Of a stretch of DNA of 64,000 bases, positions 1-64,000 are shown piece after piece. The DNA comes from Agarivorans sp. Alg241-V36. GTDB taxonomy: Bacteria; Pseudomonadota; Gammaproteobacteria; Enterobacterales; Celerinatantimonadaceae. Made by a program: the position numbers and the translations under genes. Each line of letters begins with the position of its first letter. Within the stretch, counting starts at the first letter, position 1. The DNA lies in the NCBI RefSeq assembly GCF_900537085.1, contig NZ_UNRE01000007.1, positions 119,653-183,652 on the forward strand, written 5' to 3'. The notes beneath the pieces are model-generated. The model saw nothing but the letters and a program-made list of their open reading frames with translations. It made no database searches and had not been told where the DNA came from.

Positions 1-172
1 TCATACTAGGCTCAAACTGAGTAAAACTGGCATCTCCAGCAGTAAGGATCAGCGTATGCTCATCGAGGACTTTGGTTTGCCAAATCGCTTGGGAGGCGTG
101 CACAGGAACGGTTGCTGAAACTAGCAGCAACACCAGCAAGGTATTCGCAGCATTAGCTAAGTTCGTCTTCAT
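1..172 (-). CDS. secreted protein of unknown function, cut by left edge
   Basis: The start lies inside the window and the rest runs off the left edge. The visible 57 codons begin with a Sec signal peptide (MKTN, then a Leu/Val-rich core, cleavage probably after VHA-S). The mature part starts QAIWQTKVLDEHTLILTAGD, which I do not recognise. A GAAGGAAG Shine-Dalgarno sits about 5 bases before the ATG, so the start is well supported. It is probably exported to the periplasm or beyond. Nothing can be said about its enzymatic role. Confidence 0.6.
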   Translation of the reverse strand, partial: MKTNLANAANTLLVLLLVSATVPVHASQAIWQTKVLDEHTLILTAGDASFTQFEPSM

Positions 173-546
173 ATTGCTTCCTTCAATAAAGACTAAATAT
201 CTAGCAGACCTTATCAGTAATCAAAGGTCTTAATAACTCAATTAATCAATTACTTGTAAAACTGTGAAGCGACTAAGGCCCTATATATTTAGCCAACAGC
301 AATCAAGCGATAAACCACACTATATCTAGCAATTAATGATGAGATGTCAGCTCTCGCTAAAACAGCATAATATTTTATCATATTGAAACATATAGAATAA
401 TAACTCGAACAGTTCACATCTTAGGCACCTTTTACAGAGCTTGTTGATAAAAATATAGTTTTACTTTAAGAGCCAAATAAAACACATTCTCAAACTTGGA
501 GTGCCAGTAATTACTGTCATAAAAATGTAAAGGATTGAGAGACATT
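173..546. other. intergenic region between divergent genes
   Basis: This AT-rich stretch separates the left-edge secreted protein from the next lipoprotein, so it must hold both promoters. I see no convincing gene, repeat or hairpin in it. Confidence 0.5.
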
Positions 547-2250
547 ATGAATAAGTTTGCAGTACTAGGTAGCAGTGCCTTGGTAACCTTAACCTTAAGT
601 GCTTGCGGAGGAAGCAGCAGTGACAATGACAATGAACTTCCCCCTACGACAACACCGGTAACAGGTACCTTTATAGACGCTGCCGTAGAAGGTTTGTTTT
701 ACAAAGCTTCACCTAGTGGCTTAAGTGGTTACACCGATGAACTGGGTAACTTTGCGGTAGAGTCTGGCGATGTAGTGTCGTTTTACTTAGGTGGTGAAGA
801 CGGCATGTTCATTGGTAATAGCTCTTACCGTAGTGTGGTGTCGCCCTTCGAAGTAACTGCCGATACGGGTTCAGCAATGAACCTAGCGCGCATACTGCAA
901 TCTTTAGATGATGCCAGTACCGGTAGCATTGTTATTCCAGACGATATTGCTAAACCTCAAGAAGACAGCGCCACCCTAACCGCGCTAAAACAAGTGAAGT
1001 TAAATAACCTTAATACCGCAGATGCCTTGCTTGAAGAAGTCGAAGCCAGTGAGTGGGTAACAGAAGAAGAAGCCGCCGAGCATTTAAATGACTCATTAGC
1101 CGGTATTGAACGTGGCGATACCGATATCATTGATGCCTTTAGTAAAGGCAGCGGCGAGTATTTGCGTTTATCAGAGGTGGTGCTAACTAGCCAATACGGC
1201 AACAATTCAAACGAATATAAAAATGTGCACATGGACCGCACCATTCCTGATGAAGCCTTTAAAAATGCCAGCTTCGGCATAAGTTCAGAACTGTTGCACC
1301 TTTCGGCAGATGGCTTAGTGATTAAAGCTGGCGCCTCTGATCAACGCTACAGCTCGCAGTGGGCAAAAGAGTTTATAGCTTGTGAACTCAATGGCGGTGA
1401 GTTCAGTGTAGTGAACAATATTCCTGAGTGCTTTAACACTGACTCTGATACTTATTCAGCCGAAGACTTTGCTATTGAACAAGGTTTCCAGCTGATTGTT
1501 AAAGATCCTAACCTCATCAGCGATCAAGACGAAACAATAGATTATGCAGAAGTTGCTGAATTTGGCGGCTTGTTCCAGTGTATGAATGAGCAAGACTGTA
1601 GCCAAGCCAGTTTAACCGCAATTGGCGAAAACAACCTTGAAGAAGACGGCGAGTTTCAGCAACAAACCTTTAGCACCAGTTACGACAGCGCCACTGGCAT
1701 TTACACCGACCAAACCATTGAAGTCACCCGAGATGGTGACGGAAACCAGCTAAGAAAAAGTGCATACACTTCTTACAGCTATCTAGTAAACCCAAATGTA
1801 GATAATGGTGAGCGTTACATCGACTTCACTGGTAACTGGTTAGCCGAAACTAGCATTGAAGACTGTGAACTAACCGGTCAAATCAACTATCAGTTTGGCG
1901 CAAGCGATGTTCGCGTGGTAGGTAAAGAACTACATACTCAACAAGGCGGCGATTGCATACTTGAAGATATGGACGAAACGGTTTCCTATGCAGAGTTAGC
2001 CAATATGGCCTTTTGGTGGTTTGGCGTAAATGCTGGCCAATCAACTAAAGCGACGCTAGCTCAGCTAAATTCTTCAGTACGTTGGTGTGATGACGACGAA
2101 GTAATTGAGGGGCAACTGTGTCAAGAACCTAAAATTGAGCAATGGACCTATGTTGCAGCCGGCCAAAACTGGGATCGCGGTGTATTAACCTCTACTGCGT
2201 TCAATAGAGATGGCAAGCAAAGCTTTATTACAACCTACACCAAACAGTAG
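547..2250 (+). CDS. large uncharacterised lipoprotein
   Basis: A 567-residue exported lipoprotein. The signal peptide ends in the lipobox LSAC-GG, followed by a Ser/Asp/Asn linker, so it should be lipidated on Cys and carried to the outer membrane. Residues about 30-110 contain a short beta-type module (FIDAAVEGLFYKA, then GYTDELGNF and VVSFYLGG) that recurs at the N-terminus of many gammaproteobacterial surface lipoproteins. The rest has paired cysteines and is not recognised. The ATG at 547 was preferred to the in-frame TTG at 535 because it starts a clean signal peptide and AGGA lies 12 bases upstream. It stands alone, with a terminator just after it. A cell-surface role is inferred only. 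Confidence 0.75.
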   Translation: MNKFAVLGSSALVTLTLSACGGSSSDNDNELPPTTTPVTGTFIDAAVEGLFYKASPSGLSGYTDELGNFAVESGDVVSFYLGGEDGMFIGNSSYRSVVSPFEVTADTGSAMNLARILQSLDDASTGSIVIPDDIAKPQEDSATLTALKQVKLNNLNTADALLEEVEASEWVTEEEAAEHLNDSLAGIERGDTDIIDAFSKGSGEYLRLSEVVLTSQYGNNSNEYKNVHMDRTIPDEAFKNASFGISSELLHLSADGLVIKAGASDQRYSSQWAKEFIACELNGGEFSVVNNIPECFNTDSDTYSAEDFAIEQGFQLIVKDPNLISDQDETIDYAEVAEFGGLFQCMNEQDCSQASLTAIGENNLEEDGEFQQQTFSTSYDSATGIYTDQTIEVTRDGDGNQLRKSAYTSYSYLVNPNVDNGERYIDFTGNWLAETSIEDCELTGQINYQFGASDVRVVGKELHTQQGGDCILEDMDETVSYAELANMAFWWFGVNAGQSTKATLAQLNSSVRWCDDDEVIEGQLCQEPKIEQWTYVAAGQNWDRGVLTSTAFNRDGKQSFITTYTKQ

Positions 2251-2263
2251 CTTGTAGAATATA

Positions 2264-2287
2264 AAAAGGCGCTTAACAGCGCCTTTT
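2264..2287. terminator. bidirectional terminator
   Basis: A perfect 10-base stem AAAAGGCGCT/AGCGCCTTTT with loop TAAC. It lies between the convergent ends of the lipoprotein (ends 2250) and the cytochrome (ends 2313). A/T tracts on both sides let it serve both strands. Confidence 0.85.
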
Positions 2288-2312
2288 ACTTACCCACCAG
2301 TTGTTAGTTAAT

Positions 2313-4562
2313 CTATTGATTTAACTGCCGTTTCAAACGCTGCACCACTTCAGCAGGCACCACCGCCTGTAACTGCAAAATACATAGCTGCGCCTTACTA
2401 TCTTTATGCCTTACCTTCATTTCACATAAAGCATATAAATGTTGCGGATTACGTCCGGTATCGTAGGCCGTGTTTAATGCTTGCTGCGCTTTGGCCAAAT
2501 CAAAAGCTTCTAAGGATAAGCCGTATACATACCAATAATGGGCATTGCTTGGCTCAAGTTCTGTGGCTTGCGAAAAATAGTCCACCGCTAACTGTGCCTG
2601 TTTTTGTCTGAGTAAACTTAAACCTGTGCTGTAGGGGATTGCTGCGCTTGCGGGCTGGGCTAAACGCCCTTGCTTAAGCACATTAAATGCGGCCGTTTCA
2701 TTGCCTAAATGGCGATATAAATCGGCTAAGTTAACGTAACTGTTGGCAAAGTAGGGCTCTATTTTAATTGCTTGTAAATAGCTAGCTTCCGCCTCATTAA
2801 ACTCGCCAGTAGCAAAATAAACACCGGCTAAATTTACCAAAGCAAAAGCGCGGTCGGCATTGAGTAACTGAATATTTTGGTATTCCTTAAGTGCTGGCCT
2901 TAATTGCTGTTGCTGCCGCTCAGTTAAACTTGCCCAGCCTTTAACCAAGCTAGCTGCTGTTTCACTTCTCACTGCTAGGACCGAGTCTTCCAATAGAGGT
3001 GACAATAAGCGCCAGCGTTCTGCAATAGGGTAATTCCGAGCACTACTTACCGCCCCTAAACGAATCAGCTCTTGCTCACTGCTTACGGCTCGCGCTGTGG
3101 CAATCACACTATTACGACCAGGAAACTGCGCCAGCCGCTCTAGAGCAGAAGCGCGAATAATACTGCTCTCTAAGGGGTTTTGTGCCACGTAAGCCAAGGC
3201 TTGTTCAGCAGAAGGTAAGCCTTGGTCTGCGGCAAAAAAGGCTTCAGAGAAATGATTATTATCTAAGTAGTTTGATTTGGGAAACCATTGTCGCTGCCAT
3301 TGCAGTGCCCAACTATTGTCTTTATCTTGATGGCAGGAAGTACACACATTTGGAGTGCCAATCGCCTGACTCAAATCAGGCCGAGGAACTTGAAAACTAT
3401 GATCTCGTCGCGGGTCAACCTGCATGTAAGTAGTAGTCGGCATATGACAAGAGGTGCACTTAGCACCTTCACTGTCCGCTGGGTGAAAACTATGTTTTTC
3501 AGGAGTGTATTCAGACGCTACATGGCACTGAGCACACAGCGCTGGCTCTTCCATTTTTATTTGCCCTGAATGCACATTATGGCAATTGCTGCAGCTTACT
3601 CCCGCATGCTTCATTTTTGACTGCTGAAATGAGCCCCAAACATACACCTCATCGTATATCTGCCCATCGTCATGGTAGAGCTCTGCAGTAATCAAACTAG
3701 CTTGGTAGCGATCGAGCAAATTACCGGCCACGTGGTCATTGCTTTCGCTTATTTGCAAACGCCGGCTGTGGCACTGCGCGCAGACCTTAAGTTGCTGGCT
3801 TTGTTGATGGCTGGCAGCGCTTAATGTTGATTGGCCCGGCTGGTAAGTCCATTCACTCGCGGCCGCTTGAAGAGTACGATAAAAACCACTGTATTGGCCT
3901 AAATTGGCTAGTGCCGCTTGTTTGTTTTCACTTTGAGTCCACTTAATATGATCACTGGCGGGGCCGTGGCAGGCTTCGCAGCCAACGTTTATTTCAAACC
4001 AAGTGGTGTTGTAGGTATTGCTGCCACTGTCATAAGCTTTTTGCAGCTGAGTTGAATGACAGTCTGCACACATATAGTTCCAATTTTGTCCGGCATTGGT
4101 CCAATAAAACTCATCAGTTTTTTGCTGATTGGGATATAGATGAAACCAACGCTGGCCACCTTGTTGCTGGCTTCTAGAATCCCAAGCAAAGGGAATGAGC
4201 TGCACTCGCCCATCGGCAAATTCCACCATGTATTGCTGCAGTGGTTCAAAGCCAAAGGTGTAGCTTATTTGGTAGTCGGCGAACTCACCGTTGGGCCCCT
4301 CGATGTTGACCCAGTACTCGGAGCCTTTACGAAAGAAGCGATTGGCTTTACCGGCAAACTCAAGGCTGGCATTAGCGAAATTGCCCTGTACCGATTGTTC
4401 ATCAGCATGACGCATTGCCATGTCATGATGAGAGCCCTGCCATTGTTGATATTGCGCTTGGTGGCACTGGATACAATTATTGGTGCCGACATATTCAGCG
4501 GCCGATAAACCTAAACTGATACTTAGCCAAACAAATACAAGCCCAAACAGCCCTTGCCTCAT
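2313..4562 (-). CDS. octaheme c-type cytochrome with C-terminal TPR repeats
   Basis: A 749-residue periplasmic protein. The signal peptide is about residues 1-22 (cleavage after SAA). Eight CXXCH heme-attachment motifs follow in the N-terminal 60%: CIQCH, CADCH, CEACH, CAQCH, CSNCH, CAQCH, CTSCH and CTSCH. The C-terminal 250 residues carry a helical HEAT-like stretch and then TPR units (ADRAFALVNLAGVYF, ANSYVNLADLYRHLG, AIPYSTGLSLLRQKQ). The architecture matches multiheme cytochrome/TPR proteins of marine proteobacteria, related to the cytochrome c554 group. It likely moves electrons in the periplasm. The partner and substrate are unknown, and no respiratory genes lie beside it. Monocistronic. 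Confidence 0.85.
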   Translation of the reverse strand: MRQGLFGLVFVWLSISLGLSAAEYVGTNNCIQCHQAQYQQWQGSHHDMAMRHADEQSVQGNFANASLEFAGKANRFFRKGSEYWVNIEGPNGEFADYQISYTFGFEPLQQYMVEFADGRVQLIPFAWDSRSQQQGGQRWFHLYPNQQKTDEFYWTNAGQNWNYMCADCHSTQLQKAYDSGSNTYNTTWFEINVGCEACHGPASDHIKWTQSENKQAALANLGQYSGFYRTLQAAASEWTYQPGQSTLSAASHQQSQQLKVCAQCHSRRLQISESNDHVAGNLLDRYQASLITAELYHDDGQIYDEVYVWGSFQQSKMKHAGVSCSNCHNVHSGQIKMEEPALCAQCHVASEYTPEKHSFHPADSEGAKCTSCHMPTTTYMQVDPRRDHSFQVPRPDLSQAIGTPNVCTSCHQDKDNSWALQWQRQWFPKSNYLDNNHFSEAFFAADQGLPSAEQALAYVAQNPLESSIIRASALERLAQFPGRNSVIATARAVSSEQELIRLGAVSSARNYPIAERWRLLSPLLEDSVLAVRSETAASLVKGWASLTERQQQQLRPALKEYQNIQLLNADRAFALVNLAGVYFATGEFNEAEASYLQAIKIEPYFANSYVNLADLYRHLGNETAAFNVLKQGRLAQPASAAIPYSTGLSLLRQKQAQLAVDYFSQATELEPSNAHYWYVYGLSLEAFDLAKAQQALNTAYDTGRNPQHLYALCEMKVRHKDSKAQLCILQLQAVVPAEVVQRLKRQLNQ

Positions 4563-4735
4563 GCCTATCCTTCTCCAGCGCTATAGTTTAACTACTCAGA
4601 AACCTTGCTAGTGCCAAGCTAAAAATACTCAACAAATCAACTATCTAGCAAGGCATGATTAAAAGTGTAGCAAGTCTTGAATAAATGGCAGCAATCAAAA
4701 GGGCTAAACAACAAATAACTTGAAGGGTCTTAAGG

Positions 4736-5200
4736 CTAGATGGGAGCCAAGCTTTTGCTCATAAATTTGCTGTAGGGGTCTAACTGGTAGTTGGCAAAAG
4801 GGCCACAAAATTCAAAACCATAGGATTGATACAGCGCCCAAGCTGGAGCAAAAGCGGCCATGGAGCCGGTTTCTAAGCTCACTTGCTGATAACCACTTCC
4901 TTGGGCGTCTTTAAGAATATGCTTTAGCAGCCCGGCAGCAACACCTTTACGTAAATGCTTACTAGCGGTACGCATAGATTTAAGCTCTGCATGTTTGGCA
5001 TTAAGGTGCTTTAAGGCGCCACACCCTGCTAGCTCATCGCCTAACCAAGCACACCAAAATTTCACGCCCTCGGCCTGCAAACCGCTCACATCTAATGCAT
5101 GAACACTCTCAACTGGAGAATGGCGAAGCATATCTTGGTGGTGCTCTTCCAACAGCGCGATAACCTGCTCGCCGCTTACATTGTTTAAACTAATTTTCAC
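4736..5200 (-). CDS. GNAT family N-acetyltransferase (YsnE-like)
   Basis: A 154-residue cytoplasmic acyl-CoA-dependent acetyltransferase. The GNAT fold shows as a beta-strand pair (KFWCAWLGDELAGCGAL), then ELKSMRT, the acetyl-CoA pyrophosphate loop in the form LRKGVAAGLLKHIL, and the closing ALYQSYGFEFCGPF. This pattern fits the YsnE/PhnO-type branch, whose substrates are small amines or amino acids. The substrate cannot be told from sequence. It is probably a single gene. The two downstream GNATs are from a different branch. Confidence 0.8.
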   Translation of the reverse strand: MKISLNNVSGEQVIALLEEHHQDMLRHSPVESVHALDVSGLQAEGVKFWCAWLGDELAGCGALKHLNAKHAELKSMRTASKHLRKGVAAGLLKHILKDAQGSGYQQVSLETGSMAAFAPAWALYQSYGFEFCGPFANYQLDPYSKFMSKSLAPI

Positions 5201-5288
5201 TTTTCACTCCCAACTACCTCATCAGCTCCTAGCATTGAGTAAATCAACAGTAATTTCAATGAGAATTAAGCCAGTAAGCCGAGACGTG

Positions 5289-5693
5289 TTAGCGCTCCAT
5301 ATAAAGATTTGGGTCAGAAATTTGATTAAAGCCAAAACCGCGATACAGCTCATGAGCGTCTTTAGTGGCAAGTTTAAAACGGCGTACATTCTGTAATTTT
5401 GGGTGAGCCATAATGCGATGCATCATGGCCTTGGCTAAGCCTTTGCCTCGATGCTCCTCCAACACAAAAATGTCGGCTAAATAGGCAACGGTTGAATAAT
5501 CAGAGACCACTCTGGCAAAAGCCACTTGCTGCTGTTTAAGGTCGAAAGCGGCAAAACACATAGAATTATCAATCGAGGTTTTTACCGCCCCTTTAGAAAT
5601 GCCCTTCGCCCAGTAAGAGCTCACCAACACTTCATGAATAAGTGCTAAGTCTAACTGTTCTTTATTGGTAGCCACATAGTATCCCCGCTGCAT
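5289..5693 (-). CDS. GNAT family N-acetyltransferase, tandem paralogue 1
   Basis: A 134-residue GNAT protein. The acetyl-CoA loop is in EEHRGKGLAKAMM (R/Q-x-x-G-x-G/A type) after the strand YLADIFVLEEH, and the fold closes with DAHELYRGFGF. It closely resembles its neighbour ending at 6079, with shared blocks such as SYWAKGI, DYSTxAYLADIFVLEEH and MHRIMAHPKLQ. The ATG at 5693 was chosen over the GTG at 5699 because GGGAAGG is then properly spaced. It stops at MER, where the paralogue continues with a further 11-residue tail. The substrate is unknown. Confidence 0.8.
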   Translation of the reverse strand: MQRGYYVATNKEQLDLALIHEVLVSSYWAKGISKGAVKTSIDNSMCFAAFDLKQQQVAFARVVSDYSTVAYLADIFVLEEHRGKGLAKAMMHRIMAHPKLQNVRRFKLATKDAHELYRGFGFNQISDPNLYMER

Positions 5694-6000
5694 GTTCACC
5701 TTCCCTGATTAACCCGCTCCACATTGATTGGCGTAAATTTAGTCAGCTATAAGCGAAGCCTCAAGCCCCCCAGGGTAACGTTTGGTAACTTTGCCAGTGG
5801 TATTTATAACAATATGGTAACAATTATTCTAAGCCCCTATAAGCTAAGGTTTTACAGCATGTAGAAGAAGATTAGCCAAGCTGAATCAGATACTAACTTA
5901 TGGTAAAAGTGTGATTTACATTTGCGAACAGCGGCCGTTTAAGGCGATTCAATGTAGCTAAGCGCATTAGGTCAAAAACAATAAACCAACTACAAGAAAC
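5694..6000. other. intergenic region between GNAT paralogues
   Basis: About 300 bases without a gene. It must hold the promoter of paralogue 1, because a terminator-like hairpin pair follows paralogue 2. No repeat or operator stands out. Confidence 0.4.
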
Positions 6001-6064
6001 AAAAACGCTGCAGAACGCAGCGTAAAAGTGGATGTTATAAACAAATCGCCACAGCTGGCGATTT
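6001..6064 (-). terminator. two hairpins after GNAT paralogue 2
   Basis: Two stems lie just downstream of the gene ending at 6079. AAATCGCC/GGCGATTT (6043-6050/6057-6064) comes first. It is followed by ACGCTGC/GCAGCGT (6005-6011/6017-6023) and a run of T on the minus strand (AAAAA at 6001-6005). The second has classic intrinsic terminator form. The first may stabilise the mRNA end. Confidence 0.7.
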
Positions 6065-6078
6065 CAGCACAAGGCTTA

Positions 6079-6516
6079 TTAACTTTGAGGAAGTAAGTAA
6101 AAGTTTGGCTGCCAGCGCTCCATATGTATTTCCGGATGGGCTAATTCGGTAAAACCAAACTGCTGATAAAGGCCATGCGCATCTTGAGTGGCTAACTTAA
6201 AGCGGCGAATTCCCTGTAACTTGGGATGGGCCATAATGCGATGCATTAATGCCTTAGCCAAACCCTTACCTTGGTGCTCTTCTAAAACAAAAATATCAGC
6301 TAAATAGGCAAAAGTGCTGTAATCGCTGATTACTCGAGCAAAACCAACTTGCTGCTTTTGATAGTTATAAACAGCAAAACACAATGAGTTTTCGATAGAC
6401 TGTTCAACCGTAGCGCGAGGGATACCTTTAGCCCAGTAGGACTTAGTTAATACACTATGAATCAGTGAGATATCTAACTCAGCTTGGTTAGTACTTATAA
6501 AATAATCTGGATGCAT
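6079..6516 (-). CDS. GNAT family N-acetyltransferase, tandem paralogue 2
   Basis: A 145-residue GNAT protein with the acetyl-CoA loop EEHQGKGLAKALM and the terminal DAHGLYQQFGF block. It is the fuller of two tandem paralogues and keeps the C-terminal tail WQPNFYLLPQS missing from the copy at 5289-5693. A GGGGGAC Shine-Dalgarno precedes the ATG. The family is common in gammaproteobacteria as a stand-alone acetyltransferase of unknown substrate. The pair most likely arose by local duplication. Confidence 0.8.
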   Translation of the reverse strand: MHPDYFISTNQAELDISLIHSVLTKSYWAKGIPRATVEQSIENSLCFAVYNYQKQQVGFARVISDYSTFAYLADIFVLEEHQGKGLAKALMHRIMAHPKLQGIRRFKLATQDAHGLYQQFGFTELAHPEIHMERWQPNFYLLPQS

Positions 6517-6673
6517 TGACGAATGTCCCCCTGATTGCTCTTGCGCGTCTTTACCTAAAATAATCTACCGATTGTATTACGCTAACACAAGGCTTTAAGG
6601 CGTATTTCTTGAGCTTTACGAAATAATCATTAGTCACTTACTAAATCACTCATCTTTTTTTGAAGTGATTGTT

Positions 6674-7216
6674 TTAAAAGCTAAAACCTTTAGGGTACTG
6701 ATGATAGCCATCAAAATTCTGCTTGCTCAAAGGCATGCCTTGCTGGCGTAAAATCGCATAAGTCATCGCATAGTGAAAAAAGAAGTTCGGCAACATATAT
6801 TGTTGCAAGTATTCGCTTGGGCTAAGCGACAAATCAGCAAACCCCGCTTGGGTCACTATCTTAGCCGGACAACCTTGCTCAAACTGCTCCTCACTTAGTA
6901 GCTGCAAGCACTTTAGGCTGCGCTGTAATTGCTGCTGTAGACTCGCATAAGAAATACTATCTGGGCTAAAAGTATCGATGTCTTTCCCCGCTAAAGGCAA
7001 GCAAGTTCGCAAGCTAAAACCAATGGCCGTGCTTATTTGCTGGCCTAAGGGAAACATGTCGTCAGCCAGCTTTGCTGCCAATAACTTAGCTTCGCTTAGG
7101 CCCTGCTGCTTGGCAAAAAATTGCATTTCACTAAGCAATTCATCCAATTGATGTAAATAGCGTGAAAACACAGGTACCGATAATTGGTAAAGCGTATTAG
7201 GTTTGAGATCTGTCAT
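6674..7216 (-). CDS. DUF1993 family protein
   Basis: A 180-residue helical protein matching DUF1993, a DinB-like four-helix family. Recognisable blocks are YQLSVPVFSRYLHQLDELL at the start, LLAAKLADDMFPLGQQI, and LPNFFFHYAMTYAILRQQG near the end. Full length for the family, with AAGGACG at a good distance before ATG. The family's biochemical role is not established. It lies opposite a small hypothetical gene, 57 bases away. Confidence 0.8.
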   Translation of the reverse strand: MTDLKPNTLYQLSVPVFSRYLHQLDELLSEMQFFAKQQGLSEAKLLAAKLADDMFPLGQQISTAIGFSLRTCLPLAGKDIDTFSPDSISYASLQQQLQRSLKCLQLLSEEQFEQGCPAKIVTQAGFADLSLSPSEYLQQYMLPNFFFHYAMTYAILRQQGMPLSKQNFDGYHQYPKGFSF

Positions 7217-7273
7217 GCTGTTCGTCCTTAAACTAAGCCTATGTTATAACGGGTTTGGAAATGATTAATCAAG

Positions 7274-7543
7274 GTGAAACTAAGCTTGTTAGTTTGGAAT
7301 AAAGTGAAGCAGGCGCTAGCAAAGCTCACTGTAGAGCAACAGCGAGTATGGATTATTTCGCGTCACGATAGCTTAAGCCATCAAGATATTTATCCACTCA
7401 GCGAAGCGGATTTAGTGGCTAAGAACTGGCAACAGCGTGGATTTTCGGAGCGTCACATAAACCAGATAGAAGAACTCAAGCGCGGGGCTTTAATAGAGGT
7501 ACCTCAGCATTCTCACCAAGTCACAATCACCCGAGTTAAATAG
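7274..7543 (+). CDS. small hypothetical protein
   Basis: An 89-residue basic cytoplasmic protein with no signal peptide or membrane segment and no family I recognise. It reads as a helix-rich protein (WNKVKQALAKLTVEQQ, then WQQRGFSERHINQIEELK). The only early starts are GTG at 7274 or TTG soon after. GGAA lies 13 bases before the GTG, so the start is uncertain. A strong terminator right after the stop supports a real gene. Confidence 0.5.
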   Translation: MKLSLLVWNKVKQALAKLTVEQQRVWIISRHDSLSHQDIYPLSEADLVAKNWQQRGFSERHINQIEELKRGALIEVPQHSHQVTITRVK

Positions 7544-7568
7544 TCGCTTTCGATTACGAGCTAAAATA

Positions 7569-7592
7569 AAAAAAGGCCTTTCGGCCTTTTTT
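7569..7592. terminator. intrinsic terminator
   Basis: A stem AAAAAAGGCC/GGCCTTTTTT with loop TTTC. It lies between the small gene ending at 7543 and the convergent lipoprotein gene ending at 7614, and serves both. Confidence 0.85.
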
Positions 7593-7613
7593 ATTGCTTA
7601 ATTACATTGTTTT

Positions 7614-8978
7614 CTAAGGTGCCATTGTATCTACGTTTAGCACTAAATCAGTAAAGTCATCGGTGGCTACTGCTGAATAAACTCCGCCATTCTCAATCGT
7701 GGCCATGGTTTCAATCGCCGGAGTGTAAGTCATGTCACTAGCTAGTATTACCGCAAAGGTGTAAGTGCCGCCAGGTACGTTTAGTACTGCATTATCTTTA
7801 AAATCTACCCCAGCAAGTACTACAGTGTCTGCGCTAAAGTTACCGTCAGCAGAAGCATGGATATCAACTAAACCCAGTCCACCCGCTGTTGGGCTTGCGT
7901 GTACTACGCGAACCTTTGAGTAAAGCGCTACCGAGCGTAAGTCTTCGCTAATAACTAGTGGTTCAATGGTGTTATCAGCCACTGCGTTTAGTTTACCCAC
8001 CGCGTAAATACTGGTTTCAGCACCCGCTTCTAACATCACTCCAGGGGCATCAATTACCACTAAGCTATTGTCGGCACTAGCAGCAACACTTAGGTCATAG
8101 CTATCTGCTGGTAAGTCACCGGTCTGAAAATCTTTAAACTCAATGTCCGTGAATCCAGTAACAGGTGTACCACTGGCTAACACATCTACCGCCGGTGCAT
8201 CGTCAACAGCATGAACAACACGTACATGGCTGGTTTCACCCATATCTCTCACAATCGATACTGCACTGCCGTCGGCTAGCAACAGGTTTACTGGTGATTC
8301 GAAGCCCATGTCAGTACTAGGCACTGCGGTTAGCATTAGGTCGCTGCCACCCGCTAAAGCTACTTCGCCGCTATCAAAAACCACGGTTTTACTGCCAGTT
8401 CCGGTAATTCTAATTCGGTAAGTATCGGCAGGAACTGTTACCGGTAGGTCAGCGCTGTCCATTTTGAATTCTAAGTTAGTTATAGCTGCTTCGACACCCG
8501 TAATATCTGCCATTGTTGATAGGTAAATATCGACTCCACCTACATCTGGATGACCGTGCAAAACGTCAATGCGAACGCTGCCGGCATCAACCGCACCGCT
8601 GCTACGACTTAACACTACTGGCTCAATAGAAGCAGCGTAGTTAAGCGCGATAATGTCGTACTGCATGTCTGGAGAAAACTCTAAATTCGCAGCTATCACT
8701 TCAGCATTATCGCCAGGCAAAATGGCGTCAACGCTAATATCATAACTACCAGATGCAACCGGCACCCAAGCGCTACCCTGGCGGTAATCCACCATGTTTA
8801 ACCCAGCAAAAGTCTCGCCGTTTGCTTTAACTTCTACCATTGGGGCATCTGCGCTAGCGTGGGTTACTCGAACTGAGGACATTGAATTATCGACTAGGGT
8901 TGGAGTGTCGTCGTCACTACCGCAGGCTGCGAGTAATACGGCAGAGCTTAGTAGTAGACCTGATTTAGCAAGTTTCAT
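7614..8978 (-). CDS. DUF4397-repeat lipoprotein
   Basis: A 454-residue lipoprotein. The signal peptide ends LLAAC-GS, followed by an Asp-rich linker; Asp after the lipidated region does not fix its sorting. The body carries four beta-rich DUF4397-like repeats, each opening with a VRVxHAS-type strand: VRVTHASADAPMVEV, VRIDVLHGHPDVGGVDIYL, VRVVHAVDDAPAVDVLA and VRVVHASPTAGGLGLVDIHA. DUF4397 proteins are secreted or surface beta-sandwich proteins of unknown function. AAGGAAAAG supports the ATG. Monocistronic, with a long AT-rich region upstream. Confidence 0.85.
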   Translation of the reverse strand: MKLAKSGLLLSSAVLLAACGSDDDTPTLVDNSMSSVRVTHASADAPMVEVKANGETFAGLNMVDYRQGSAWVPVASGSYDISVDAILPGDNAEVIAANLEFSPDMQYDIIALNYAASIEPVVLSRSSGAVDAGSVRIDVLHGHPDVGGVDIYLSTMADITGVEAAITNLEFKMDSADLPVTVPADTYRIRITGTGSKTVVFDSGEVALAGGSDLMLTAVPSTDMGFESPVNLLLADGSAVSIVRDMGETSHVRVVHAVDDAPAVDVLASGTPVTGFTDIEFKDFQTGDLPADSYDLSVAASADNSLVVIDAPGVMLEAGAETSIYAVGKLNAVADNTIEPLVISEDLRSVALYSKVRVVHASPTAGGLGLVDIHASADGNFSADTVVLAGVDFKDNAVLNVPGGTYTFAVILASDMTYTPAIETMATIENGGVYSAVATDDFTDLVLNVDTMAP

Positions 8979-9566
8979 GTTCTTTTCCTTGAATATCTCT
9001 GTAGTGGTATCAGCCTTAAAAACGCCAAGCTAATAAAATAAGATCACAAGAAAAACTGAGGTTTTTTCGGTGAAAGTAGAAATCGTTAAACACAGAAGGT
9101 TTTAAACACGCAAAAGAAAAATAAAATAAGACATTGAAATTAAACAATTTTTATCAACATCAACTGGCAAAAAAAAATCACCCACCAAATGTAGTAAAAA
9201 TGTTAATATTTATTATTGATTATTAACTCTAATACGAAAATCAGCATTCAAACTTAGCTTTCTACCTTGTTTATTTAAGCCAAAACAAAGCCTCTCAATG
9301 CTCTTTTTTGTAGACCAATTTGTTTCTGCTCTCATTATCTAATTAGTTATTGTTTTAATGAAATACAGCCTCAATAGACTGTGAATGTTAGCTAGCCCTC
9401 AAAAGCAGAAGCAACTCTCATGAAACCGCTTACTTTCAGATGAATAAAGAGTCAATTTCACTAATATAAGCTGCATAGTATGAATACTCTGGGTCTTTGT
9501 TGGCTAAACAGCTAAATAATGACTTGGGGTATTCGTAAACCCATCGTTAACCAGAGGACCAGCCGC
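8979..9566. other. long AT-rich divergent intergenic region
   Basis: About 590 bases separate the DUF4397 lipoprotein and the GH3 gene. It is strongly AT-rich and must hold both promoters. I found no open frame with a ribosome site, and no palindromic operator of the kind seen at 43 kb. Confidence 0.5.
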
Positions 9567-11786
9567 ATGTCGCTGCCGTATACTAATCCTTCGCTCAGCG
9601 TAGCCGAGCGAGTAGAAAACCTGTTGTCGCTAATGAGCGTGGAAGAAAAAGTAGGCCAAATGCTCCAACTGCCAGCTAACATGCCTGAAAATCTCGACAA
9701 GCTTGAAAACTGGAATGTAGGAAGCTACCTGCACTGTACCGGCACCATGGTAGAAGAACTGCAACAACGTGCCGCTAAAACTCGCCTTGGCATTCCTCTT
9801 ATTTTTGGTATTGATGCTATTCATGGCCATTGCTTCGAAAACAGCGGTACGGTGTTTCCTACCCAACTGGCATTGTCTTGTGCTTGGAGCAAACAACTAA
9901 GCCAAAGCATGGCTCGCGTTACTGCGATTGAAACCCGCGCTTGTGGCCTGCATTGGACATTTTCACCAGTATTATGTGTAGGTCGTGATAGCCGCTGGGG
10001 ACGAATTAACGAAACTTTTGGTGAAGATCCATGGTTGATTGGAGAGCTTGCCGCCGCTGCTGTTTATGGTTACCAAGGTGATAACTTAGCCTCAAACGAT
10101 ACAATTTTAGCTTGTGCCAAGCACTATGTAGCCTATGGCGAAGCAACCGGTGGCCGCGATGCTTACGAGGCTGAAGTTTCTCCTCGCAAACTGCTTTCGC
10201 TGTTCTTGCCGCCTTTTGAGAAAGCGGTAAAAGAAGCCAAAGTTGCCACCCTTATGGTGGGTTACCAAGCTATAGATGGTGTGCCATGTAGCGCCAATAG
10301 CTGGTTACTGCGCGAAGTGCCTAAAAACCAATGGGGAATGGACGGTTTCATCGTTACCGACTGGGACAACATTGGTTCATTGCACGACAAACAGCGAGTA
10401 GCCGAAGACTTGCGCCATGCTGCAAAAATTGCTGTCGAATCTGGCAATGACATGATCATGACAACCCCGTCATTCTATCAACATACCATCGACTTAGTGA
10501 AAGATGGCGAGCTAGATATAGCCTTAATCGACGACGCAGTATCGCGCATCCTAAAGTACAAGTTTGAACTAGGCTTATTTGAAGACTACCGCTATACCGA
10601 CCTAAGCAAAAAAGACCAAATATTAGGTAATGCAGATCACTGGCAAGCAGCACTAGAAGCCAGCCGCCAATCGCTAACTTTATTACAAAATAACGGCATT
10701 TTACCGCTGTCAGATAGCTCTAAACCTAAGATCTTGTTATGTGGCGCTAACGCCGATGATGTGGTTGCACAGCTAGGCGACTGGTCATTTGGTTCTATGC
10801 AAGCAGGTGCTGCAGATGATAGCTACCACCAAAAAGACGCCATTACTTTGCGCCAAGGTTTACAAGCCGCTGCTGATGCCGGACGTTGTGAATTAAACTA
10901 CGTTCGCGGTGCAGCACCAGCCGAAGCCGAATTTGAGGAAATAGCCAGTGCGGTAAGCGCTGCCGACAATAGTGACATCATCGTAGCCTGTGTTGGCGAT
11001 ACACTCAGCCAACATGGTGAGTTTCATGACCGCGCCGACTTGGATTTAAGTGGCCAACAACAAGCAATGTTAGAAGCCCTAAAAGCCACTGGAAAACCTT
11101 TAATCGTGGTATTTATGGCATCTAAGCCGCTTACCATTGGCTGGGTGAAACAACATGCCGATGCGATTGTTTGTGCCTTTAACCCAGGAGCAAAAGGTGG
11201 CCAAGCCCTTAGCGAACTGTTATTTGGCGAACTCAATCCTAGCGGTAAGTTAACTATTAGCTTCCCGCAGCATGTGGGCCAATCTCCGGTTTACTACAAC
11301 AAATATGAAGGTTGGCACGCTCGTTTATCAGAGCGCACCAACAATCAAGAACGTTACATCGATATGCCCTTACTGCCTTTATTTAGTTTTGGCGAAGGCA
11401 TTAGCTACAGTGAGTTTAGCTACAGTGAGCTCACCGTTGACACCCCTTGTTTAGCTGCCAACAGCGACTTAAGCCAAGGCGAGGCACTAAAGGTGTCGGT
11501 AAATATCAGCAATATTAGCCAACGCTCAGGTGTCGAGGTTGCGCAGTTATATATTCATGACTGCGCTGCTTCAGTCACTGTTCCAGTGCTGCAGCTACGA
11601 GGTTTTGAGCGAGTAGAATTAGCCCCAGGTGAAACGCAAAAGGTTGAATTTAGCGTGCCCTTTGCAGACTTAGCCCTAATCAACGCGCAACTACAAAAAG
11701 TTGTAGAGCCGGGTGCATTTAAAGTATTTGTTGGGCCATCTTCTAAAGCAGAAGATTTGCTCTCAGCCGACTTTAAGGTAGCTTAA
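9567..11786 (+). CDS. cytoplasmic glycoside hydrolase family 3 enzyme
   Basis: A 739-residue GH3 glycosidase, probably a beta-glucosidase type that hydrolyses oligosaccharides with retention. Motifs run in GH3 order: EKVGQML, GIDAIHG (about 81-87), RDSRWGRINETFGEDP (140-155), KHYVAYGE (185-192) and the nucleophile motif GFIVTDWDN with Asp265. A second alpha/beta domain (LLCGANADDV, later RADLDLSGQQ) and a C-terminal Fn3-like domain (GVEVAQLYI) complete the family layout. The ATG at 9567 follows AGAGGA at 8 bases; an earlier frame start lacks a ribosome site. There is no signal peptide, so the substrate must be imported. The specificity (glucosidase, xylosidase or exo-glucanase) is not resolved. 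Confidence 0.9.
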   Translation: MSLPYTNPSLSVAERVENLLSLMSVEEKVGQMLQLPANMPENLDKLENWNVGSYLHCTGTMVEELQQRAAKTRLGIPLIFGIDAIHGHCFENSGTVFPTQLALSCAWSKQLSQSMARVTAIETRACGLHWTFSPVLCVGRDSRWGRINETFGEDPWLIGELAAAAVYGYQGDNLASNDTILACAKHYVAYGEATGGRDAYEAEVSPRKLLSLFLPPFEKAVKEAKVATLMVGYQAIDGVPCSANSWLLREVPKNQWGMDGFIVTDWDNIGSLHDKQRVAEDLRHAAKIAVESGNDMIMTTPSFYQHTIDLVKDGELDIALIDDAVSRILKYKFELGLFEDYRYTDLSKKDQILGNADHWQAALEASRQSLTLLQNNGILPLSDSSKPKILLCGANADDVVAQLGDWSFGSMQAGAADDSYHQKDAITLRQGLQAAADAGRCELNYVRGAAPAEAEFEEIASAVSAADNSDIIVACVGDTLSQHGEFHDRADLDLSGQQQAMLEALKATGKPLIVVFMASKPLTIGWVKQHADAIVCAFNPGAKGGQALSELLFGELNPSGKLTISFPQHVGQSPVYYNKYEGWHARLSERTNNQERYIDMPLLPLFSFGEGISYSEFSYSELTVDTPCLAANSDLSQGEALKVSVNISNISQRSGVEVAQLYIHDCAASVTVPVLQLRGFERVELAPGETQKVEFSVPFADLALINAQLQKVVEPGAFKVFVGPSSKAEDLLSADFKVA

Positions 11787-11820
11787 AGCAAAGTCAGTGA
11801 TTACAAACTGAGCCAATATA

Positions 11821-11850
11821 AAGCCTCTTAAGCTAGCTTAAGAGGCTTTT
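11821..11850. terminator. bidirectional terminator overlapping a stop codon
   Basis: A long perfect palindrome, AAGCCTCTTAAGCT followed by its reverse complement, then TT. It ends the GH3 transcript and overlaps the stop codon (11849-11851) of the convergent DinB-like gene. Confidence 0.85.
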
Positions 11851-12376
11851 ATGCATCTGGGATCTGCAATAATAAATCTGTTACGCCAAGGTCAATCCCG
11901 CATTGATTCAATAAAGTTGAGATTTGACCACGGTGATGGGTTTGATGATTAAAAAAGTGCAACACTAACAACTCGAAGGGCTTGTTCTGCGCTTCTCCTT
12001 TACTGTTTTTATAGCTTAAAGCTTGCTGCAAGTGGCTCGATGTAAGCTCTTCAGCAAATCTAATGATCACTTCATCCATCTTAAAGCGCGCTACTTTTAA
12101 ACTGGCCAAGTCTTGATAGAGGATTTCATCCAAGGCCTTAGGTCGGGTTAATGCCGATACGGACTGCAAACAGTTAAAGCCACCAGCAAGTCTGGCAAAG
12201 CGCTGTAACCACAAAGTATCACCCACTAAAATGTGGTTTAGCGTGGCAAAAATAGAACCGAAAAATGCTTGTCTATCTTGTTTTAGCTCTTGCTCACTCA
12301 ATTGAGTTGCGCAAGCATAAAGCTGTTGATTCATTACTTGGTTATATTGCGCCATTAAGGTAAAAGCAGTGCTCAT
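11849..12376 (-). CDS. DinB family protein
   Basis: A 175-residue four-helix protein of the DinB/YfiT superfamily. The usual metal-binding histidines are visible: one in LNHILVGDTLW (about residue 47) and two in HFFNHQTHHRGQ near residue 139-150. Members act as metal-dependent thiol transferases or hydrolases, and this one has no assigned substrate. Full length, monocistronic, and overlapping the hairpin of the convergent GH3 gene. Confidence 0.8.
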   Translation of the reverse strand: MSTAFTLMAQYNQVMNQQLYACATQLSEQELKQDRQAFFGSIFATLNHILVGDTLWLQRFARLAGGFNCLQSVSALTRPKALDEILYQDLASLKVARFKMDEVIIRFAEELTSSHLQQALSYKNSKGEAQNKPFELLVLHFFNHQTHHRGQISTLLNQCGIDLGVTDLLLQIPDA

Positions 12377-12524
12377 TGTTATTCCTTATTGTTGCTGCCG
12401 TTCACTAACAACAGTACGTCGAACGCTTAGTTGAGATAGATTTTAATCAAACGATAGTGAGCTAGTAAGGCGCTGTAAACCATGCATTTCAGTGTTAACA
12501 GCGCTTACAAGCGGCAACTCAAGT

Positions 12525-12974
12525 CTATAGTTCCTCTTCTAACTCAGCGTCAATAGCCTTATTTGGTTCATCATCAGCAAAATAGGCCATGTCACGGGTA
12601 TTCTTTTGAACGGCAATGGCAGCAAATAAACATAGGGCATAAGCCATGGCATAAAAGCCTTTTTCACTTAGTGCCAAAGTGGCATTGAACAAACCAATGG
12701 TTAACAAGGCGACGGCAGCTACTAGGGAGAACCAGCTCAAACCATAATAAATAGCGGTAACTTTAATACCTTCCAATTTGTCACGTACCGATTTCTGTAA
12801 AGACACTGAAGAAAACAACCCAAACAATAATAAAGTGAAGTAGTAACCCTTTTCATTTAGCTGCATATCAGCATTCCACAAACCTATCAGATAAGCGCCC
12901 GCGCCGAGTAACAAGGCCGCCCAAGAGGCACCAATAAAGGCTGAAGTTGGTTTTGGTAAAGTTTGCTGTTTCAT
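12525..12974 (-). CDS. yiaA: inner membrane protein YiaA
   Basis: A 149-residue inner membrane protein with two YiaA/YiaB two-helix units. Both units carry the family signature: [16 protein letters not shown] with SLQKSVRDK, and [16 protein letters not shown] with AVQKNTRDM. This gives four membrane helices. E. coli YiaA has about the same length, so the Met at 12974 (AAGGAAC upstream) was chosen. An in-frame ATG at 13058, behind GGGAGTG, would add 28 residues. Its role is unknown. It follows the DUF2145 gene on the same strand, with 126 bases between. Confidence 0.8.
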
Positions 12975-13100
12975 ATCGTTCTTGTTCCTTAAGTTTAACG
13001 GCTTAGAATTGCTATCTAGTTGATTAATATACCCTAGTTCTTTTTCTACTTGGCTCATATTCACTCCCATATTGAATTTATTAAGATCTTGGTCAATTAA

Positions 13101-13904
13101 TTACAACAGGGGTTTGTAAGCATCGTGCTGGTATAACACCACCGAGTGCTCCAACATTTGCTTCTCTTCTAAGTAGCGCGCAATGCTAGTAAAGGTGGCC
13201 GTTTGTGGCTTTCCAGGGTGATCTTTGGTGGTAACTTCATCTAAAAACAATCCGCCCATAAACAGCTTAAAACGGTTTATTTTAATCGGTTGAGGGTTAA
13301 AGTCTGACTTAGCCAACCACTTAAGCTCTTCACGGTTGGTAGTATCAAAGATACTGGCATTTAGCATATCTAAGGTGTGCTCGGTACAGTTTTGAAACTG
13401 TCCGTCAAAGGGGTTAGCCAATACTGAATAATTAGGGTTATGCACCAGATGATTACCGCCATTGTTTATCAGCGTTAATAAGCCAGCTTGCACCTCTTTA
13501 TTAGGAATAATAATACCGGCTTTTAAGCTGTCGGCTCCCCAAAAAAAGTCCACCGGATAATCAGTCACCAAGCTGCTGTGACCTAAATCTCCCTGATTTT
13601 GATAGAGGTTATAGATAGCATACCCTTTGGCAGTCTCGCCAGAGTCGAGGGTAATGTTTGAGTACACAGCCAAGGCGGTGTGAGTGAACTGTACACCTTT
13701 AGGTAAATCTTCCTGCGGGCGACCAACTCGCCCAATAATGAATACGTTGGCACGGTGTTTAGCCGCATACTTTTCTACTTCTTTAGAAAATTTGGCAATG
13801 GCTTCAGGTTGATGCTTGGCTTCTTCAGCTGGCGCGCTGCCAGCGTAACTGCCCACATTAAATAAAATAGCAGAGGCTAGAATTAATAATTTAATCGCTT
13901 TCAT
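13101..13904 (-). CDS. DUF2145 family secreted protein
   Basis: A 267-residue exported protein. A signal peptide (MKAIKLLILASAI...SYAG) precedes a DUF2145 domain. Typical blocks are VFIIGRVGRPQEDLPKGVQFTHTALAVY, YAIYNLYQNQGD and FQNCTEHTLDML. The conserved Cys/His/Asp set is reminiscent of papain/NlpC-like folds, but that is inference. The Met at 13904 has AAGGAA upstream and starts a good signal peptide. It is the last gene of a run with two small Ala/Gly-rich secreted proteins (34-base gap to the first), so a shared function is likely. Confidence 0.8.
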   Translation of the reverse strand: MKAIKLLILASAILFNVGSYAGSAPAEEAKHQPEAIAKFSKEVEKYAAKHRANVFIIGRVGRPQEDLPKGVQFTHTALAVYSNITLDSGETAKGYAIYNLYQNQGDLGHSSLVTDYPVDFFWGADSLKAGIIIPNKEVQAGLLTLINNGGNHLVHNPNYSVLANPFDGQFQNCTEHTLDMLNASIFDTTNREELKWLAKSDFNPQPIKINRFKLFMGGLFLDEVTTKDHPGKPQTATFTSIARYLEEKQMLEHSVVLYQHDAYKPLL

Positions 13905-13938
13905 AGTAAAATTCCTTTTTAACAATGGCTAAAGTGAA

Positions 13939-14322
13939 TTAACGGATAAGAATGAACTCACCAATTTCTAGGGGGACAGGAGCACCAGCAGAGTCAGCTG
14001 CTGCAGCAGCACTAATCGTTGCCCCACTGCCTACCGCAGCAACAGAAGCCAAGGGCGCTGCGATTGGCAGAGCAATTGGACCACTAAGATCTCCAGCGAC
14101 AGAAACTCCAGTACTGCCAGCTACAGCTGCAGTACTCCCTACCACCATTATTGGCATGGTTACCGCAGCTACGGCCACTTGACCACTGCCCTTTAGTCCT
14201 GTGGAACCAGCTAGAGCTGAATGTTTGGCTGATTGATTAAAATTCTGCCCCGATTCGGTCGCTGCCGCATTTAAACTACTTAGAGCAAAAGTAGTGATTA
14301 GTATCGATTTCCATAGTTTCAT
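13939..14322 (-). CDS. small Ala/Gly-rich secreted protein, paralogue 1
   Basis: A 127-residue exported protein: signal peptide MKLWKSILITTFALSSLNAAA, then a low-complexity region rich in Ala, Gly, Val and Ser, with hydrophobic stretches that could insert in a membrane. It ends in VPLEIGEFILIR. It is paralogous to the next gene upstream, sharing the signal peptide, the KxSALAxSTGLxGSGQ block and the P-x-E-I-G-E end. AAGGAATTT before ATG supports the start. No known family was recognised. It probably works with the DUF2145 protein encoded 34 bases downstream. Confidence 0.65.
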   Translation of the reverse strand: MKLWKSILITTFALSSLNAAATESGQNFNQSAKHSALAGSTGLKGSGQVAVAAVTMPIMVVGSTAAVAGSTGVSVAGDLSGPIALPIAAPLASVAAVGSGATISAAAAADSAGAPVPLEIGEFILIR

Positions 14323-14358
14323 TGTTAAATTCCTTTAAAGTTATGATTTGGGAGAGGG

Positions 14359-14664
14359 CTATTGCGCCGCGCCAATAATGACTTGCTCGCCAATCTCAAA
14401 GGGAACTGGCACGCTGGCTTCTTCTGCAATATGTTGAGTACCGCTGGCAACGCCACGGCTTACTTCTGCTACACCTCCACTTACTAACATCACTGGTGTA
14501 GTCACTACGCTAAGCGCTAATTGACCACTTCCAGCCAAACCAGTTGAAGCGGCTAAAGCAGAATATTTGGTGGATTGACTTAAGTTTTCGAGAGAGCCAA
14601 CAGCAGCGGCATTTAGGCTAGTAAGGGCAATTGAGCTGATTAAAAGTGATGTCCATAGTTTCAT
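14359..14664 (-). CDS. small Ala/Gly-rich secreted protein, paralogue 2
   Basis: A 101-residue exported protein, first gene of the run. Signal peptide MKLWTSLLISSIALTSLNAAA, block KYSALAASTGLAGSGQLALS, and terminal VPFEIGEQVIIG. It shares all three landmarks with its neighbour but lacks about 25 residues of the Ala-rich middle. An AGGGAATT site supports the ATG. Function unknown. An XRE regulator is transcribed from the other side of the 113-base promoter region. Confidence 0.65.
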   Translation of the reverse strand: MKLWTSLLISSIALTSLNAAAVGSLENLSQSTKYSALAASTGLAGSGQLALSVVTTPVMLVSGGVAEVSRGVASGTQHIAEEASVPVPFEIGEQVIIGAAQ

Positions 14665-14777
14665 AATAATTCCCTGTTGGTTAAGTTCGCATTAACCATA
14701 AAGTCCGGGAATTTCTGTGTAAACGCCGCTGTAATATGTTTATTATGAATAAACACTAAGTATAGTATTTGTATACC

Positions 14778-15527
14778 ATGAGCCAGTTAAAGCAGATCCG
14801 CGACACCCTAAAGCAAGTTTTTCGACAGCAAGGTTTAACCTACAAAGATGTCGCTCAACGGCTAAATATGAGCGAAGCTAATGTAAAACGCATGTTCTCT
14901 ACCAATAGCTTTTCCTTAGAGCGTTTAGAAGAAATGTGTCATATCGTGGAGCTAAACCTTATTGACCTGTTCTTGCTAGCCGATCAAGAAAAAGAAAAGC
15001 TCACCCATTTAACCCGTGAACAAGAGCAAGAACTGATCGACGACCACAAATTGTTTTTAGTGGCAGTATGTGTTCGAGACTCGTGGACCTTTGAAGAAAT
15101 CATCCAGCGTTATGACTTAAGCGAGCATGAATGCATTCGTTTAATGGCTCGGCTCGACAAATTGAATATGATTCAGTTGCTGCCCAATAACGCCTATAAG
15201 CTGCTTATCGCTCAGGATTTTCGTTGGTTACCTAACGGGCCATTGGAGCGCTTTATGGAAAAAATCGTCTTGGCCGAATTCATGAACTCTCGCTTTAACG
15301 GCGACGATAGCTTTCGCTTTTATTTGCGTGGCCATTACTCACAAAGCTCTATTGAAATCATTTTGCGCAAGCTGAACCAGCTAACCAAAGAAGCAGCCAC
15401 CCTAAACCAGCAAGACGCCTCGTTACCGCTCGATAAACGTCGTCATACCGGAATGCTCTTAGCGCTACGCCCGTGGGAGATTTCAATATTTGAAAAGCTG
15501 GCGCGGGATGCTAATAAGGCTAGTTAA
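14778..15527 (+). CDS. XRE/Cro-type transcriptional regulator
   Basis: A 249-residue regulator. Residues about 1-65 form a Cro/CI-type helix-turn-helix (IRDTLKQVF, then LTYKDVAQRLNMSEANVKRMF). The remainder is a helical domain without a ligand-binding family I recognise. Divergent from the DUF2145 locus, so it is the natural candidate regulator of that locus and itself. The ATG at 14778 has no clear Shine-Dalgarno. A TATAGT -10-like box at 14761-14766 would start transcription within about 6-12 bases of it, so the mRNA may be nearly leaderless. Confidence 0.8.
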   Translation: MSQLKQIRDTLKQVFRQQGLTYKDVAQRLNMSEANVKRMFSTNSFSLERLEEMCHIVELNLIDLFLLADQEKEKLTHLTREQEQELIDDHKLFLVAVCVRDSWTFEEIIQRYDLSEHECIRLMARLDKLNMIQLLPNNAYKLLIAQDFRWLPNGPLERFMEKIVLAEFMNSRFNGDDSFRFYLRGHYSQSSIEIILRKLNQLTKEAATLNQQDASLPLDKRRHTGMLLALRPWEISIFEKLARDANKAS

Positions 15528-15594
15528 AGCCACCACATAGACATACACTGTTTAACACTATCACCCAAGGTGAACCACAATTTAAGGATGAGTA

Positions 15595-16962
15595 ATGCTT
15601 TGTTTAACCGACCTTTTTCGCAAACCTAGTGGTTTATTACTCGGGCTTGTCAGTTTGAGCATTAGCTCACTGAGCGTGGCTCAAACGGCCACGGAAAACT
15701 GCGTAAACATTAATACTCAACATGAGCTGATAGAACAATATATCGAGCAAGCGCCTTATCGTCAGGCACTGCCTAGCAAAGTGAGTCAATTCTCTTATTC
15801 ACCGGATCAAAGCTATCAAGCCTATTTAGATTATGCACAAAAGCTGATTGCCCAGCGCAACCCGCGCGCCATGATGAGCTGCCCGCTATCGAGCCAAAGC
15901 TACCAATTACTCGCCAAGCAGCAACAGTGGCTGGGTACCGCCAAAGTGGTTCAGCTCCTCGCACCCTTTGAATTACGTCATGACAACAACGATAAAGCGG
16001 TGTTGTTGATTCACGGTCTAACCGATTCGCCTTATCACTTTCACGATCTAGCTTGGCACTTTTACCAACAAGGTTACGACGTGAGAACCTTGTTGCTTCC
16101 TGGCCATGGCACCGCACCTTCAGATCTCGTTAATGTAAGCTATAAGCAATGGCAGCAAGCTGCCGACTACGCGATTACTCGCACCAGCCAAGACTATCAG
16201 CAAGTCTATTTAGGTGGTTTTTCTACCGGTGGGGCCTTAATCCTTAACCATCTAATTGAAGCGCAAGAAAGTCCCGCAGCGATTAAAGGTGTCATGTTAT
16301 GGTCTCCTGCCTCACAAGCAAGTAGCGGCGTAGCATGGATGGCCAAATATGTAAGTTGGTTAAGCACTTGGTTAGACAAAGAAGGCGATGTAGATTTTGC
16401 TAAATATGAGTCTTTTCCTTACAACGCGGGAGCCCAAGTTCATGGCTTAATGAAACGTATGAACAAAGGTTTAGCTAAAGCCGATAGCCTGCCAGGTATT
16501 CCATTACTCATTGTTGCCAGTGAACACGACCAAACCATTAGTACCGCAGCTACCCTAGAACTATTAGGACAATGGCAAAGCAAACAAACTGGTGCCGCCA
16601 AGTCGGCCAATCACCTGGTTTATTATGGAGAGCAAAGCAGTATTCCAGAAGAGCTAAACAAGCAGGTAATGATAGAGTTTCCGAGCTGCACCACCGCCTC
16701 TTGCTCAGCAGTAAAAGATGTTGCCCATACAGCCACCATTAACGCGCCTAGCAACCCACATTATGGGGAGAATGGTCACTATCGAAATTGCAGCCATTAC
16801 TTAGCAGATCTGCCAAGTTACCAGCAATGTAAACAAGGCAAGAAGGTGGTGAAAGGAGAAAAAACCGAGCAAAACTTAGCCCAATATCCGCACTTACAAC
16901 GTCTAAGTTACAACCCTTACTACCAACAAATGCTGCGCAGCATCGATAAGTTTATGCAGTAA
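15595..16962 (+). CDS. secreted alpha/beta hydrolase
   Basis: A 455-residue alpha/beta hydrolase. Signal peptide to about SVAQ (residue 30). The fold shows as VLLIHGLTDSPYHFHDLA (oxyanion HG), LLPGHGTAPSD, and the nucleophile elbow GGFSTGGAL with Ser. The later acid and His would be in LLIVASEHDQTIS and near the C-terminal HYRNC region. It resembles the serine aminopeptidase S33/monoglyceride-lipase group, but is longer and has extra N- and C-terminal parts with cysteines. AAGGATGAG supports ATG. Likely a periplasmic esterase or lipase of unknown substrate. It follows the XRE gene by 67 bases. Confidence 0.8.
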   Translation: MLCLTDLFRKPSGLLLGLVSLSISSLSVAQTATENCVNINTQHELIEQYIEQAPYRQALPSKVSQFSYSPDQSYQAYLDYAQKLIAQRNPRAMMSCPLSSQSYQLLAKQQQWLGTAKVVQLLAPFELRHDNNDKAVLLIHGLTDSPYHFHDLAWHFYQQGYDVRTLLLPGHGTAPSDLVNVSYKQWQQAADYAITRTSQDYQQVYLGGFSTGGALILNHLIEAQESPAAIKGVMLWSPASQASSGVAWMAKYVSWLSTWLDKEGDVDFAKYESFPYNAGAQVHGLMKRMNKGLAKADSLPGIPLLIVASEHDQTISTAATLELLGQWQSKQTGAAKSANHLVYYGEQSSIPEELNKQVMIEFPSCTTASCSAVKDVAHTATINAPSNPHYGENGHYRNCSHYLADLPSYQQCKQGKKVVKGEKTEQNLAQYPHLQRLSYNPYYQQMLRSIDKFMQ

Positions 16963-16970
16963 CGCCGCCG

Positions 16971-18104
16971 CTAAGCGTCAGCGGGCATTTTCATACCTTC
17001 AGGAAGTTGGTAATGATTGTGAACCTGGCGCTGATTACGACCACTGCGCTTAGCAATATACAAGGCCTTGTCGGCATACTTACACAGCGACGAGAAGTTA
17101 TGGTCGATGGCTGAACTAGCCACGCCCACGCTACAAGTTAGGTACATAGAGCTCAGCGATTCAGGGTGAGCAATCATCATGTCTTCTAATTGCTGAACGA
17201 TTTGCTCTGCTAATAGGCTCGCTTGCTCTTCGCTAATGCAGCCAGCAAGTACAAACTCTTCACCTCCCATGCGCCCAACCACCAATTGATGTGGTTTTGC
17301 TAGAGTATTCAGCAATTTACCAAAGCGTTGTAAGGCTCGGTCACCCACTGCGTGACCCATGCTATCGTTGAGCAACTTAAAATAATCTAAGTCGCAATAC
17401 AAAACAGAAAAAGCCCGTTGGCCACTTTCCGCCAATAAAGCCTCGGCTTGTTCATCAAAGGCATGTCGGCGTAAACACAGACTTAATTGATCAACATTAG
17501 CAATGTGTTTTAACTGTTTACGTTGCTCTATTAACTGGGTGAACACTCCCACTCGATGACTAAATAGAATAAGCGATACAATCGTGCTCATGCCCAAGCC
17601 AAAGGCAAAATGCAGCACAGCATCCATATCAGCTTGCATCCGCATAACTAAGCTGGCCCATATCGCGGCGGCCACTAATAGCGCCATGAGCAACAAGGTG
17701 CGCTCTACCATAAAGCCGCCCAAAGCCACTATCACCAGCATTAGGGTGCTACTTTGGATGAGGTCGTTGGTTAGTACCATGTGGCTTAGCGAGTTAAGCA
17801 GCATTAGCACCACAACCACTAAGTGTAAAACGGTAGTTGAAGGTTGAATCAAGCGTGGTAAATATCGCCCACTAGCGTAAAGCGCCAAACTTGAGCTCAA
17901 CGCAATCCCGGCGAGAGTCCAACGCTCGAATGGCACCTCAATAACAAACACATGAGAAATGCTGAGCAGTAAGTACACCACACTCATCACATAGGCCAAG
18001 CGCAAACTTTGTGGCAAAGCTAACTCTTGTAAGAGCTGGTGCTGTTGCTTGCTGTAAGGCTGTAACAAGCCGGTTTTTTTTAATCTTTCGAACAATCCAT
18101 TCAC
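16971..18104 (-). CDS. membrane diguanylate cyclase (GGDEF)
   Basis: A 377-residue protein with about six predicted membrane helices in residues 35-190 and a C-terminal GGDEF domain. The active loop is GRMGGEEF (GGEEF at 280-284), and the substrate region DLDYFKLLNDSMGHAVGD is intact, so it should make cyclic di-GMP from GTP. The RxxD inhibitory site expected five residues before GGEEF is absent, so product inhibition may be missing. Its stop is 8 bases from that of the convergent hydrolase. GGAGTG sits close before ATG. Confidence 0.85.
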   Translation of the reverse strand: MNGLFERLKKTGLLQPYSKQQHQLLQELALPQSLRLAYVMSVVYLLLSISHVFVIEVPFERWTLAGIALSSSLALYASGRYLPRLIQPSTTVLHLVVVVLMLLNSLSHMVLTNDLIQSSTLMLVIVALGGFMVERTLLLMALLVAAAIWASLVMRMQADMDAVLHFAFGLGMSTIVSLILFSHRVGVFTQLIEQRKQLKHIANVDQLSLCLRRHAFDEQAEALLAESGQRAFSVLYCDLDYFKLLNDSMGHAVGDRALQRFGKLLNTLAKPHQLVVGRMGGEEFVLAGCISEEQASLLAEQIVQQLEDMMIAHPESLSSMYLTCSVGVASSAIDHNFSSLCKYADKALYIAKRSGRNQRQVHNHYQLPEGMKMPADA

Positions 18105-18294
18105 TCCGGCAACTCATTCTTGCGCTTTATTACTTTAGCAATCTGTGAGTTTTCTGCTTAGCTGACGCCAAGCAGTTAAAAATTAGCTCCGGAGCTTAAC
18201 TGAAACACCGACCAGTCTGAACACAAACAAGTCAATAAATAAGAAAAAATATCAAATTTGATTGTAAACACTCACTTTTTCCCTGCAGCGTCGC

Positions 18295-18714
18295 TTAAAA
18301 GCGACACCTTTTAAACGATAATCCTGCCAATTGCTTGGGTTGAACAAGTTTTCGCCACAGCTTTAGTAGGCCTAAACCATGACTAAGTAGCCCAATGCCC
18401 ATGCCTAAAATCGGCCAGAAAAACCACCATGGCCCTCCGGTTAGCCAATCAATCAAAAACAACATGCAGCAGATAGATAAATAGCTACTTGCATGAATTT
18501 TAAAGGCTAACAACTTTTTTGATTGAGCTTGCTGTTGCTGCTGTTGATGCTGCCATTGCTTGAGTGCCGCGTCGGTTTGCTGGGCGTCCAAACCCGATTG
18601 CTGAGCAATATCATACAACTCAGCCTCACTCACATGGTTTTGCTGGTTTTGTTGCTCACGTAAACCCAGCGAGATAATTTGCTCAAGTTGCTGCGGTGAA
18701 TAGCTTTTGTTCAT
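18295..18714 (-). CDS. 2TM domain protein
   Basis: A 139-residue protein. The N-terminal half is helical and Gln-rich, ending in QHQQQQQQAQ. The C-terminal half is a 2TM domain, with helices around SYLSICCMLFLIDWL and WWFFWPILGMGIGLLSHGL. Such proteins are small inner-membrane proteins of unknown role. AGGACAAAAAC precedes ATG. The last codons overlap a short GTCGCT/AGCGAC hairpin at the stop, which lacks a proper T tract. Confidence 0.7.
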   Translation of the reverse strand: MNKSYSPQQLEQIISLGLREQQNQQNHVSEAELYDIAQQSGLDAQQTDAALKQWQHQQQQQQAQSKKLLAFKIHASSYLSICCMLFLIDWLTGGPWWFFWPILGMGIGLLSHGLGLLKLWRKLVQPKQLAGLSFKRCRF

Positions 18715-19076
18715 GTTTTTGTCCTAAGCTGTATGACTTAGATAAAGCATAAGGTCAGAAATGGCAAAGCGTAACAGCCTACGATTAAGTGCAGATATAG
18801 CCGATAGAAGGTGATATTTTACGATGAACACCAGTAACAGAGTGCCTTTGTAATCAGCAAGCTTGACGCTTAAACAAGATATAAAAACAGCCAAAAACAA
18901 TTGAGCAAAGCATTAACCTGAAAAATCCTATAAAATAGGATTTATTAACTTAAATCAATGCATCATGAAGCCTCATTCACTATGCTGATTTGATAAGTCT
19001 ATTTTTTGGTCACTTTAGGTGATTAATCACAACGAAACAAACTAAACCGGAGAGTTTAGAAAACCTAGAGGTATAT
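18715..19076. other. intergenic region upstream of the AbgT gene
   Basis: About 360 bases with no gene. It holds one clear hairpin, AAATCCTA/TAGGATTT (18923-18943, loop TAAAA), about 130 bases before the transporter start. This could be an operator or a weak attenuator. Nothing else stands out. Confidence 0.4.
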
Positions 19077-20642
19077 ATGAGTTCTACCACTACCAACGAG
19101 CCAGCCCAAACTAAGGGTGGCATTGCACGCTTCTTAGACACCATTGAACGTGTTGGTAACAAATTGCCCGATCCAGCAATGCTATTCCTTGGATTAATGT
19201 TTTTTGTATGGCTGCTTTCAGCCGGCCTATCCTTTGTAAGTTTCAGCGAAATCGACCCACGCAGTAGCGAAACCATCGTCATCAACAACCTACTGAGCGC
19301 CGAGTGGCTTACCACTTGGATGACCAGCATGGTTAAAATCTTCACTGGCTTCGCTCCATTAGGAGTGGTTCTAGTTGCAGTGTTAGGTGTTGGCGTGGCA
19401 GAGCGCTCTGGCTACATTAATGCAGCCTTAAAAGCGATGTTAAAAGTAACGCCAGCCAAAATGATTACCCCTGCGGTAGTATTGATTGGCGTTATTTCTA
19501 GTGTTGCTACCGACGCAGGCTACGTAGTGGTTATTCCACTAGCCGGGGTTATCTTCCATGCCATGGGGCGTCACCCTATTGCCGGTATCACCGCGGCCTT
19601 TGCCGGTGTATCTGGTGGTTTTTGTGCTAACTTCATCCCCTCTGGTTTAGATCCGTTACTACAAAGCTTTACTCAAAGCTCTGCCCAGTTATCAGATCCA
19701 AAAATGATGGTTAACCCGCTAAACAACTGGTTCTTTGCTTCGGCGTCTTGTTTACCTATTGTGGCTACCATTTGGTATATCACCGATAAAATTGTTGAGC
19801 CACGCTTACAAAAAAATAGTCCGATATCTGAAGACTTAGAAGTCGCGTCAGACATGCACTCTACGAGCAAAAAAGAAACCTTTGCGTTTCGAGTTGCTAG
19901 TTTAGTAATGCTAGCCTTAATCGGCTTGCTGGTTGCAGCCGCATGGGGCGAAGGTTCAAGCCTGCGTGACGCAAATGGCTCACTCACTAGCTTTAGCGCA
20001 CCAATGATGCAAATCATCGTGCCACTTATCTTCATCTTCTTTGTGATTCCTGGCGTAGTATTTGGCTACTTGAACGGTAGCTTCAAAAATTCTGACGACG
20101 TAGTGGCTGCCATGTCTAAAACCATGGAAACCATGGGCCACTACATTGTTATGGCATTCTTCTGCTCAATGTTTGTATGGGCCTTTGGCCAATCTAACAT
20201 TGGCGTGCTGATGGCGGTGAAAGGCGCTAACTTCTTACAAGCCATTGGCATGGGCGCACCCGCCACCATTGTAGGCATGATTGTATTAGTGGTATTGATA
20301 AACTTGGCGGTGGGTTCATCATCGGCTAAGTGGGCATTAATCTCACCAGTACTGGTGCCAATGCTAATGCAAATGAATATCTCACCAGACTTAGTACAAG
20401 CGGCTTACCGCGTGGGTGATTCAAGCTCTAACATCATCACCCCATTAATGCCTTACTTCCCATTAGTGGTTGTGTACTGTCAGAAATACGTGAAAGGCAC
20501 CGGCATCGGCACCTTAGTGGCCACCATGCTGCCGTACTCAATTGCTCTAGCCATTTTCTGGACATTATTCCTACTGGCTTATTGGGCACTAGGTTTACCG
20601 CTAGGGCTTGGCGCAAGCTACGTATACCCAGCAGCGATGTAA
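19077..20642 (+). CDS. AbgT family transporter
   Basis: A 521-residue inner membrane transporter of the AbgT family, known for p-aminobenzoyl-glutamate uptake and, in some members, sulfonamide/PABA export. Family blocks are GNKLPDPAMLFLGLM, GVAERSGYINAALKA, VATDAGYVVVIPLAG and GSSSAKWALISPVLVPM, with about 11 membrane helices over the full family length. AGAGGTATAT precedes ATG. It stands alone, with no abgAB hydrolase genes beside it, so the actual substrate is open. Confidence 0.9.
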   Translation: MSSTTTNEPAQTKGGIARFLDTIERVGNKLPDPAMLFLGLMFFVWLLSAGLSFVSFSEIDPRSSETIVINNLLSAEWLTTWMTSMVKIFTGFAPLGVVLVAVLGVGVAERSGYINAALKAMLKVTPAKMITPAVVLIGVISSVATDAGYVVVIPLAGVIFHAMGRHPIAGITAAFAGVSGGFCANFIPSGLDPLLQSFTQSSAQLSDPKMMVNPLNNWFFASASCLPIVATIWYITDKIVEPRLQKNSPISEDLEVASDMHSTSKKETFAFRVASLVMLALIGLLVAAAWGEGSSLRDANGSLTSFSAPMMQIIVPLIFIFFVIPGVVFGYLNGSFKNSDDVVAAMSKTMETMGHYIVMAFFCSMFVWAFGQSNIGVLMAVKGANFLQAIGMGAPATIVGMIVLVVLINLAVGSSSAKWALISPVLVPMLMQMNISPDLVQAAYRVGDSSSNIITPLMPYFPLVVVYCQKYVKGTGIGTLVATMLPYSIALAIFWTLFLLAYWALGLPLGLGASYVYPAAM

Positions 20643-20662
20643 GCATAAAGAAACTCAAAACT

Positions 20663-20688
20663 AAAAACGCGCCGAAAGGCGCGTTTTT
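20663..20688. terminator. bidirectional terminator
   Basis: A stem AAAAACGCGCC/GGCGCGTTTTT with a GAAA tetraloop between the convergent AbgT and DctM genes. GC-rich core with T and A tracts, a textbook intrinsic terminator. Confidence 0.9.
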
Positions 20689-20704
20689 TATGGCACTTGC
20701 CAGC

Positions 20705-21988
20705 TTAGCCTGCCAGCCACATAGGCAAAGCCAAGGAGACTTGGGGAACAAATGTAGTGAGCACTAAGGCAACCAAAATAGCGATATAAAACGGCCATAT
20801 CGATTTTACTGCCGATTCCATCGGAACCTTACCCACTGCACATCCCACAAATAAACATGCCCCCACTGGCGGAGTGCATAAACCCAGCCCTAAATTCATC
20901 ATTAAAATCATGCCAAATTGCAGCGGATCAATGCCCAGCGATTGCGCCACAGGCAAAAAGATCGGCGTACAAATAAGGATTAAAGCTGCCATGTCCATCA
21001 CCATACCTAGCAGCAGTAACATCAGGTTAATCAGCAAAATGATGACAATGGGGTTATCCGAGATGCCACTCAAAAAATCAATCATCTTAGTGGGAACTTG
21101 AAAATAGGTCAGCATGTAGGCAAAGGCTGCGGCGCAGGCAATCAGCACCATCACCATAGAGGTGGTTTTAACAGAGTTAATCACCGCAGTTTTAAACTTA
21201 TCCCAGGTTAACTGGCGGTACACCACAACGGTAACAACCAAGGCATACAAGGTGCCAAACGCGCCAGACTCAGTAACGGTGAATACCCCCGATAATACTC
21301 CCCCAACAATAATTACTGCTGTAAGCAAGCCCGGTAAGGCCACGATAAAGTGAGTAAATAACACTACAAAACCAGGGAAAGCCTCCGCCGAGTAATCTCT
21401 TTTCACTGCAACAATATAAGCCGTAATCGCCAAGCAAACACACATCAGTACGCCCGGCACCACCCCGGCTAAAAACAACTGAGAAATCGATATGCCGCCA
21501 CCCGCAGCCACTGCATACAAAATCATATTATGGCTAGGCGGGATCATAATGCCGGCTATCGAAGAAGTTACTGTAACGTTCACCGCGTAATCTTCGTCGT
21601 AGCCTTTCTTTTTCATCACCGGAATAAGAATCGAGCCCAAGGCAGAAATATCGGCCACAGCAGAACCAGAGATCCCGCCAAACAGCATCGAAGACATCAC
21701 ATTTACTACACCCAAACCACCACGCACTGCACCAACTGCAGAAGAGGCAAATCGCACTAAACGCATGGCAATGCCGCCGTGAAACATCAGCTCACCGGCA
21801 AAAATGAAAAATGGAATGGCCATTAGAGAAAACACACTAATACCCGCGGTAATTCGCTGAAAGGCAATTAGTAGCGGTAAGCCTTCATAGGCAAAGGCAG
21901 ATACTGCTGCAATGCCTAAAGCAAAAGCCACCGGCGTTCCTATAATCACGCCGATAACAAACACTGCCATTAAAATAACTAAACCCAT
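20705..21988 (-). CDS. dctM: TRAP transporter large permease DctM
   Basis: A 427-residue DctM-type subunit with about 12 membrane helices, which forms the ion-coupled channel of a TRAP transporter. Characteristic segments are MAIPFFIFAGELM, SMLFGGISGSAVAD, GIMIPPSHNMILYA and NLGLGLCTPPVGACLFVG. It ends a three-gene run dctP-dctQ-dctM, with 20 bases from the DctQ stop. AAAGGATTAG supports the start. TRAP systems take up organic acids or related solutes with Na+. Confidence 0.92.
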   Translation of the reverse strand: MGLVILMAVFVIGVIIGTPVAFALGIAAVSAFAYEGLPLLIAFQRITAGISVFSLMAIPFFIFAGELMFHGGIAMRLVRFASSAVGAVRGGLGVVNVMSSMLFGGISGSAVADISALGSILIPVMKKKGYDEDYAVNVTVTSSIAGIMIPPSHNMILYAVAAGGGISISQLFLAGVVPGVLMCVCLAITAYIVAVKRDYSAEAFPGFVVLFTHFIVALPGLLTAVIIVGGVLSGVFTVTESGAFGTLYALVVTVVVYRQLTWDKFKTAVINSVKTTSMVMVLIACAAAFAYMLTYFQVPTKMIDFLSGISDNPIVIILLINLMLLLLGMVMDMAALILICTPIFLPVAQSLGIDPLQFGMILMMNLGLGLCTPPVGACLFVGCAVGKVPMESAVKSIWPFYIAILVALVLTTFVPQVSLALPMWLAG

Positions 21989-22008
21989 GAACTAATCCTT
22001 TAGTTGCC

Positions 22009-22527
22009 CTAGTGTGTAAGAGCAGTTCTTACCCGTTGAAATAGATGAATTAAATGACCAATTGAATAGAGCAACACCAAGCCGCCACAGAGCATAATTG
22101 GAATCGCGCGCACACCTTCTGGGATCCCTAAGAGTGGGATGTCTGAGCCCCACTTAAACAGCATCAGTTGATAGCTATTTATCATCATTACGCAGCCAAA
22201 TATGGCCAAAGAAAGCTGAGAAATAAGTTGGAAGATTTGTTGTAACCAGAAAGGACTTCGGTCGTAAAAAAAAGACACGCCCAAATGGGTATTTTTATGA
22301 ATGCCCACAGAAGCACCAAGAAAGGCTATCAGCACCACCAGCAGCAGTGACAACTGCTCTACCCAAGTCGGCGTAGAGTTAAGCACATAGCGGCCAAACA
22401 CTAACCAGCCAAAGGTTACAGTAAGCACCACCAAGGCAACGCCTGCCACCCATAAACTCAACTGACTGAGTAAGTCTAAAAAGCGATCATAGCGCGAGCG
22501 CTCTACACCATCAGGCTGCTCAAACAT
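22009..22527 (-). CDS. dctQ: TRAP transporter small permease DctQ
   Basis: A 172-residue DctQ-type subunit with four membrane helices and the family blocks TPTWVEQLSLLLVVLIAFLGA and GIHKNTHLGVSFF. It partners DctM in the inner membrane. The ATG at 22527 was preferred to a GTG two codons earlier because TAGAGG is then 5 bases upstream. It lies 71 bases after the DctP gene and 20 before DctM. Confidence 0.9.
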   Translation of the reverse strand: MFEQPDGVERSRYDRFLDLLSQLSLWVAGVALVVLTVTFGWLVFGRYVLNSTPTWVEQLSLLLVVLIAFLGASVGIHKNTHLGVSFFYDRSPFWLQQIFQLISQLSLAIFGCVMMINSYQLMLFKWGSDIPLLGIPEGVRAIPIMLCGGLVLLYSIGHLIHLFQRVRTALTH

Positions 22528-22598
22528 AAACACCTCTACAACAATAGAAAATGCCGCCCTTAGCTAAAACTTAACTAAGAGCGGCAACCAGAACGTGG

Positions 22599-23585
22599 TT
22601 ACTTGGTGCTTTTAATGAGCATAACCAATGGCTTAAGCTCTGGGTTTTCGCCCAAGTACTTGTCGTACACCGGCTGCATAGCTACTTGGAAAGGTTCTTT
22701 TTCACTGATTTCATTTAGCTTAACGCCCGCTTTAACCACCTTGTCGCGGCTAAAGGCTTCACGCTCAGCCCATAAATCTCGTTGCACTTGGGCAGATTCT
22801 TGGGCGGCTTCTTTTAGCATTTGCTGCTGCGCCTCTGGTAGCTTACGGAAGGCACTAGCATTAACACACAAGCACTGTGGAATAATCAGGTGCTGCGATA
22901 AAGAATAGTAACCCGCTACTTCAAAGTGTCCCATCGACTCATATTCAGGCCAGCCATTCTCTGCACCGTCTACCACCCCAGTTTTCAGTGATTGATACAC
23001 CTCTGCGTAAGCAATCGGTGAAGGGTTACCCCCTAAGGCCGAAACCATGCCAGAGTACAGATCGTTATTCATAACTCGCACTTTCATCCCTGCCACATCG
23101 GCAGGCTGAGTAATCGGCTTTTTAGAATTGTAGAATGAGCGGGCGCCGGCGTCGTACCACGCAAGACTAATTAAGCCTTTTTGCTCCATGGCAGCATTAA
23201 TTTTGTCACCCACTTCACCGTCCATGGCTTTGTGCATATGCGCCACATCATCAAATACAAAGGGCAAGGAAAGCACATTGGCTTCTTTCACGATTGGACC
23301 AATTGGGCCTAGGCTAAAGTTGCCAATTTCCAAACCGCCAATTCGCACTTGCTCAATGGCATCAGGTTGGTTGCCTAATACACCGGCGTGATACATTTTT
23401 ATACTGAAGTCGCCGTTTGATTTTTGCTCCACCAGCTCTGCAAACTTATCCATGCCTACGGTATTAGGGTAACCTGCTTTATGAATATTCCAGCCTTTCC
23501 ACTCGGTTGCTTGTAAGCTTGCGCTAAGCCCTAAGGCCACGGTTAATAAACTTGTCGAAATTAACGCTTTGTTACGCAGTTTCAT
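22599..23585 (-). CDS. dctP: TRAP transporter solute-binding protein DctP
   Basis: A 328-residue periplasmic binding protein, first gene of the TRAP operon. A signal peptide ends near SLQA. The DctP fold shows in KMYHAGVLGNQPDAIEQVRIG, SLPFVFDDVAHMHKAMDG and GMKVRVMNNDLYSGMVSALG, where the Arg is the usual carboxylate anchor. GAENGWPEYESM follows. The ligand is probably an organic acid, possibly a sugar acid. A glycerate kinase lies 2.3 kb upstream but with topB between, so the link is weak. The ATG at 23585 has GGGAGATGG upstream. Confidence 0.9.
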   Translation of the reverse strand: MKLRNKALISTSLLTVALGLSASLQATEWKGWNIHKAGYPNTVGMDKFAELVEQKSNGDFSIKMYHAGVLGNQPDAIEQVRIGGLEIGNFSLGPIGPIVKEANVLSLPFVFDDVAHMHKAMDGEVGDKINAAMEQKGLISLAWYDAGARSFYNSKKPITQPADVAGMKVRVMNNDLYSGMVSALGGNPSPIAYAEVYQSLKTGVVDGAENGWPEYESMGHFEVAGYYSLSQHLIIPQCLCVNASAFRKLPEAQQQMLKEAAQESAQVQRDLWAEREAFSRDKVVKAGVKLNEISEKEPFQVAMQPVYDKYLGENPELKPLVMLIKSTK

Positions 23586-23888
23586 GTTCCATCTCCCATT
23601 CATCCATTTTTAACGCACGCGCAATCCAAACATCGGCACAGCTGGGCGAGCAGCAAAGATCGGCCTCGGCCAATCACTAGTAATACAATATTGCTAATGA
23701 TCGTTTTTTAGACAAGCTAGACGGCAACTATTTATCAAATAAATGCTAGCAAAGCATCAAATAGACTAAAGGCGTAGATGAGTATTAATTGAAACAAGAG
23801 CCACACCACAGATTGGTACTACTTTATGATGTAAGGCTATGAGCTAGGAGTAAGGTTGAGCTCAACAGTCCACTAATGCTGCTGGTGC

Positions 23889-25853
23889 CTAAGTGGCAGA
23901 TTTAGCTTTAGTTCTGCTACCAGAACCTTTTTTATAAGCCTTAGCACTGCCTTTAGCGCTACTGCGCTTTTTGCGGTAAGGCTTTTTACCGGCAGGTTTG
24001 GCTAATCCGGCAAAGGCTTGAGCATTAACACTGGCGCTTTGCTCAACTAGCTGACACAACTGGCCTTGCATATCATGCATAAAGCCCTGATAGCTCTGTG
24101 CTTTTTGGCTAATGGCATTGAGTTGAGTTTCCCAATGCGCGGTCATATCTGGCCAAGTGCAAAGTGCAGGCAGCGCATTAATAAGGGCTTTGCCACTATC
24201 ACTGGCATGGATTTGTTTCGCTTGGCGCAGTAAAAATCCACGTTTAAAGAGTAGCTCGATAATGCCAGCACGCGTTGCTTCGGTGCCTAAACCATCGGTA
24301 TCTTTTAGCACCGCTTTTAAACTAGGGTCTTGCACATATTTAGCAATACCTGTCATGGCCGCCAGCAAGCTGGCATCGGTAAAAGCTTTAGGTGGTTGGG
24401 TTTGTTTGTCTAACACTCTTGCGTCTATACACTGCAAGGCCTGTCCTTGCTGCAGCGGCGGTAAGGTAGCTAAGTCTTCCGCCGATTTCTTTTGCGGAAA
24501 TAGTACCTTCCAACCCAAGTCTTTAATCTGATTGGCAGTGGCTTTAAACAAGCCATCAGCAATCACAATCATCGCTTCGGTGTGGGCATATTGATAATGC
24601 GGGTAAAACTGTAGCAAGTATTGTCGAGCAATCAATTCATAAACATTACGCTCTGCTTGGCCTAGTTTAGCTGCATCGTAGTGTTTTTCGGTGGGAATAA
24701 TCGCATGGTGGGCGTCTACCTTCGCGTCATTCCAGGCCTTACTGCGCTTGCTTAAATCCGCATCTTCACAGGCCTTGGTCAAACTGTGGCTATTGGCTTG
24801 AATAGCGGCCACTACCTTGGGCGCTTCTGCATGATGTTGCTTGGGCAAATAGCGGCTATCGGAGCGTGGATAGGTGATGAGAGTATGTCGCTCATACAAG
24901 TTTTGGCAAATATCCAAGACCTGCTTTGCGCTATAGGCAAAGCGTTTAGCCGCATCAATTTGCAGGCTTGATAAATTATAGGGCAGCGGCGGCGCTTGTT
25001 GCTTATCTTGCTGTTTAAGTGATTTCACCTCACCAGCTTGCTGGTTTACTCGCTTAACCACGTGTTCCGCCAAAGGTCGGCTCAACACTCGCCCTTCTTC
25101 ATCTTGATAAGGTTCGCAAGCTTCGCTAGGTTGCCACAGCGCGCTAAATCCCTCTGCCAATTCGGTTTGCAGCTGCACTTCTACTTGGTAATAAGGGCGG
25201 CTGACAAACTCAGCGATTTCTTGATCGCGCCTTACCACCAAACCCAAAATCGGTGTCTGCACCCGCCCCACCGACAAAACGCCAGAATAACCTTGTTGCT
25301 GGCCTTTTAAGGTGTAGGCGCGAGTAAGATTAATGCCGTATAACCAATCGGCACGAGAACGAGCCAGCGCCGAGGTAGATAAGGCAGCAAACTCTTGATT
25401 GGTTTTTAATTGTTGTAATGCGCGGCTCACCGCTGCCGGGTTTAAATCGCTAATCAGTAAACGCTGGCAATGCTGCTTGAGCGCGACTTTGGGCTTGCAG
25501 TGCTCTATCACCAAATCCACTAACAACTGCCCTTCTCGGTCGGGATCCCCAGCGTGCACTAGGCTGCTTGCTTGTTTTACTAAGCTTTTAATCGCTTTAA
25601 GTTGCGAGGCTGTTTTAGATTTTGCTTTCCACTGCCATTGCTCGGGAAAAATCGGTAAATGCTCTAAGCGCCATTGCTTAAATTTGGCGTCGTAGTGCTC
25701 AGGTTCGGCCTGCTCAAGCAAATGGCCGATGCACCAAGTTACGCAATCGCCGTTAGCTAGTTGAATGTAACCATTATGCTTTTGTTGAGGTTTAGGCAAT
25801 ACCGCAGCAATCGCGCGGGCAAGGCTGGGTTTTTCGGCAATATATAAACGCAA
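23889..25853 (-). CDS. topB: DNA topoisomerase III
   Basis: A 654-residue type IA topoisomerase that cuts one strand to decatenate or relax DNA. The Toprim domain has EKPS with Glu7 and AGDPDREGQ with Asp103/Asp105. The catalytic tyrosine is in TLITYPRSDSRYLP (Tyr328), and SVGRVQTPILG is the domain IV signature. A Lys/Ser/Gly-rich basic tail (KKPYRKKRSS) likely binds DNA. Length is as in E. coli TopB. The conserved N-terminus MRLYIAEKPSLARAI begins at a TTG codon; no ATG or GTG is nearby and the Shine-Dalgarno is poor, so expression is probably low. It lies 51 bases after the glycerate kinase gene. Confidence 0.95.
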   Translation of the reverse strand: MRLYIAEKPSLARAIAAVLPKPQQKHNGYIQLANGDCVTWCIGHLLEQAEPEHYDAKFKQWRLEHLPIFPEQWQWKAKSKTASQLKAIKSLVKQASSLVHAGDPDREGQLLVDLVIEHCKPKVALKQHCQRLLISDLNPAAVSRALQQLKTNQEFAALSTSALARSRADWLYGINLTRAYTLKGQQQGYSGVLSVGRVQTPILGLVVRRDQEIAEFVSRPYYQVEVQLQTELAEGFSALWQPSEACEPYQDEEGRVLSRPLAEHVVKRVNQQAGEVKSLKQQDKQQAPPLPYNLSSLQIDAAKRFAYSAKQVLDICQNLYERHTLITYPRSDSRYLPKQHHAEAPKVVAAIQANSHSLTKACEDADLSKRSKAWNDAKVDAHHAIIPTEKHYDAAKLGQAERNVYELIARQYLLQFYPHYQYAHTEAMIVIADGLFKATANQIKDLGWKVLFPQKKSAEDLATLPPLQQGQALQCIDARVLDKQTQPPKAFTDASLLAAMTGIAKYVQDPSLKAVLKDTDGLGTEATRAGIIELLFKRGFLLRQAKQIHASDSGKALINALPALCTWPDMTAHWETQLNAISQKAQSYQGFMHDMQGQLCQLVEQSASVNAQAFAGLAKPAGKKPYRKKRSSAKGSAKAYKKGSGSRTKAKSAT

Positions 25854-25904
25854 TGAGCTACAACAACTGTTAATTTATACAGTTATTGTAGCGCTTTTTC
25901 AGGC

Positions 25905-27050
25905 TTAGCCAAATACTTGTTGGCTAAGTTTAAGGGTGGCGGCCACATTTTTAGCTGATACGTACAGGTTTTGTTCAGCTTCGCTTAAGGCATGAGCGAG
26001 ATCGCATGGGCCAGGCACCACCGAGAACACCGCATCAATGCCGTGCTCATGCACCACTTCATAACCCGGCAACATAGCGCCAGCCAAAGCTATAACCGGT
26101 ACATCGAACTGCATGGCAATTTGCGCAGCGCCATAGGGGGTTTTACCGGCAATGGTTTGGCTATCAATGCGTCCTTCACCAGTAATCAGTAAGTCGGCAC
26201 CTTCCAAGCTTGCAGCTAAATCCACTGCGTCGGTAACAATTTGCACTCCTGGGCGCAGTTCAGCCTGCATAAATGCCAGTAAAGCGGCGCCCATGCCACC
26301 AGCCGCACCGCTGCCAGCCACATGCATGATGTCGATACCAAACTGGCTAAAAACAACGGAGGAAAAACGCCCTAAGGCGGCGTCAAGCTGGCGGATCATC
26401 TCAGGCGTTGCGCCCTTTTGTGGGCCAAATACCGCACTTGCCCCTTGCTCGCCACACAGGGGATTATCTACATCACAGGCTACTTCAATATCCACTTCTG
26501 CAAGGCGTGGATCTAAGCCCGAGATATCAATGCTTTCTAAGTCAATTAACTCGGCGCCACCGCGTTTTAAGGGCTTGTTGAATTTGTCATAAAACTGCGC
26601 CCCTAGCGCTTGCAACATACCTACACCAGCATCGTTGGTAGCACTGCCACCTAAGCCAATAATTAGCTTAGTTGCGCCGGCGTCTAAGGCGGCGCTAATT
26701 AGCTCACCCGTGCCATAGCTAGAGGTTTTACGCGGGTCTCGCAGGGCTGGGTCTACTAAGTGCAAACCCGATGCAGCAGCCATTTCAATTACGGCGGTTT
26801 GCTTGTCACCCAATACTCCAAAAAATGCTTCTACTTGATTGCCTCGCGGCCCTGCTGCCAGTACTGGCATAATTTGCCCATTGGTAGCATCTACCATGGC
26901 TTGCACCGTTCCTTCGCCACCATCGGCTAAGGGCACTTTGCAATATTCAGCGTCTGGGAAAATCTGCAGAAAGCCTTGCTCTATCATCTCAGCGGCTTCC
27001 ATGGCGCTAAGGCTTTCTTTAAATGAATCGGGCGCAATTACTATCTTCAT
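25905..27050 (-). CDS. glycerate kinase (GarK/GlxK family)
   Basis: A 381-residue glycerate kinase of the GlxK type, phosphorylating D-glycerate with ATP (to 2-phosphoglycerate in the GarK group) to feed glycolysis. Signatures: IAPDSFKESLSAMEAA at the N-terminus, PLADGGEGTVQAMV, GLGGSATNDAGVGMLQALG, AGSGAAGGMGAALLAF and LLITGEGRIDSQT. Full length. AAAGGAAAGCC precedes ATG. It precedes topB by 51 bases. No glycolate or glucarate genes are in the window, so its pathway context is missing here. Confidence 0.92.
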   Translation of the reverse strand: MKIVIAPDSFKESLSAMEAAEMIEQGFLQIFPDAEYCKVPLADGGEGTVQAMVDATNGQIMPVLAAGPRGNQVEAFFGVLGDKQTAVIEMAAASGLHLVDPALRDPRKTSSYGTGELISAALDAGATKLIIGLGGSATNDAGVGMLQALGAQFYDKFNKPLKRGGAELIDLESIDISGLDPRLAEVDIEVACDVDNPLCGEQGASAVFGPQKGATPEMIRQLDAALGRFSSVVFSQFGIDIMHVAGSGAAGGMGAALLAFMQAELRPGVQIVTDAVDLAASLEGADLLITGEGRIDSQTIAGKTPYGAAQIAMQFDVPVIALAGAMLPGYEVVHEHGIDAVFSVVPGPCDLAHALSEAEQNLYVSAKNVAATLKLSQQVFG

Positions 27051-27085
27051 CGGCTTTCCTTTTCAAACTTTAGGCTGGCTGCAAG

Positions 27086-27988
27086 TTACTGTTGCGGCAG
27101 ACAATCTTGGGTATAACTGCGGATCTGCTCACTCAGTTGTTTCATTAACTTACCTGCTAATTGCCAGTGATGCCAGTACAAAGGCACCCTAACCTGCAAG
27201 CTTGGCGTAAGGTTTATTAAACTACCATCATCAAGGTGTTTGGCCACTTGCAGGCGAGAATTCAAACTATAGGCGCCGCTGGCTAACGCCAGCTCCATAA
27301 AGGCTTCAGAAGAGCGTACTGTGTGACAAGGGTACTGGCCGGGACTTAAAGAAAAATGCTCTAACAAAAATTGAATATGCATATCATCGTGCTGATCAAA
27401 AGACATTCCCGGTGCACCACTTAAACTGTCACGATTAACCCCATTGGGAAAAAATCGCTGCACAAAATCAGGGGTCGCTACACATAAATATTCCATGTAT
27501 CCCAAAAAGTGACTATCACTGCCAGCCACCGGCGTTGCATGGCTCGTTACGCAAGCCAGCACTTCGCCACTGCGCATCCGCTGCCAAGTACGAGATTCAT
27601 CTTCCACGTAAAGATTCATTTCTACCCGCTGCTGCTGCAAAGTAGGGCTAAGCGCTGGGATCAACCAGCTGGCCAAGCTGTCGGCATTAACCGCCAATGG
27701 CAGCGCCTGCACCCGGGTTTCATCAACATTTAACTGATTGACTAATTCGGTTTCTAACTGCACTACACGCTGGTAATGACCCAGCAATTGCTGGCCTAAG
27801 TCAGTTGGCATTAAGGGCTGAGAGCGAATTAACAAAGGTTGACCCACTTGGCTTTCCAGCGCTTTTATTCGCTGCGACACCGCCGACTGAGTTAAGTGCA
27901 AACGCTGGGCGGCACGCTCAAAACTTTGCTCACTCAGCACACAGTCTAAGGCTTTCAATAATTTGTAATCAATCTCGCTCAGCTTCAT
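27086..27988 (-). CDS. argP: LysR-type regulator ArgP
   Basis: A 300-residue LysR regulator matching ArgP (IciA), which in E. coli responds to lysine and arginine and activates argO. The helix-turn-helix lies in SFERAAQRLHLTQSAVSQRIKALE (residues about 20-45), followed by an effector domain with LLIRSQPLMPTDLGQQLL. It is divergent from an ArgO-type exporter across 92 bases, the same arrangement as the known regulatory pair. This context makes the call firm. Confidence 0.9.
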   Translation of the reverse strand: MKLSEIDYKLLKALDCVLSEQSFERAAQRLHLTQSAVSQRIKALESQVGQPLLIRSQPLMPTDLGQQLLGHYQRVVQLETELVNQLNVDETRVQALPLAVNADSLASWLIPALSPTLQQQRVEMNLYVEDESRTWQRMRSGEVLACVTSHATPVAGSDSHFLGYMEYLCVATPDFVQRFFPNGVNRDSLSGAPGMSFDQHDDMHIQFLLEHFSLSPGQYPCHTVRSSEAFMELALASGAYSLNSRLQVAKHLDDGSLINLTPSLQVRVPLYWHHWQLAGKLMKQLSEQIRSYTQDCLPQQ

Positions 27989-28080
27989 TAGTAAAACTTA
28001 TTCAGTATTAAATTTATTAGTTTTATTAAAGCAGATCTTCTGGGTATAGTCCTGCCATTGTTTCTAAAGAGCCTACCTTA

Positions 28081-28692
28081 ATGATTGCAAGTTACTTCAC
28101 CGGCCTCAGCCTAATGGCAACTTTAATTATGCCCATTGGTATGCAAAATGCCTTTGTATTGAACCAAGGGATCCGTCGCCGCCATCACCTACTTGTGGCT
28201 GGCCTTTGCTCAATCGCCGATGTGTTTTTCATGTGCTTGGGCGTATGGGGCGGCGCTCAGTTGTTTAGCGCTTACCCTTGGCTGCTTTACAGCATCAGCA
28301 TTTTGGGTGCGGGCTTTATGATGATGTATGGCTTTCAATGTTTGCAGCGTGCTTGGAAGGGCGAAAGTAGCTTAGAGCAAGGTGAAGCGAAACATGAGCT
28401 GAAAGCCATTGTATTGGCCTGTTGCGCCTTTACCTTTTTAAATCCACATGTGTATATCGACACCATCGTTATCTTGGGTGGTTTTGCTGCCAACATTAGC
28501 CTAGAAGAGCGACCAATGTTTGTCGCTGGCGGAGTGAGCGCTTCGTTTCTGTGGTTCTTTGGTTTAGCGCTGCTCGGCGCTAAACTTGCCCCTTGGTTAG
28601 CCAAGCCTCGCGCCCAGCAAATCATCGACAGCCTAATTGGTTTGATGATGTTTGGACTGGCGATTTACTTGTTGAAGTTTGTGTTTACTTAA
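28081..28692 (+). CDS. argO: LysE-type amino acid exporter ArgO
   Basis: A 203-residue inner membrane exporter of the LysE family with six membrane helices. The family signature is MATLIMPIGMQNAFVLNQGI, and the mid block is AFTFLNPHVYIDTIVILGG. ArgO exports arginine in E. coli under ArgP control, and the divergent argP here supports the same role. The stop overlaps the convergent membrane gene by four bases. The Shine-Dalgarno is weak. Confidence 0.9.
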   Translation: MIASYFTGLSLMATLIMPIGMQNAFVLNQGIRRRHHLLVAGLCSIADVFFMCLGVWGGAQLFSAYPWLLYSISILGAGFMMMYGFQCLQRAWKGESSLEQGEAKHELKAIVLACCAFTFLNPHVYIDTIVILGGFAANISLEERPMFVAGGVSASFLWFFGLALLGAKLAPWLAKPRAQQIIDSLIGLMMFGLAIYLLKFVFT

Positions 28693-29234
28693 ATCTGATA
28701 ATTATCACGCTTACCAATATCGTAATGCATTGGCTGACGGAATTTTTGGTAAGCGATATAAATAACTAAGGCGCTAATGCTCAACAACACCGCACCGCGC
28801 AAGCTTAACCAAGGGCTAAAACGTAATAGGTAATCAAGCACCAACAGGGCACCTAACCAACGTAGCCACCCCAGCTGAAAACAAAAGCTTTCTTTAAAAG
28901 CCAAGCCGCTAGCCACAAAGTAAAAGCACGCTAAAGCCGCATGAGCCAGCATCGGCCAATGCCACAGATAAAACGCCATTGCCAGCCACATACCTAACCA
29001 AGCAGCGCCTTGCATTAAGTAACGAATGGCTTTGCTATATAGGTGCAAATTATAGGCTTGTAAGCCAATGGCGGCGGCCAACAGCCATAATGGCTGCCAA
29101 GTGGCGCCACCAATTAAGGCACTATAAGCGGCACAGCCAAAGCTAGTGCAAAGCAAAAACCAGCCTAAGCGGTATAAGCCAACACTGATTTTATCTACGC
29201 TATCTAGCTGCTCTTGGTGTTCAGGATTAGCCAC
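28689..29234 (-). CDS. integral membrane protein, DUF2301-like
   Basis: A 181-residue protein with about six membrane helices. Segments such as NLHLYSKAIRYLMQG and SGLAFKESFCFQLG resemble the DUF2301 group of bacterial integral membrane proteins. Role unknown. It begins at GTG with AAGGAAG eight bases upstream, and its 3' end overlaps argO by four bases. It follows the next upstream gene by 29 bases, so the two are probably co-transcribed. Confidence 0.65.
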   Translation of the reverse strand: MANPEHQEQLDSVDKISVGLYRLGWFLLCTSFGCAAYSALIGGATWQPLWLLAAAIGLQAYNLHLYSKAIRYLMQGAAWLGMWLAMAFYLWHWPMLAHAALACFYFVASGLAFKESFCFQLGWLRWLGALLVLDYLLRFSPWLSLRGAVLLSISALVIYIAYQKFRQPMHYDIGKRDNYQI

Positions 29235-29263
29235 GCTTTGCTTCCTTAAGGTTGTTCATTTGA

Positions 29264-29794
29264 TTAATGCCTGCTTAAGTCTCTGGCTAAAATTAGTGCC
29301 AAACCAATAATTTGTAGAAATAAAGCGAGGTTACGTAGGCTAGAGATCCAACCCATTTGCTCGGTGTAATCGTCCATTAAGTCTAGGTTTTGTAAGTACC
29401 AGTTATCTATTCGATTGCGTTGCTGCTCTTGCACCTTGGCAATTTGCTGGTCTAATTGCGGAAGATTATCCAAGTCGAGACGTGGCAGCGCAGCCATGTC
29501 TAACCAATATTTAAGGTCGTTTCGCAGCAATGCTTGCACCGGAGCAGGAATGCTTTGCTGGTTGTGGGCGGCGCTGGTGAGCAAGCTAAGAATAAGCTCG
29601 CGTTTGCGCTCTAGGGCGTCTATCTGCAACCAGGTTTGTCGAATCAAATTATCGTTGGCGCTTTGTTGCTGCACTAACTTGTGGGCATCTTGACTCACTC
29701 GGTCGATGTAAAAGTTGGTCATCAAAGCTGCCACCACATTAAACAGTAAGCCAATAGAAACCAGCAGCTGGGTGCGTGTGATTGACCAAGCCAT
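29264..29794 (-). CDS. membrane-anchored coiled-coil protein
   Basis: A 176-residue protein. One membrane helix is near the N-terminus (LLVSIGLLFNVVAALMTNFY), a helical, probably coiled-coil periplasmic part is in the middle (LIRQTWLQIDALERKRELI, LDQQIAKVQEQQRNR), and a second helix is at the C-terminus (LALFLQIIGLALILARDL). The ATG at 29794 has an ideal GGGAGAAAG; an earlier in-frame Met does not. Similar proteins occur in Vibrio and Shewanella without a known role. Confidence 0.6.
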   Translation of the reverse strand: MAWSITRTQLLVSIGLLFNVVAALMTNFYIDRVSQDAHKLVQQQSANDNLIRQTWLQIDALERKRELILSLLTSAAHNQQSIPAPVQALLRNDLKYWLDMAALPRLDLDNLPQLDQQIAKVQEQQRNRIDNWYLQNLDLMDDYTEQMGWISSLRNLALFLQIIGLALILARDLSRH

Positions 29795-29956
29795 AACTTT
29801 CTCCCTAATTTGTAACAAGTGACCAATCACTACTTGTTTCGATAGCGATATCAGCCTAGTAGACCCGCTTCAAGCCCTTTGTCTTTCTAGCTGAAACTTG
29901 AAATTAAGTATGGTTATGGCTTTGATTTATTTCTAGTTTAGTCCTCAATCAGCTAC

Positions 29957-30850
29957 TTACTTCGATTTAGACTTACGCGCCGCAAACACTTGTCGAGGAG
30001 AGAAGCCCGTGACTAAGGCGGTGCCAAGCAAAATAATCATGGTGCCCACTACGGTGCTCCAGCCAATGCTTTCTTGCAGAAATACACTGCCCCAGAAAAT
30101 GCCAAAAATGGGGATAAGAAAGGTGACGGTAAGCGCCGAAGAAGCCCCTACATCGCTAATTAAACGGTAGTAAAGCAAGTAAGCCACACCACTACAAACC
30201 ACCCCTAAAAACACCACCGATAGCAACAAGTTGCTGCTTGGTGTTTCATGCACCGGAAAAAACAATAGCGCTGGCAGCACCAAAATGGTGGAGGCCCACA
30301 TGCCGCCATGGGCATTAGCAAAAGGCTCTACCGATTTAGCCGAATGTGCATAGCTACTGGCAATGCCATAACAGACCGCCGCACCAATCGAGGCCGCAAT
30401 GGCCAACTTAGCCCCTGGTTCAATGCTGGCATTGTCAAAGCCAACCAATATGGCAACCCCCACCACGCCAATAGCTAAACCTAGCACCTTTTTGCTGGGC
30501 AGCGCTTGGCGCAGCCATAGGGCCGAGATTATAGCCCCCCAGATCGGGGCGGTGGCATTAAGAATAGACAGTAATGAAGCCGACAAGGTTTGCGCCGCAT
30601 AGGCCAACAATAAAAACGGCAAGGCAGAATTAAAAAAGCCCAAGATAAAATAGTGCCGCCAATGCTGCTTAAGGTGGAGCTTCTTTTTTAAGAAATACCC
30701 CACCATCAATAAAAACAAAGCAGCAAAACCTACCCGCAATTCTATTAGCATTGCCGGGCCAAGTACCGGGGCAGCAATGCGCATAAACAAAAACGAACTG
30801 CCCCAAATTGCCGACAACAGTAACAAGCGGATAATGCTAGCTAATTCCAT
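29957..30850 (-). CDS. EamA/DMT family transporter
   Basis: A 297-residue inner membrane protein with ten helices in two EamA repeats (LLLSAIWGSSFLFMRIAAP at the start, and ASIGAAVCYGIASSYAHS for the second half). This family exports amino acids, nucleotides or other metabolites, and the substrate is not predictable. A short Lys/Ser-rich tail ends the protein. Monocistronic. Confidence 0.88.
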   Translation of the reverse strand: MELASIIRLLLLSAIWGSSFLFMRIAAPVLGPAMLIELRVGFAALFLLMVGYFLKKKLHLKQHWRHYFILGFFNSALPFLLLAYAAQTLSASLLSILNATAPIWGAIISALWLRQALPSKKVLGLAIGVVGVAILVGFDNASIEPGAKLAIAASIGAAVCYGIASSYAHSAKSVEPFANAHGGMWASTILVLPALLFFPVHETPSSNLLLSVVFLGVVCSGVAYLLYYRLISDVGASSALTVTFLIPIFGIFWGSVFLQESIGWSTVVGTMIILLGTALVTGFSPRQVFAARKSKSK

Positions 30851-30930
30851 TTTCGGTTCCTAATCCATGAGAGAAAAATGCAGTGTGCAATAAACTAAAA
30901 CAACAAGCGACCCGATAATGGTTTAGCCAC

Positions 30931-30956
30931 AAAAAAAGCCACCCGAAGGCGGCTTT
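30931..30956 (-). terminator. terminator after DAHP synthase
   Basis: A stem AAAGCCACC/GGCGGCTTT with CGAA loop and one mismatch, followed on the minus strand by a run of T (A7 at 30931-30937). It closes the transcript of the gene ending at 30975. Confidence 0.75.
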
Positions 30957-30974
30957 AATCAACTGTAAACTTGC

Positions 30975-32321
30975 TTAGCGTGCTGCTTTAATGTGATCAG
31001 CAATGAGGAAGGCAAGTTCCAATGCTTGGTCAGCGTTTAAGCGTGGGTCACAGTAAGTATGGTAGCGCTGGGCTAAATCATGCTCGGTGATTTGGAAAGC
31101 TCCACCAACACACTCGGTCACGTTACGGCCAGTCATTTCAAAGTGAACACCACCGGCGTAGGTGCCTTCGGCTTTATGAATTTGGAAGAACTGCTGAACT
31201 TCGCGAAGTACGTCGTCTACGCGGCGCGTTTTGTAACCATTTGGCGCTTTAATGGTATTGCCGTGCATTGGATCTGAACTCCACACCACGTTTTTACCTT
31301 CGCGCTCAACCGCCTTAATCAAGTTAGGTAAGTGATCAGCAACTTTATCTGCGCCCATACGTACGATTAGGTTTAAACGGCCCGCTTCGTTGTTCGGGTT
31401 AATGATGTCGATAATGCGCAACAGCTCTTCAGGATCGGTAGTTGGACCGGCTTTTAAGCCAATCGCATTTTCTACGCCACGTAGGAACTCGATGTGTGCA
31501 TGGTCAATCTGACGAGTACGATCGCCAATCCATAACATGTGTGCCGAACAGTCATACCACTTGCCGGTTAAACTGTCACAGCGAGTTAAAGCTTGCTCGT
31601 AAGGAAGCAACAAGGCTTCGTGAGAAGTATATAAGTTAGTTTCACGCAGCTGAGGCGCAGTAGCGGGGTTAATGCCACAAGCGCTCATAAAGGCCAGTGA
31701 TTCTTCAATGCTGCCTGCTAAGGCTTCGTAACGCTCACCCAGCGGGCTCTTCTTAATGAAGTCTAAGTTCCACTTATGAACTTGGTTTAAATCTGCTAAG
31801 CCGCCTTGAGCAAAAGCACGCAACAAGTTTAGCGTTGACGTAGATTGGTTGTAAGCCTCGATCATACGCTGCGGATCTGGCACACGACTTTTCTCATTAA
31901 AGTCGATGGCGTTGATGATGTCACCACGGTAAGAAGGCCAGCTTTCACCATTAATGGTTTCCATGTCTTCACTGCGAGGCTTAGCAAACTGGCCAGCAAT
32001 ACGACCAATTTTAACCACTGGTTTTTGACCACCAAAGGTTAATACTACTGCCATCTGCATTAGTGCTTTAAAGGTATCGCGAATATGACTAGTACGGAAC
32101 TCATCAAAACTCTCAGCACAATCACCACCTTGTAGTAAAAATGCTTCACCCTTGGCTACTTTGGCTAGGTCTTCACGTAAAGCGCGTGCTTCACCAGCAA
32201 AAACTAGCGGCGGCTGATCAGCCAAATACTTCTCGGTTTGTTGAAGCTTTTCTTGATCAGGGTAAGTAGGTAATTGTTTTACTGGTTTGTCTCTCCAGCT
32301 TGAGGGTGTCCATTGCGTCAT
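30975..32321 (-). CDS. class II 3-deoxy-7-phosphoheptulonate (DAHP) synthase
   Basis: A 448-residue class II DAHP synthase, which joins phosphoenolpyruvate and erythrose 4-phosphate in the first step of aromatic biosynthesis. Motifs: [63 protein letters not shown] and [15 protein letters not shown] with metal ligands Cys, His, Glu and Asp. The ATG at 32321 (MTQWTPSSW) matches the family start and has GGAAC upstream; an 18-codon extension also reads open. This class is common in Pseudomonas and plants, and differs from the E. coli AroF/G/H type. It is divergent from a LacI-type regulator. Confidence 0.93.
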
Positions 32322-32560
32322 GTTGCGTTCCAAGAATGCTCTAAAAACTCCCATAATAGGCATTCTAGAGCGCATGAAAAGCGCTAATTTTAGTTTTTTT
32401 ATGCAGGCCTAATTTTTTATTACTTCGCCGCAACAATAAAACGTAAATCACAACAAAAAAAAACAACTGAAATAGCTCACATTTTTATGCAAATCTAGCT
32501 TTTAGCCCATAGGGGCAACAAAGCATATTTGTTAATATGATCAACAAGATAACAATCTCT

Positions 32561-33595
32561 ATGAAACCTATGAAACAAGCATCAGCAACCTTAAAAGACG
32601 TAGCCAAAGCAGCTGGAGTTTCTCACCAAACGGTAGCCCGTGTGGTAAGGAAATCACCCAAAGTTGCTGAAAAGACACGCATTAAAGTAGAGAAAGCAAT
32701 TGCCGACTCGGGATACCTGCCAAATCGCATGGCCCAACTACTGGCTCGCCGACAATCTCTCACCTTAGGGTTTGTATCGATTGATATCTCATTGCACGCT
32801 ATTTCCAAAATTGCCGAGGGCATTCGTAAAGAAGCTTCTAAACAAGGTTTTACCCTATCTATTTCAACCATGAACGAGTTGGATCCCGACGCTTGTAATC
32901 AAGCAATTGATGAGCTCTTAGCCTTGCAGGTAGATGGTTTGATTATAAATACCTCGGTCACTCACACCATGATTGAGCAGATTTTGGAGCGTGGAAACTT
33001 ACCGCCGTGTATCTTCATCGACTTTGACAAAACCAGCGAAGCTTTGCAGGTTTCTCACGATCAAGTAGGCGGAGCAAGCCTCGCCGCGCAACACCTTATC
33101 GATTTAGGCCACCGTAAAATTGCCCTAATAAATGGCGCCGAAGATACTTGTGTTGCTAATTGGCGAGAGACCGGTTGGCTGAACACTTTAGCAAAAGCGG
33201 GGCTTAAACCGGTGCACAAAATCCATGGAAAATGGAACGCCCGCAGTGGATATCGAGCTACTTTAGATTTGTTAGATGAAGGCCACGACTTTACTGCCAT
33301 TTTGGTGGCTAATGACGAGATGTGCTTAGGGGTATTAAGAGCCTTGAACGAACGCCATATTAAGGTGCCAGAAGACATCTCTGTGGTAGGTTTTGATAAC
33401 CACGAAGACAGCGAGTTTTATAATCCACCACTTACTACCGTGGCGCAAGACTGCCTAGAGCTAGGCGAACAATCGGTGAGTTTATTGATGCAGCAAATGA
33501 AAGAACAAGCACCAGAGCAAGTGCGCGTGCTGCTACCCACCCAACTAGTCTCACGCCAGAGCACCGGCCCGGTAAAGCCTAAACGCCCTTCCTAA
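32561..33595 (+). CDS. LacI family transcriptional regulator
   Basis: A 344-residue regulator. The N-terminal LacI helix-turn-helix is ATLKDVAKAAGVSHQTVARVV, followed by the hinge YLPNRMAQLLA, then a sugar-binding-protein-like domain (LGFVSIDISLHAISKIAEGI, GHRKIALINGAED, VVGFDNHEDSEFYNPPLTTV). Start choice is unsure: ATGs at 32537, 32561 and 32570 all lack a strong ribosome site. The ligand is unknown, probably a sugar. It could be the factor that binds the TGTnAGCGCTnACA sites near 39-50 kb, but nothing in the window proves that. Divergent from DAHP synthase. Confidence 0.88.
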   Translation: MKPMKQASATLKDVAKAAGVSHQTVARVVRKSPKVAEKTRIKVEKAIADSGYLPNRMAQLLARRQSLTLGFVSIDISLHAISKIAEGIRKEASKQGFTLSISTMNELDPDACNQAIDELLALQVDGLIINTSVTHTMIEQILERGNLPPCIFIDFDKTSEALQVSHDQVGGASLAAQHLIDLGHRKIALINGAEDTCVANWRETGWLNTLAKAGLKPVHKIHGKWNARSGYRATLDLLDEGHDFTAILVANDEMCLGVLRALNERHIKVPEDISVVGFDNHEDSEFYNPPLTTVAQDCLELGEQSVSLLMQQMKEQAPEQVRVLLPTQLVSRQSTGPVKPKRPS

Positions 33596-33600
33596 AGGCT

Positions 33601-34224
33601 TTACAGTGGGTGAGCGCGCCACTCACAAGCGCCAATTTTTAAGTGCTCGAACTGAGCCTTAAACGATGATTGCAAAGGGCTACAGGCATATAAACCTACT
33701 TTGACAGAACAACTTGCGGCAGCAGGAGGATCACTCTGCTCCGCGCCGGTTTCTCCAAGCTGGTGTAAATGGAAAATCCGCATTTGTTGGTAGTTAACCC
33801 CATCTTTCGCGTACTCAATCAAAAAGTCGGGACCACGACGACTTAGCCGATACCAAATATGCTGCGGGGTCGCGATATCGGTAGTTGCCCAATCAGAATA
33901 ACCTAAGTTTGTAACCACCGAACCTAAGCGCGATAGGCTGGGCGTTTCATACTCAATCGATGCTTTAAACCAGTTTTCATCGTTTAGGTAAATAATCACC
34001 CCAGCTTGATCAAACTGAGCTTGATAGTTAAAACTGACCTTGATACTCAAACTAAAGTTATCCGCTCGTTCAATCAGCAGGGCGGGCGCATTGTCATTAC
34101 GAAAACCATAATAAGAGCGCTGCCAAAAATCAGTATTGGGTTCAGTCTCAAGCACTAGCCGGTTTTCATCTAAAACAAATTGCTTAGGTGGATTAAGCCA
34201 TTGTCCTTGTGAAAAATCTTTCAT
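33601..34224 (-). CDS. DUF1349 family protein
   Basis: A 207-residue concanavalin-like beta-sandwich protein of the DUF1349 group. Typical strands are FWQRSYYGFRNDNAPALL, GVIIYLNDENWFKASIEY and FLIEYAKDGVNYQQMRIF. Members are found with sugar-utilisation genes but have no settled activity. No signal peptide, so cytoplasmic. It follows a GNAT gene by 16 bases and is probably co-transcribed. Its end meets the LacI gene end with five bases between. Confidence 0.8.
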   Translation of the reverse strand: MKDFSQGQWLNPPKQFVLDENRLVLETEPNTDFWQRSYYGFRNDNAPALLIERADNFSLSIKVSFNYQAQFDQAGVIIYLNDENWFKASIEYETPSLSRLGSVVTNLGYSDWATTDIATPQHIWYRLSRRGPDFLIEYAKDGVNYQQMRIFHLHQLGETGAEQSDPPAAASCSVKVGLYACSPLQSSFKAQFEHLKIGACEWRAHPL

Positions 34225-34240
34225 CTCACTCTCCCGCTAA

Positions 34241-34852
34241 CTAAACCTGTGACGGATAACGCGCCAGTTTGTGCTGCAAGCTGCGCTTCACAGTGGGCCA
34301 CTCATGATTAGTAATTGAGAATACTACGGTGTCGCGGTAGCAACCTTGATCATCGACACTATGATTGCGCAGCACCCCATCCTGCTTGGCACCTAAACGA
34401 GCAATGGCCGCTCGGGAAGCTTGATTGTGCCAGTGGGTTCTAAACTCTACCGCGATAGAGCCAAGTTGCTCAAAAGCATAGCTTAACAACAGCAATTTAC
34501 ATTGAGTATTCACTGCCGAGCGCTGGTAGCTTTTGCCATACCAGGTATAACCAATTTCTAAACGTTTGTTCAGCCCATCGGCATTGCAATAACGGGTGGC
34601 ACCAATCAATTTATTACTGTGTTTATCCAGCACTACAAAAGGCAAAGCCAGCCCTTGCTGCTTTTGCAATAAGGCATTATCTAAATAGCTGTCGATATTG
34701 CTGGCATTGGGAACGCTGGTATACCACAACTCACTCAAGTTGCCGTCGGCTTCGGCGCTTAACAAAGCATCTCTGTGACTACGTAACAAAGGCGTAAGCA
34801 CCACATCCTTGCCGCTTAGCTCAGTCTCAATTAAATAAGAATGCTGATCCAT
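34241..34852 (-). CDS. GNAT acetyltransferase, RimJ/RimL-like
   Basis: A 203-residue acetyltransferase of the RimJ/RimL branch. Blocks: VVLTPLLRSHRDALLSA, IGATRYCNADGLNKRLEIGYTWY, NTQCKLLLLSYAFEQLGSIAVEFRTHWHN and AIARLGAKQDGVLRNH. Relatives acetylate protein N-termini or amino compounds. This one's target is unknown. First gene of a pair with the DUF1349 gene. Confidence 0.85.
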   Translation of the reverse strand: MDQHSYLIETELSGKDVVLTPLLRSHRDALLSAEADGNLSELWYTSVPNASNIDSYLDNALLQKQQGLALPFVVLDKHSNKLIGATRYCNADGLNKRLEIGYTWYGKSYQRSAVNTQCKLLLLSYAFEQLGSIAVEFRTHWHNQASRAAIARLGAKQDGVLRNHSVDDQGCYRDTVVFSITNHEWPTVKRSLQHKLARYPSQV

Positions 34853-35045
34853 TTCGCCCTCCCAATTGCTTATTTAATAATCCTCAGATTAATACGCAAC
34901 AAAGTGAATAGAAAGCAAAAACAGTGCTTTAAATTCGCCCCCTAGTCACTACTGCTTTGACTACACTTAAGCGTATAAACGCGGCTCATTCGCTCTCTAG
35001 TATGGGCCACCTTATCGCTATTTTTACAACATACTAAGGATGATT

Positions 35046-35285
35046 ATGGGCATTATTATTTGGTTATTGATTGGCGCTGTTGCAGGTTGGCTAGCGGGCA
35101 ACATTATGAAAGGAGGCGGTTTTGGTGTTCTAGGCAATATTGTGGTGGGTATTGTTGGCTCGGTCATTGGCGGCTTTGTATTTGGGCTACTGGGCTTTGG
35201 CAGTACCAGCATGTTGGGTTCGCTGATTACCGCAGTAGTGGGCGCAGTGATATTGCTCTACATCGTTAGTATTGTGAAAAAATAA
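35046..35285 (+). CDS. GlsB/YeaQ/YmgE family membrane protein
   Basis: A 79-residue very hydrophobic, glycine-rich protein with three membrane helices. The pattern IIIWLLIGAVAGWLAG, then GGGFGVLGNIVVGIVGSVIGG, is the transglycosylase-associated/GlsB stress-response family. The ATG at 35046 was chosen over 35040 because AAGGA is then seven bases upstream and the family starts MGII. Thought to act in envelope stress, with mechanism unknown. Confidence 0.88.
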   Translation: MGIIIWLLIGAVAGWLAGNIMKGGGFGVLGNIVVGIVGSVIGGFVFGLLGFGSTSMLGSLITAVVGAVILLYIVSIVKK

Positions 35286-35303
35286 ACCAACCAGCAAAAA
35301 CAA

Positions 35304-35329
35304 AAAAGCCAGCTAATCAGCTGGCTTTT
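35304..35329. terminator. bidirectional terminator
   Basis: An 11-base stem AAAAGCCAGCT/AGCTGGCTTTT with loop AATC between the GlsB-like gene and the convergent ABC permease operon. Confidence 0.85.
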
Positions 35330-35346
35330 GGTTACTTAAGACTTGT

Positions 35347-36177
35347 TTAACCTTTAACAGCACCCGCTGTTAGGCCGTCAATCAACTTACGAGAAGTCAT
35401 CACAAACAAGATCATTAGTGGTACTACCGCAATAGCTGCACCGGCACAAATTGCACCCCATGGTACCTGACCAGTACCTTGTAGAGCACGTAATGCTAGC
35501 GGCACGGTAAACATCTTCATGTCGTTCATTACAACCAATGGGCCCATGAAGTTGTTCCACTGACCAATAAAGGTAATCAGACCAAGCGTACCAAAGGCTG
35601 GTGTAATTAGCGGCACCACTACACGCCAGTAAATAGCAAACTCGTTACAACCATCCATACGCGCTGCTTCGATCAGCTCTTTTGGAATCGCACTTGAGAT
35701 AAACTGACGCATCATAAAGATACCCATTGCACCACAAGCCATTGGAATGTAAAGCGCACGTGGTTGGTTCATCCATTCCAGCTTAGACATAATCAAAGCG
35801 GTTGGAATCATGCCTAAGAACGGTGGTAATAACATAGTGCCCATAATCAAAATGAACATGATGTTACGGCCTCTGAACTCAAACATCGCAAATGCGTAGC
35901 CAGCCAACGAACAGAAGAACAAGTTCAATATCGTAGTAATTAGAGCTACGTAAAAACTTAGACCAATGTTGTGCCAAAAGTACGGTAGTGCGTCTAACAA
36001 AATGCCTACGTTGTTAACGAACTCTCCACCAAACCACACTGGGGGTGGCACCGACAAAATCGACGAGTTGGTATGCGTTGCAAATACAAACATGAAGTAG
36101 AACGGGGCCAACATGATGATTGAGCCCATCCCCACGATGAAATAAGCAATGATATGGCTTTTAGTTAATTTATTCAT
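35347..36177 (-). CDS. carbohydrate ABC transporter permease (MalG type)
   Basis: A 276-residue inner membrane permease with six helices. The EAA loop that contacts the ATPase is LIEAARMDGCNEFAIYWRVVVPLI. It ends in the LTAGAVKG tail usual for MalG/UgpE-like permeases. Last gene of a four-gene importer operon; it starts nine bases after the other permease. With the GH52 beta-xylosidase and XylR-like regulator nearby, the cargo is probably xylo-oligosaccharide. Confidence 0.92.
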   Translation of the reverse strand: MNKLTKSHIIAYFIVGMGSIIMLAPFYFMFVFATHTNSSILSVPPPVWFGGEFVNNVGILLDALPYFWHNIGLSFYVALITTILNLFFCSLAGYAFAMFEFRGRNIMFILIMGTMLLPPFLGMIPTALIMSKLEWMNQPRALYIPMACGAMGIFMMRQFISSAIPKELIEAARMDGCNEFAIYWRVVVPLITPAFGTLGLITFIGQWNNFMGPLVVMNDMKMFTVPLALRALQGTGQVPWGAICAGAAIAVVPLMILFVMTSRKLIDGLTAGAVKG

Positions 36178-36186
36178 AATTCGGTC

Positions 36187-37179
36187 CTACTTCTTCTCAC
36201 CGAGCAATTTGTTGTTACCCCAGGTGAGGAAGGCAATCAAAGCAAACAGAATCCAAGAGACAGCTGATGCAGTACCAAAGTCACCCTCTACGAATGCGGT
36301 AATGTACATGTGCATTGCGGCAGTTTTACCTGCTTGCTCAATACCACCGGTACCACCGGTAATAATGAACGGTTCTTCAAACAACTGCAGGTTACCAATA
36401 ATGGTTAAGGTTACCGCGAAGAACATCATCGGCTTAAGCATAGGCACAGTGATGTACCAGAATTGCTGCCAACGTTTAGCGCCATCTACAGTAGCGGCTT
36501 CGTATAAATCTTTTGGAATGGTTTGCATTGCAGATAAGTACAATACGGTGTTCCACCCCACGTAGCGCCAGAACACGACGAAAGCAATCATGGTTTTAGT
36601 GTATTCAGGACGAGCCCAATCAATATTGGCAGTTGGGAATAACCAAGCCAGGGGTTGAATGTCGCCAACTGTCCAGTTACCCGCCGAGGTGAACAGCATG
36701 TTAATCATGCCGAAGTCACGCGAGAACAAGGTAGTGAATACCAGTGAAATCGCCACCGACGAGGTAATGAAAGGCAAAAAGTACATACCCACTACCGTGT
36801 TACGGCTGCGTTTAAAGCTGGTATGTAAGAAATACGCTAATGGAATAGCCACCACGTGCTGGGGAATACCCGCAGCTAAGGCGATCCAAATAGTGTTGTA
36901 AACAGATGTTTGGAACCAATCATCGGTTAAGGTAAAGGTAAAGTTCTCGATACCTACCCATTCCATGGCGCCTAAACCAGCGGCCGGTTCCCAGTAATGA
37001 AACGATAGAAATAAAGAAAACAGTAGAGGAAATAACCCAAACACAGCAAAAATAACAAAGAATGGACTGACAAATACGTAAGGAGCCCACTTGTAGCCAC
37101 TAGCATTTAGTCGCTGCTTTAGGGTCCGCTTTCTAATTTTAACTACTGGTGGTCTTACGGCAGACTCGACAGAAGACAT
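36187..37179 (-). CDS. carbohydrate ABC transporter permease (MalF type)
   Basis: A 330-residue permease with six main helices after a basic cytoplasmic N-terminus (KIRKRTLKQRL). The EAA loop is LYEAATVDGAKRWQQFWYITVPML. It pairs with the MalG-type permease nine bases downstream. The gene follows the binding-protein gene across 54 bases that contain a strong hairpin. Likely part of a xylo-oligosaccharide importer. Confidence 0.92.
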   Translation of the reverse strand: MSSVESAVRPPVVKIRKRTLKQRLNASGYKWAPYVFVSPFFVIFAVFGLFPLLFSLFLSFHYWEPAAGLGAMEWVGIENFTFTLTDDWFQTSVYNTIWIALAAGIPQHVVAIPLAYFLHTSFKRSRNTVVGMYFLPFITSSVAISLVFTTLFSRDFGMINMLFTSAGNWTVGDIQPLAWLFPTANIDWARPEYTKTMIAFVVFWRYVGWNTVLYLSAMQTIPKDLYEAATVDGAKRWQQFWYITVPMLKPMMFFAVTLTIIGNLQLFEEPFIITGGTGGIEQAGKTAAMHMYITAFVEGDFGTASAVSWILFALIAFLTWGNNKLLGEKK

Positions 37180-37204
37180 CTTTAACTCCCGACAAAAAGA
37201 AAGA

Positions 37205-37223
37205 GAGGGAGGCTAGCTCCCTC
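37205..37223 (-). repeat. intercistronic hairpin in importer operon
   Basis: A stem GAGGGAG/CTCCCTC with a GCTAG loop between the binding-protein gene and the first permease gene. No T tract follows, so it is more likely an mRNA-stabilising or partial-termination hairpin that raises binding-protein yield over permeases. Confidence 0.6.
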
Positions 37224-37233
37224 AGTGTTAATA

Positions 37234-38493
37234 TTAACGTCTAGCGCGACGTTTGATTTGTTTCGCAGCATCCGCTAACACAGTGTCAATGTCAGCATCA
37301 CGCTCTAGTACAGCTTCTAAAGCATCGTTTACGATTTGCTCAGCAACTGGGTCATGCTTGTGTACGTCCATTGCTGGAATACGGTCAGCAGCTTCTTTCC
37401 ACTGAACGCGAGCCACTTGGCCGCCTAAGTACTCAATTGGTTGATTAACGAAATCATCGTTTTGAGCTTCTACAAGAGCAGGGAAAGCGTCTAAATCACG
37501 GAATGCAGCAATTTGCATTTCTTTGTTTAGCGTCATGAACTTAATGAACTCCCAAGCCGCTTCTTTGTTTTTAGCTTTCTTAGGAATACCGTAGAACGAA
37601 CCACCCCAGCTCGCGTATGCGCCAGCAGGTAGGTGAGATGAACGCCATAGACCTTTACTGTCTGGGGCAATCCAACCATTTAAGTGACCGCCTAACCAAG
37701 CACCCATCATTTGTGAAGCGATAGTGCCGCGACGTAGACCTTCAGTCCACTCAGAGCTCCATGCGCCAACTTGAGCATCGATACCCGCTTCACGAACAGC
37801 TTTAGCTAAACGGAAAGCTTCTTTAAAGCGATCTGACTCAACTGTGATGCTGTTATCTGCATCAAAGTAGATACCTTGGCCATCTTTTAAGCCACTGCGA
37901 ATTACAATGTCTTTGATGTCGGTAGCACTTGATACTAGGTAAGAGCCTGTAGCTTCTTTAATTTTCTTACCAGCAGCGATGTAAGAATCCCAGTCTTTAG
38001 TTAGGTCTTCTTTAGTTACGCCCGCTTTTTCTAAAATATCTTCACGGTAAAACAATGCACCCGGGCCAATATCGGCAGGGATAGCAGCCAAAGTACCACT
38101 ACCACCGGTAGCTAGTGGAACAGTGAACTTAGAGAATAGTTTTTCGTATTGCTCTGCGCTGTAAGGAGCGGCACGCAGATCTTCTAAGCCACCAGAAGCA
38201 GCAAAGCGGCCAATGTAGCCATATTCAATACCCATTACGTCAGGCAGGTTACCGCCAGTCGCAAGAGCAGTAGTCATTGCATTGTGGTGGTCACCATATG
38301 CAAGAGAAACCAATTTAATTTCTACTTCTGGGTGAAGCTTCTTGTATAGCGGAATTGCTGAGTTTACCGCTTGGTCAAAGCTTGGGAATGAAGCAACTGT
38401 TAGGGTAGTTTTTGCCCATGCTGACGTTGCGGTTAACGCCAGCGTGGTGCCTAGGGCTAACGCTACTGTTCCAAGTTTCTTTTTATTAAACAT
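37234..38493 (-). CDS. carbohydrate ABC transporter solute-binding protein
   Basis: A 419-residue periplasmic binding protein of the MalE/UgpB type (SBP_bac_1). Signal peptide to SAWA-K. Fold markers are LTVASFPSFDQAVNSAIPLY, EVEIKLVSLAYGDHHNAM, LPDVMGIEYGYIGRFA and NKEAAWEFIKFMTLNKEMQ. It should bind the oligosaccharide and deliver it to the MalFG-like permeases. It is second in the operon, 86 bases after the ATPase gene. Cargo is inferred from the neighbouring GH52 gene. Confidence 0.92.
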   Translation of the reverse strand: MFNKKKLGTVALALGTTLALTATSAWAKTTLTVASFPSFDQAVNSAIPLYKKLHPEVEIKLVSLAYGDHHNAMTTALATGGNLPDVMGIEYGYIGRFAASGGLEDLRAAPYSAEQYEKLFSKFTVPLATGGSGTLAAIPADIGPGALFYREDILEKAGVTKEDLTKDWDSYIAAGKKIKEATGSYLVSSATDIKDIVIRSGLKDGQGIYFDADNSITVESDRFKEAFRLAKAVREAGIDAQVGAWSSEWTEGLRRGTIASQMMGAWLGGHLNGWIAPDSKGLWRSSHLPAGAYASWGGSFYGIPKKAKNKEAAWEFIKFMTLNKEMQIAAFRDLDAFPALVEAQNDDFVNQPIEYLGGQVARVQWKEAADRIPAMDVHKHDPVAEQIVNDALEAVLERDADIDTVLADAAKQIKRRARR

Positions 38494-38579
38494 CCTATTC
38501 TCCTAAGTACATGAACTTTATTATTATTCAATGTCGCAATTGGCTAGTGCGCCTACGCTTTTACAAGCGCTGGGAGTAA

Positions 38580-39683
38580 CTAGTTCATTTTTGGCAAAAT
38601 TGCCTTTCCGGTTTCGTTGTTAAACAAGTGGATCCGCGAGATATCGAAGAACAACTCCACTTTATCTTCCATATCAGCGTTCACGTCGTCAGCTATTGCT
38701 ACTTCTGCAATAAAACGTGCACCATCCAGCTCACACTGCACGTGGTAGGTAGAACCAAGAAGCTCGACGCCGATAACATCAGCTTTTACGCTACCAATGG
38801 TTTCTGATTCAATAGAACGTTGATGTAGATACAGGTCACTTGGACGAATGCCCAAGGTACATACTTGGTTGTCTTCGCTGTACATCGCAGGTAAGTCGAT
38901 GTGTTGGTCGGAGAATACCAAGCTAGAAACTGTGCCAGCTTTCTTAATAGTTGCTGGGATCATATTCATTTCTGGTGCACCAATGAATGAGGCCACAAAC
39001 TTGTTGGCTGGCTCTTCAAAGATTTCTTTTGGTGTACCCACTTGCTCAATGTAACCGTCTTTAAGAATTACGATACGATCCGCCAACGTCATGGCTTCCA
39101 CTTGGTCGTGGGTTACATAGAGAGTAGTAGTGCCTAGTTTGTCGTGCAGAGTTTTAATCTCAGCACGCATAGAGCCACGAAGTTTGGCATCTAGGTTAGA
39201 TAAAGGCTCATCGAACAAGAATACTTCCGGGGTACGTACCATTGCGCGGCCCATTGCCACACGTTGACGTTGACCACCAGATAACTCTTTAGGCTTACGT
39301 TGTAGTAAAGGTGTTAGCTCCAACATGTCTGCCGCGTATTTAACACGCTTGGCAATTTCTTCTTTGGCAACACCGGTCATTTTCAAACCAAAGGCAATGT
39401 TTTGTTCAACGCTCATGTGTGGGTATAGCGCATAGCTTTGGAACACCATGGCGATGTTACGTTCCATTGGGTGTAGGTCGTTAACTAATTCATCGGCGAT
39501 GAAAATTTCACCATCTGAAATATCTTCCAAGCCAGCCAGCATTCTTAGCGTTGTTGATTTACCACAACCAGAAGGGCCAAGCAAAACTACAAACTCGCCA
39601 TCATTAATGTGCAAGTCGAAGCTTTTCACTACTTCCGTTTTACCAAAACGTTTTTTCAAATTATTAAATGTAACTGCTGCCAT
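38580..39683 (-). CDS. carbohydrate ABC transporter ATP-binding protein (MalK/UgpC type)
   Basis: A 367-residue ATPase that powers the importer. Walker [10 protein letters not shown] (residues about 37-45), Q loop in [13 protein letters not shown], signature [14 protein letters not shown], Walker [17 protein letters not shown], switch His in [11 protein letters not shown], then the C-terminal OB-type regulatory domain ([22 protein letters not shown]). First gene of the operon ATPase-binding protein-permease-permease. A promoter region with a LacI-like site and a block shared with GH52 lies upstream. Confidence 0.95.
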
Positions 39684-39759
39684 GATGTTTCATTTCCATA
39701 AGTTTTAATGTGGAGAGGCGTTAATATGAGCCAACAGATTCGCTCCGTTTCAAATCTCA

Positions 39760-39847
39760 TGTAAGCGCTTTCTTGGAATCAACTTTAGCTAAGGCTGAAA
39801 AGGTCTTCAAACGAATAAAGGTTAAGATTTGAGGCCTGTCATAAAAA
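39760..39847 (-). promoter_or_regulatory. importer promoter with LacI-like site and shared XylR-type block
   Basis: Upstream of the ATPase gene are the near-palindrome TGTAAGCGCTTTCT (39760-39773) and, 64 bases further up, AAGATTTGAGnnCTGTCATAAAAA (39824-39847). TTCAAAcGAATAAA sits between. The same three elements at almost the same spacing precede GH52 at 43431-43517. I read it as activator block, core promoter, and downstream repressor site. Confidence 0.65.
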
Positions 39848-40002
39848 AAGCCAGTATCATGACAAATAGCAACAATTAAACTATAAAACATAATATTTAC
39901 TGGCTAAAACCGCTGAACTGGCGGGAAACGGTCGCAAAAGAAAACTCAATTATTTGTCTTAAGAAAGGCTTTCATAGTGTGAAAAACTATGTCAGAGCGG
40001 TT

Positions 40003-41106
40003 TCACGCAAACTTTTGTCTGTATTGGTTGGGTGTCATCTCCATCTCCTGCCGAAACAAATAATATAAATAGTGCTGGTTGGAGAAGCCCGCCGCGTCGG
40101 CGATGGCATCCACTGAAGAAGTGGTTGAAGTCAGCTGCTGCTTAGCAAATTCCATACGTACTTGGTGTAATTGCTGATGTACCGTTTTACCAAGAACCTG
40201 TTTGAATCTTGTTTCAAGGGTTTTGCGAGATACCGCACAATAGTCGACAACTTGCTCCACTTTAATTCGCCTATGAAAGTTACTGTTCAAAAAGAACAGT
40301 GCTTTGGTGATCAAGGGATCAGTTTGAGTAACCTTGTCAGCAGATGCCCCACTCACCAACTCGGTAGCCGGCACCAAAACTTCACGCGCTGGCTTACCAT
40401 CGATTTGTTCTTGTAGCACCGCCAAGGCCTGCTCACCAATTTGCCGGATAGGCAATACAGCAGAGCATAATGAAATGGGTGATAAAGCGCTTTCAGTAGT
40501 GTCTGCATCGATACCAATCAATGAATAGTGCTCGGGTACACTAATGTTTTGATCGTTGCATAGGCTGGCGAACTGTCGAGCCTGAGTATCGGAAGCAGCC
40601 ACCACGCCCACGGTGCTCTCAGGAGTCACCAATTCTGGTACCGTTAGCTCAACATATTCAAGGCGATATTTAAGGGCAATTTTGGCTAGAGCAAATTTCC
40701 GCTCTTTTACCCAAGGTGCTGTAAAAGCAGGCACTCCGCTGAAAAAGCCAACTCGGCGAATGCCTTTGGCTAAGAACGATTGTACGATGAGTTCAACAAT
40801 GGCGAAACTATCGGGGCTCACTCTTGCTAAATGGGCTTGAGAAGGAAGGCTTAAGCGAGAACCAGAAATAGCCACTAAGGGCAATGAAAGTTTTTCACAG
40901 AACGCAGCTACGCCTGGTTTATCAAAATCGGCGATTACGCCACAGAAGCGATCAAGCTTCACTAAGTTAGCTTCTGCAATGGTCATTACTTCTGGCTGCA
41001 TCCAACGAGCCATAGGACTTGGGTTATGCGTAATGCCCTGCAATATCTCTCGGTCATAGGGATGTTTAACATCCAATAATAACAATACAGCGTTATCTTT
41101 ACGCAT
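40003..41106 (-). CDS. XylR-like AraC family regulator
   Basis: A 367-residue regulator. An N-terminal periplasmic-binding-protein-like domain (LLLLDVKHPYDREILQGI, GIRRVGFFSGVPAF, YSLIGIDADT) is followed by a C-terminal AraC helix-turn-helix pair (IKVEQVVDYCAVSRKTLETRF and VDAIADAAGFSNQHYLYYLF). This domain order and the DVxHPYDREI opening match XylR, the D-xylose-responsive activator. It lies between GH52 and the importer on the same strand, 112 bases after GH52. It probably activates both through the shared CTGTCATAAA-type blocks. Confidence 0.88.
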   Translation of the reverse strand: MRKDNAVLLLLDVKHPYDREILQGITHNPSPMARWMQPEVMTIAEANLVKLDRFCGVIADFDKPGVAAFCEKLSLPLVAISGSRLSLPSQAHLARVSPDSFAIVELIVQSFLAKGIRRVGFFSGVPAFTAPWVKERKFALAKIALKYRLEYVELTVPELVTPESTVGVVAASDTQARQFASLCNDQNISVPEHYSLIGIDADTTESALSPISLCSAVLPIRQIGEQALAVLQEQIDGKPAREVLVPATELVSGASADKVTQTDPLITKALFFLNSNFHRRIKVEQVVDYCAVSRKTLETRFKQVLGKTVHQQLHQVRMEFAKQQLTSTTSSVDAIADAAGFSNQHYLYYLFRQEMEMTPNQYRQKFA

Positions 41107-41169
41107 TTAAAGGCTCCTTTGCTCCACACCAGCGGCCAATTCCAGTAGTAGGAGTATTAGTACCTGTAA

Positions 41170-41198
41170 CTTGGCTTAGCGGCTAGCGCTAAGCCAAG
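41170..41198 (-). repeat. intercistronic hairpin between GH52 and XylR-like genes
   Basis: A perfect 11-base stem CTTGGCTTAGC/GCTAAGCCAAG with loop GGCTAGC, in the gap after the GH52 stop. No T tract follows on the minus strand, so it is not a classic terminator. It may protect the GH52 mRNA end or reduce read-through into the regulator. Confidence 0.6.
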
Positions 41199-41218
41199 AA
41201 TATTTGCAGTGCTACTAA

Positions 41219-43300
41219 TTATTCATTCAACCATAGGATGTTGGTCACACAGCGCGGATAATACAAACTACCAATTGGCTTGCCCGAACTGAATTGATCA
41301 CAACATGCATGTTTGCTTGCTCCAAGCGTTTGCCAGCGTTGGTGGGCTGCATCAGCTTCCACACTATTGGCTAGGTCTATGTTTAATACTTTACGCGCGA
41401 CATATTGGTTTAAATAAATTTTACTTACCCAAGAGTTATCGGCGGTAGATGACAGCTTCCAAGCCCCATCAGGGTACAAGCAATGCTCATCGTTTAATAT
41501 GTATTTTAGGTGAGTTTTGAGTACTTTAATGTATTCAGCATAGGGGCCTTGCTCTGACACCGCTTCTAGTAAGCCCATTTCATAAGGGTAAACTAGGGCT
41601 TCAATGGCCGGAATAATAGCACTGGTAGAATGACCATCAAGCACCGCCGGAATATAACCCAGTTGCGTATCAAAACTGTTGCTTAGCTTATCGGCACAAC
41701 GTTTAGCTGCGGCTAAGGCGATCTCTGCTTGCTCGCTTTCACCAAGATCTCGCAACACTTTAGCAATGGCTAAATACGCCGCCCAACTCTTGCCTGCGAG
41801 GTAAATATTACCGCGCGCTTGGCCTAAACTGTGGTCTAGTGAATCGTAGGTGGTAATCTCGCCGCCTTGCTCGGTGCGAGCGGATTCAAAGCTCATAATG
41901 CCATCACGCAGCTCGGCCTCTGGGTGGTCACGGTTAAGCAAAGACTGTAAACAATCGATCAAAGTACCGCGCTGCTCAGTGGCAAAGTCTTGGTCATTGG
42001 TTTTGCTTATATATACACCGCAGCACAATACCCAGTTGGTTAACTGTTCGTAAGTCATATGACTAAAACACAAACGATCTAAACCCGCTACTTCGTAGGA
42101 GCTATGGCCCTTTGGACTCCAGTTATTCGATACACCCATGTCGTGAGTAAATGAGATACCACCCTTATGGTTTTGCTCAGGCTTAGCCGGATCGAAGATC
42201 TCGTCATAAAAACTATATTGCTTGAGGAACTGCTCTAAAGTGTTTTTCACGGTCCACGGGTTTTGCTGCATCTCAAAAAACAGCATATCAACGGTAAGGT
42301 CGAGGGTATTCATCATCAAATACTCGCCTTCATTAACCACCCAAACTGGCTCGGTGCCATCAAATAACCACTGAGTCGATCCGTAATAACTGCGGGTAGC
42401 ATGGGCTAACAAAAACTGCTGATGGCTATTAAGTTTGCTAGCAGCTAGCTGCTTGTCTGACGCTTCGGCTATGGCCGCATAACTGTCAAAGTGCTCTAAA
42501 CCGTAAGCAAGCACATCAGTTAAGCCAGTAAAATGCTGGGTGTAGTAATATTGCATAGCGCGGTTAAAAGTAACATTTCCGCCTAAGTAAAAGCCTAGCG
42601 CTAAACGTAGCGTTACTGTTTCACCGGCTTTCACGTCAACCATTACACCGGCAGTGGGGCCTAACATAAAGCAATCATTATTGCCGATTTTGCTCAAGGC
42701 GCTTTGCACTGAAAAGTGACTAAAAGCACGTGCGCCAGGGCTTTGTGTGGCTATGCCTACGTTATCACGGCAAGTAACGCCTACCATGCCATTGGCATCG
42801 CCATCTAATAGTTTGTTCCAGCGTAACTCGTCACCTTGCAGGGCAAAAAAGCCAGTCCAGTCTTGCTCAGAAGTATTATTAAAGCTCAGCTCAACGTATA
42901 CCGCCGGACAGCTGGCTTGCTTAAGCTTTTTGTGCTCGGCCAAGCTTGGGTCTGGCACTTCAAAAAATGGGCTCAGCACCTTAAAAGAAATACCCGGTGC
43001 GGCAAAAGTATCACTGGCCCAACGATAATCACGCTGGATATCGTCAAACAAGCGCTCCGTTAGGCTAGAGGTATCATCCTTTTGCACATACCGTTCACTT
43101 TGATCGTTAGCGCCTTTATAAAATGGAAACGCGTTAACTACTCCTTCACCGTCTTGATAACCTACAAATACGTTACCGGCAAAAGGCGCACCTAACTCCA
43201 GCCCCATTCCTCCATGCTCGCCAAACTCCCCTACTGTAAAACTCGCTAACGCGCCCATAGGCGAGTGGTGTGCATGAAAAAACTGCTGATTTTGTTCCAT
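41219..43300 (-). CDS. GH52 beta-xylosidase
   Basis: A 693-residue enzyme matching family GH52, retaining beta-xylosidases best known from Geobacillus. Family blocks run end to end: FFHAHHSPMGALASFTVG, EVPDPSLAEHKKL, VWVVNEGEYLMMNTLDLTVD (Glu324/Glu326 region, family nucleophile), GGISFTHDMGVSN, EITTYDSLDHSLGQ (Asp486 region, family acid/base) and the C-terminal YYPRCVTNILWL. No signal peptide, so it releases xylose from imported xylo-oligosaccharides in the cytoplasm. GGGAG precedes the ATG at 43300. XylR-like and ABC importer genes follow. Confidence 0.93.
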   Translation of the reverse strand: MEQNQQFFHAHHSPMGALASFTVGEFGEHGGMGLELGAPFAGNVFVGYQDGEGVVNAFPFYKGANDQSERYVQKDDTSSLTERLFDDIQRDYRWASDTFAAPGISFKVLSPFFEVPDPSLAEHKKLKQASCPAVYVELSFNNTSEQDWTGFFALQGDELRWNKLLDGDANGMVGVTCRDNVGIATQSPGARAFSHFSVQSALSKIGNNDCFMLGPTAGVMVDVKAGETVTLRLALGFYLGGNVTFNRAMQYYYTQHFTGLTDVLAYGLEHFDSYAAIAEASDKQLAASKLNSHQQFLLAHATRSYYGSTQWLFDGTEPVWVVNEGEYLMMNTLDLTVDMLFFEMQQNPWTVKNTLEQFLKQYSFYDEIFDPAKPEQNHKGGISFTHDMGVSNNWSPKGHSSYEVAGLDRLCFSHMTYEQLTNWVLCCGVYISKTNDQDFATEQRGTLIDCLQSLLNRDHPEAELRDGIMSFESARTEQGGEITTYDSLDHSLGQARGNIYLAGKSWAAYLAIAKVLRDLGESEQAEIALAAAKRCADKLSNSFDTQLGYIPAVLDGHSTSAIIPAIEALVYPYEMGLLEAVSEQGPYAEYIKVLKTHLKYILNDEHCLYPDGAWKLSSTADNSWVSKIYLNQYVARKVLNIDLANSVEADAAHQRWQTLGASKHACCDQFSSGKPIGSLYYPRCVTNILWLNE

Positions 43301-43401
43301 AATAACTCCCAAGGAATTAAGGCGCTGGCAAGCTAAACCTCACCAATTACTCTACATAATTAGCGAAATCTGCGCATTTTAGCGACCAAGATGATTAAAA
43401 A

Positions 43402-43417
43402 CTGTTAGCGCTAACAG
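43402..43417. promoter_or_regulatory. perfect 16-base palindrome, LacI-family-like operator
   Basis: CTGTTAGCGCTAACAG is its own reverse complement, with the central CG typical of LacI/GalR operators. It lies about 100 bases before the GH52 start, and a second, imperfect site follows at 43431-43444. It is the best copy of a motif repeated at five other places in the window. Confidence 0.7.
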
Positions 43418-43430
43418 AACGGTCAATATG

Positions 43431-43517
43431 TGTAAGCGCTTTCATGAAGTTAATCTACCCAAGCTAGATAAGTGATTCAAAGAAATAAACAGCAAGATTT
43501 GAGTTCTGTCATAAAAA
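43431..43517 (-). promoter_or_regulatory. GH52 promoter module
   Basis: It holds TGTAAGCGCTTTCA (43431-43444) and, 63 bases further up, AAGATTTGAGnnCTGTCATAAAAA (43494-43517), with TTCAAAgAAATAAA between. The arrangement matches the importer promoter at 39760-39847. It is most likely the XylR-like activator site, core promoter and LacI-type repressor site of GH52. Confidence 0.65.
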
Positions 43518-43765
43518 GCTGAAGCTTTATGATATTAGGAAATAGCAGATTGAAAAAACGTAAAGACATGTGGCAAATCAAACGCTGTAAACGGCTTTAC
43601 TTAACTCGATAAACAATCTTATTAAATAGTAGCTAGCCCCAAGCGCAGCTGACAAAGCCTTACAAGAAAGCCTCATAAGCCATCATCAAATTTATTTCAG
43701 TACTGTATATTGAAGGCCTTCACCTTGCTCGGACGCATCAACAGGCTAAAAAGGATACTTCGCCA

Positions 43766-45448
43766 ATGCCCTCAACCTCCCTAATTTTATCGATAAAAAC
43801 TACTGCTAGCCTGGCGGGTATATTAGTACTCACTGCCTGTGGCGGAGGAGGAGGAGGCGAAACTTCGGCCCCAGAGCCAGTGACTCAAGTGCCACTAAAC
43901 ATTATTACCAATGCTTATCTCCTTGATACTAATCCCGATACCAATCTTTTAGCGGGCAACGTTGCCCTCGAACTAGAGCAACAAACTGAAAGCCCTAACG
44001 CAGCTGCAGATTCGGTGTGGGTTTATTGGGCCGATGAACATGGACAAGCCAGTGGCGAAGCATGGTTTAAAAGCAGCGCAAGTGATCCCTATAATATTGC
44101 GCTACCTACACAAAGCAGTATTCCAGAAAATACCCACGCGCTGGTATTGCATCCAGCCAATGCACAAGGCCTTTCAGAGCAAGGCACGCTTGTTCCGTTT
44201 CACGACTTCAAAGGTAATGCGCACTTATCTGGACCAGGGGGGAGTTACCTCAACCCTTGGCAATATGGCGAAGATCGCCCCCACATTGCAGTGCAACGCA
44301 TTGATCATCAAGGTGGAGTATGCATTTTTGATAATGGCTTAGTCAGCGTGATTGATATGCAAAATCAAACCGACCCTCGTGCCCACGATGGCGAGCAAAC
44401 TGCGCTAACAGCCAACGACCAAGCCTACCCGGCCTACGAGTTTTTGTGCAGCGACAAGCCGGTTAATACTCACAAACCTTTGGCCGATGACCAAGGAATA
44501 TGGACCTACTCAGCCATTAATGACGCAATGTACTACGGAACAGTGGTCTATCAAGCCTTCTTAGAACAACTCAAAGAACCACCTTTAGCAGCCAAATTAC
44601 GCATTAGGGTGCATTACGGGAGCCAATCTTCTCAATACATCTTTTGGGATGGAGCTTACGCCAACTTTAGCGATGGGGTACCTCTATTCCTAAATTTGGC
44701 CACTCTCGATCATATCGCCCATGAGGTTGCCCACGGGGTATTAAATAGAATTAGCCCGCTTGATGGATTTGCGCAAAGCATTAGTGTGGACGCGCAAACT
44801 GTTCATGAAGCCTTTGCTGACATATCAGGCGTGATGGTGAAACATGCCTTTAGCGGCAGTGATGATGTATGGCTTCACGGTAAAGAATCAGCTGGTTATA
44901 TCCGCCAGCTAGACCAAATAGAAACCGAAGGCGGTGCTATTGCCAGCTATCTAGATTATGAGGATGCGGGAGACAACTACTACCTGCGTATTGGCATGCT
45001 TAGTTACCCCTTCTACCTTCTGGCAAATAAGTGGGGAATTGCGCCAACTTACCAAATTTATGTGAATGCCGCTAAACATTGCTGGCAACCAAGCTTAAGC
45101 CTTGAAAGCGCCGCCCAATGTATCAAGCAACAAGCACTAGCGGCAGGTTATGCTGCCGATGATGTGAATCAAGCCTTTAAAACAGTGAAGATAAAACTGT
45201 TTGATGAAGGTGTATTAAGCCACTATCGCTATCAAGCAAATGAGGAAGGTATTCAGTTTAGCGACAACAGTCGCAGCACCAGTGAGGTTGTGAGTTGGCA
45301 TTGGGACTTTGGCGATGGCAATACTTCAAGCCTTGTGAATCCTTCGCATAGTTTTACAGAAGGCCGCTACCAAGTCACTTTAACCGTCACGGATCAATCC
45401 AACGACCAAGACAGTTTTACCCGTACCATAGCGGTAAGCTCTAACTAA
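43766..45448 (+). CDS. M4-like metallopeptidase lipoprotein with PKD domain
   Basis: A 560-residue exported lipoprotein. Lipobox LTAC-GG with Cys25, then a Gly run. Zinc site HEVAH (319-323), third ligand in VHEAFADISG (Glu348, Asp352), and SAINDAMYYGTVVYQAF upstream, as in thermolysin-type (M4) peptidases. The motif reads HEVAHG rather than the usual HELTHG. A PKD domain ends the protein (VSWHWDFGDGNTSSLVNPSHSF, about 475-558). It should be a surface or periplasmic endopeptidase. No M4 propeptide is evident, although residues 40-170 form an unassigned domain. Divergent from the GH52 gene across 465 bases. Confidence 0.8.
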   Translation: MPSTSLILSIKTTASLAGILVLTACGGGGGGETSAPEPVTQVPLNIITNAYLLDTNPDTNLLAGNVALELEQQTESPNAAADSVWVYWADEHGQASGEAWFKSSASDPYNIALPTQSSIPENTHALVLHPANAQGLSEQGTLVPFHDFKGNAHLSGPGGSYLNPWQYGEDRPHIAVQRIDHQGGVCIFDNGLVSVIDMQNQTDPRAHDGEQTALTANDQAYPAYEFLCSDKPVNTHKPLADDQGIWTYSAINDAMYYGTVVYQAFLEQLKEPPLAAKLRIRVHYGSQSSQYIFWDGAYANFSDGVPLFLNLATLDHIAHEVAHGVLNRISPLDGFAQSISVDAQTVHEAFADISGVMVKHAFSGSDDVWLHGKESAGYIRQLDQIETEGGAIASYLDYEDAGDNYYLRIGMLSYPFYLLANKWGIAPTYQIYVNAAKHCWQPSLSLESAAQCIKQQALAAGYAADDVNQAFKTVKIKLFDEGVLSHYRYQANEEGIQFSDNSRSTSEVVSWHWDFGDGNTSSLVNPSHSFTEGRYQVTLTVTDQSNDQDSFTRTIAVSSN

Positions 45449-45469
45449 AAATGACCAAACGCTAATAGA

Positions 45470-45499
45470 AAAAACTCCCCGCAGGAAGGAGGCGGGGAG
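45470..45499 (-). terminator. terminator of cassette 2
   Basis: A stem CTCCCCGC/GCGGGGAG (45475-45482/45492-45499) with T tract on the minus strand. It is homologous to the hairpin at 47796-47828 after cassette 1, but with base-pair changes that keep pairing. Confidence 0.75.
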
Positions 45500-45606
45500 G
45501 AAACAAAGTTGTAGGCTGAACCACTTATAGAGTCACACTAACAGCGGTTGTTGTTGTCGGAGTTTGCTATGGGATTATGAGCAAGGCGCCTACAGCTTGT
45601 TCAAAC

Positions 45607-46116
45607 TTAATTCACACTCGTTAAACGAATGTTCTTGAACGTATAACTCACGCCCGGCTCTGCTCCTCCAACAAAAAACGCAAAAGCCGCTTTAGGATCA
45701 GAGTGGTCGGCGGTAAAACTAATATCAATTTTTTTGGGTGTATTATTTACCGCAACATCTTTGGCAAAATATGTTGCGTAATCACCCGAATCTTTTTGCA
45801 ACATAATAGTCAGTGGGCTTTGCTTGCTTGCACTTACTTCAGCCACTATTTGATAAACCTGCCCTTTTGTCAGGTTTACTCTTGGACGCTTTAATTGGAT
45901 CTGCCAAGGGTTACTGGCTTTATCTTCAATGGTAATAATCACGCTATTGCCGCTAAAATTAAAACGGCCAGAGCCATCGCCCCAACCATCAGTTCCGGCA
46001 TTCACTGGCTCCCAACGTTTACCTCCATCTAAAACAATGTCTAGGCTTGCGGCGTAGCCCGATGTGGCCACGGTTACAAAGCCAAACGCCAAAATAAAAG
46101 GCTTTAGAAAATTCAT
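45607..46116 (-). CDS. secreted CBM4/9-like protein C, cassette 2
   Basis: A 169-residue exported protein: signal peptide MNFLKPFILAFGFV...GYA and one beta-sandwich domain. Features are RWEPVNAGTDGWGDGSGRF, NPWQIQLKRP, a YQIVAEVSASK strand and GVSYTFKNIRL at the end. This resembles a single CBM4/9-type carbohydrate-binding module without any enzyme. AAGGAACC sits before the ATG at 46116. It is a close paralogue of the gene at 47939-48448 and more distantly homologous to protein B. Third gene of cassette 2. No ligand is proven; xylan is a guess from context. Confidence 0.75.
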   Translation of the reverse strand: MNFLKPFILAFGFVTVATSGYAASLDIVLDGGKRWEPVNAGTDGWGDGSGRFNFSGNSVIITIEDKASNPWQIQLKRPRVNLTKGQVYQIVAEVSASKQSPLTIMLQKDSGDYATYFAKDVAVNNTPKKIDISFTADHSDPKAAFAFFVGGAEPGVSYTFKNIRLTSVN

Positions 46117-46147
46117 AATTGGTTCCTTTAGTTGGGTGCCCAACGCT

Positions 46148-46687
46148 CTAATAAGTTGAATTAAACTTAACATTGTTAAGGCTATAACTCACACCTGGTC
46201 GCCCTTCACCAAACATAATCGCAAAAGCAGCATGTTTCTCATCGTTAGGCATGGTGAATTCATAGCTATATAGTTTTTTCTCTACACCAACTAATTCAGT
46301 GCGTTGGAAGTAAGTTGTATACTCTCCGCCATCTTGCTGTACCGTAAAACTAAGGTTGCTAGGTTCACTGGCCGAAGCCTCCACAGAGATTTCGTACTTT
46401 GTATCTTCAAACAAATACAAAGGGCGTTTAAGCTGAATATGCCAAAGATTACTGGCTTGTTTCTTTATTCGAACATTGGCCTGTTCATTAGCTAGACTAA
46501 AATCTGCAACACCATCTCCCCAGCCTTCTAGGCCTGCGCTTATTTTCTCCCAGCCTTTGCCATCATTGAGGGTGTAAGTCACCATGATTGACGGAGAAAT
46601 CTGTACCTCTGGCTCTGAGGTGGTACTTGCACAAGCCGCTAAAAATACAGCGCTAACAACAGCAATAAAAACATAAAAACCTTTCAT
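46148..46687 (-). CDS. CBM4/9-like lipoprotein B, cassette 2
   Basis: A 179-residue lipoprotein (LAAC-AS lipobox) with one CBM4/9-like beta-sandwich: GKGWEKISAGLEGWGDGV, LWHIQLKRP, YEISVEASASEPSNL and GVSYSLNNVKF. It shares the GWGDG and W-x-I-Q-L-K-R-P blocks with protein C. The Met at 46687 is spaced better from GAGGA than the Met two codons earlier. Nearly the same as the cassette 1 gene at 48493-49044. Probably an outer-membrane-anchored glycan binder. Confidence 0.72.
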   Translation of the reverse strand: MKGFYVFIAVVSAVFLAACASTTSEPEVQISPSIMVTYTLNDGKGWEKISAGLEGWGDGVADFSLANEQANVRIKKQASNLWHIQLKRPLYLFEDTKYEISVEASASEPSNLSFTVQQDGGEYTTYFQRTELVGVEKKLYSYEFTMPNDEKHAAFAIMFGEGRPGVSYSLNNVKFNSTY

Positions 46688-46750
46688 CTTCATATTCCTC
46701 TTTGTTAAACCACGCTAGCACTTTAGCTCGCGTGGTTAACTAGCAATTAG

Positions 46751-47503
46751 TTACTCACAAGACCACTCAACAGCACCTGCTGGCACTGTTACTGTTTTCT
46801 CAAAAGCCACTTTTCCAATTTCGTAGCTAACGCTCTCGTTACCACGAATATCAAAGCTCATTAAATCGTTCACTTTTGTAATATCAAACGCACCGGTGGC
46901 GTCCTGTATCGAGAAACAGCTCATAGGTACCGCTACAGTTGTCCAACCGTCGGCTTCAAGGTCGGCTAATTGCGCTTGGCTAAAGTAAAAGGCTTGGCGA
47001 TTTTTGTAATCTTCGCCGGCATCAGTATTGGTTTGCATGAAAATCTGGTGAGAAGTTTCGCTAGTGGTGGCTACCAATACCGACAGGTCAATTAACAACA
47101 ATCCATTTTGGTATTCGCTAAGATCTAGCTGGTTCTCTGCGCTACCCACAATAAAGTACACTTCAGCTGGGCCATCTTCGCCAGCCGAGAAGGTATCAAC
47201 TTGCCAAGTTGCAACGCCGCCAGTTTCTTTTGCCGTTACCTGTAATGAATCCGTTTTAGGGTAGCTTTCACCGCGTGCCAATACTTGGCGGTTATAAGAA
47301 TCTGAGTTTGAGCCAACCATAACAGAGAAGTTGGTGGCTGCAGTTCCATCATTAAGAATAACTAAAGCATCACTTACAGGTGGCTCTACCGGCGTCTCAT
47401 CTACTGGTGGCGCTACAGGTGTTTCTTCAATAGCATCCGTGCAACCAGCCAATGCAACAGCACCCGCTAACATAGCTACTTTAAAAACTGTTTTTTTAAT
47501 CAT
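46751..47503 (-). CDS. lipoprotein A, cassette 2 (galactose-binding-like domain)
   Basis: A 250-residue lipoprotein: LAGC-TD lipobox, then a Pro/Val/Glu spacer (about residues 28-45), and a beta-rich domain with LLLIDLSVLVATT, FYFSQAQLADLEADGWTTVAVPMSCF and FDIRGNESVSYEIGKVAFE. This pattern resembles the galactose-binding-like C-terminal domain of ExoP-type GH3 glucanases, here without an enzyme. The Met at 47503 is used because GGGAA almost touches the earlier Met. Paralogue of 49122-49853. Likely a surface glycan-binding protein. Confidence 0.7.
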   Translation of the reverse strand: MIKKTVFKVAMLAGAVALAGCTDAIEETPVAPPVDETPVEPPVSDALVILNDGTAATNFSVMVGSNSDSYNRQVLARGESYPKTDSLQVTAKETGGVATWQVDTFSAGEDGPAEVYFIVGSAENQLDLSEYQNGLLLIDLSVLVATTSETSHQIFMQTNTDAGEDYKNRQAFYFSQAQLADLEADGWTTVAVPMSCFSIQDATGAFDITKVNDLMSFDIRGNESVSYEIGKVAFEKTVTVPAGAVEWSCE

Positions 47504-47600
47504 ATTCATTTCCCTTTGAAATTGTTAAAGGTCAATTAGTGAATTCACCAATTGAGCCAGCGAGAGCCATGTTAACGAGGAAAAAAAAAATAAAAAACAG

Positions 47601-47614
47601 CCTAAGCGCTATAT
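47601..47614. promoter_or_regulatory. degenerate copy of the AGCGCT operator motif
   Basis: CCTAAGCGCTATAT keeps the TAAGCGCTA core of the motif but not its arms. It lies about 98 bases before cassette 2, the same position at which cassette 1 has the good copy. Confidence 0.35.
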
Positions 47615-47795
47615 GAAAAGGGATTCATAAAGAATCATAAAATAATACAAAGCGGGTCAAATAATTCGAAAAAATGTCGAGCAATAAACTCAACAAGTAC
47701 TTATAGAAGTTATGTTAAGGTCACCAATAAACAATAAAATCAGGCTGCAAATAAATCTGTAAGCCTTTGTTATTAGATGACTAAAACTGTTTCAT

Positions 47796-47828
47796 AAAAA
47801 AACTCCTCGCAGGAAGGTGGCGAGGAGT
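47796..47828 (-). terminator. terminator of cassette 1
   Basis: A stem ACTCCTCGC/GCGAGGAGT (47802-47810/47820-47828) followed on the minus strand by six to seven T. It ends the first cassette and implies that cassette 2 has its own promoter. Confidence 0.8.
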
Positions 47829-47938
47829 AAACAAAGTTGCGAGCTAAGTAACAGCATGTAGCTAATCAAGCTGTTACTTAAGTTGTCGGAGTTTGCTTTT
47901 TGGGATTATTAGCAAGGTGCCCGCAGTTTTGTTAAAAG

Positions 47939-48448
47939 CTAATCCGCACTCTTTAGGCGAATGTTTTTAAAGCTGTAAGTCACTCCAGTTTGCGCGCCAC
48001 CAACAAAAAATGCGAAGGCTGCTTTAGAGTCACTCTTCGGAGCTTTAAAAGTTAAATTAAATGTTTGTGCATTTGGACTTACCGATAAGTCTTCAGCATA
48101 GTAAGTCGCATAATCGCCGGAGTCTTTTTGCACAATAATCGTTAAAGGGCTTTTCTGAGTGGCAGTAACTTCAGCAGAAATATTGTAGGTTTGCCCTTTC
48201 TCTAACTTCACTCGGGGGCGCTTTAACTGAATATGCCAAGGGTTACTGGCTTTATCATTAACGGTTACCGTTGCCGTTTCACCATTAAAACTAAAGCTGC
48301 CAGAGCCATCACCCCATCCGTCGTCACCAGCATTAACCTGGTCCCATCGATTCCCACTATCCAAGCTTATATCTAAGCCTGCTGCTGTTACGCCTGTTGC
48401 AACGGTAAATAAGCCGGCGGCTAATGCTAAGGATTTAAGTAATGTCAT
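47939..48448 (-). CDS. secreted CBM4/9-like protein C, cassette 1
   Basis: A 169-residue exported protein, the same length as its cassette 2 copy. Signal peptide MTLLKSLALAAGLFTVATG, then RWDQVNAGDDGWGDGSGSF, NPWHIQLKRPRV, YNISAEVTATQKSPLTI and GVTYSFKNIRL. It should be secreted as a free single carbohydrate-binding module. AGGAATAA precedes ATG. Third gene of cassette 1, 44 bases after B. The shared domain with B points to an older duplication inside the cassette. Confidence 0.75.
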   Translation of the reverse strand: MTLLKSLALAAGLFTVATGVTAAGLDISLDSGNRWDQVNAGDDGWGDGSGSFSFNGETATVTVNDKASNPWHIQLKRPRVKLEKGQTYNISAEVTATQKSPLTIIVQKDSGDYATYYAEDLSVSPNAQTFNLTFKAPKSDSKAAFAFFVGGAQTGVTYSFKNIRLKSAD

Positions 48449-48492
48449 GATTTATTCCTGTACTGTAAAAAGCTGTCTAATAAAAAAAATGA

Positions 48493-49044
48493 CTAGTAAG
48501 TGGAATTCAGTTTGATATTACTTAGGCTGTAGCTCACCCCTGGGTCAGCTTCGCCAAACATAATAGAAAAAGTTCCCTTCCTCTCGTCATTAGGCATGGT
48601 GAATTCGTAGGTATACAGTTTGCTATCGGTGCCAACCAATTCCGTACGATAAAAATAAGTAATGTACTCACCGTAATTTTGTTGAACAGCAATCACCATA
48701 TTGCTTGGCTCACTAGCAGAAGCCTCAACACTTAACTCGTAATTCATATCTTCCAATAAAGCTACGGGACGCTTTATTTGAATATGCCAAGGATTACTCG
48801 CTTTCTTCTTAACCTTAATATTGGCTTGTTCATTCGCTAAGCTGAAATTAGCTACACCATCTCCCCAACCTTGCAAACCGGCACTTACTTTGTCCCAGCC
48901 TTTGCCATTGTTAAGGGTATAGGTGACCATTAATGGAATAACGAACTGGTCATCCTTACCAGCGCTGTCAGAGCTTTCTGTATTGGCACAGGCCACTAAA
49001 AAACAACTCGAGACGGCAGTGAAAAAAACATAAAAACCTTTCAT
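48493..49044 (-). CDS. CBM4/9-like lipoprotein B, cassette 1
   Basis: A 183-residue lipoprotein (LVAC-AN lipobox) with one CBM4/9-like domain: GKGWDKVSAGLQGWGDGV, NPWHIQIKRPVALLED, LSVEASASEPSN and GVSYSLSNIKL. AAGGA is 8 bases before the Met at 49044 and only two before the one at 49050, so the former is used. Paralogue of 46148-46687, with roughly two thirds of residues alike by eye. Anchored by lipid, while C of the same cassette is free. Confidence 0.72.
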   Translation of the reverse strand: MKGFYVFFTAVSSCFLVACANTESSDSAGKDDQFVIPLMVTYTLNNGKGWDKVSAGLQGWGDGVANFSLANEQANIKVKKKASNPWHIQIKRPVALLEDMNYELSVEASASEPSNMVIAVQQNYGEYITYFYRTELVGTDSKLYTYEFTMPNDERKGTFSIMFGEADPGVSYSLSNIKLNSTY

Positions 49045-49121
49045 TTTCATATTCCTTATGAGCCATATATCCATAAAAACGCGCACGGCAATCCTACTGT
49101 GCGCGCTCAATTTAGCTGCGA

Positions 49122-49853
49122 TTAACTACAAGTCCACTCAACAGCTTCAGCCGGAATGCTTGTAGCTTCTTTCTCAATGGCAACTTTACCTATTTCATAG
49201 CTGACACTTTCGTTTCCACGAATATCAAAGCGCATTAGATCGTTAACCTTGGTGATATCAAAGGTAGGATTTTGAGGAGTGAAACAGCTCATCTTTATTG
49301 CTATAGTCGTCCAACCATCAGCTTCTAAATCAGCTAACTGAGTTTGGTTAAAGTAAAAAGCACTGCGGTTTAGATAGTCGTCTGTACCGGTATTTGTTTG
49401 CATAATCAGCTGATGACCAGTTGTAGCGCTATCAGCTGCAACCAATACAGACAGATCGATAAGCATTACACCGTTCTGGTATTCGGTTAGATCCATTTGC
49501 GATGCATCGCTGCCAACAATGAAGTAAACTTCAGCACTACCATCATCACCTGATGAGTACGTGTCAACTTTCCAAGTGTAGCTTCCTGCATTGTCACTTG
49601 GGCTCACTTCAAGAGCGCTTGTTTTAGCATAGCTCTCACCTTTCGCTAGACCCTGACGGTTGTAGCTGTCTGAATTTGACCCCACAATTATGCCGAAGTT
49701 AGTTGCAGGAATACCGTCATCAATAATAACAAGCGCATCCCCCACTGGCGGCTCTACTGGTGGATCAACTGGCTCTTCAATAGACTCGGTACAACCGGCT
49801 AGTGCAACTGCGCCAGCTAACATAGTGATTTTAAATATTGCGTTTTTACTCAT
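49122..49853 (-). CDS. lipoprotein A, cassette 1 (galactose-binding-like domain)
   Basis: A 243-residue lipoprotein: LAGC-TE lipobox, a Pro/Val/Glu spacer, then the same beta-rich domain as 46751-47503 (VMLIDLSVLVAAD, FYFNQTQLADLEADGWTTIAI and FDIRGNESVSYEIGKVAIE). GGGAG abuts the ATG at 49859, so translation should start at the Met at 49853. First gene of cassette 1. A near-perfect AGCGCT-type palindrome lies 108 bases upstream. Suggested role: glycan-binding surface lipoprotein. Confidence 0.7.
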   Translation of the reverse strand: MSKNAIFKITMLAGAVALAGCTESIEEPVDPPVEPPVGDALVIIDDGIPATNFGIIVGSNSDSYNRQGLAKGESYAKTSALEVSPSDNAGSYTWKVDTYSSGDDGSAEVYFIVGSDASQMDLTEYQNGVMLIDLSVLVAADSATTGHQLIMQTNTGTDDYLNRSAFYFNQTQLADLEADGWTTIAIKMSCFTPQNPTFDITKVNDLMRFDIRGNESVSYEIGKVAIEKEATSIPAEAVEWTCS

Positions 49854-49960
49854 GCTCATCTCCCTGTGAAATTGGTAAGGCAGGCAGGTACTTATTTCCT
49901 TGTGCCCATGGAATTTATCCTAGGGTTGGCCAGCAGCCAAAAAAACGATAATGATCACAA

Positions 49961-49974
49961 TGTAAGCGCTAACA
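49961..49974. promoter_or_regulatory. LacI-family-like operator before cassette 1
   Basis: TGTAAGCGCTAACA is a near-perfect palindrome (one mismatched pair in the arms) and the same motif as at 43402. It lies in the promoter region of the A-B-C cassette. Confidence 0.6.
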
Positions 49975-50212
49975 CGGCATAAAATTCAATATCGATGATT
50001 ACATCAACAAAATTGAGAAATTTATAAAATATCTATCAACAAATTAGACAGAAATATAAGTGATTGTTTTTAATTAACTTTGGTTTCAAAAGATATACAT
50101 AAACGTAAAAGGGATTAATATTTAATCATCAAAACCCTTGAATAATGTAAGCATATAAATTCACAGTGTGTTTACTAAAAATCACAGTATTTGATAGGGT
50201 ATATTTCGCAAC

Positions 50213-50227
50213 TTTCACACTGTGAAA
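50213..50227. promoter_or_regulatory. 15-base dyad TTTCACACTGTGAAA
   Basis: A perfect odd palindrome around one C. A related half, TTCACAGTGTG, lies near 50159-50170. It falls in the AT-rich gap (49854-50315) upstream of cassette 1. No regulator can be assigned. Confidence 0.3.
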
Positions 50228-50265
50228 TAATTTTCATAACAGCAAAACGAAATCAATAAACAAAA

Positions 50266-50290
50266 AAAGCAGAACCAATAGTTCTGCTTT
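50266..50290 (-). terminator. terminator after ubiK
   Basis: A stem AAAGCAGAAC/GTTCTGCTTT with loop CAATA and a T tract on the minus strand, 26 bases after the ubiK stop. Confidence 0.85.
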
Positions 50291-50315
50291 ATCAACAAGT
50301 TACATTTAGGTGTTT

Positions 50316-50570
50316 TTAGTCTTTTGCGTTCAGTTTTTCTTCTAATTCCGCGACTTTTTGCTCTAAGGTACTTAGCTTTTCACGGGTACGTAACAATACT
50401 TGAGTTTGTACATCGAAGTCTTCGCGATTAACCACATCAAGTTGACTCAATTTAGCTTGAATCACCTGCTTCACCTTACGTTCAAACTCATCGCCCGCAT
50501 TTTTCAATCCAGGCGGCACCATATCGCTAACTTGTTTAGCAATCTCTTCTATCTTGGCTGGGTTAATCAT
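50316..50570 (-). CDS. ubiK: ubiquinone biosynthesis accessory factor UbiK
   Basis: An 84-residue protein matching UbiK (YqiC), a coiled-coil factor that assists the Ubi complex under air. The signature REDFDVQTQVLLRTREKL is followed by a heptad-type end (LEQKVAELEEKLN), and it opens INPAKIEEIAKQV as in E. coli. Slightly shorter at the C-terminus than the E. coli protein. Single gene with its own terminator. Confidence 0.92.
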   Translation of the reverse strand: MINPAKIEEIAKQVSDMVPPGLKNAGDEFERKVKQVIQAKLSQLDVVNREDFDVQTQVLLRTREKLSTLEQKVAELEEKLNAKD

Positions 50571-50643
50571 GCTTATCTCCTTTGATTTGGCCTCATTGTA
50601 TAGAAGCTATTTTATTGGCTCAAGCCAGCAAACTGACTATCTA

Positions 50644-51402
50644 TTAATGCTGTTTGGCAAGCGCAGCATCAATAGCAAAAATATTATCCAATACGCCCAG
50701 CTCTCGCAGCCGGCTGAGCGCTTGTTGTAAACGCTTAGCTTGTTCCATTTGATTAGAGGCGCGTGACCAATACAAATTGCCGTAGCGCGTAGCAAGATGA
50801 TAAATCGGGGTAATCCGCTCGGGCTCAAGATAAAGCTCTTGCAGCGCATGATTGATTGAGTAGTTGCTTGCCACCATCACGTCGATGCGCTCTAGCAACA
50901 ACATTTGGATCCCTTGGGCGGTATCGTTAAAGCTGATGCGCTCAATGTCGGGATTATCATCAATGTCTGGGCCATAAGCCGCGCCCCGAATAACCCCCAC
51001 CCTTTTACCCTTTAACTTACTTATATCATCTATTACTGGTTCACCCGCGTTGGCAACGGCAACCACCTTTATTGTAACCACTTGGCCTAAATCCACGGCA
51101 ATCTGTTCAGCCTTGGGGCTGGCGAACATTACCGCAAAATCAGCCGTGCCAGATTTAATTTCTTTAATTACCCTTGGATAAGGCCGCATCACATTATTGA
51201 ACGGAAGTTCTGCTTCACTGGCGAGGGCGCGGGTAAATTGAACTAATAAGCCCTGCTCATGTAACTCGCTGCTTTTATAGCCCCAAGGTTTTACTAAGCT
51301 GGTAGAGAATTTAGCCGGAGCCAAATCGGTAGCCAGCACAGTTCCGGTGAGTAACAACAGCAAACAGCACAGTAGCCGCATTAAGTTCCTTAGCTTATAC
51401 AT
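50644..51402 (-). CDS. periplasmic solute-binding protein, SBP_bac_3 type
   Basis: A 252-residue exported protein related to amino-acid-type binding proteins. A signal peptide (MRLLCCLLLLLTGTVLA region) precedes YKSSELHEQGLLVQFTRAL, FAVMFASPKAEQ, LKGKRVGVIRGAAYG and MLLLERIDVMVASNY. No permease or ATPase is beside it, so it may be a stand-alone sensor-like or orphan binding protein. The ATG at 51402 has CAGG upstream and follows the ybaK stop by seven bases, so the two are probably co-transcribed. Confidence 0.78.
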   Translation of the reverse strand: MYKLRNLMRLLCCLLLLLTGTVLATDLAPAKFSTSLVKPWGYKSSELHEQGLLVQFTRALASEAELPFNNVMRPYPRVIKEIKSGTADFAVMFASPKAEQIAVDLGQVVTIKVVAVANAGEPVIDDISKLKGKRVGVIRGAAYGPDIDDNPDIERISFNDTAQGIQMLLLERIDVMVASNYSINHALQELYLEPERITPIYHLATRYGNLYWSRASNQMEQAKRLQQALSRLRELGVLDNIFAIDAALAKQH

Positions 51403-51409
51403 AAACCTG

Positions 51410-51883
51410 TTATTGGCTAAGTTTAGCAAACTGCGCACCTAATACGCTTTGCAGCACGCTAGCCGCCAATTGCAGCGAGAGTCCTCGTTTACCTGCACTC
51501 ACTACTATTTCGGCAAACTGTTCGGCGCTGCTGTCGATAAAAGTAGGCAGTCGTTTTTTTTGACCAAATGGGCTAATGCCACCTTTAACGTAGCCAGTGG
51601 TGCGCTCGGCTACCGGTACTTCGGCCATTCGCATCTTCTTAATCTTAGCCGCTTTAGCCAGTGCTTTTAGATCAAGCTGGCCACTTACCGGCACTACCGC
51701 CACCACCATATTTTTGGGGTTGCTATCGTCACAGGCTACTAGCGTTTTGAATACCAACTCTTCGGCTAAACCCAGCTTATCGGCGCTGTCTTGGCCAAAA
51801 TTTCCCTGCTGCGGGTCACTCTTGTATTCAAGCAATTGAAAGCTCTGTTTGGCTTTTTTAAGTTGTTGTACTGCGGGAGTCAT
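51410..51883 (-). CDS. ybaK: Cys-tRNA(Pro) deacylase YbaK
   Basis: A 157-residue YbaK/ProX-type editing protein that hydrolyses Cys-tRNA(Pro) made in error by prolyl-tRNA synthetase. Conserved blocks are VFKTLVACDDS, VAVVPVSGQLDLKALAKAA, TTGYVKGGISPFGQKKRLP and FIDSSAEQFAEIVVSAGKRG. Full length. Followed closely by the binding-protein gene, which has no obvious functional tie. Confidence 0.92.
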   Translation of the reverse strand: MTPAVQQLKKAKQSFQLLEYKSDPQQGNFGQDSADKLGLAEELVFKTLVACDDSNPKNMVVAVVPVSGQLDLKALAKAAKIKKMRMAEVPVAERTTGYVKGGISPFGQKKRLPTFIDSSAEQFAEIVVSAGKRGLSLQLAASVLQSVLGAQFAKLSQ

Positions 51884-51892
51884 ACTACTGCC

Positions 51893-52774
51893 TTAATTAC
51901 GCGCTGCTATTTGCCAAAATCGTTGCATTAGAGGTTCATGTAACCTTCTTGATAACATACAGATCCCTAAATCGAAAGGCTCTAGCTCTACCCCTACAGC
52001 GATACTTTGAATTCGCTCGCGAACTGGGCTGTTGTCTACCACCACCTCGGGCGCAATACCCACTCCGCTGCCCAAGGCCACCATGCTTACAATCGCTTCA
52101 TGGCCTGCTACCTTGGCATAAACATTTGGCTTAATACGCATCGCTTTAAACCAATGGTCAATACGTGCTCGTGCTGGCCCATGTTCGGGCAAAATAAACG
52201 GTACTTGATCCCAAGGAATAGGATTTCGCTCTAGCAGTTTGCGCACATTACACGACACCGTTGGGCCAATAATAGATAGCGGAATTTTACTAATACTGGC
52301 AAAAGCCATGTTTAGAGGTAACTGCTCGGGGCGCGCCGCAATGGCAATATCCACCTCGCCATTTGCCACCTTATCCACGGCCATAGCAACGTCTCCCGTA
52401 GCCAGTTTTATGTCGGCATTAGGGCAAGATAGGCGATACTTATCCAAAATATCTGGCAAGTGGCTATAACTGGCGGTAACCGAGCAATATAAGGTGAGCT
52501 CACCAGCCAACTCGCTAGACTGCAACGACAAGTCCATTTGCAGGGTTCGCCATTGCTCTAACCAGTTTTCAGCAAAACTGCGAAAGCGCTGCCCAGCTTG
52601 AGTAAGGTGCACACTGCGTTTATCTCGGGTAAACAAGGCACTGCCTAACTCATCTTCCAGCCTTTGAATAACCCGGCTCAAGGTAGACGCACTCACATGC
52701 ATAGACTGGCTAGTTTTAGCAAAGTGCAGGCTATGGCTTAAGTGCAAAAACAGCTCTACGTTTCGAACATCCAC
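51893..52774 (-). CDS. ilvY: LysR-type regulator IlvY
   Basis: A 293-residue LysR regulator. The helix-turn-helix is SLHFAKTSQSMHVSASTLSRVIQRLEDE; an effector domain follows. It is divergent from ilvC across 211 bases, the arrangement of IlvY, which activates ilvC when bound to acetolactate or acetohydroxybutyrate. Sequence and context agree. It ends nine bases before the ybaK start on the same strand. Confidence 0.92.
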   Translation of the reverse strand: MDVRNVELFLHLSHSLHFAKTSQSMHVSASTLSRVIQRLEDELGSALFTRDKRSVHLTQAGQRFRSFAENWLEQWRTLQMDLSLQSSELAGELTLYCSVTASYSHLPDILDKYRLSCPNADIKLATGDVAMAVDKVANGEVDIAIAARPEQLPLNMAFASISKIPLSIIGPTVSCNVRKLLERNPIPWDQVPFILPEHGPARARIDHWFKAMRIKPNVYAKVAGHEAIVSMVALGSGVGIAPEVVVDNSPVRERIQSIAVGVELEPFDLGICMLSRRLHEPLMQRFWQIAARN

Positions 52775-52985
52775 GGAAGCCTCCTTAGTTTGTCTTTACT
52801 GAAATCACTATTTCACTTTCTGCAATACAATATCCCAAAAACATCATTTTACGCAATGCACCTTTCGGTTTATATTGAGCCCATCACGAGACAGGTATAA
52901 AGAAACGCACCCAAAGAGGTGTACTGGGATCTCGTAAACACAACACCATCATCATTTGATTAACGCTATTTTTACGGAGTCGAAC
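52775..52985. promoter_or_regulatory. ilvY-ilvC divergent regulatory region
   Basis: Known IlvY targets lie between these two genes. TGCAATACAATAT near 52820 and ACGCAATGCA near 52851 are possible LysR-type half-sites, but I cannot fix an operator by eye. Confidence 0.5.
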
Positions 52986-54467
52986 ATGGCTAATTATTTC
53001 AACACCCTAAGCCTACGCCAAAAGCTAGAGCAATTAGGTAAATGTCGTTTTATGGATCGCAGCGAATTTGCTGATGGTTGTAACTTTATTAAAGACTGGA
53101 ACATCGTAGTTGTTGGTTGTGGCGCTCAAGGCCTAAACCAAGGTCTAAACATGCGTGATTCGGGTCTAAACATCTCTTACGCTTTGCGTGATGCAGCAAT
53201 TAAAGAGAAGCGTGCTTCTTTTGTTCAAGCTACCGACAACGGTTTTACAGTAGGTACTTACGAAGAGCTTATCCCTCAAGCGGATATGGTACTTAACCTT
53301 ACTCCAGACAAGCAGCACAGCAACGTTGTTGAAACTGTAATGCCACTTATGAAGCAAGGTTCTACCCTAGCTTACTCACACGGCTTCAACATTGTTGAAG
53401 AAGGCATGCAAGTACGTGAAGACATTACTGTAGTAATGGTTGCACCTAAGTGTCCAGGTACTGAAGTACGTGAAGAGTACAAACGTGGTTTTGGTGTTCC
53501 AACCCTAATCGCTGTTCACCCAGAAAACGACCCACAAGGTAACGGCCTTGCGATTGCTAAAGCTTACGCTTCTGCAACCGGTGGTGATCGCGCTGGTGTA
53601 CTTGAGTCTTCATTCGTAGCTGAAGTTAAATCTGACCTTATGGGTGAGCAAACTATTCTTTGTGGTGTGCTACAAACTGGCGCCATCTTAGGTTACGACA
53701 AAATGGTAGCCGAAGGCATTGAGCCAGGTTACGCCGCTAAACTCATCCAGTTTGGTTGGGAAACAGTAACCGAAGCACTTAAGCACGGTGGCATTACCAA
53801 CATGGTAGATCGCCTATCTAACCCAGCTAAAATCAAGTGTTTTGACCTAGCCGACGAGCTTAAAGACCTAATGCGCCCATTGTTCGAAAAGCACATGGAC
53901 GACATCATTGAAGGTGAGTTCTCTCGCACTATGATGACAGACTGGTCAAACAACGACGTTAACTTGCTTAAATGGCGTGAAGAAACTGGCGAAAGCGGTT
54001 TTGAAAAAGCACCAGTATCTGACGTAGAAATCACCGAACAAGAATTCTTCGACAAAGGCATCATCTTAGTTGCTCTTGTTAAAGCCGGTGTTGAGCTAGC
54101 CTTCGAAACTATGGTTGCTGCAGGCATCATCGAAGAGAGTGCATACTACGAGTCACTACACGAGACTCCGCTAATTGCTAACACCATTGCACGTAAGCGT
54201 TTATACGAAATGAACGTTGTAATCTCTGATACTGCAGAATACGGTTGTTACCTATTCTCTCACGCTGCTGTGCCACTATTGCGCGACACCGTGAACAACA
54301 TCAGCCTAGAGTACATCGGTAAAGGGTTTGACGAGCAAAGCAACGGCGTTGATAACGCTCGCCTAATCGAAGTAAACGAAGCACTACGCAGCCACCCTGT
54401 AGAGGTTGTAGGTACTAAACTACGCGGCTATATGACTGACATGAAGAAGATCGCCGTTGGTGGTTAA
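52986..54467 (+). CDS. ilvC: ketol-acid reductoisomerase
   Basis: A 493-residue long-form (class II) ketol-acid reductoisomerase, the second step of valine and isoleucine synthesis, using NADPH and Mg2+. The NADPH-binding loop is [20 protein letters not shown]. Other blocks are [49 protein letters not shown] and [22 protein letters not shown]. Begins [19 protein letters not shown] as in E. coli; CGGAG lies before the ATG at 52986. Strongly biased codon use suggests high expression. Confidence 0.97.
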
Positions 54468-54510
54468 TCTTTGATGTTTGGTGAGTGACGACTCACCAGC
54501 GTTGAATTTG

Positions 54511-54543
54511 AAAAGCCCTGAGTATTACTCAGGGCTTTTTTTG
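54511..54543 (+). terminator. ilvC terminator
   Basis: A 13-base stem AAAAGCCCTGAGT/ACTCAGGGCTTTT with loop ATT, then more T. Strong intrinsic terminator 43 bases after the ilvC stop. Confidence 0.9.
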
Positions 54544-54636
54544 ATTGTGGACGTGTTAAAATTTTCGCCTGCGCTGGCAACTAAAAGCTTTCACCTACCC
54601 GCTTTTGTAATCAATCGAAATCACTTTTTTAAAAGC

Positions 54637-54820
54637 AGAGCTTTCGCCTGCGGCGACGTCATTAAGCTTTGATCGAGTGAAGCTTAACGAAGCAAAAAGA
54701 AAACTCGCCCTGCATTATCTTCTTCCTGCGTTGCTCGTGCCTAAGTGCGTCGAAAAACTCGCTGCGCTCAAACAGGTTTCGACTCAATCACTTAGCCACT
54801 TGCGCTACTCAGCGATAATG
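54637..54820 (-). repeat. dispersed repeat copy 1
   Basis: About 184 bases, nearly identical to 55805-55987 in the same direction, from AGAGCTTTCGCCTGCGGCGA to CTACTCAGCGATAATG. The inner hairpin is TTAAGCTT/AAGCTTAA instead of TTTTTCTTTG/CAAAGAAAAA in copy 2, so pairing is kept while bases change. Confidence 0.85.
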
Positions 54821-54839
54821 TAGCGATCTAACCCACTCG

Positions 54840-55730
54840 TTAACCACCACTAGATGCTCTTCGCTTCTCCAAAATCCATGTAAATTGCTCAATAGGAATT
54901 TGTTCAAAATCTTCAGGTACCGGAAGTCCATAGGGTGTATCTCCCTTATATATGACAGGTACAGCATTTTTAGGAAACCTAAACCTTTGACTCAGAATAT
55001 TGAGATATAAACTACAGCAGTCAATGACTTCACTATTAGCTTCAAAGTACTTGTCCATGAGCTCATCTATTAACAGCATGTATTCCTTTATAAATGGAAA
55101 CAAATCAAAACTAACATTCTTCTGTTCAATTTCAGGTCGGAGCTTCTTCCATTTAAAGCCAGAGTCTAGTATCTCATCTCGATACACATTCACTGATAAA
55201 TTAATGTCACCCGACATTTTTTCAGCATTTACACTTAATGATGAAATTGGAAGGTTATTATGCTGAGAATAATTCCTTAGTTCGTATAAGAATCGATATG
55301 AAAACGAATTTTTGTGCAGATTTCTCCGATACCTATTCCATTCATTTACTTCAAGAGAATCAACGCCAAAAACTTTACCTAACTTTATTTCGGCGCTAGT
55401 TAAAAAAGCACTAGCAGAAGAAAGAAAGTTGTTGATGCGTTGGGATATAAGAACCAAATGGTTTAACTGATTATAAGCTAACCCCTTTTGTGGCATTGCA
55501 TCTCGCCAAAAAGAAACGCACTCAGCAATGGAACCCAAAAACTCTTCAAAATTATCTTTGGCGGCTCCATACATCATTAAAATCGGCTGCAAGTCAAAAA
55601 TAACTTTAGTTTCTTTTTGTAGTTCTTCATAACACGCTGCTGGAAAGTCATCTTGATGAATTGCAACATCGACTTTGCCTTGATAGCCCTTGGAATAATG
55701 GCCAACTCTATAACGTTGTGTATCTTCCAT
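54840..55730 (-). CDS. orphan protein with HEPN-like RNxxxH motif
   Basis: A 296-residue cytoplasmic helical protein I do not recognise as a named family. It contains YELRNYSQH, an R-N-x3-H motif (Arg152, His157) like the catalytic motif of HEPN ribonucleases, between predicted helices. There is no partner nucleotidyltransferase next to it. The gene is AT-richer than its neighbours and lies alone between two direct repeat copies, which suggests an acquired accessory gene. The Met at 55730 is used (AAGGCAGGT upstream); the frame is open for 16 more codons. It could be a defence or toxin protein, or unrelated with a chance motif. Confidence 0.6.
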   Translation of the reverse strand: MEDTQRYRVGHYSKGYQGKVDVAIHQDDFPAACYEELQKETKVIFDLQPILMMYGAAKDNFEEFLGSIAECVSFWRDAMPQKGLAYNQLNHLVLISQRINNFLSSASAFLTSAEIKLGKVFGVDSLEVNEWNRYRRNLHKNSFSYRFLYELRNYSQHNNLPISSLSVNAEKMSGDINLSVNVYRDEILDSGFKWKKLRPEIEQKNVSFDLFPFIKEYMLLIDELMDKYFEANSEVIDCCSLYLNILSQRFRFPKNAVPVIYKGDTPYGLPVPEDFEQIPIEQFTWILEKRRASSGG

Positions 55731-55804
55731 ACCTGCCTTCATAACAACATAACTATTAGTGATTAAGCAGATTACCACCTTTGGCTCTCTTCATCAGGGC
55801 TCAA

Positions 55805-55987
55805 AGAGCTTTCGCCTGCGGCGACGTCATTTTTCTTTGACGAGCAAAGAAAAACGAAGCAAAAAGAAAACCCGCCCTGCATTATCTTCTTCCTGCGTTG
55901 CTCGTGTCTAAGTGCGTCGAAAAACTCGCTGCGCTCAAACAGGTTTCGACTTAATCACTTAGCCACTTGCGCTACTCAGCGATAATG
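55805..55987 (-). repeat. dispersed repeat copy 2
   Basis: About 183 bases, a direct copy of 54637-54820. It contains a 10-base hairpin stem TTTTTCTTTG/CAAAGAAAAA. Together with copy 1 it brackets the HEPN-like gene. Confidence 0.85.
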
Positions 55988-56107
55988 AAGGTACTAAAAG
56001 CCGGAACTGTGAGTCCCTTTTACTCGAAAGCTGAATTAGAGCTAGTTGTAACCACACGGAACAACTCTAACAAAAGAAACATTAAATTTAACCTCGCGGA
56101 TCATTCC

Positions 56108-56293
56108 CCATCATCTTCGCCGAGTAGCGCAGTCAATCAGCGACTGAGCCGAGCATTGTTTGAGCGAAGCGAGTTGCACAGGCGCGCTGATTGATGAGCA
56201 ACACAGGAATTAAGAAGATGCGGGGCAGCCTTTCTTTTGCTTCGTTTTCTTTGGCTGTTCAAAGAAAATGACGTCGCCGTCTAGGCGAAAATT
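56108..56293 (+). repeat. dispersed repeat copy 3, inverted
   Basis: A diverged reverse-complement copy of the element (GAGTAGCGCA, TTTGAGCGAAGCGAG, GAGCAACACAGGAA, GAAGATGCGGGG, CTTTCTTTTGCTTCG, GACGTCGCCG). With copy 2 it forms a large inverted repeat about 120 bases apart. It leads into the tandem array. Confidence 0.7.
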
Positions 56294-56670
56294 AGGCTAA
56301 CCACAAGCGCGTTGTTTGATGCGCAACGCAGGAATTGAGAAGATGCGGGGCAGCCTTTCTTTTGCTTCGTAAGCTTTGGCTGTTCAAAGAAAATGACGTC
56401 GCCGTCTAGGCGAAAATTAGGCTAACCACAAGCGCGTTGTTTGATGCGCAACGCAGGAATTGAGAAGATGCGGGGCAGCCTTTCTTTTGCAACTTAAGCT
56501 TTGGCATTTCAAAGAAAGTAACGTCGCCGTCTAGACGAAAATTAGGCTAACCTCAAGCGCGTTGTTTGATGCGCAACGCAGGAATTAAGAAGGTGCGGGG
56601 CAGCCTTTCTTTTGCTTCGCTTTCTTTGGCCACACAAAGAAAAGTACATCGCCGTCAAGGCGAAATCAAA
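56181..56670 (+). repeat. tandem array, about four units of 125 bases
   Basis: Matching points at 56181, 56306, 56431 and 56556 give a period of exactly 125. Each unit has GCGCGTTGTTTGATGCGCAA (first unit diverged), GGAATTrAGAAG, GCGGGGCAGCCTTTCTTTTG, a TTTCTTTG...CAAAGAAA hairpin and CGTCGCCGTC. It is the element's distal two thirds repeated. Confidence 0.85.
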
Positions 56671-56779
56671 GCTAGCCACATGCCAGATAACTAAGGCTTA
56701 TGAATTAACAACATCACCGTTCCCCATAAGCCAGTTAACCAACTAAGGGCAAAGGTTAGAAACATAACCACCCTAACTA

Positions 56780-57193
56780 TTACGGCAATACATTAATCCG
56801 CTCTCGCCCGTTCGACAAATTCTCTACCACTACTTTTGCACCAATTGGCTGGCGTGTTGTCTTGGTTTCTAATATGAACTTTTCACCGCTGTCCATATGC
56901 ACAATGTATTGGTAATGCACTTCTTCCGTTTTAGATACTTGGTGCCCAGCGGCGCCACCAGCTACTGCGCCTGCAACAGTGGCGACGGTTTTACCGCGAC
57001 CTCCGCCAACTTGGTTACCTAACAAGCCGCCAATCGCTGCGCCGCCCACGGTAGCTAAGCCATTGGATTTACTTTTAGTTACACTTTGTTCACTAATTAC
57101 CTCACCGTAGGAAGTTCGCAGCACGGTGATTGGCTCAGAGGCGCAGCCCGCAAGAACAAAGCTAGAGATAAGCAATAAAACTAAATTTTTCAT
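56780..57193 (-). CDS. glycine-zipper lipoprotein (17 kDa antigen-like)
   Basis: A 137-residue lipoprotein: LAGC-AS lipobox, then a glycine-zipper membrane segment (GGAAIGGLLGNQVGGGRGKT and VAGAVAGGAAGHQV) and a C-terminal beta domain (YQYIVHMDSGEKFILETK). This is the SlyB/Pcp-like surface-antigen family of outer-membrane lipoproteins. The Met at 57193 starts a clean signal peptide. The ribosome site is weak. Confidence 0.85.
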   Translation of the reverse strand: MKNLVLLLISSFVLAGCASEPITVLRTSYGEVISEQSVTKSKSNGLATVGGAAIGGLLGNQVGGGRGKTVATVAGAVAGGAAGHQVSKTEEVHYQYIVHMDSGEKFILETKTTRQPIGAKVVVENLSNGRERINVLP

Positions 57194-57314
57194 AATGTTA
57201 CCAAAGAAATTTTTGGCACAATTATACCCAAGCCAAAAACCAAGAAAGGCAAACAATAATCATATTTAGCTCACCTAGGCTCAAAACAAAACATGTTATG
57301 GCAACGGCTAAAAT

Positions 57315-57344
57315 AAAAAGCCCAGCAACTTAGCTGGGCTTTTT
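57315..57344 (-). terminator. terminator after chemoreceptor gene
   Basis: A 12-base stem AAAAAGCCCAGC/GCTGGGCTTTTT with loop AACTTA, 55 bases after the stop of the gene ending at 57399. Confidence 0.85.
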
Positions 57345-57398
57345 ATTGTTACCATCAAAGGTCATTGAAATCGCGATTATGCTAACAGTGACAACCGC

Positions 57399-59036
57399 TT
57401 ACTGCTGAACTTTGAAGGCGCTAGTGACTTGATGCAGGTGTACCGCCAAGCTTGATAGCTCTTTACTGGCGGCTGAAATCTGCTCTGCACTTACTGCGGT
57501 ATGTTCAGCTACCGAGCTAATCGCTACCACGTTTTCTTTAATGTCGTTGGCGACTTGGGTTTGCTCGTACAAGGAGCTAGACACTCGCTCGCTCATATCG
57601 CTTATCACATTAACCCCTTGGTTCATGCCATCAAGGGCGGTATTCACATGCTCCATTTGCGCCACACTTTGGTCAACATTGGTTTTGCTTTGCATCATCA
57701 CCTTAACGGCATTTTGCGAGCCATTTTGTAAACGCTTAATCATTGCCTCAATTTCACCAATCGAGTCTTGAGTGCGCTTAGCAAGAGTTCTAACTTCATC
57801 AGCTACTACTGCAAATCCGCGGCCTTGATCGCCAGCACGGGCAGCTTCAATGGCGGCGTTTAACGCCAGCAAATTGGTTTGCTCGGCAATGCTGCTAATC
57901 ACCGTAAGAATTGAGCCGATGTTATCGCTCTCTTGTTCTAAACCTTGAATAACTTGGGCGGCTTGCTCTACATCATCAGCCAACTGGCTCACCGAAGAAC
58001 GTGCCGCAACTACGGTATCAAAACCCTGATTGGCTTGGTCCATGGTCTGTTTAGTTTGATCAGAAGTATTGTTGGTATGTTCGGCAACATCATCCACCGA
58101 CACACTCAATTGCGATACCGCGGTGGCAACTTGGTCAATCTCAGCTGCTTGTTGTTTTAGGCCTTTTCGAGAGCTGTCGGTAATCACTGAAAGCTCTTCC
58201 GATGAACTAGATACTTGGCTTACCGCAGAAGACACTTCTTGAAGGCTAAGGTTAAAACTGTCGAGCATGTTATTGAAGGCTTTGCCCATGGCGCTTACTT
58301 CTCGCCCGCCAGTTTCTGCAGCACGAACGGTAAGATCTTTGTTTTGTGCCACTTGTTGCATCACCGCCAACAAACCTTGCACGGGCTGGTAAATGCCCTT
58401 GCCAATCACCCAAGCGCCACCGCCCAATGCCACTAGGGTAAGCAGCCAATACACTAGCGAAGACAATAACTTTTGCTGGAAAATAGCATCAACGTCATCA
58501 ACATAAATACCTGTAGCCACTAGCCAATTCCAGCCATCGATGCTTTTGGCATAGGTGACCTTGTCACTTAATGCTGTCTGATTAGGCTTGTTCCATTGAT
58601 AGTTAACTTGAGCAACACCTGTGGCCTTAACTTGTTGCCACATCTCTTGGATGAGGTACACACCGTTAGGATCTTTAACTTGAGACCAATCAGTATTTTC
58701 CTTTTTTAAATTAACCCCGTAAGCCAGCATTTTCATGCTTTTATCTACAATAAATAAGTATTGGTCGCCCTCATAACGTAGCCCTCTAATTAAGGCTAAG
58801 GCTTGGCTTTTTGCTTCTTGCTCGCTGAGTTGGCCACTTATAGAGAGCTGGCGATAGTGCTCAACGCTGTCGGCGCTTACTTCAACCAGCGCTTTTAATT
58901 TGTCGATACGGTCAGCGAGTAAACTGCGTTTTAGTTCTTGCATAGACAGCAGTTGTAAAACTACTAATACCGATATGGCTAAGCCCACCAGCATAAACAG
59001 TTTCTGGCGTATAGAAAAAGATTTAAAGTATTCCAT
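57399..59036 (-). CDS. methyl-accepting chemotaxis protein with single Cache domain
   Basis: A 545-residue chemoreceptor. Membrane helix 1 is near residues 13-31, then a periplasmic Cache-type sensor ([37 protein letters not shown]), helix 2 near 190-212, HAMP, and a cytoplasmic signalling domain. The hairpin tip is [32 protein letters not shown]. It reports a small ligand, perhaps an organic acid, to CheA. No chemotaxis genes nearby. No C-terminal pentapeptide of the NWETF type; it ends SAFKVQQ. Confidence 0.93.
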
Positions 59037-59440
59037 TACTTACCTTGTTTTAAGTTGTCATTTTTACCGAAAATCGAAGCAGATTAGCTTCAAATCGCAT
59101 CTTTTAGGTGATGCTTTTAATAGGTTGGCGGCATTTTAATAACATAATGAGGGTATGAAAACTCAATAGTCATATAATTCATTTACATGATTACTTATTA
59201 AACGGAACTGGTATAGAAAACCTACAAAGCGCGTTTTTTGCTAATCTGAGTAGCCAGGTACAACCGCCATTAGGCCATTGTTGTAGCCATAATCAGCGGG
59301 AGTACACTAGGCATTTTATCAACAATCTCTGCTAGGTATTAACTCAGTATTCACTGTCACAAAAACCGTAAACCACATAGAAAATCTAGGCTTATTGGTT
59401 AACACTTAAGCAAAGCTATTTTTTTAGCGAGACATCATTA

Positions 59441-61351
59441 GTGCGACTATTATCCAAGCGAAAAACCATCCATCTACGCATCGCCTTGGTGTTTGTTCTC
59501 TTCAGTTTGTTAATAACGTTTTGCTCATCATTAATAAGTTGGCACTACCAAAAACTAGCGATTTCGTCACTACTCGAAGGGCGGGAGCAATTGGAAGAAA
59601 ATCACACTTTAGAGGCTATTGAAGAGATTACCTCTAGCTTCGAAAATACCCTAATCGCTATTAGCTCCAGTAATGCCTTGGACACATTGTTAACGGCTAA
59701 CCGCGCCACTACTTTGCCTCGCCTTAAGCTACGCCAACTTTTTATCGCTTTAGCCAAGGCGCGACCAGAACTGCTGCACTTACGCTATATTGACCAGCAT
59801 GGCTTAGAGCAAGTAAGAGTTAATCATTCCCCGCAAAACCGCGAGTTTTACGTTGTGCTAGACGAGCAATTACAAGACAAATCTCAGCGTTATTACTTTC
59901 AGGAAGCTCGAGTTTTAAAGGAAGGGGAGATTTGGTACTCCCATTTAGATTTAAACTATGAAAACGGTAAGCTAAACCAACCCTTACAACCCACCATACG
60001 GGTAGCAACGCCGGTTTACGTAAACGAACTATTTCGTGGCATCATCATCTTAAACGTCGACGCCAAACCTCTGATTGCTGCACTTGAATACTCCTCGGTT
60101 TTCACCGTGACCTTAATTGATGCTCAAGGAGAATTATTAAGCCATCCTGATCCCACTAAATCTTGGAGTGCCTACTTTCCTGAACGGGGAGGATTAACGG
60201 AGGTATACCCAGAACTCATTAGTGAATTAAATCCAGCAAAAATGGCTGCTAAACACAGCTACCGAATGGACTTAGAAAACAGCTTTAATAATCGACAGGG
60301 CTTATGGGTACTAAAACAACCCAAGCCTCAAACCCTTGCCGAGCTCTATCAAAACAGTCGCTATGCGGTGCTAACCAGCACCCTGATTATTTTACTTATT
60401 GCCCTTCCCCTAGCTTGGTTAGTTGCTATTTACCCCACTAATCTACAAAGCAGATTAAGCAATGCACTTTATGCGCTGCACGCTAGCCGCAAACTGCTAG
60501 ATAAGCACATTATGTCTAGCACCACCGACAGTAACGGCGTTATCACCGAATTTAGCAGTGCTGCCGCACAAGCCTTTGAAGTAGAAAGAAAAACAATTAT
60601 AGGTAAAACCCACAGCGCAATTCGCCACCCCGATACCTCAACTAAAGTACATAGAGAGCTTTGGGACTCAATATTGTCGGGCAAACCTTGGCAAGGCGAG
60701 CTAAAAAACCAAACTAATTCAGGAAAAACGCTGTGGATAGAAACAGTCATTACCCCCAGGAAAAACGATCAAGGTAAGATATGCGGCTTCACTCAAATCT
60801 CCCACGACATAACCTTACGCAAAGCTATGGAAGCCTTGAGTAGCACCGACAGCCTTACCGAAACGCATAACAGAAGAAAGCTAGACCAACTATTAGAACA
60901 GCAAGCTCAGCGCTATCAGCGGGCTAATGAAGATTTTGCCATTATCATCATCGATATTGACCACTTTAAACAAATCAATGACGTTTATGGCCACCAAGCG
61001 GGAGACAAGGTTCTGGTAGAAGTGGCAAGTAGCTTAAAGGAAACCAGTCGGCAAATTGATGAAGTTGGCCGCTGGGGCGGCGAAGAGTTTTTGGTTATCT
61101 GCCCACTTACCGATCTTGAAGGTGCATACAAATTGGCAGAAAAACTACGCGCCGCTATCGCAACCAAATTGTTTTTACCTGATAAGCAAATCACTGCCAG
61201 TTTTGGCGTAGCTCAATACCTCAGTGACGAAGCCACCAACCACTTTGTGCATCGAGCAGATTTAGCCTTATATGAAGCTAAAAGCCAAGGCCGTAATCGG
61301 GTGATAGCCGCGCCAAACGAGCTTAGTGAACAAGTCCACAGCAAAACTTAA
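59441..61351 (+). CDS. diguanylate cyclase with periplasmic sensor, PAS and GGDEF
   Basis: A 636-residue membrane protein. Helix near 17-37, a large periplasmic Cache-like region (LLHLRYIDQHGLEQVRVN, FRGIIILNVDAKPLI), helix near 315-335, a PAS domain (about 350-460; IMSSTTDSNGVITEFSSAA, QISHDITLRKAME), and a GGDEF domain with GGEEF at 546-550. RQID lies exactly five residues before it, the inhibitory I-site. It should make cyclic di-GMP with feedback control. The start is GTG with a weak ribosome site. Monocistronic. Confidence 0.92.
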   Translation: MRLLSKRKTIHLRIALVFVLFSLLITFCSSLISWHYQKLAISSLLEGREQLEENHTLEAIEEITSSFENTLIAISSSNALDTLLTANRATTLPRLKLRQLFIALAKARPELLHLRYIDQHGLEQVRVNHSPQNREFYVVLDEQLQDKSQRYYFQEARVLKEGEIWYSHLDLNYENGKLNQPLQPTIRVATPVYVNELFRGIIILNVDAKPLIAALEYSSVFTVTLIDAQGELLSHPDPTKSWSAYFPERGGLTEVYPELISELNPAKMAAKHSYRMDLENSFNNRQGLWVLKQPKPQTLAELYQNSRYAVLTSTLIILLIALPLAWLVAIYPTNLQSRLSNALYALHASRKLLDKHIMSSTTDSNGVITEFSSAAAQAFEVERKTIIGKTHSAIRHPDTSTKVHRELWDSILSGKPWQGELKNQTNSGKTLWIETVITPRKNDQGKICGFTQISHDITLRKAMEALSSTDSLTETHNRRKLDQLLEQQAQRYQRANEDFAIIIIDIDHFKQINDVYGHQAGDKVLVEVASSLKETSRQIDEVGRWGGEEFLVICPLTDLEGAYKLAEKLRAAIATKLFLPDKQITASFGVAQYLSDEATNHFVHRADLALYEAKSQGRNRVIAAPNELSEQVHSKT

Positions 61352-61557
61352 GAAGCGTTATCTTACTAAAGCTGTATTAATCAACATACTGGCTTAAGCA
61401 CCAGCAACTTCATTTTGACGTTCTCGCACCAGAGTGCGATAACAATCATCACTTATTGATGATTTAACCAGCAAGTCAGTTTCACGTTGCTATATTCAAC
61501 TTGCTCGTAGCGGTAAGTAAAGCGAGTTCATCTCAAAAACAATCCAAGGAAGGCAAC

Positions 61558-62592
61558 ATGAAAAATAAATCACTAAAAGTGATAACGAGCTGGTTATTGG
61601 TTTCAGTCATCAGCTTCGCTGCGCAAGCAGCTGAAGAAGTAAGACTAAAGCATGCTCACTTCACCCCTTACTTCGAAAATGGCTTTGATAGCGCAGAGCT
61701 AGAAGGCGCGGTAGAAGTGAAAAATATTGGCCCTAATAAGCAGGTTTGGCTGCATTACCAAACAGCCAGCGGTGAGTGGCTAGATCACCCAGCCTTTTAT
61801 GTGGGGGCCAGCCATAGCGGCTACGAGAACTTTGCTTTTAGATTACCGCTGGAAGGCTCGGTAGCTGCTACCCAGTTTGCCATTAAGTATCAAGTAAATG
61901 GACAAATCTACTGGGACAATAACCAGCAACAAAATTATCAATTTAATGACTACCAACAAACCAACCTAGCTCATCAAGCGGTAGCACTAGATGACGCCTA
62001 CAGAGCAAGCAGCTTGATTACCCTTACAGCCAGAGCTAGATCCCAGAGTAGTGAAGACAAGGTAACAATGGTTTACTCCGACAACAATTTTCAAACAAGC
62101 TATCGAAAAGAATTGAGCTTAAGCCACATTGTAGCCGACGAACATGGCCTAAGTGGGGTTTGGAGCGGTCAGCAATACATCGAATACTACCGTCATATTT
62201 CCTTTTATTTAGAGTATAGCGACGGGCAAACCAGCCACGTTGATAACTATTATGGCAAAAACTATCGACTGTTTGATACCGGCGAAAAACTCGGCCAAGG
62301 CCCACTATTGCAGCGTTACCCGCAAGTTTATTTTCGCGGCGGACCCACTAGCTGGAACTCGATTCCGATGACCCTAATCGACGATTACACTTGGTCTATT
62401 GTGGTGTATTTTGATGGCACCACCGACTATAAGTTTGATGTCTACGATGACTGGTCACGTAACTTTGGTGACAATAACAATGACGGTATTGCAGATTTAA
62501 ACGGCGCTAACTTAACAGTAAACAGCGCAGGCTCCACGAGAATTACCTTTAATAGCCTAAGTGGCGCCTATCAAGCAACGCTATTGCACTAG
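61558..62592 (+). CDS. secreted protein of starch-binding-type domains
   Basis: A 344-residue secreted protein without a catalytic domain. Signal peptide MKNKSLKVITSWLL...QAA, then a CBM21-like module (VEVKNIGPNKQVWLHYQT, FAIKYQVNGQIYWDNN) and a second, diverged copy (SFYLEYSDGQ, VDNYYGKNY). The C-terminal domain (VYFRGGPTSWNSIPMTLI, DYKFDVYDDWSRNFGDN) resembles the starch-binding domains on marine alpha-amylases. It probably binds alpha-glucan outside the cell. AAGGAAGG lies before the ATG at 61558; the frame is open further up but without a ribosome site. Confidence 0.8.
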   Translation: MKNKSLKVITSWLLVSVISFAAQAAEEVRLKHAHFTPYFENGFDSAELEGAVEVKNIGPNKQVWLHYQTASGEWLDHPAFYVGASHSGYENFAFRLPLEGSVAATQFAIKYQVNGQIYWDNNQQQNYQFNDYQQTNLAHQAVALDDAYRASSLITLTARARSQSSEDKVTMVYSDNNFQTSYRKELSLSHIVADEHGLSGVWSGQQYIEYYRHISFYLEYSDGQTSHVDNYYGKNYRLFDTGEKLGQGPLLQRYPQVYFRGGPTSWNSIPMTLIDDYTWSIVVYFDGTTDYKFDVYDDWSRNFGDNNNDGIADLNGANLTVNSAGSTRITFNSLSGAYQATLLH

Positions 62593-62609
62593 AAGCACTA
62601 GTAAAAACA

Positions 62610-62631
62610 AGCCTCGCACTATGGCGAGGCT
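62610..62631. terminator. hairpin between convergent genes
   Basis: A stem AGCCTCGC/GCGAGGCT with loop ACTATG between the starch-binding-type gene and the CBM6 gene. The T tract is poor, so termination may be weak. Confidence 0.55.
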
Positions 62632-62668
62632 ATATCTTCAAGTCGTTGTCTTGCTAGCTAATAAGGAG

Positions 62669-63136
62669 CTATTTTAGGTTTAGCTCAAACCAGTTAATGT
62701 TAAATAAATAACCAGACGAACCTTTAAAATTAAAGCGCAGCGTTTGCTCGCCGGCTTCGAGGCTCAAGCTGTTTTCAAGGCTTACCCAGTTTTGCCAACC
62801 ACCGGTGCCTTTTACCTTAACCGTGGCTTTTTCGGCATCATTGGCTAGCACCGCAATGCGTCCACCGTTGGTATCACTGGCTACTCGCACGGTAAATGTG
62901 TATTCGCCCGCCGCTGGAACGTTAATGGTATATTCCACCCAATCGCCATTTTCAATATAACCAACATTGTTGCCGCCATCAGCGTCGGCTGTAGGCTCGG
63001 TTTGCACCCCATTTTGCTGGCTATAGTTTTCTGCCTTTACTTTTATCGCTGCATTTGCAGCCGTGCTTAAGCCAGCCATAGCCACCAAGGCGCTTGTTAG
63101 CATTAGGTTTTTAATTTGCTTAGGTAAAATGCTCAT
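62669..63136 (-). CDS. secreted CBM6 carbohydrate-binding protein
   Basis: A 155-residue exported protein: a signal peptide (LMLTSALVAMAGLSTAANA), then a single CBM6 module with the typical opening IKVKAENYSQQNGV, NNVGYIENGDWVEYTINVP, and the end LRFNFKGSSGYLFNINWFEL, which carries the conserved aromatic and Asn ligands. CBM6 modules bind xylan, agarose or beta-glucans. This one stands alone without an enzyme. GAGGGAG precedes ATG. An AGCGCT-type operator lies about 150 bases upstream, linking it to the GH52 region. Confidence 0.88.
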   Translation of the reverse strand: MSILPKQIKNLMLTSALVAMAGLSTAANAAIKVKAENYSQQNGVQTEPTADADGGNNVGYIENGDWVEYTINVPAAGEYTFTVRVASDTNGGRIAVLANDAEKATVKVKGTGGWQNWVSLENSLSLEAGEQTLRFNFKGSSGYLFNINWFELNLK

Positions 63137-63285
63137 AGATTTGCTCCCTCATTATCTCTTCGAAAATTGCTTACTGGCCAATTGTTGTTGTGGCTTGATA
63201 CAGCATTAAGCGAGTGTTCAAAATTCGGCCTAGATCCAAACTACCTAGATTTATTTCATCAGTTAAATTTATTTATCGAAGATTA

Positions 63286-63299
63286 TGTTAGCGCTCACA
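63286..63299. promoter_or_regulatory. LacI-family-like operator before the CBM6 gene
   Basis: TGTTAGCGCTCACA matches the palindrome at 43402-43417 except for one arm base. It lies upstream of the CBM6 gene and far from the other copies. Confidence 0.55.
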
Positions 63300-63339
63300 C
63301 TCACTGCTTAATTTAGTTAGGGCTTATAAGAAAACGGCA

Positions 63340-64000
63340 TGGAAGATGACCCGTCCTAAGATAGGTTGACGATTTTTAGGCCAGCTCCAGTAGCTGGCCT
63401 TTTCTATTGTGCACCTGATTGGGCGTTTTCATATTTAAACTCAGATGCGGCCTCATAGCGTTGTATATCGCTATCGATTCTTTTACAAGTATCTTCATTT
63501 CTTTAAGCGTTTTACATCGGTACAGTAAAAACTCCTGCTTCAGTATTCCGTTTATCCTTTCCGCCAACGCATTTTGGTAGCAATCATAACCGTCTGTCAT
63601 CGAGGGTCGAATTTGGTTTATCAACAGTTCATCCTGATAAACTGCCGAGCAGTATTGTGAGCCTCGGTCTGAGTGGTGTACCGTGTTAGCGATATAGCGC
63701 TTATCTTTAACCGCCATTTTCAGGGCCTTCACTACGCTGTCAGCTTTCATGTCCTCACTCAAGTGATGACCGACTATTTTACGAGAAGCAGCATCGGTCA
63801 CCAGCGACAGATAGTGTACACCTTGGTCTGATTCAAGATAGGTTATGTCGCTAACCAGTACATGCTCTGCATCATGTAACCCTTCCTCTTTCAGCAGGTT
63901 AGGATGTTTCTTCATCCAGTGCTTGCTGAATGTCGTTTTGGTGAAGCTTCTCTTTGGTTTAACCAGCAAACCATCACGTCTCAAATAGGCAAAGAGCCCA
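63340..64000 (-). mobile_element. IS3-family insertion sequence, left part only
   Basis: A transposase gene of the IS3 family runs off the right edge. The element's left end is probably in the GGAAGATGACCCGTCCTAAG stretch near 63341-63360, but the terminal repeat cannot be confirmed without the other end. Confidence 0.6.
63376..64000 (-). CDS. IS3-family transposase (OrfB part), cut by right edge
   Basis: The C-terminal 207 residues of an rve-type DDE integrase. The visible N-side reads GLFAYLRRDGLLVKPKR. The DDE triad is in VSDITYLES (Asp), HHSDRGSQY (Asp) and NALAERINGILKQE (Glu). It ends NMKTPNQVHNRKGQ. The frame stays open past the edge, so the TTG at 63984 is not a true start. Nothing seen suggests inactivation in this part. 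Confidence 0.9.
   Translation of the reverse strand, partial: GLFAYLRRDGLLVKPKRSFTKTTFSKHWMKKHPNLLKEEGLHDAEHVLVSDITYLESDQGVHYLSLVTDAASRKIVGHHLSEDMKADSVVKALKMAVKDKRYIANTVHHSDRGSQYCSAVYQDELLINQIRPSMTDGYDCYQNALAERINGILKQEFLLYRCKTLKEMKILVKESIAIYNAMRPHLSLNMKTPNQVHNRKGQLLELA

Follow-up and report, generated by a model that had tools for sequence, protein, structure and literature searches.

Six consecutive ORFs on the minus strand of Agarivorans sp. Alg241-V36 form two diverged copies of a three-gene cassette (A2-B2-C2 and A1-B1-C1), which probably encodes two tandem sets of non-catalytic, predicted surface proteins likely to bind xylan, with copy 2 predicted to be co-induced with dispersed xylan-degrading genes. 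Most work on polysaccharide capture at the cell surface concerns Bacteroidota with SusCD; the marine gammaproteobacterium described here appears to use small stand-alone binding proteins together with an ABC importer and a porin, with a control site that resembles the xyl-box. The question of the ligand is directly testable with six small proteins and one substrate class. The observation made in an earlier note on this DNA is partly confirmed as a whole, and its interpretation is partly supported. The cassette and its neighbors lie in a window of 64,000 nucleotides, the whole stretch of DNA analyzed:

35347..39683, minus strand: ABC sugar importer (two permeases, binding protein, ATPase)
40003..41106, minus strand: XylR-type AraC regulator gene (PF22177 PBP1_XylR, HTH_18)
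41219..43297, minus strand: GH52 family gene (beta-xylosidase family), by profile match
45469..45495, minus strand: hairpin and T-run 3' of copy 1
45607..46116, minus strand: C1, secreted protein, single CBM4/9 domain
46148..46693, minus strand: B1, predicted lipoprotein, single CBM4/9 domain
46751..47509, minus strand: A1, predicted lipoprotein, Exop_C-like domain
47797..47821, minus strand: hairpin and T-run 3' of copy 2
47939..48448, minus strand: C2, secreted protein, single CBM4/9 domain
48493..49050, minus strand: B2, predicted lipoprotein, single CBM4/9 domain
49122..49859, minus strand: A2, predicted lipoprotein with an Exop_C-like domain that is mosaic between strains

Layout and domains of the cassette

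The tandem duplication of six genes described earlier is borne out by the ORFs (inner ATG codons are used as the starts of C1 and B2), by copy-to-copy DNA repeats spaced approximately 2.33-2.37 kb apart, and by protein identities between the copies of 70% (A), 69% (B) and 62% (C). Synonymous change between the copies is at or close to saturation; therefore, the duplication is old. Proteins A and B each have a lipobox cysteine, while C has a plain signal peptide. Each copy had also been assigned its own terminator. A hairpin followed by T residues is indeed found at the end of each copy (45469 and 47797), with 91% likeness between copies, and the stem of this copy-2/copy-1 hairpin is kept in all three genomes possessing it; however, a terminator pattern scan recovers only the copy 1 hairpin of the two, and the number of terminator-like matches (5, against a shuffle mean of 4.5) is not above chance.

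The assignment of B and C as single CBM4/9 domains holds: all four proteins exceed the curated cut-off of Pfam CBM_4_9 (PF02018; 37.1-45.3 against 25.9 bits), and the model of C2 (pLDDT 88.1) has a CBM4 beta-sandwich fold, its best structural matches all being CBM4. The domain is shared between the two proteins, as the earlier note had claimed, with B2 and B1 being 38% and 37% identical to C2. The closest CBM4 by both sequence and fold is the beta-glucan (laminarinase) module 1gui. W71 and Y113 align with two tryptophans of 1gui in an aromatic platform that is invariant in eight sequences, and these residues presumably stack against the ligand. No catalytic Pfam family exceeds its own cut-off on any of the six cassette proteins, in agreement with the claim that the cassette has no catalytic domain.

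Protein A was said to resemble the end domain of ExoP. It has the galactose-binding-like fold of the ExoP tail, but the Exop_C profile (PF18559, cut-off 26.1 bits) straddles its threshold, with A1 over it (26.6) and A2 just under (25.6); the structure model of A1 is of modest confidence (pLDDT 66.7). Sequence searches of solved structures, using either A1 or a profile of A, yielded no match among the best matches listed. Protein A is rare, with six matches among 5.8 billion proteins. A second genus has the A domain in doubled form, located after a GH8 gene whose operator is similar. In G002 and G005, the two other genomes that have copy 1, A1 is conserved at 94-98% identity.

The A-B pair lies between the GH52/ABC-importer genes and ilvC in all seven Agarivorans genomes, with GH52 and the XylR-type regulator adjoining the cassette in each, which bears out the expected neighborhood; C is missing in G003. 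The earlier note also took the group to be without SusCD. The search covered the SusD half of this claim and agrees with it: the SusD profile (PF07980) matches none of the seven Agarivorans genomes, while the control, Bacteroides ihuae, was matched. In the literature on Agarivorans with xylan or GH52, no study of the A-B-C cassette was found among the matches listed.

Operators and the proposed route of xylan capture

The link between the cassette and xylan degradation comes from LacI-type operator sites, which have no assigned strand:

39760..39773: operator TGTAAGCGCTTTCT upstream of the ABC importer genes, weaker, with two mismatches
43403..43444: operators TGTTAGCGCTAACA (43403-43416) and TGTAAGCGCTTTCA (43431-43444), before GH52
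49961..49974: operator TGTAAGCGCTAACA, 14 bp, 101 bp before A2
62669..63136, minus strand: gene for a secreted protein consisting of CBM6 alone, probably part of the same regulon
63286..63299: operator TGTTAGCGCTCACA, shared with G001 and G004 and located 149 bp upstream of the lone CBM6 gene

Four copies of the perfect form, TGTTAGCGCTAACA, are present in this genome, all of them at a GH10, GH11, GH8 or GH52 gene, and 14 of the 15 perfect sites in the genus are located at genes of these families. Four of the 14 are palindromes inside GH11 ORFs of four genomes, within the first codons, and could thus be signal-peptide codons; GH8, moreover, is not always a xylanase family. The second LamB site (one mismatch) also falls in coding sequence, 3 of 31 operator sites are inside unrelated ORFs, and one exact site in G005 is inside a GH9-CBM3 ORF. 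The A2 operator is exact in G000, G001, G002 and G004 and differs at a single base in G005 and G006, while TGTAAGCGCTTTCA and TGTAAGCGCTTTCT are present in all seven genomes. An operator-like site had been proposed about 100 bases upstream of each copy, and this stands for copy 2. The candidate for copy 1, an AGCGCT core near 47606, is not flanked by the operator bases, and neither G002 nor G005 has it.

Copy 2 thus shares a likely xylan-responsive site with xylanase-family genes, and would help the cell to catch xylan. The proposal of glycan capture together with the ABC importer and GH52 is partly supported. We infer the following order of events, along with the binding, location, regulation and repressor that it involves, with xylan as the likely ligand. 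In the absence of xylan products, the TGTnAGCGCTnACA operators would be occupied by a LacI-type repressor, so that copy 2, GH10, GH11, GH8, GH52 and the lone CBM6 stay off, as would the ABC importer through its weaker site. Once the repressor dissociates, xylan chains would be retained close to the cell by A and B, lipoproteins predicted to sit in the outer membrane, and by the freely secreted C, and the secreted xylanases could act on them there. The oligomers would then pass through a porin (a LamB gene adjoins GH10) and on through the ABC importer, to be hydrolyzed by GH52. Polysaccharide would in this way be captured at the surface with no SusCD involved. A second set, free of control by the TGTnAGCGCTnACA operator, would be supplied by copy 1. 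The genome carries 13 LacI genes, including one of lac-repressor type within the window (32537-33595); comparison of recognition helices with the operator, among those listed (3 and 7 of the 13), linked none of them to the site.

Divergence of the A2 domain between strains

The A2 domain looks, from sequence comparison, to have been exchanged by recombination. Between the two closest genomes the A2 leader retains 82-93% DNA identity and B2 is 92% identical, whereas the A2 domain shows only 48% protein identity and saturated synonymous change. The dS values of the leader, B2 and C2 in G001, G002 and G004 are in the range of 0.29-0.64, with the exception of B2 of G004 (1.22), and this difference from the domain, where synonymous sites are at or near saturation, disfavors fast point mutation as the source of A2 divergence. 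Variation is also seen in other genes nearby (LysR in the same three genomes has a dS of 0.78-0.89 and a dN under 0.01), so recombination affects the entire stretch.

Tentatively, A2 could be a lipoprotein with an exchangeable head, in which operator, signal, anchor and linker stay constant while strains swap the predicted glycan-binding domain by recombination, each gaining its own xylan preference or a phage-resistant face within a fixed xylan-capture operon. If true, this would be a case of allelic domain swapping in a nutrient-capture protein, in a SusCD-free system of stand-alone binding domains only. It is unlikely that the variation is instead driven by phages or predators using the A2 domain as a receptor, and not by the choice of substrate. 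Similarity is lost in the exposed domain while the leader and B2/C2 are kept, as this explanation would have it, and the type of A2 does not track that of GH10: four genomes suggested covariation between them, which does not hold across six (rho 0.28, Mantel p 0.21; G003, which has no close GH10, was excluded). The GH10 of G000 is 75-77% identical to those of G001, G002 and G005, which share 96-99% with each other, and G004 combines the common GH10 type with an A2 type of its own. The A2 domains of these genomes fall into three types, one in G000, one shared by G001, G002 and G005, and one in G004. Against receptor use, A1, B1 and B2 would be equally exposed, yet they are far better conserved between strains than the A2 domain; A1 also has no match in 50,697 phage records, which bears only on carriage by phages. 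The mosaic head offers a natural variant series for asking whether binding specificity or escape lies behind the surface diversity.

Alternative ligands and known systems

Sequence and fold similarity raise beta-glucan (laminarin, mixed-linkage glucan or cellulose) as a ligand in place of xylan: the best CBM4 match is the laminarinase module, Exop_C derives from a beta-1,3/1,4-glucanase, and the nearest CBM4/9 enzyme in this genome is a GH9, a family also represented by the exact G005 site in the GH9-CBM3 ORF. The operator would then be common merely because several LacI repressors use similar palindromes, and many LacI-family repressors do have operators similar to TGTnAGCGCTnACA. The ligand is not dictated by similarity of fold, however, and the concentration of perfect sites at GH10, GH11, GH8 or GH52, together with the constant proximity of GH52 and the XylR-type regulator, makes this explanation improbable. 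Even less probable is the role of A, B and C as adhesins fixing the cell to algal or plant surfaces, with feeding being secondary. Besides capture, lone CBMs can also function in attachment, the cassette has no catalytic domain and C is free of any anchor, but the operator common to degradative enzymes and the conserved neighborhood with an importer argue for capture. Beta-1,3-xylan was also considered as the target: GH26 is present in two of the seven Agarivorans genomes and A in all seven, an argument against it that is weak, since GH26 includes other activities.

Within the preferred reading of xylan capture, the components resemble parts of known systems, and we know of no A-B-C cassette in the Xanthomonas xylan regulon. 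B and C have the fold and aligned aromatic positions of CBM4 modules such as 1gui and CBM4-2 of Rhodothermus xylanase 10A, but those are parts of enzymes, while B and C stand alone. ExoP of Pseudoalteromonas sp. BB1 (3f95, 3ut0) bears the Exop_C tail on a GH3 enzyme, whereas A is a stand-alone lipoprotein without GH3, at 17% identity. According to excerpts of PMC7275007, Cgt of Actinoplanes is likewise a small secreted lone CBM, but it belongs to CBM20 and to a Gram-positive host. Compared with the surface glycan-binding proteins of Bacteroidota PULs (BtSGBP-B, 7kwb/7kwc), Agarivorans has single small domains and no SusD match, and it has LamB porin and ABC importer genes with a dispersed regulon. 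The beta-1,3-xylan locus xul of Vibrio sp. EA2, as presented in parts of PMC12125979, is similar in coming from a marine gammaproteobacterium with an ABC importer and a XylR-type activator; it differs in its GH26/GH3/GH43 enzymes and AT-rich direct-repeat sites, and the term CBM is absent from the main text of that source. The control site resembles the xyl-box palindrome TGGTAGCGCTAACA, found at xylan genes in the XylR (LacI) regulon of Xanthomonas (excerpts of PMC10380989 and PMC7748154). Uptake in that regulon proceeds through TonB-dependent transporters, as described in part of PMC12125979, unlike the route proposed for Agarivorans, but its operator is one base from the Agarivorans perfect form, and xylan genes are found under both.

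Architecture and distribution of the cassette

Six short minus-strand genes among the open reading frames of the window form the arrangement A-B-C twice, flanked by the GH52 gene and an M4-like peptidase gene on one side and by a small conserved gene (50316-50570) on the other:

49961-49974, predicted LacI-type operator of copy 2 (14-bp palindrome)
49122-49859, minus, A2
48493-49050, minus, B2
47939-48448, minus, C2
46751-47509, minus, A1
46148-46693, minus, B1
45607-46116, minus, C1
43766-45448, plus, M4-type (thermolysin-like) peptidase with a PKD domain
41219-43297, minus, GH52
40003-41106, minus, XylR-type AraC regulator
35347-39683, minus, ABC importer

The sequences carry a lipobox cysteine in A and B and a plain signal peptide in C. 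B and C each contain one CBM4/9 domain over the Pfam cut-off, the Exop_C domain of A scores at the cut-off, and none of the six proteins matches a catalytic Pfam family above it, in agreement with the doubled three-gene cassette without a catalytic domain proposed in the earlier note. The duplication is old: the copies share only 70% (A), 69% (B) and 62% (C) protein identity and their synonymous sites are saturated or nearly so in the three genomes with both copies. A near-perfect palindrome, TCAATTAGTGAATTCACCAATTGA (47532-47555), lies just 5' of A1; it is kept in G002 and altered in G005, two other Agarivorans genomes.

With A as query, each search of 5.8 billion proteins returned six proteins, two of them the window proteins themselves or near-identical sequences, and all matches with a named organism belong to Agarivorans. 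The method requires short words in common with the query, and the second search scored only its top 7995 candidates; distant relatives may therefore have gone undetected. Within the family, A is present in 9 of 12 genomes: all seven Agarivorans and two of another genus. The gene-neighbourhood survey that the earlier note had called for places A between the GH52/AraC/ABC block and ilvC in every Agarivorans genome. In the second genus, two A domains are fused into one lipoprotein, encoded immediately 3' of a co-oriented GH8 gene (2/2 genomes); this GH8, assigned through Pfam at locus L099 and through 95% identity to the L099 protein at L100, is only 24% identical to Agarivorans GH8. Both copies occur in the genome holding the window (G000), G002 and G005, and a single copy in G001, G004 and G006; G003 has A and B without C, and transposase genes flank its A-B pair on both sides.

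Related domains occur elsewhere. A distantly related A paralogue, 276 aa long (L104:9571-10401 in G005, and P0012), adjoins an isocitrate lyase-family gene, with no xylan genes in the stretch seen. On contig C4 of G000, further Exop_C-like domains occur in a 761-aa protein that also matches WxL (L036:2813-5098) and in a GH16 protein (L036:16728-18320). Genes for a GH17-like protein and a LacI regulator lie beside them, and the region is perhaps a beta-glucan locus.

Operator sites and the probable xylan regulon

The sequence TGTAAGCGCTAACA stands 101 bp 5' of A2. A genome-wide scan of G000 for TGTnAGCGCTnACA yields seven exact sites, four of them the perfect palindrome TGTTAGCGCTAACA, at GH11, at GH10 and a divergent LamB porin gene, at GH8 and at GH52. 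Of the other three, one precedes the cassette, one precedes a lone secreted CBM6 gene in the window, and one separates a chemoreceptor gene from a LysR gene. All but the GH11 site, which falls within the first codons of its ORF, are in non-coding DNA at 17-149 bp from a start. One-mismatch operator-like sites are also present in LamB genes (L033:9957, L037:10087), and the former occupies the first codons of its gene, so a match of this kind can be part of a signal-peptide coding sequence. G000 has 13 LacI genes; the one at 32537-33595 is adjoined by a DUF1349 protein (33601-34224, minus) also matching the GH43 beta-xylosidase C-terminal domain. The gene opposite the lone CBM6 gene (61501-62592, plus) encodes a secreted protein with a CBM21-like domain and is found at this place in G001 and G002 as well; beside the CBM6 gene at the window edge lies an integrase-like transposase ORF (63376-63999, minus), identified from translation only.

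Six of the seven Agarivorans genomes contain the perfect palindrome, with 15 sites in total, and the five genomes of other genera lack it. All but one of these sites are at GH10, GH11, GH8 or GH52, the remaining one lying within a chemoreceptor ORF; four of the 14 are intragenic GH11 sites (G000, G001, G002, G004), while in G005, whose GH11 gene is unrelated, the palindrome lies 5' of the ORF. The looser pattern gives 31 sites versus 1 for the reversed control: 15 neighbour GH10/GH11/GH8/GH52, 4 the cassette, 3 CBM6 and 6 the chemoreceptor/LysR pair, and 3 lie within other ORFs (nucleotidyltransferase/CBS, GH9-CBM3, chemoreceptor). The cassette operator is found in 6/7 Agarivorans genomes, with one changed base in G005 and G006. 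G003 has the exact operator site nowhere in its genome, and a close GH10 was not found there (best match 45%). All seven genomes carry a second site upstream of GH52, and likewise a weaker site upstream of the importer.

The Xanthomonas xyl-box is reported as TGGTAGCGCTAACA (PMC10380989, PMC7748154), one base apart from the perfect Agarivorans site. Together, the GH10/GH11/GH8/GH52 neighbours, the operator conservation and this likeness make it likely that the cassette belongs to a xylan regulon. The chemoreceptor and LysR genes (L035:7512-9530 and 9848-10744, G000 contig C9) share TGTAAGCGCTTACA in 6/7 genomes, and the chemoreceptor possibly belongs to the same regulon.

An operator-like site had been claimed before each copy, which does not hold for copy 1: it lacks the operator in all three genomes with both copies. 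A hairpin also separates it from copy 2, and control of the two copies therefore probably differs.

Divergence of A2 and of copy 1

The closest relative of G000 is G001. Between them dS is 0.08 in the importer ATPase, 0.21 in GH52, 0.32 in B2, 0.41 in C2 and 0.36 in the A2 leader, whereas the mature A2 domain is saturated at synonymous sites (pS 0.75) with 0.44 nonsynonymous changes per site. Measured in 60-base steps, DNA identity falls from 98% at the operator to 80% ahead of the A2 start, reads 93 and 82% over the leader, drops to 43-67% across the domain and recovers to 79% at the stop codon and 93% immediately beyond it. The domain is 48% identical between G000 and G001 (GH52 98%) versus 81% between G001 and G005 (GH52 86%), and the rank correlation of domain with GH52 identity is -0.29 (15 pairs, six genomes); judged by these sequences, A2 domain identity does not follow strain relatedness. 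In a domain tree (16 rows; support 94/96, not starred; long branches flagged), G000 A2 groups with A1 proteins, G003 and G004, apart from the G001/G002/G005/G006 type.

The simplest reading is that recombination replaced the A2 domain behind a constant leader. Two observations count against a clean mosaic picture. The nearby LysR gene has a dS of 0.78 between G000 and G001 with a nearly unchanged protein, and the GH10 xylanase, elsewhere in the genome (L033:8215-9339, loci L130-L134), also falls into two types, which do not track those of A2. The G000 GH10 protein has 73-78% identity to its five counterparts, and four of these are 92-99% identical to one another.

Copy 1 suggests movement between strains, because dS of its genes between G000 and G002 (0.12-0.13) is below that of the 11 other genes compared in that pair (0.18 in ilvC to 1.02; GH52 0.52, A2 leader 0.43). 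A1 identity is 94-98% among the three genomes holding copy 1. The M4-type peptidase, divergent from GH52 across two operators, shares 87-88% identity with its counterparts in G001 and G002, in which the neighbouring genes reach 97-100%; it is missing among the listed ORFs at that place in G003, G004 and G006, and G003 has a transposase ORF there.

Proposed function and known systems

In the proposed scheme, A and B would sit in the outer membrane as lipoproteins, C would be released, and all three would bind xylan and keep it close to the cell surface. The GH10, GH11 and GH8 enzymes, presumably induced within the same regulon, would cut the held xylan there; the oligomers would be taken up by way of a porin and the ABC importer, and GH52 would complete their breakdown. 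The lack of SusCD claimed earlier is borne out on the SusD side, a SusD model having no match in the seven Agarivorans genomes, so the route would be SusCD-free. A description of the cassette was not found in the literature surveyed at listing level. The kinds of domain in the cassette are already known; what is new is an operator-controlled, duplicated set of stand-alone binding domains only, in one genus and a likely xylan regulon, with an apparently mosaic head.
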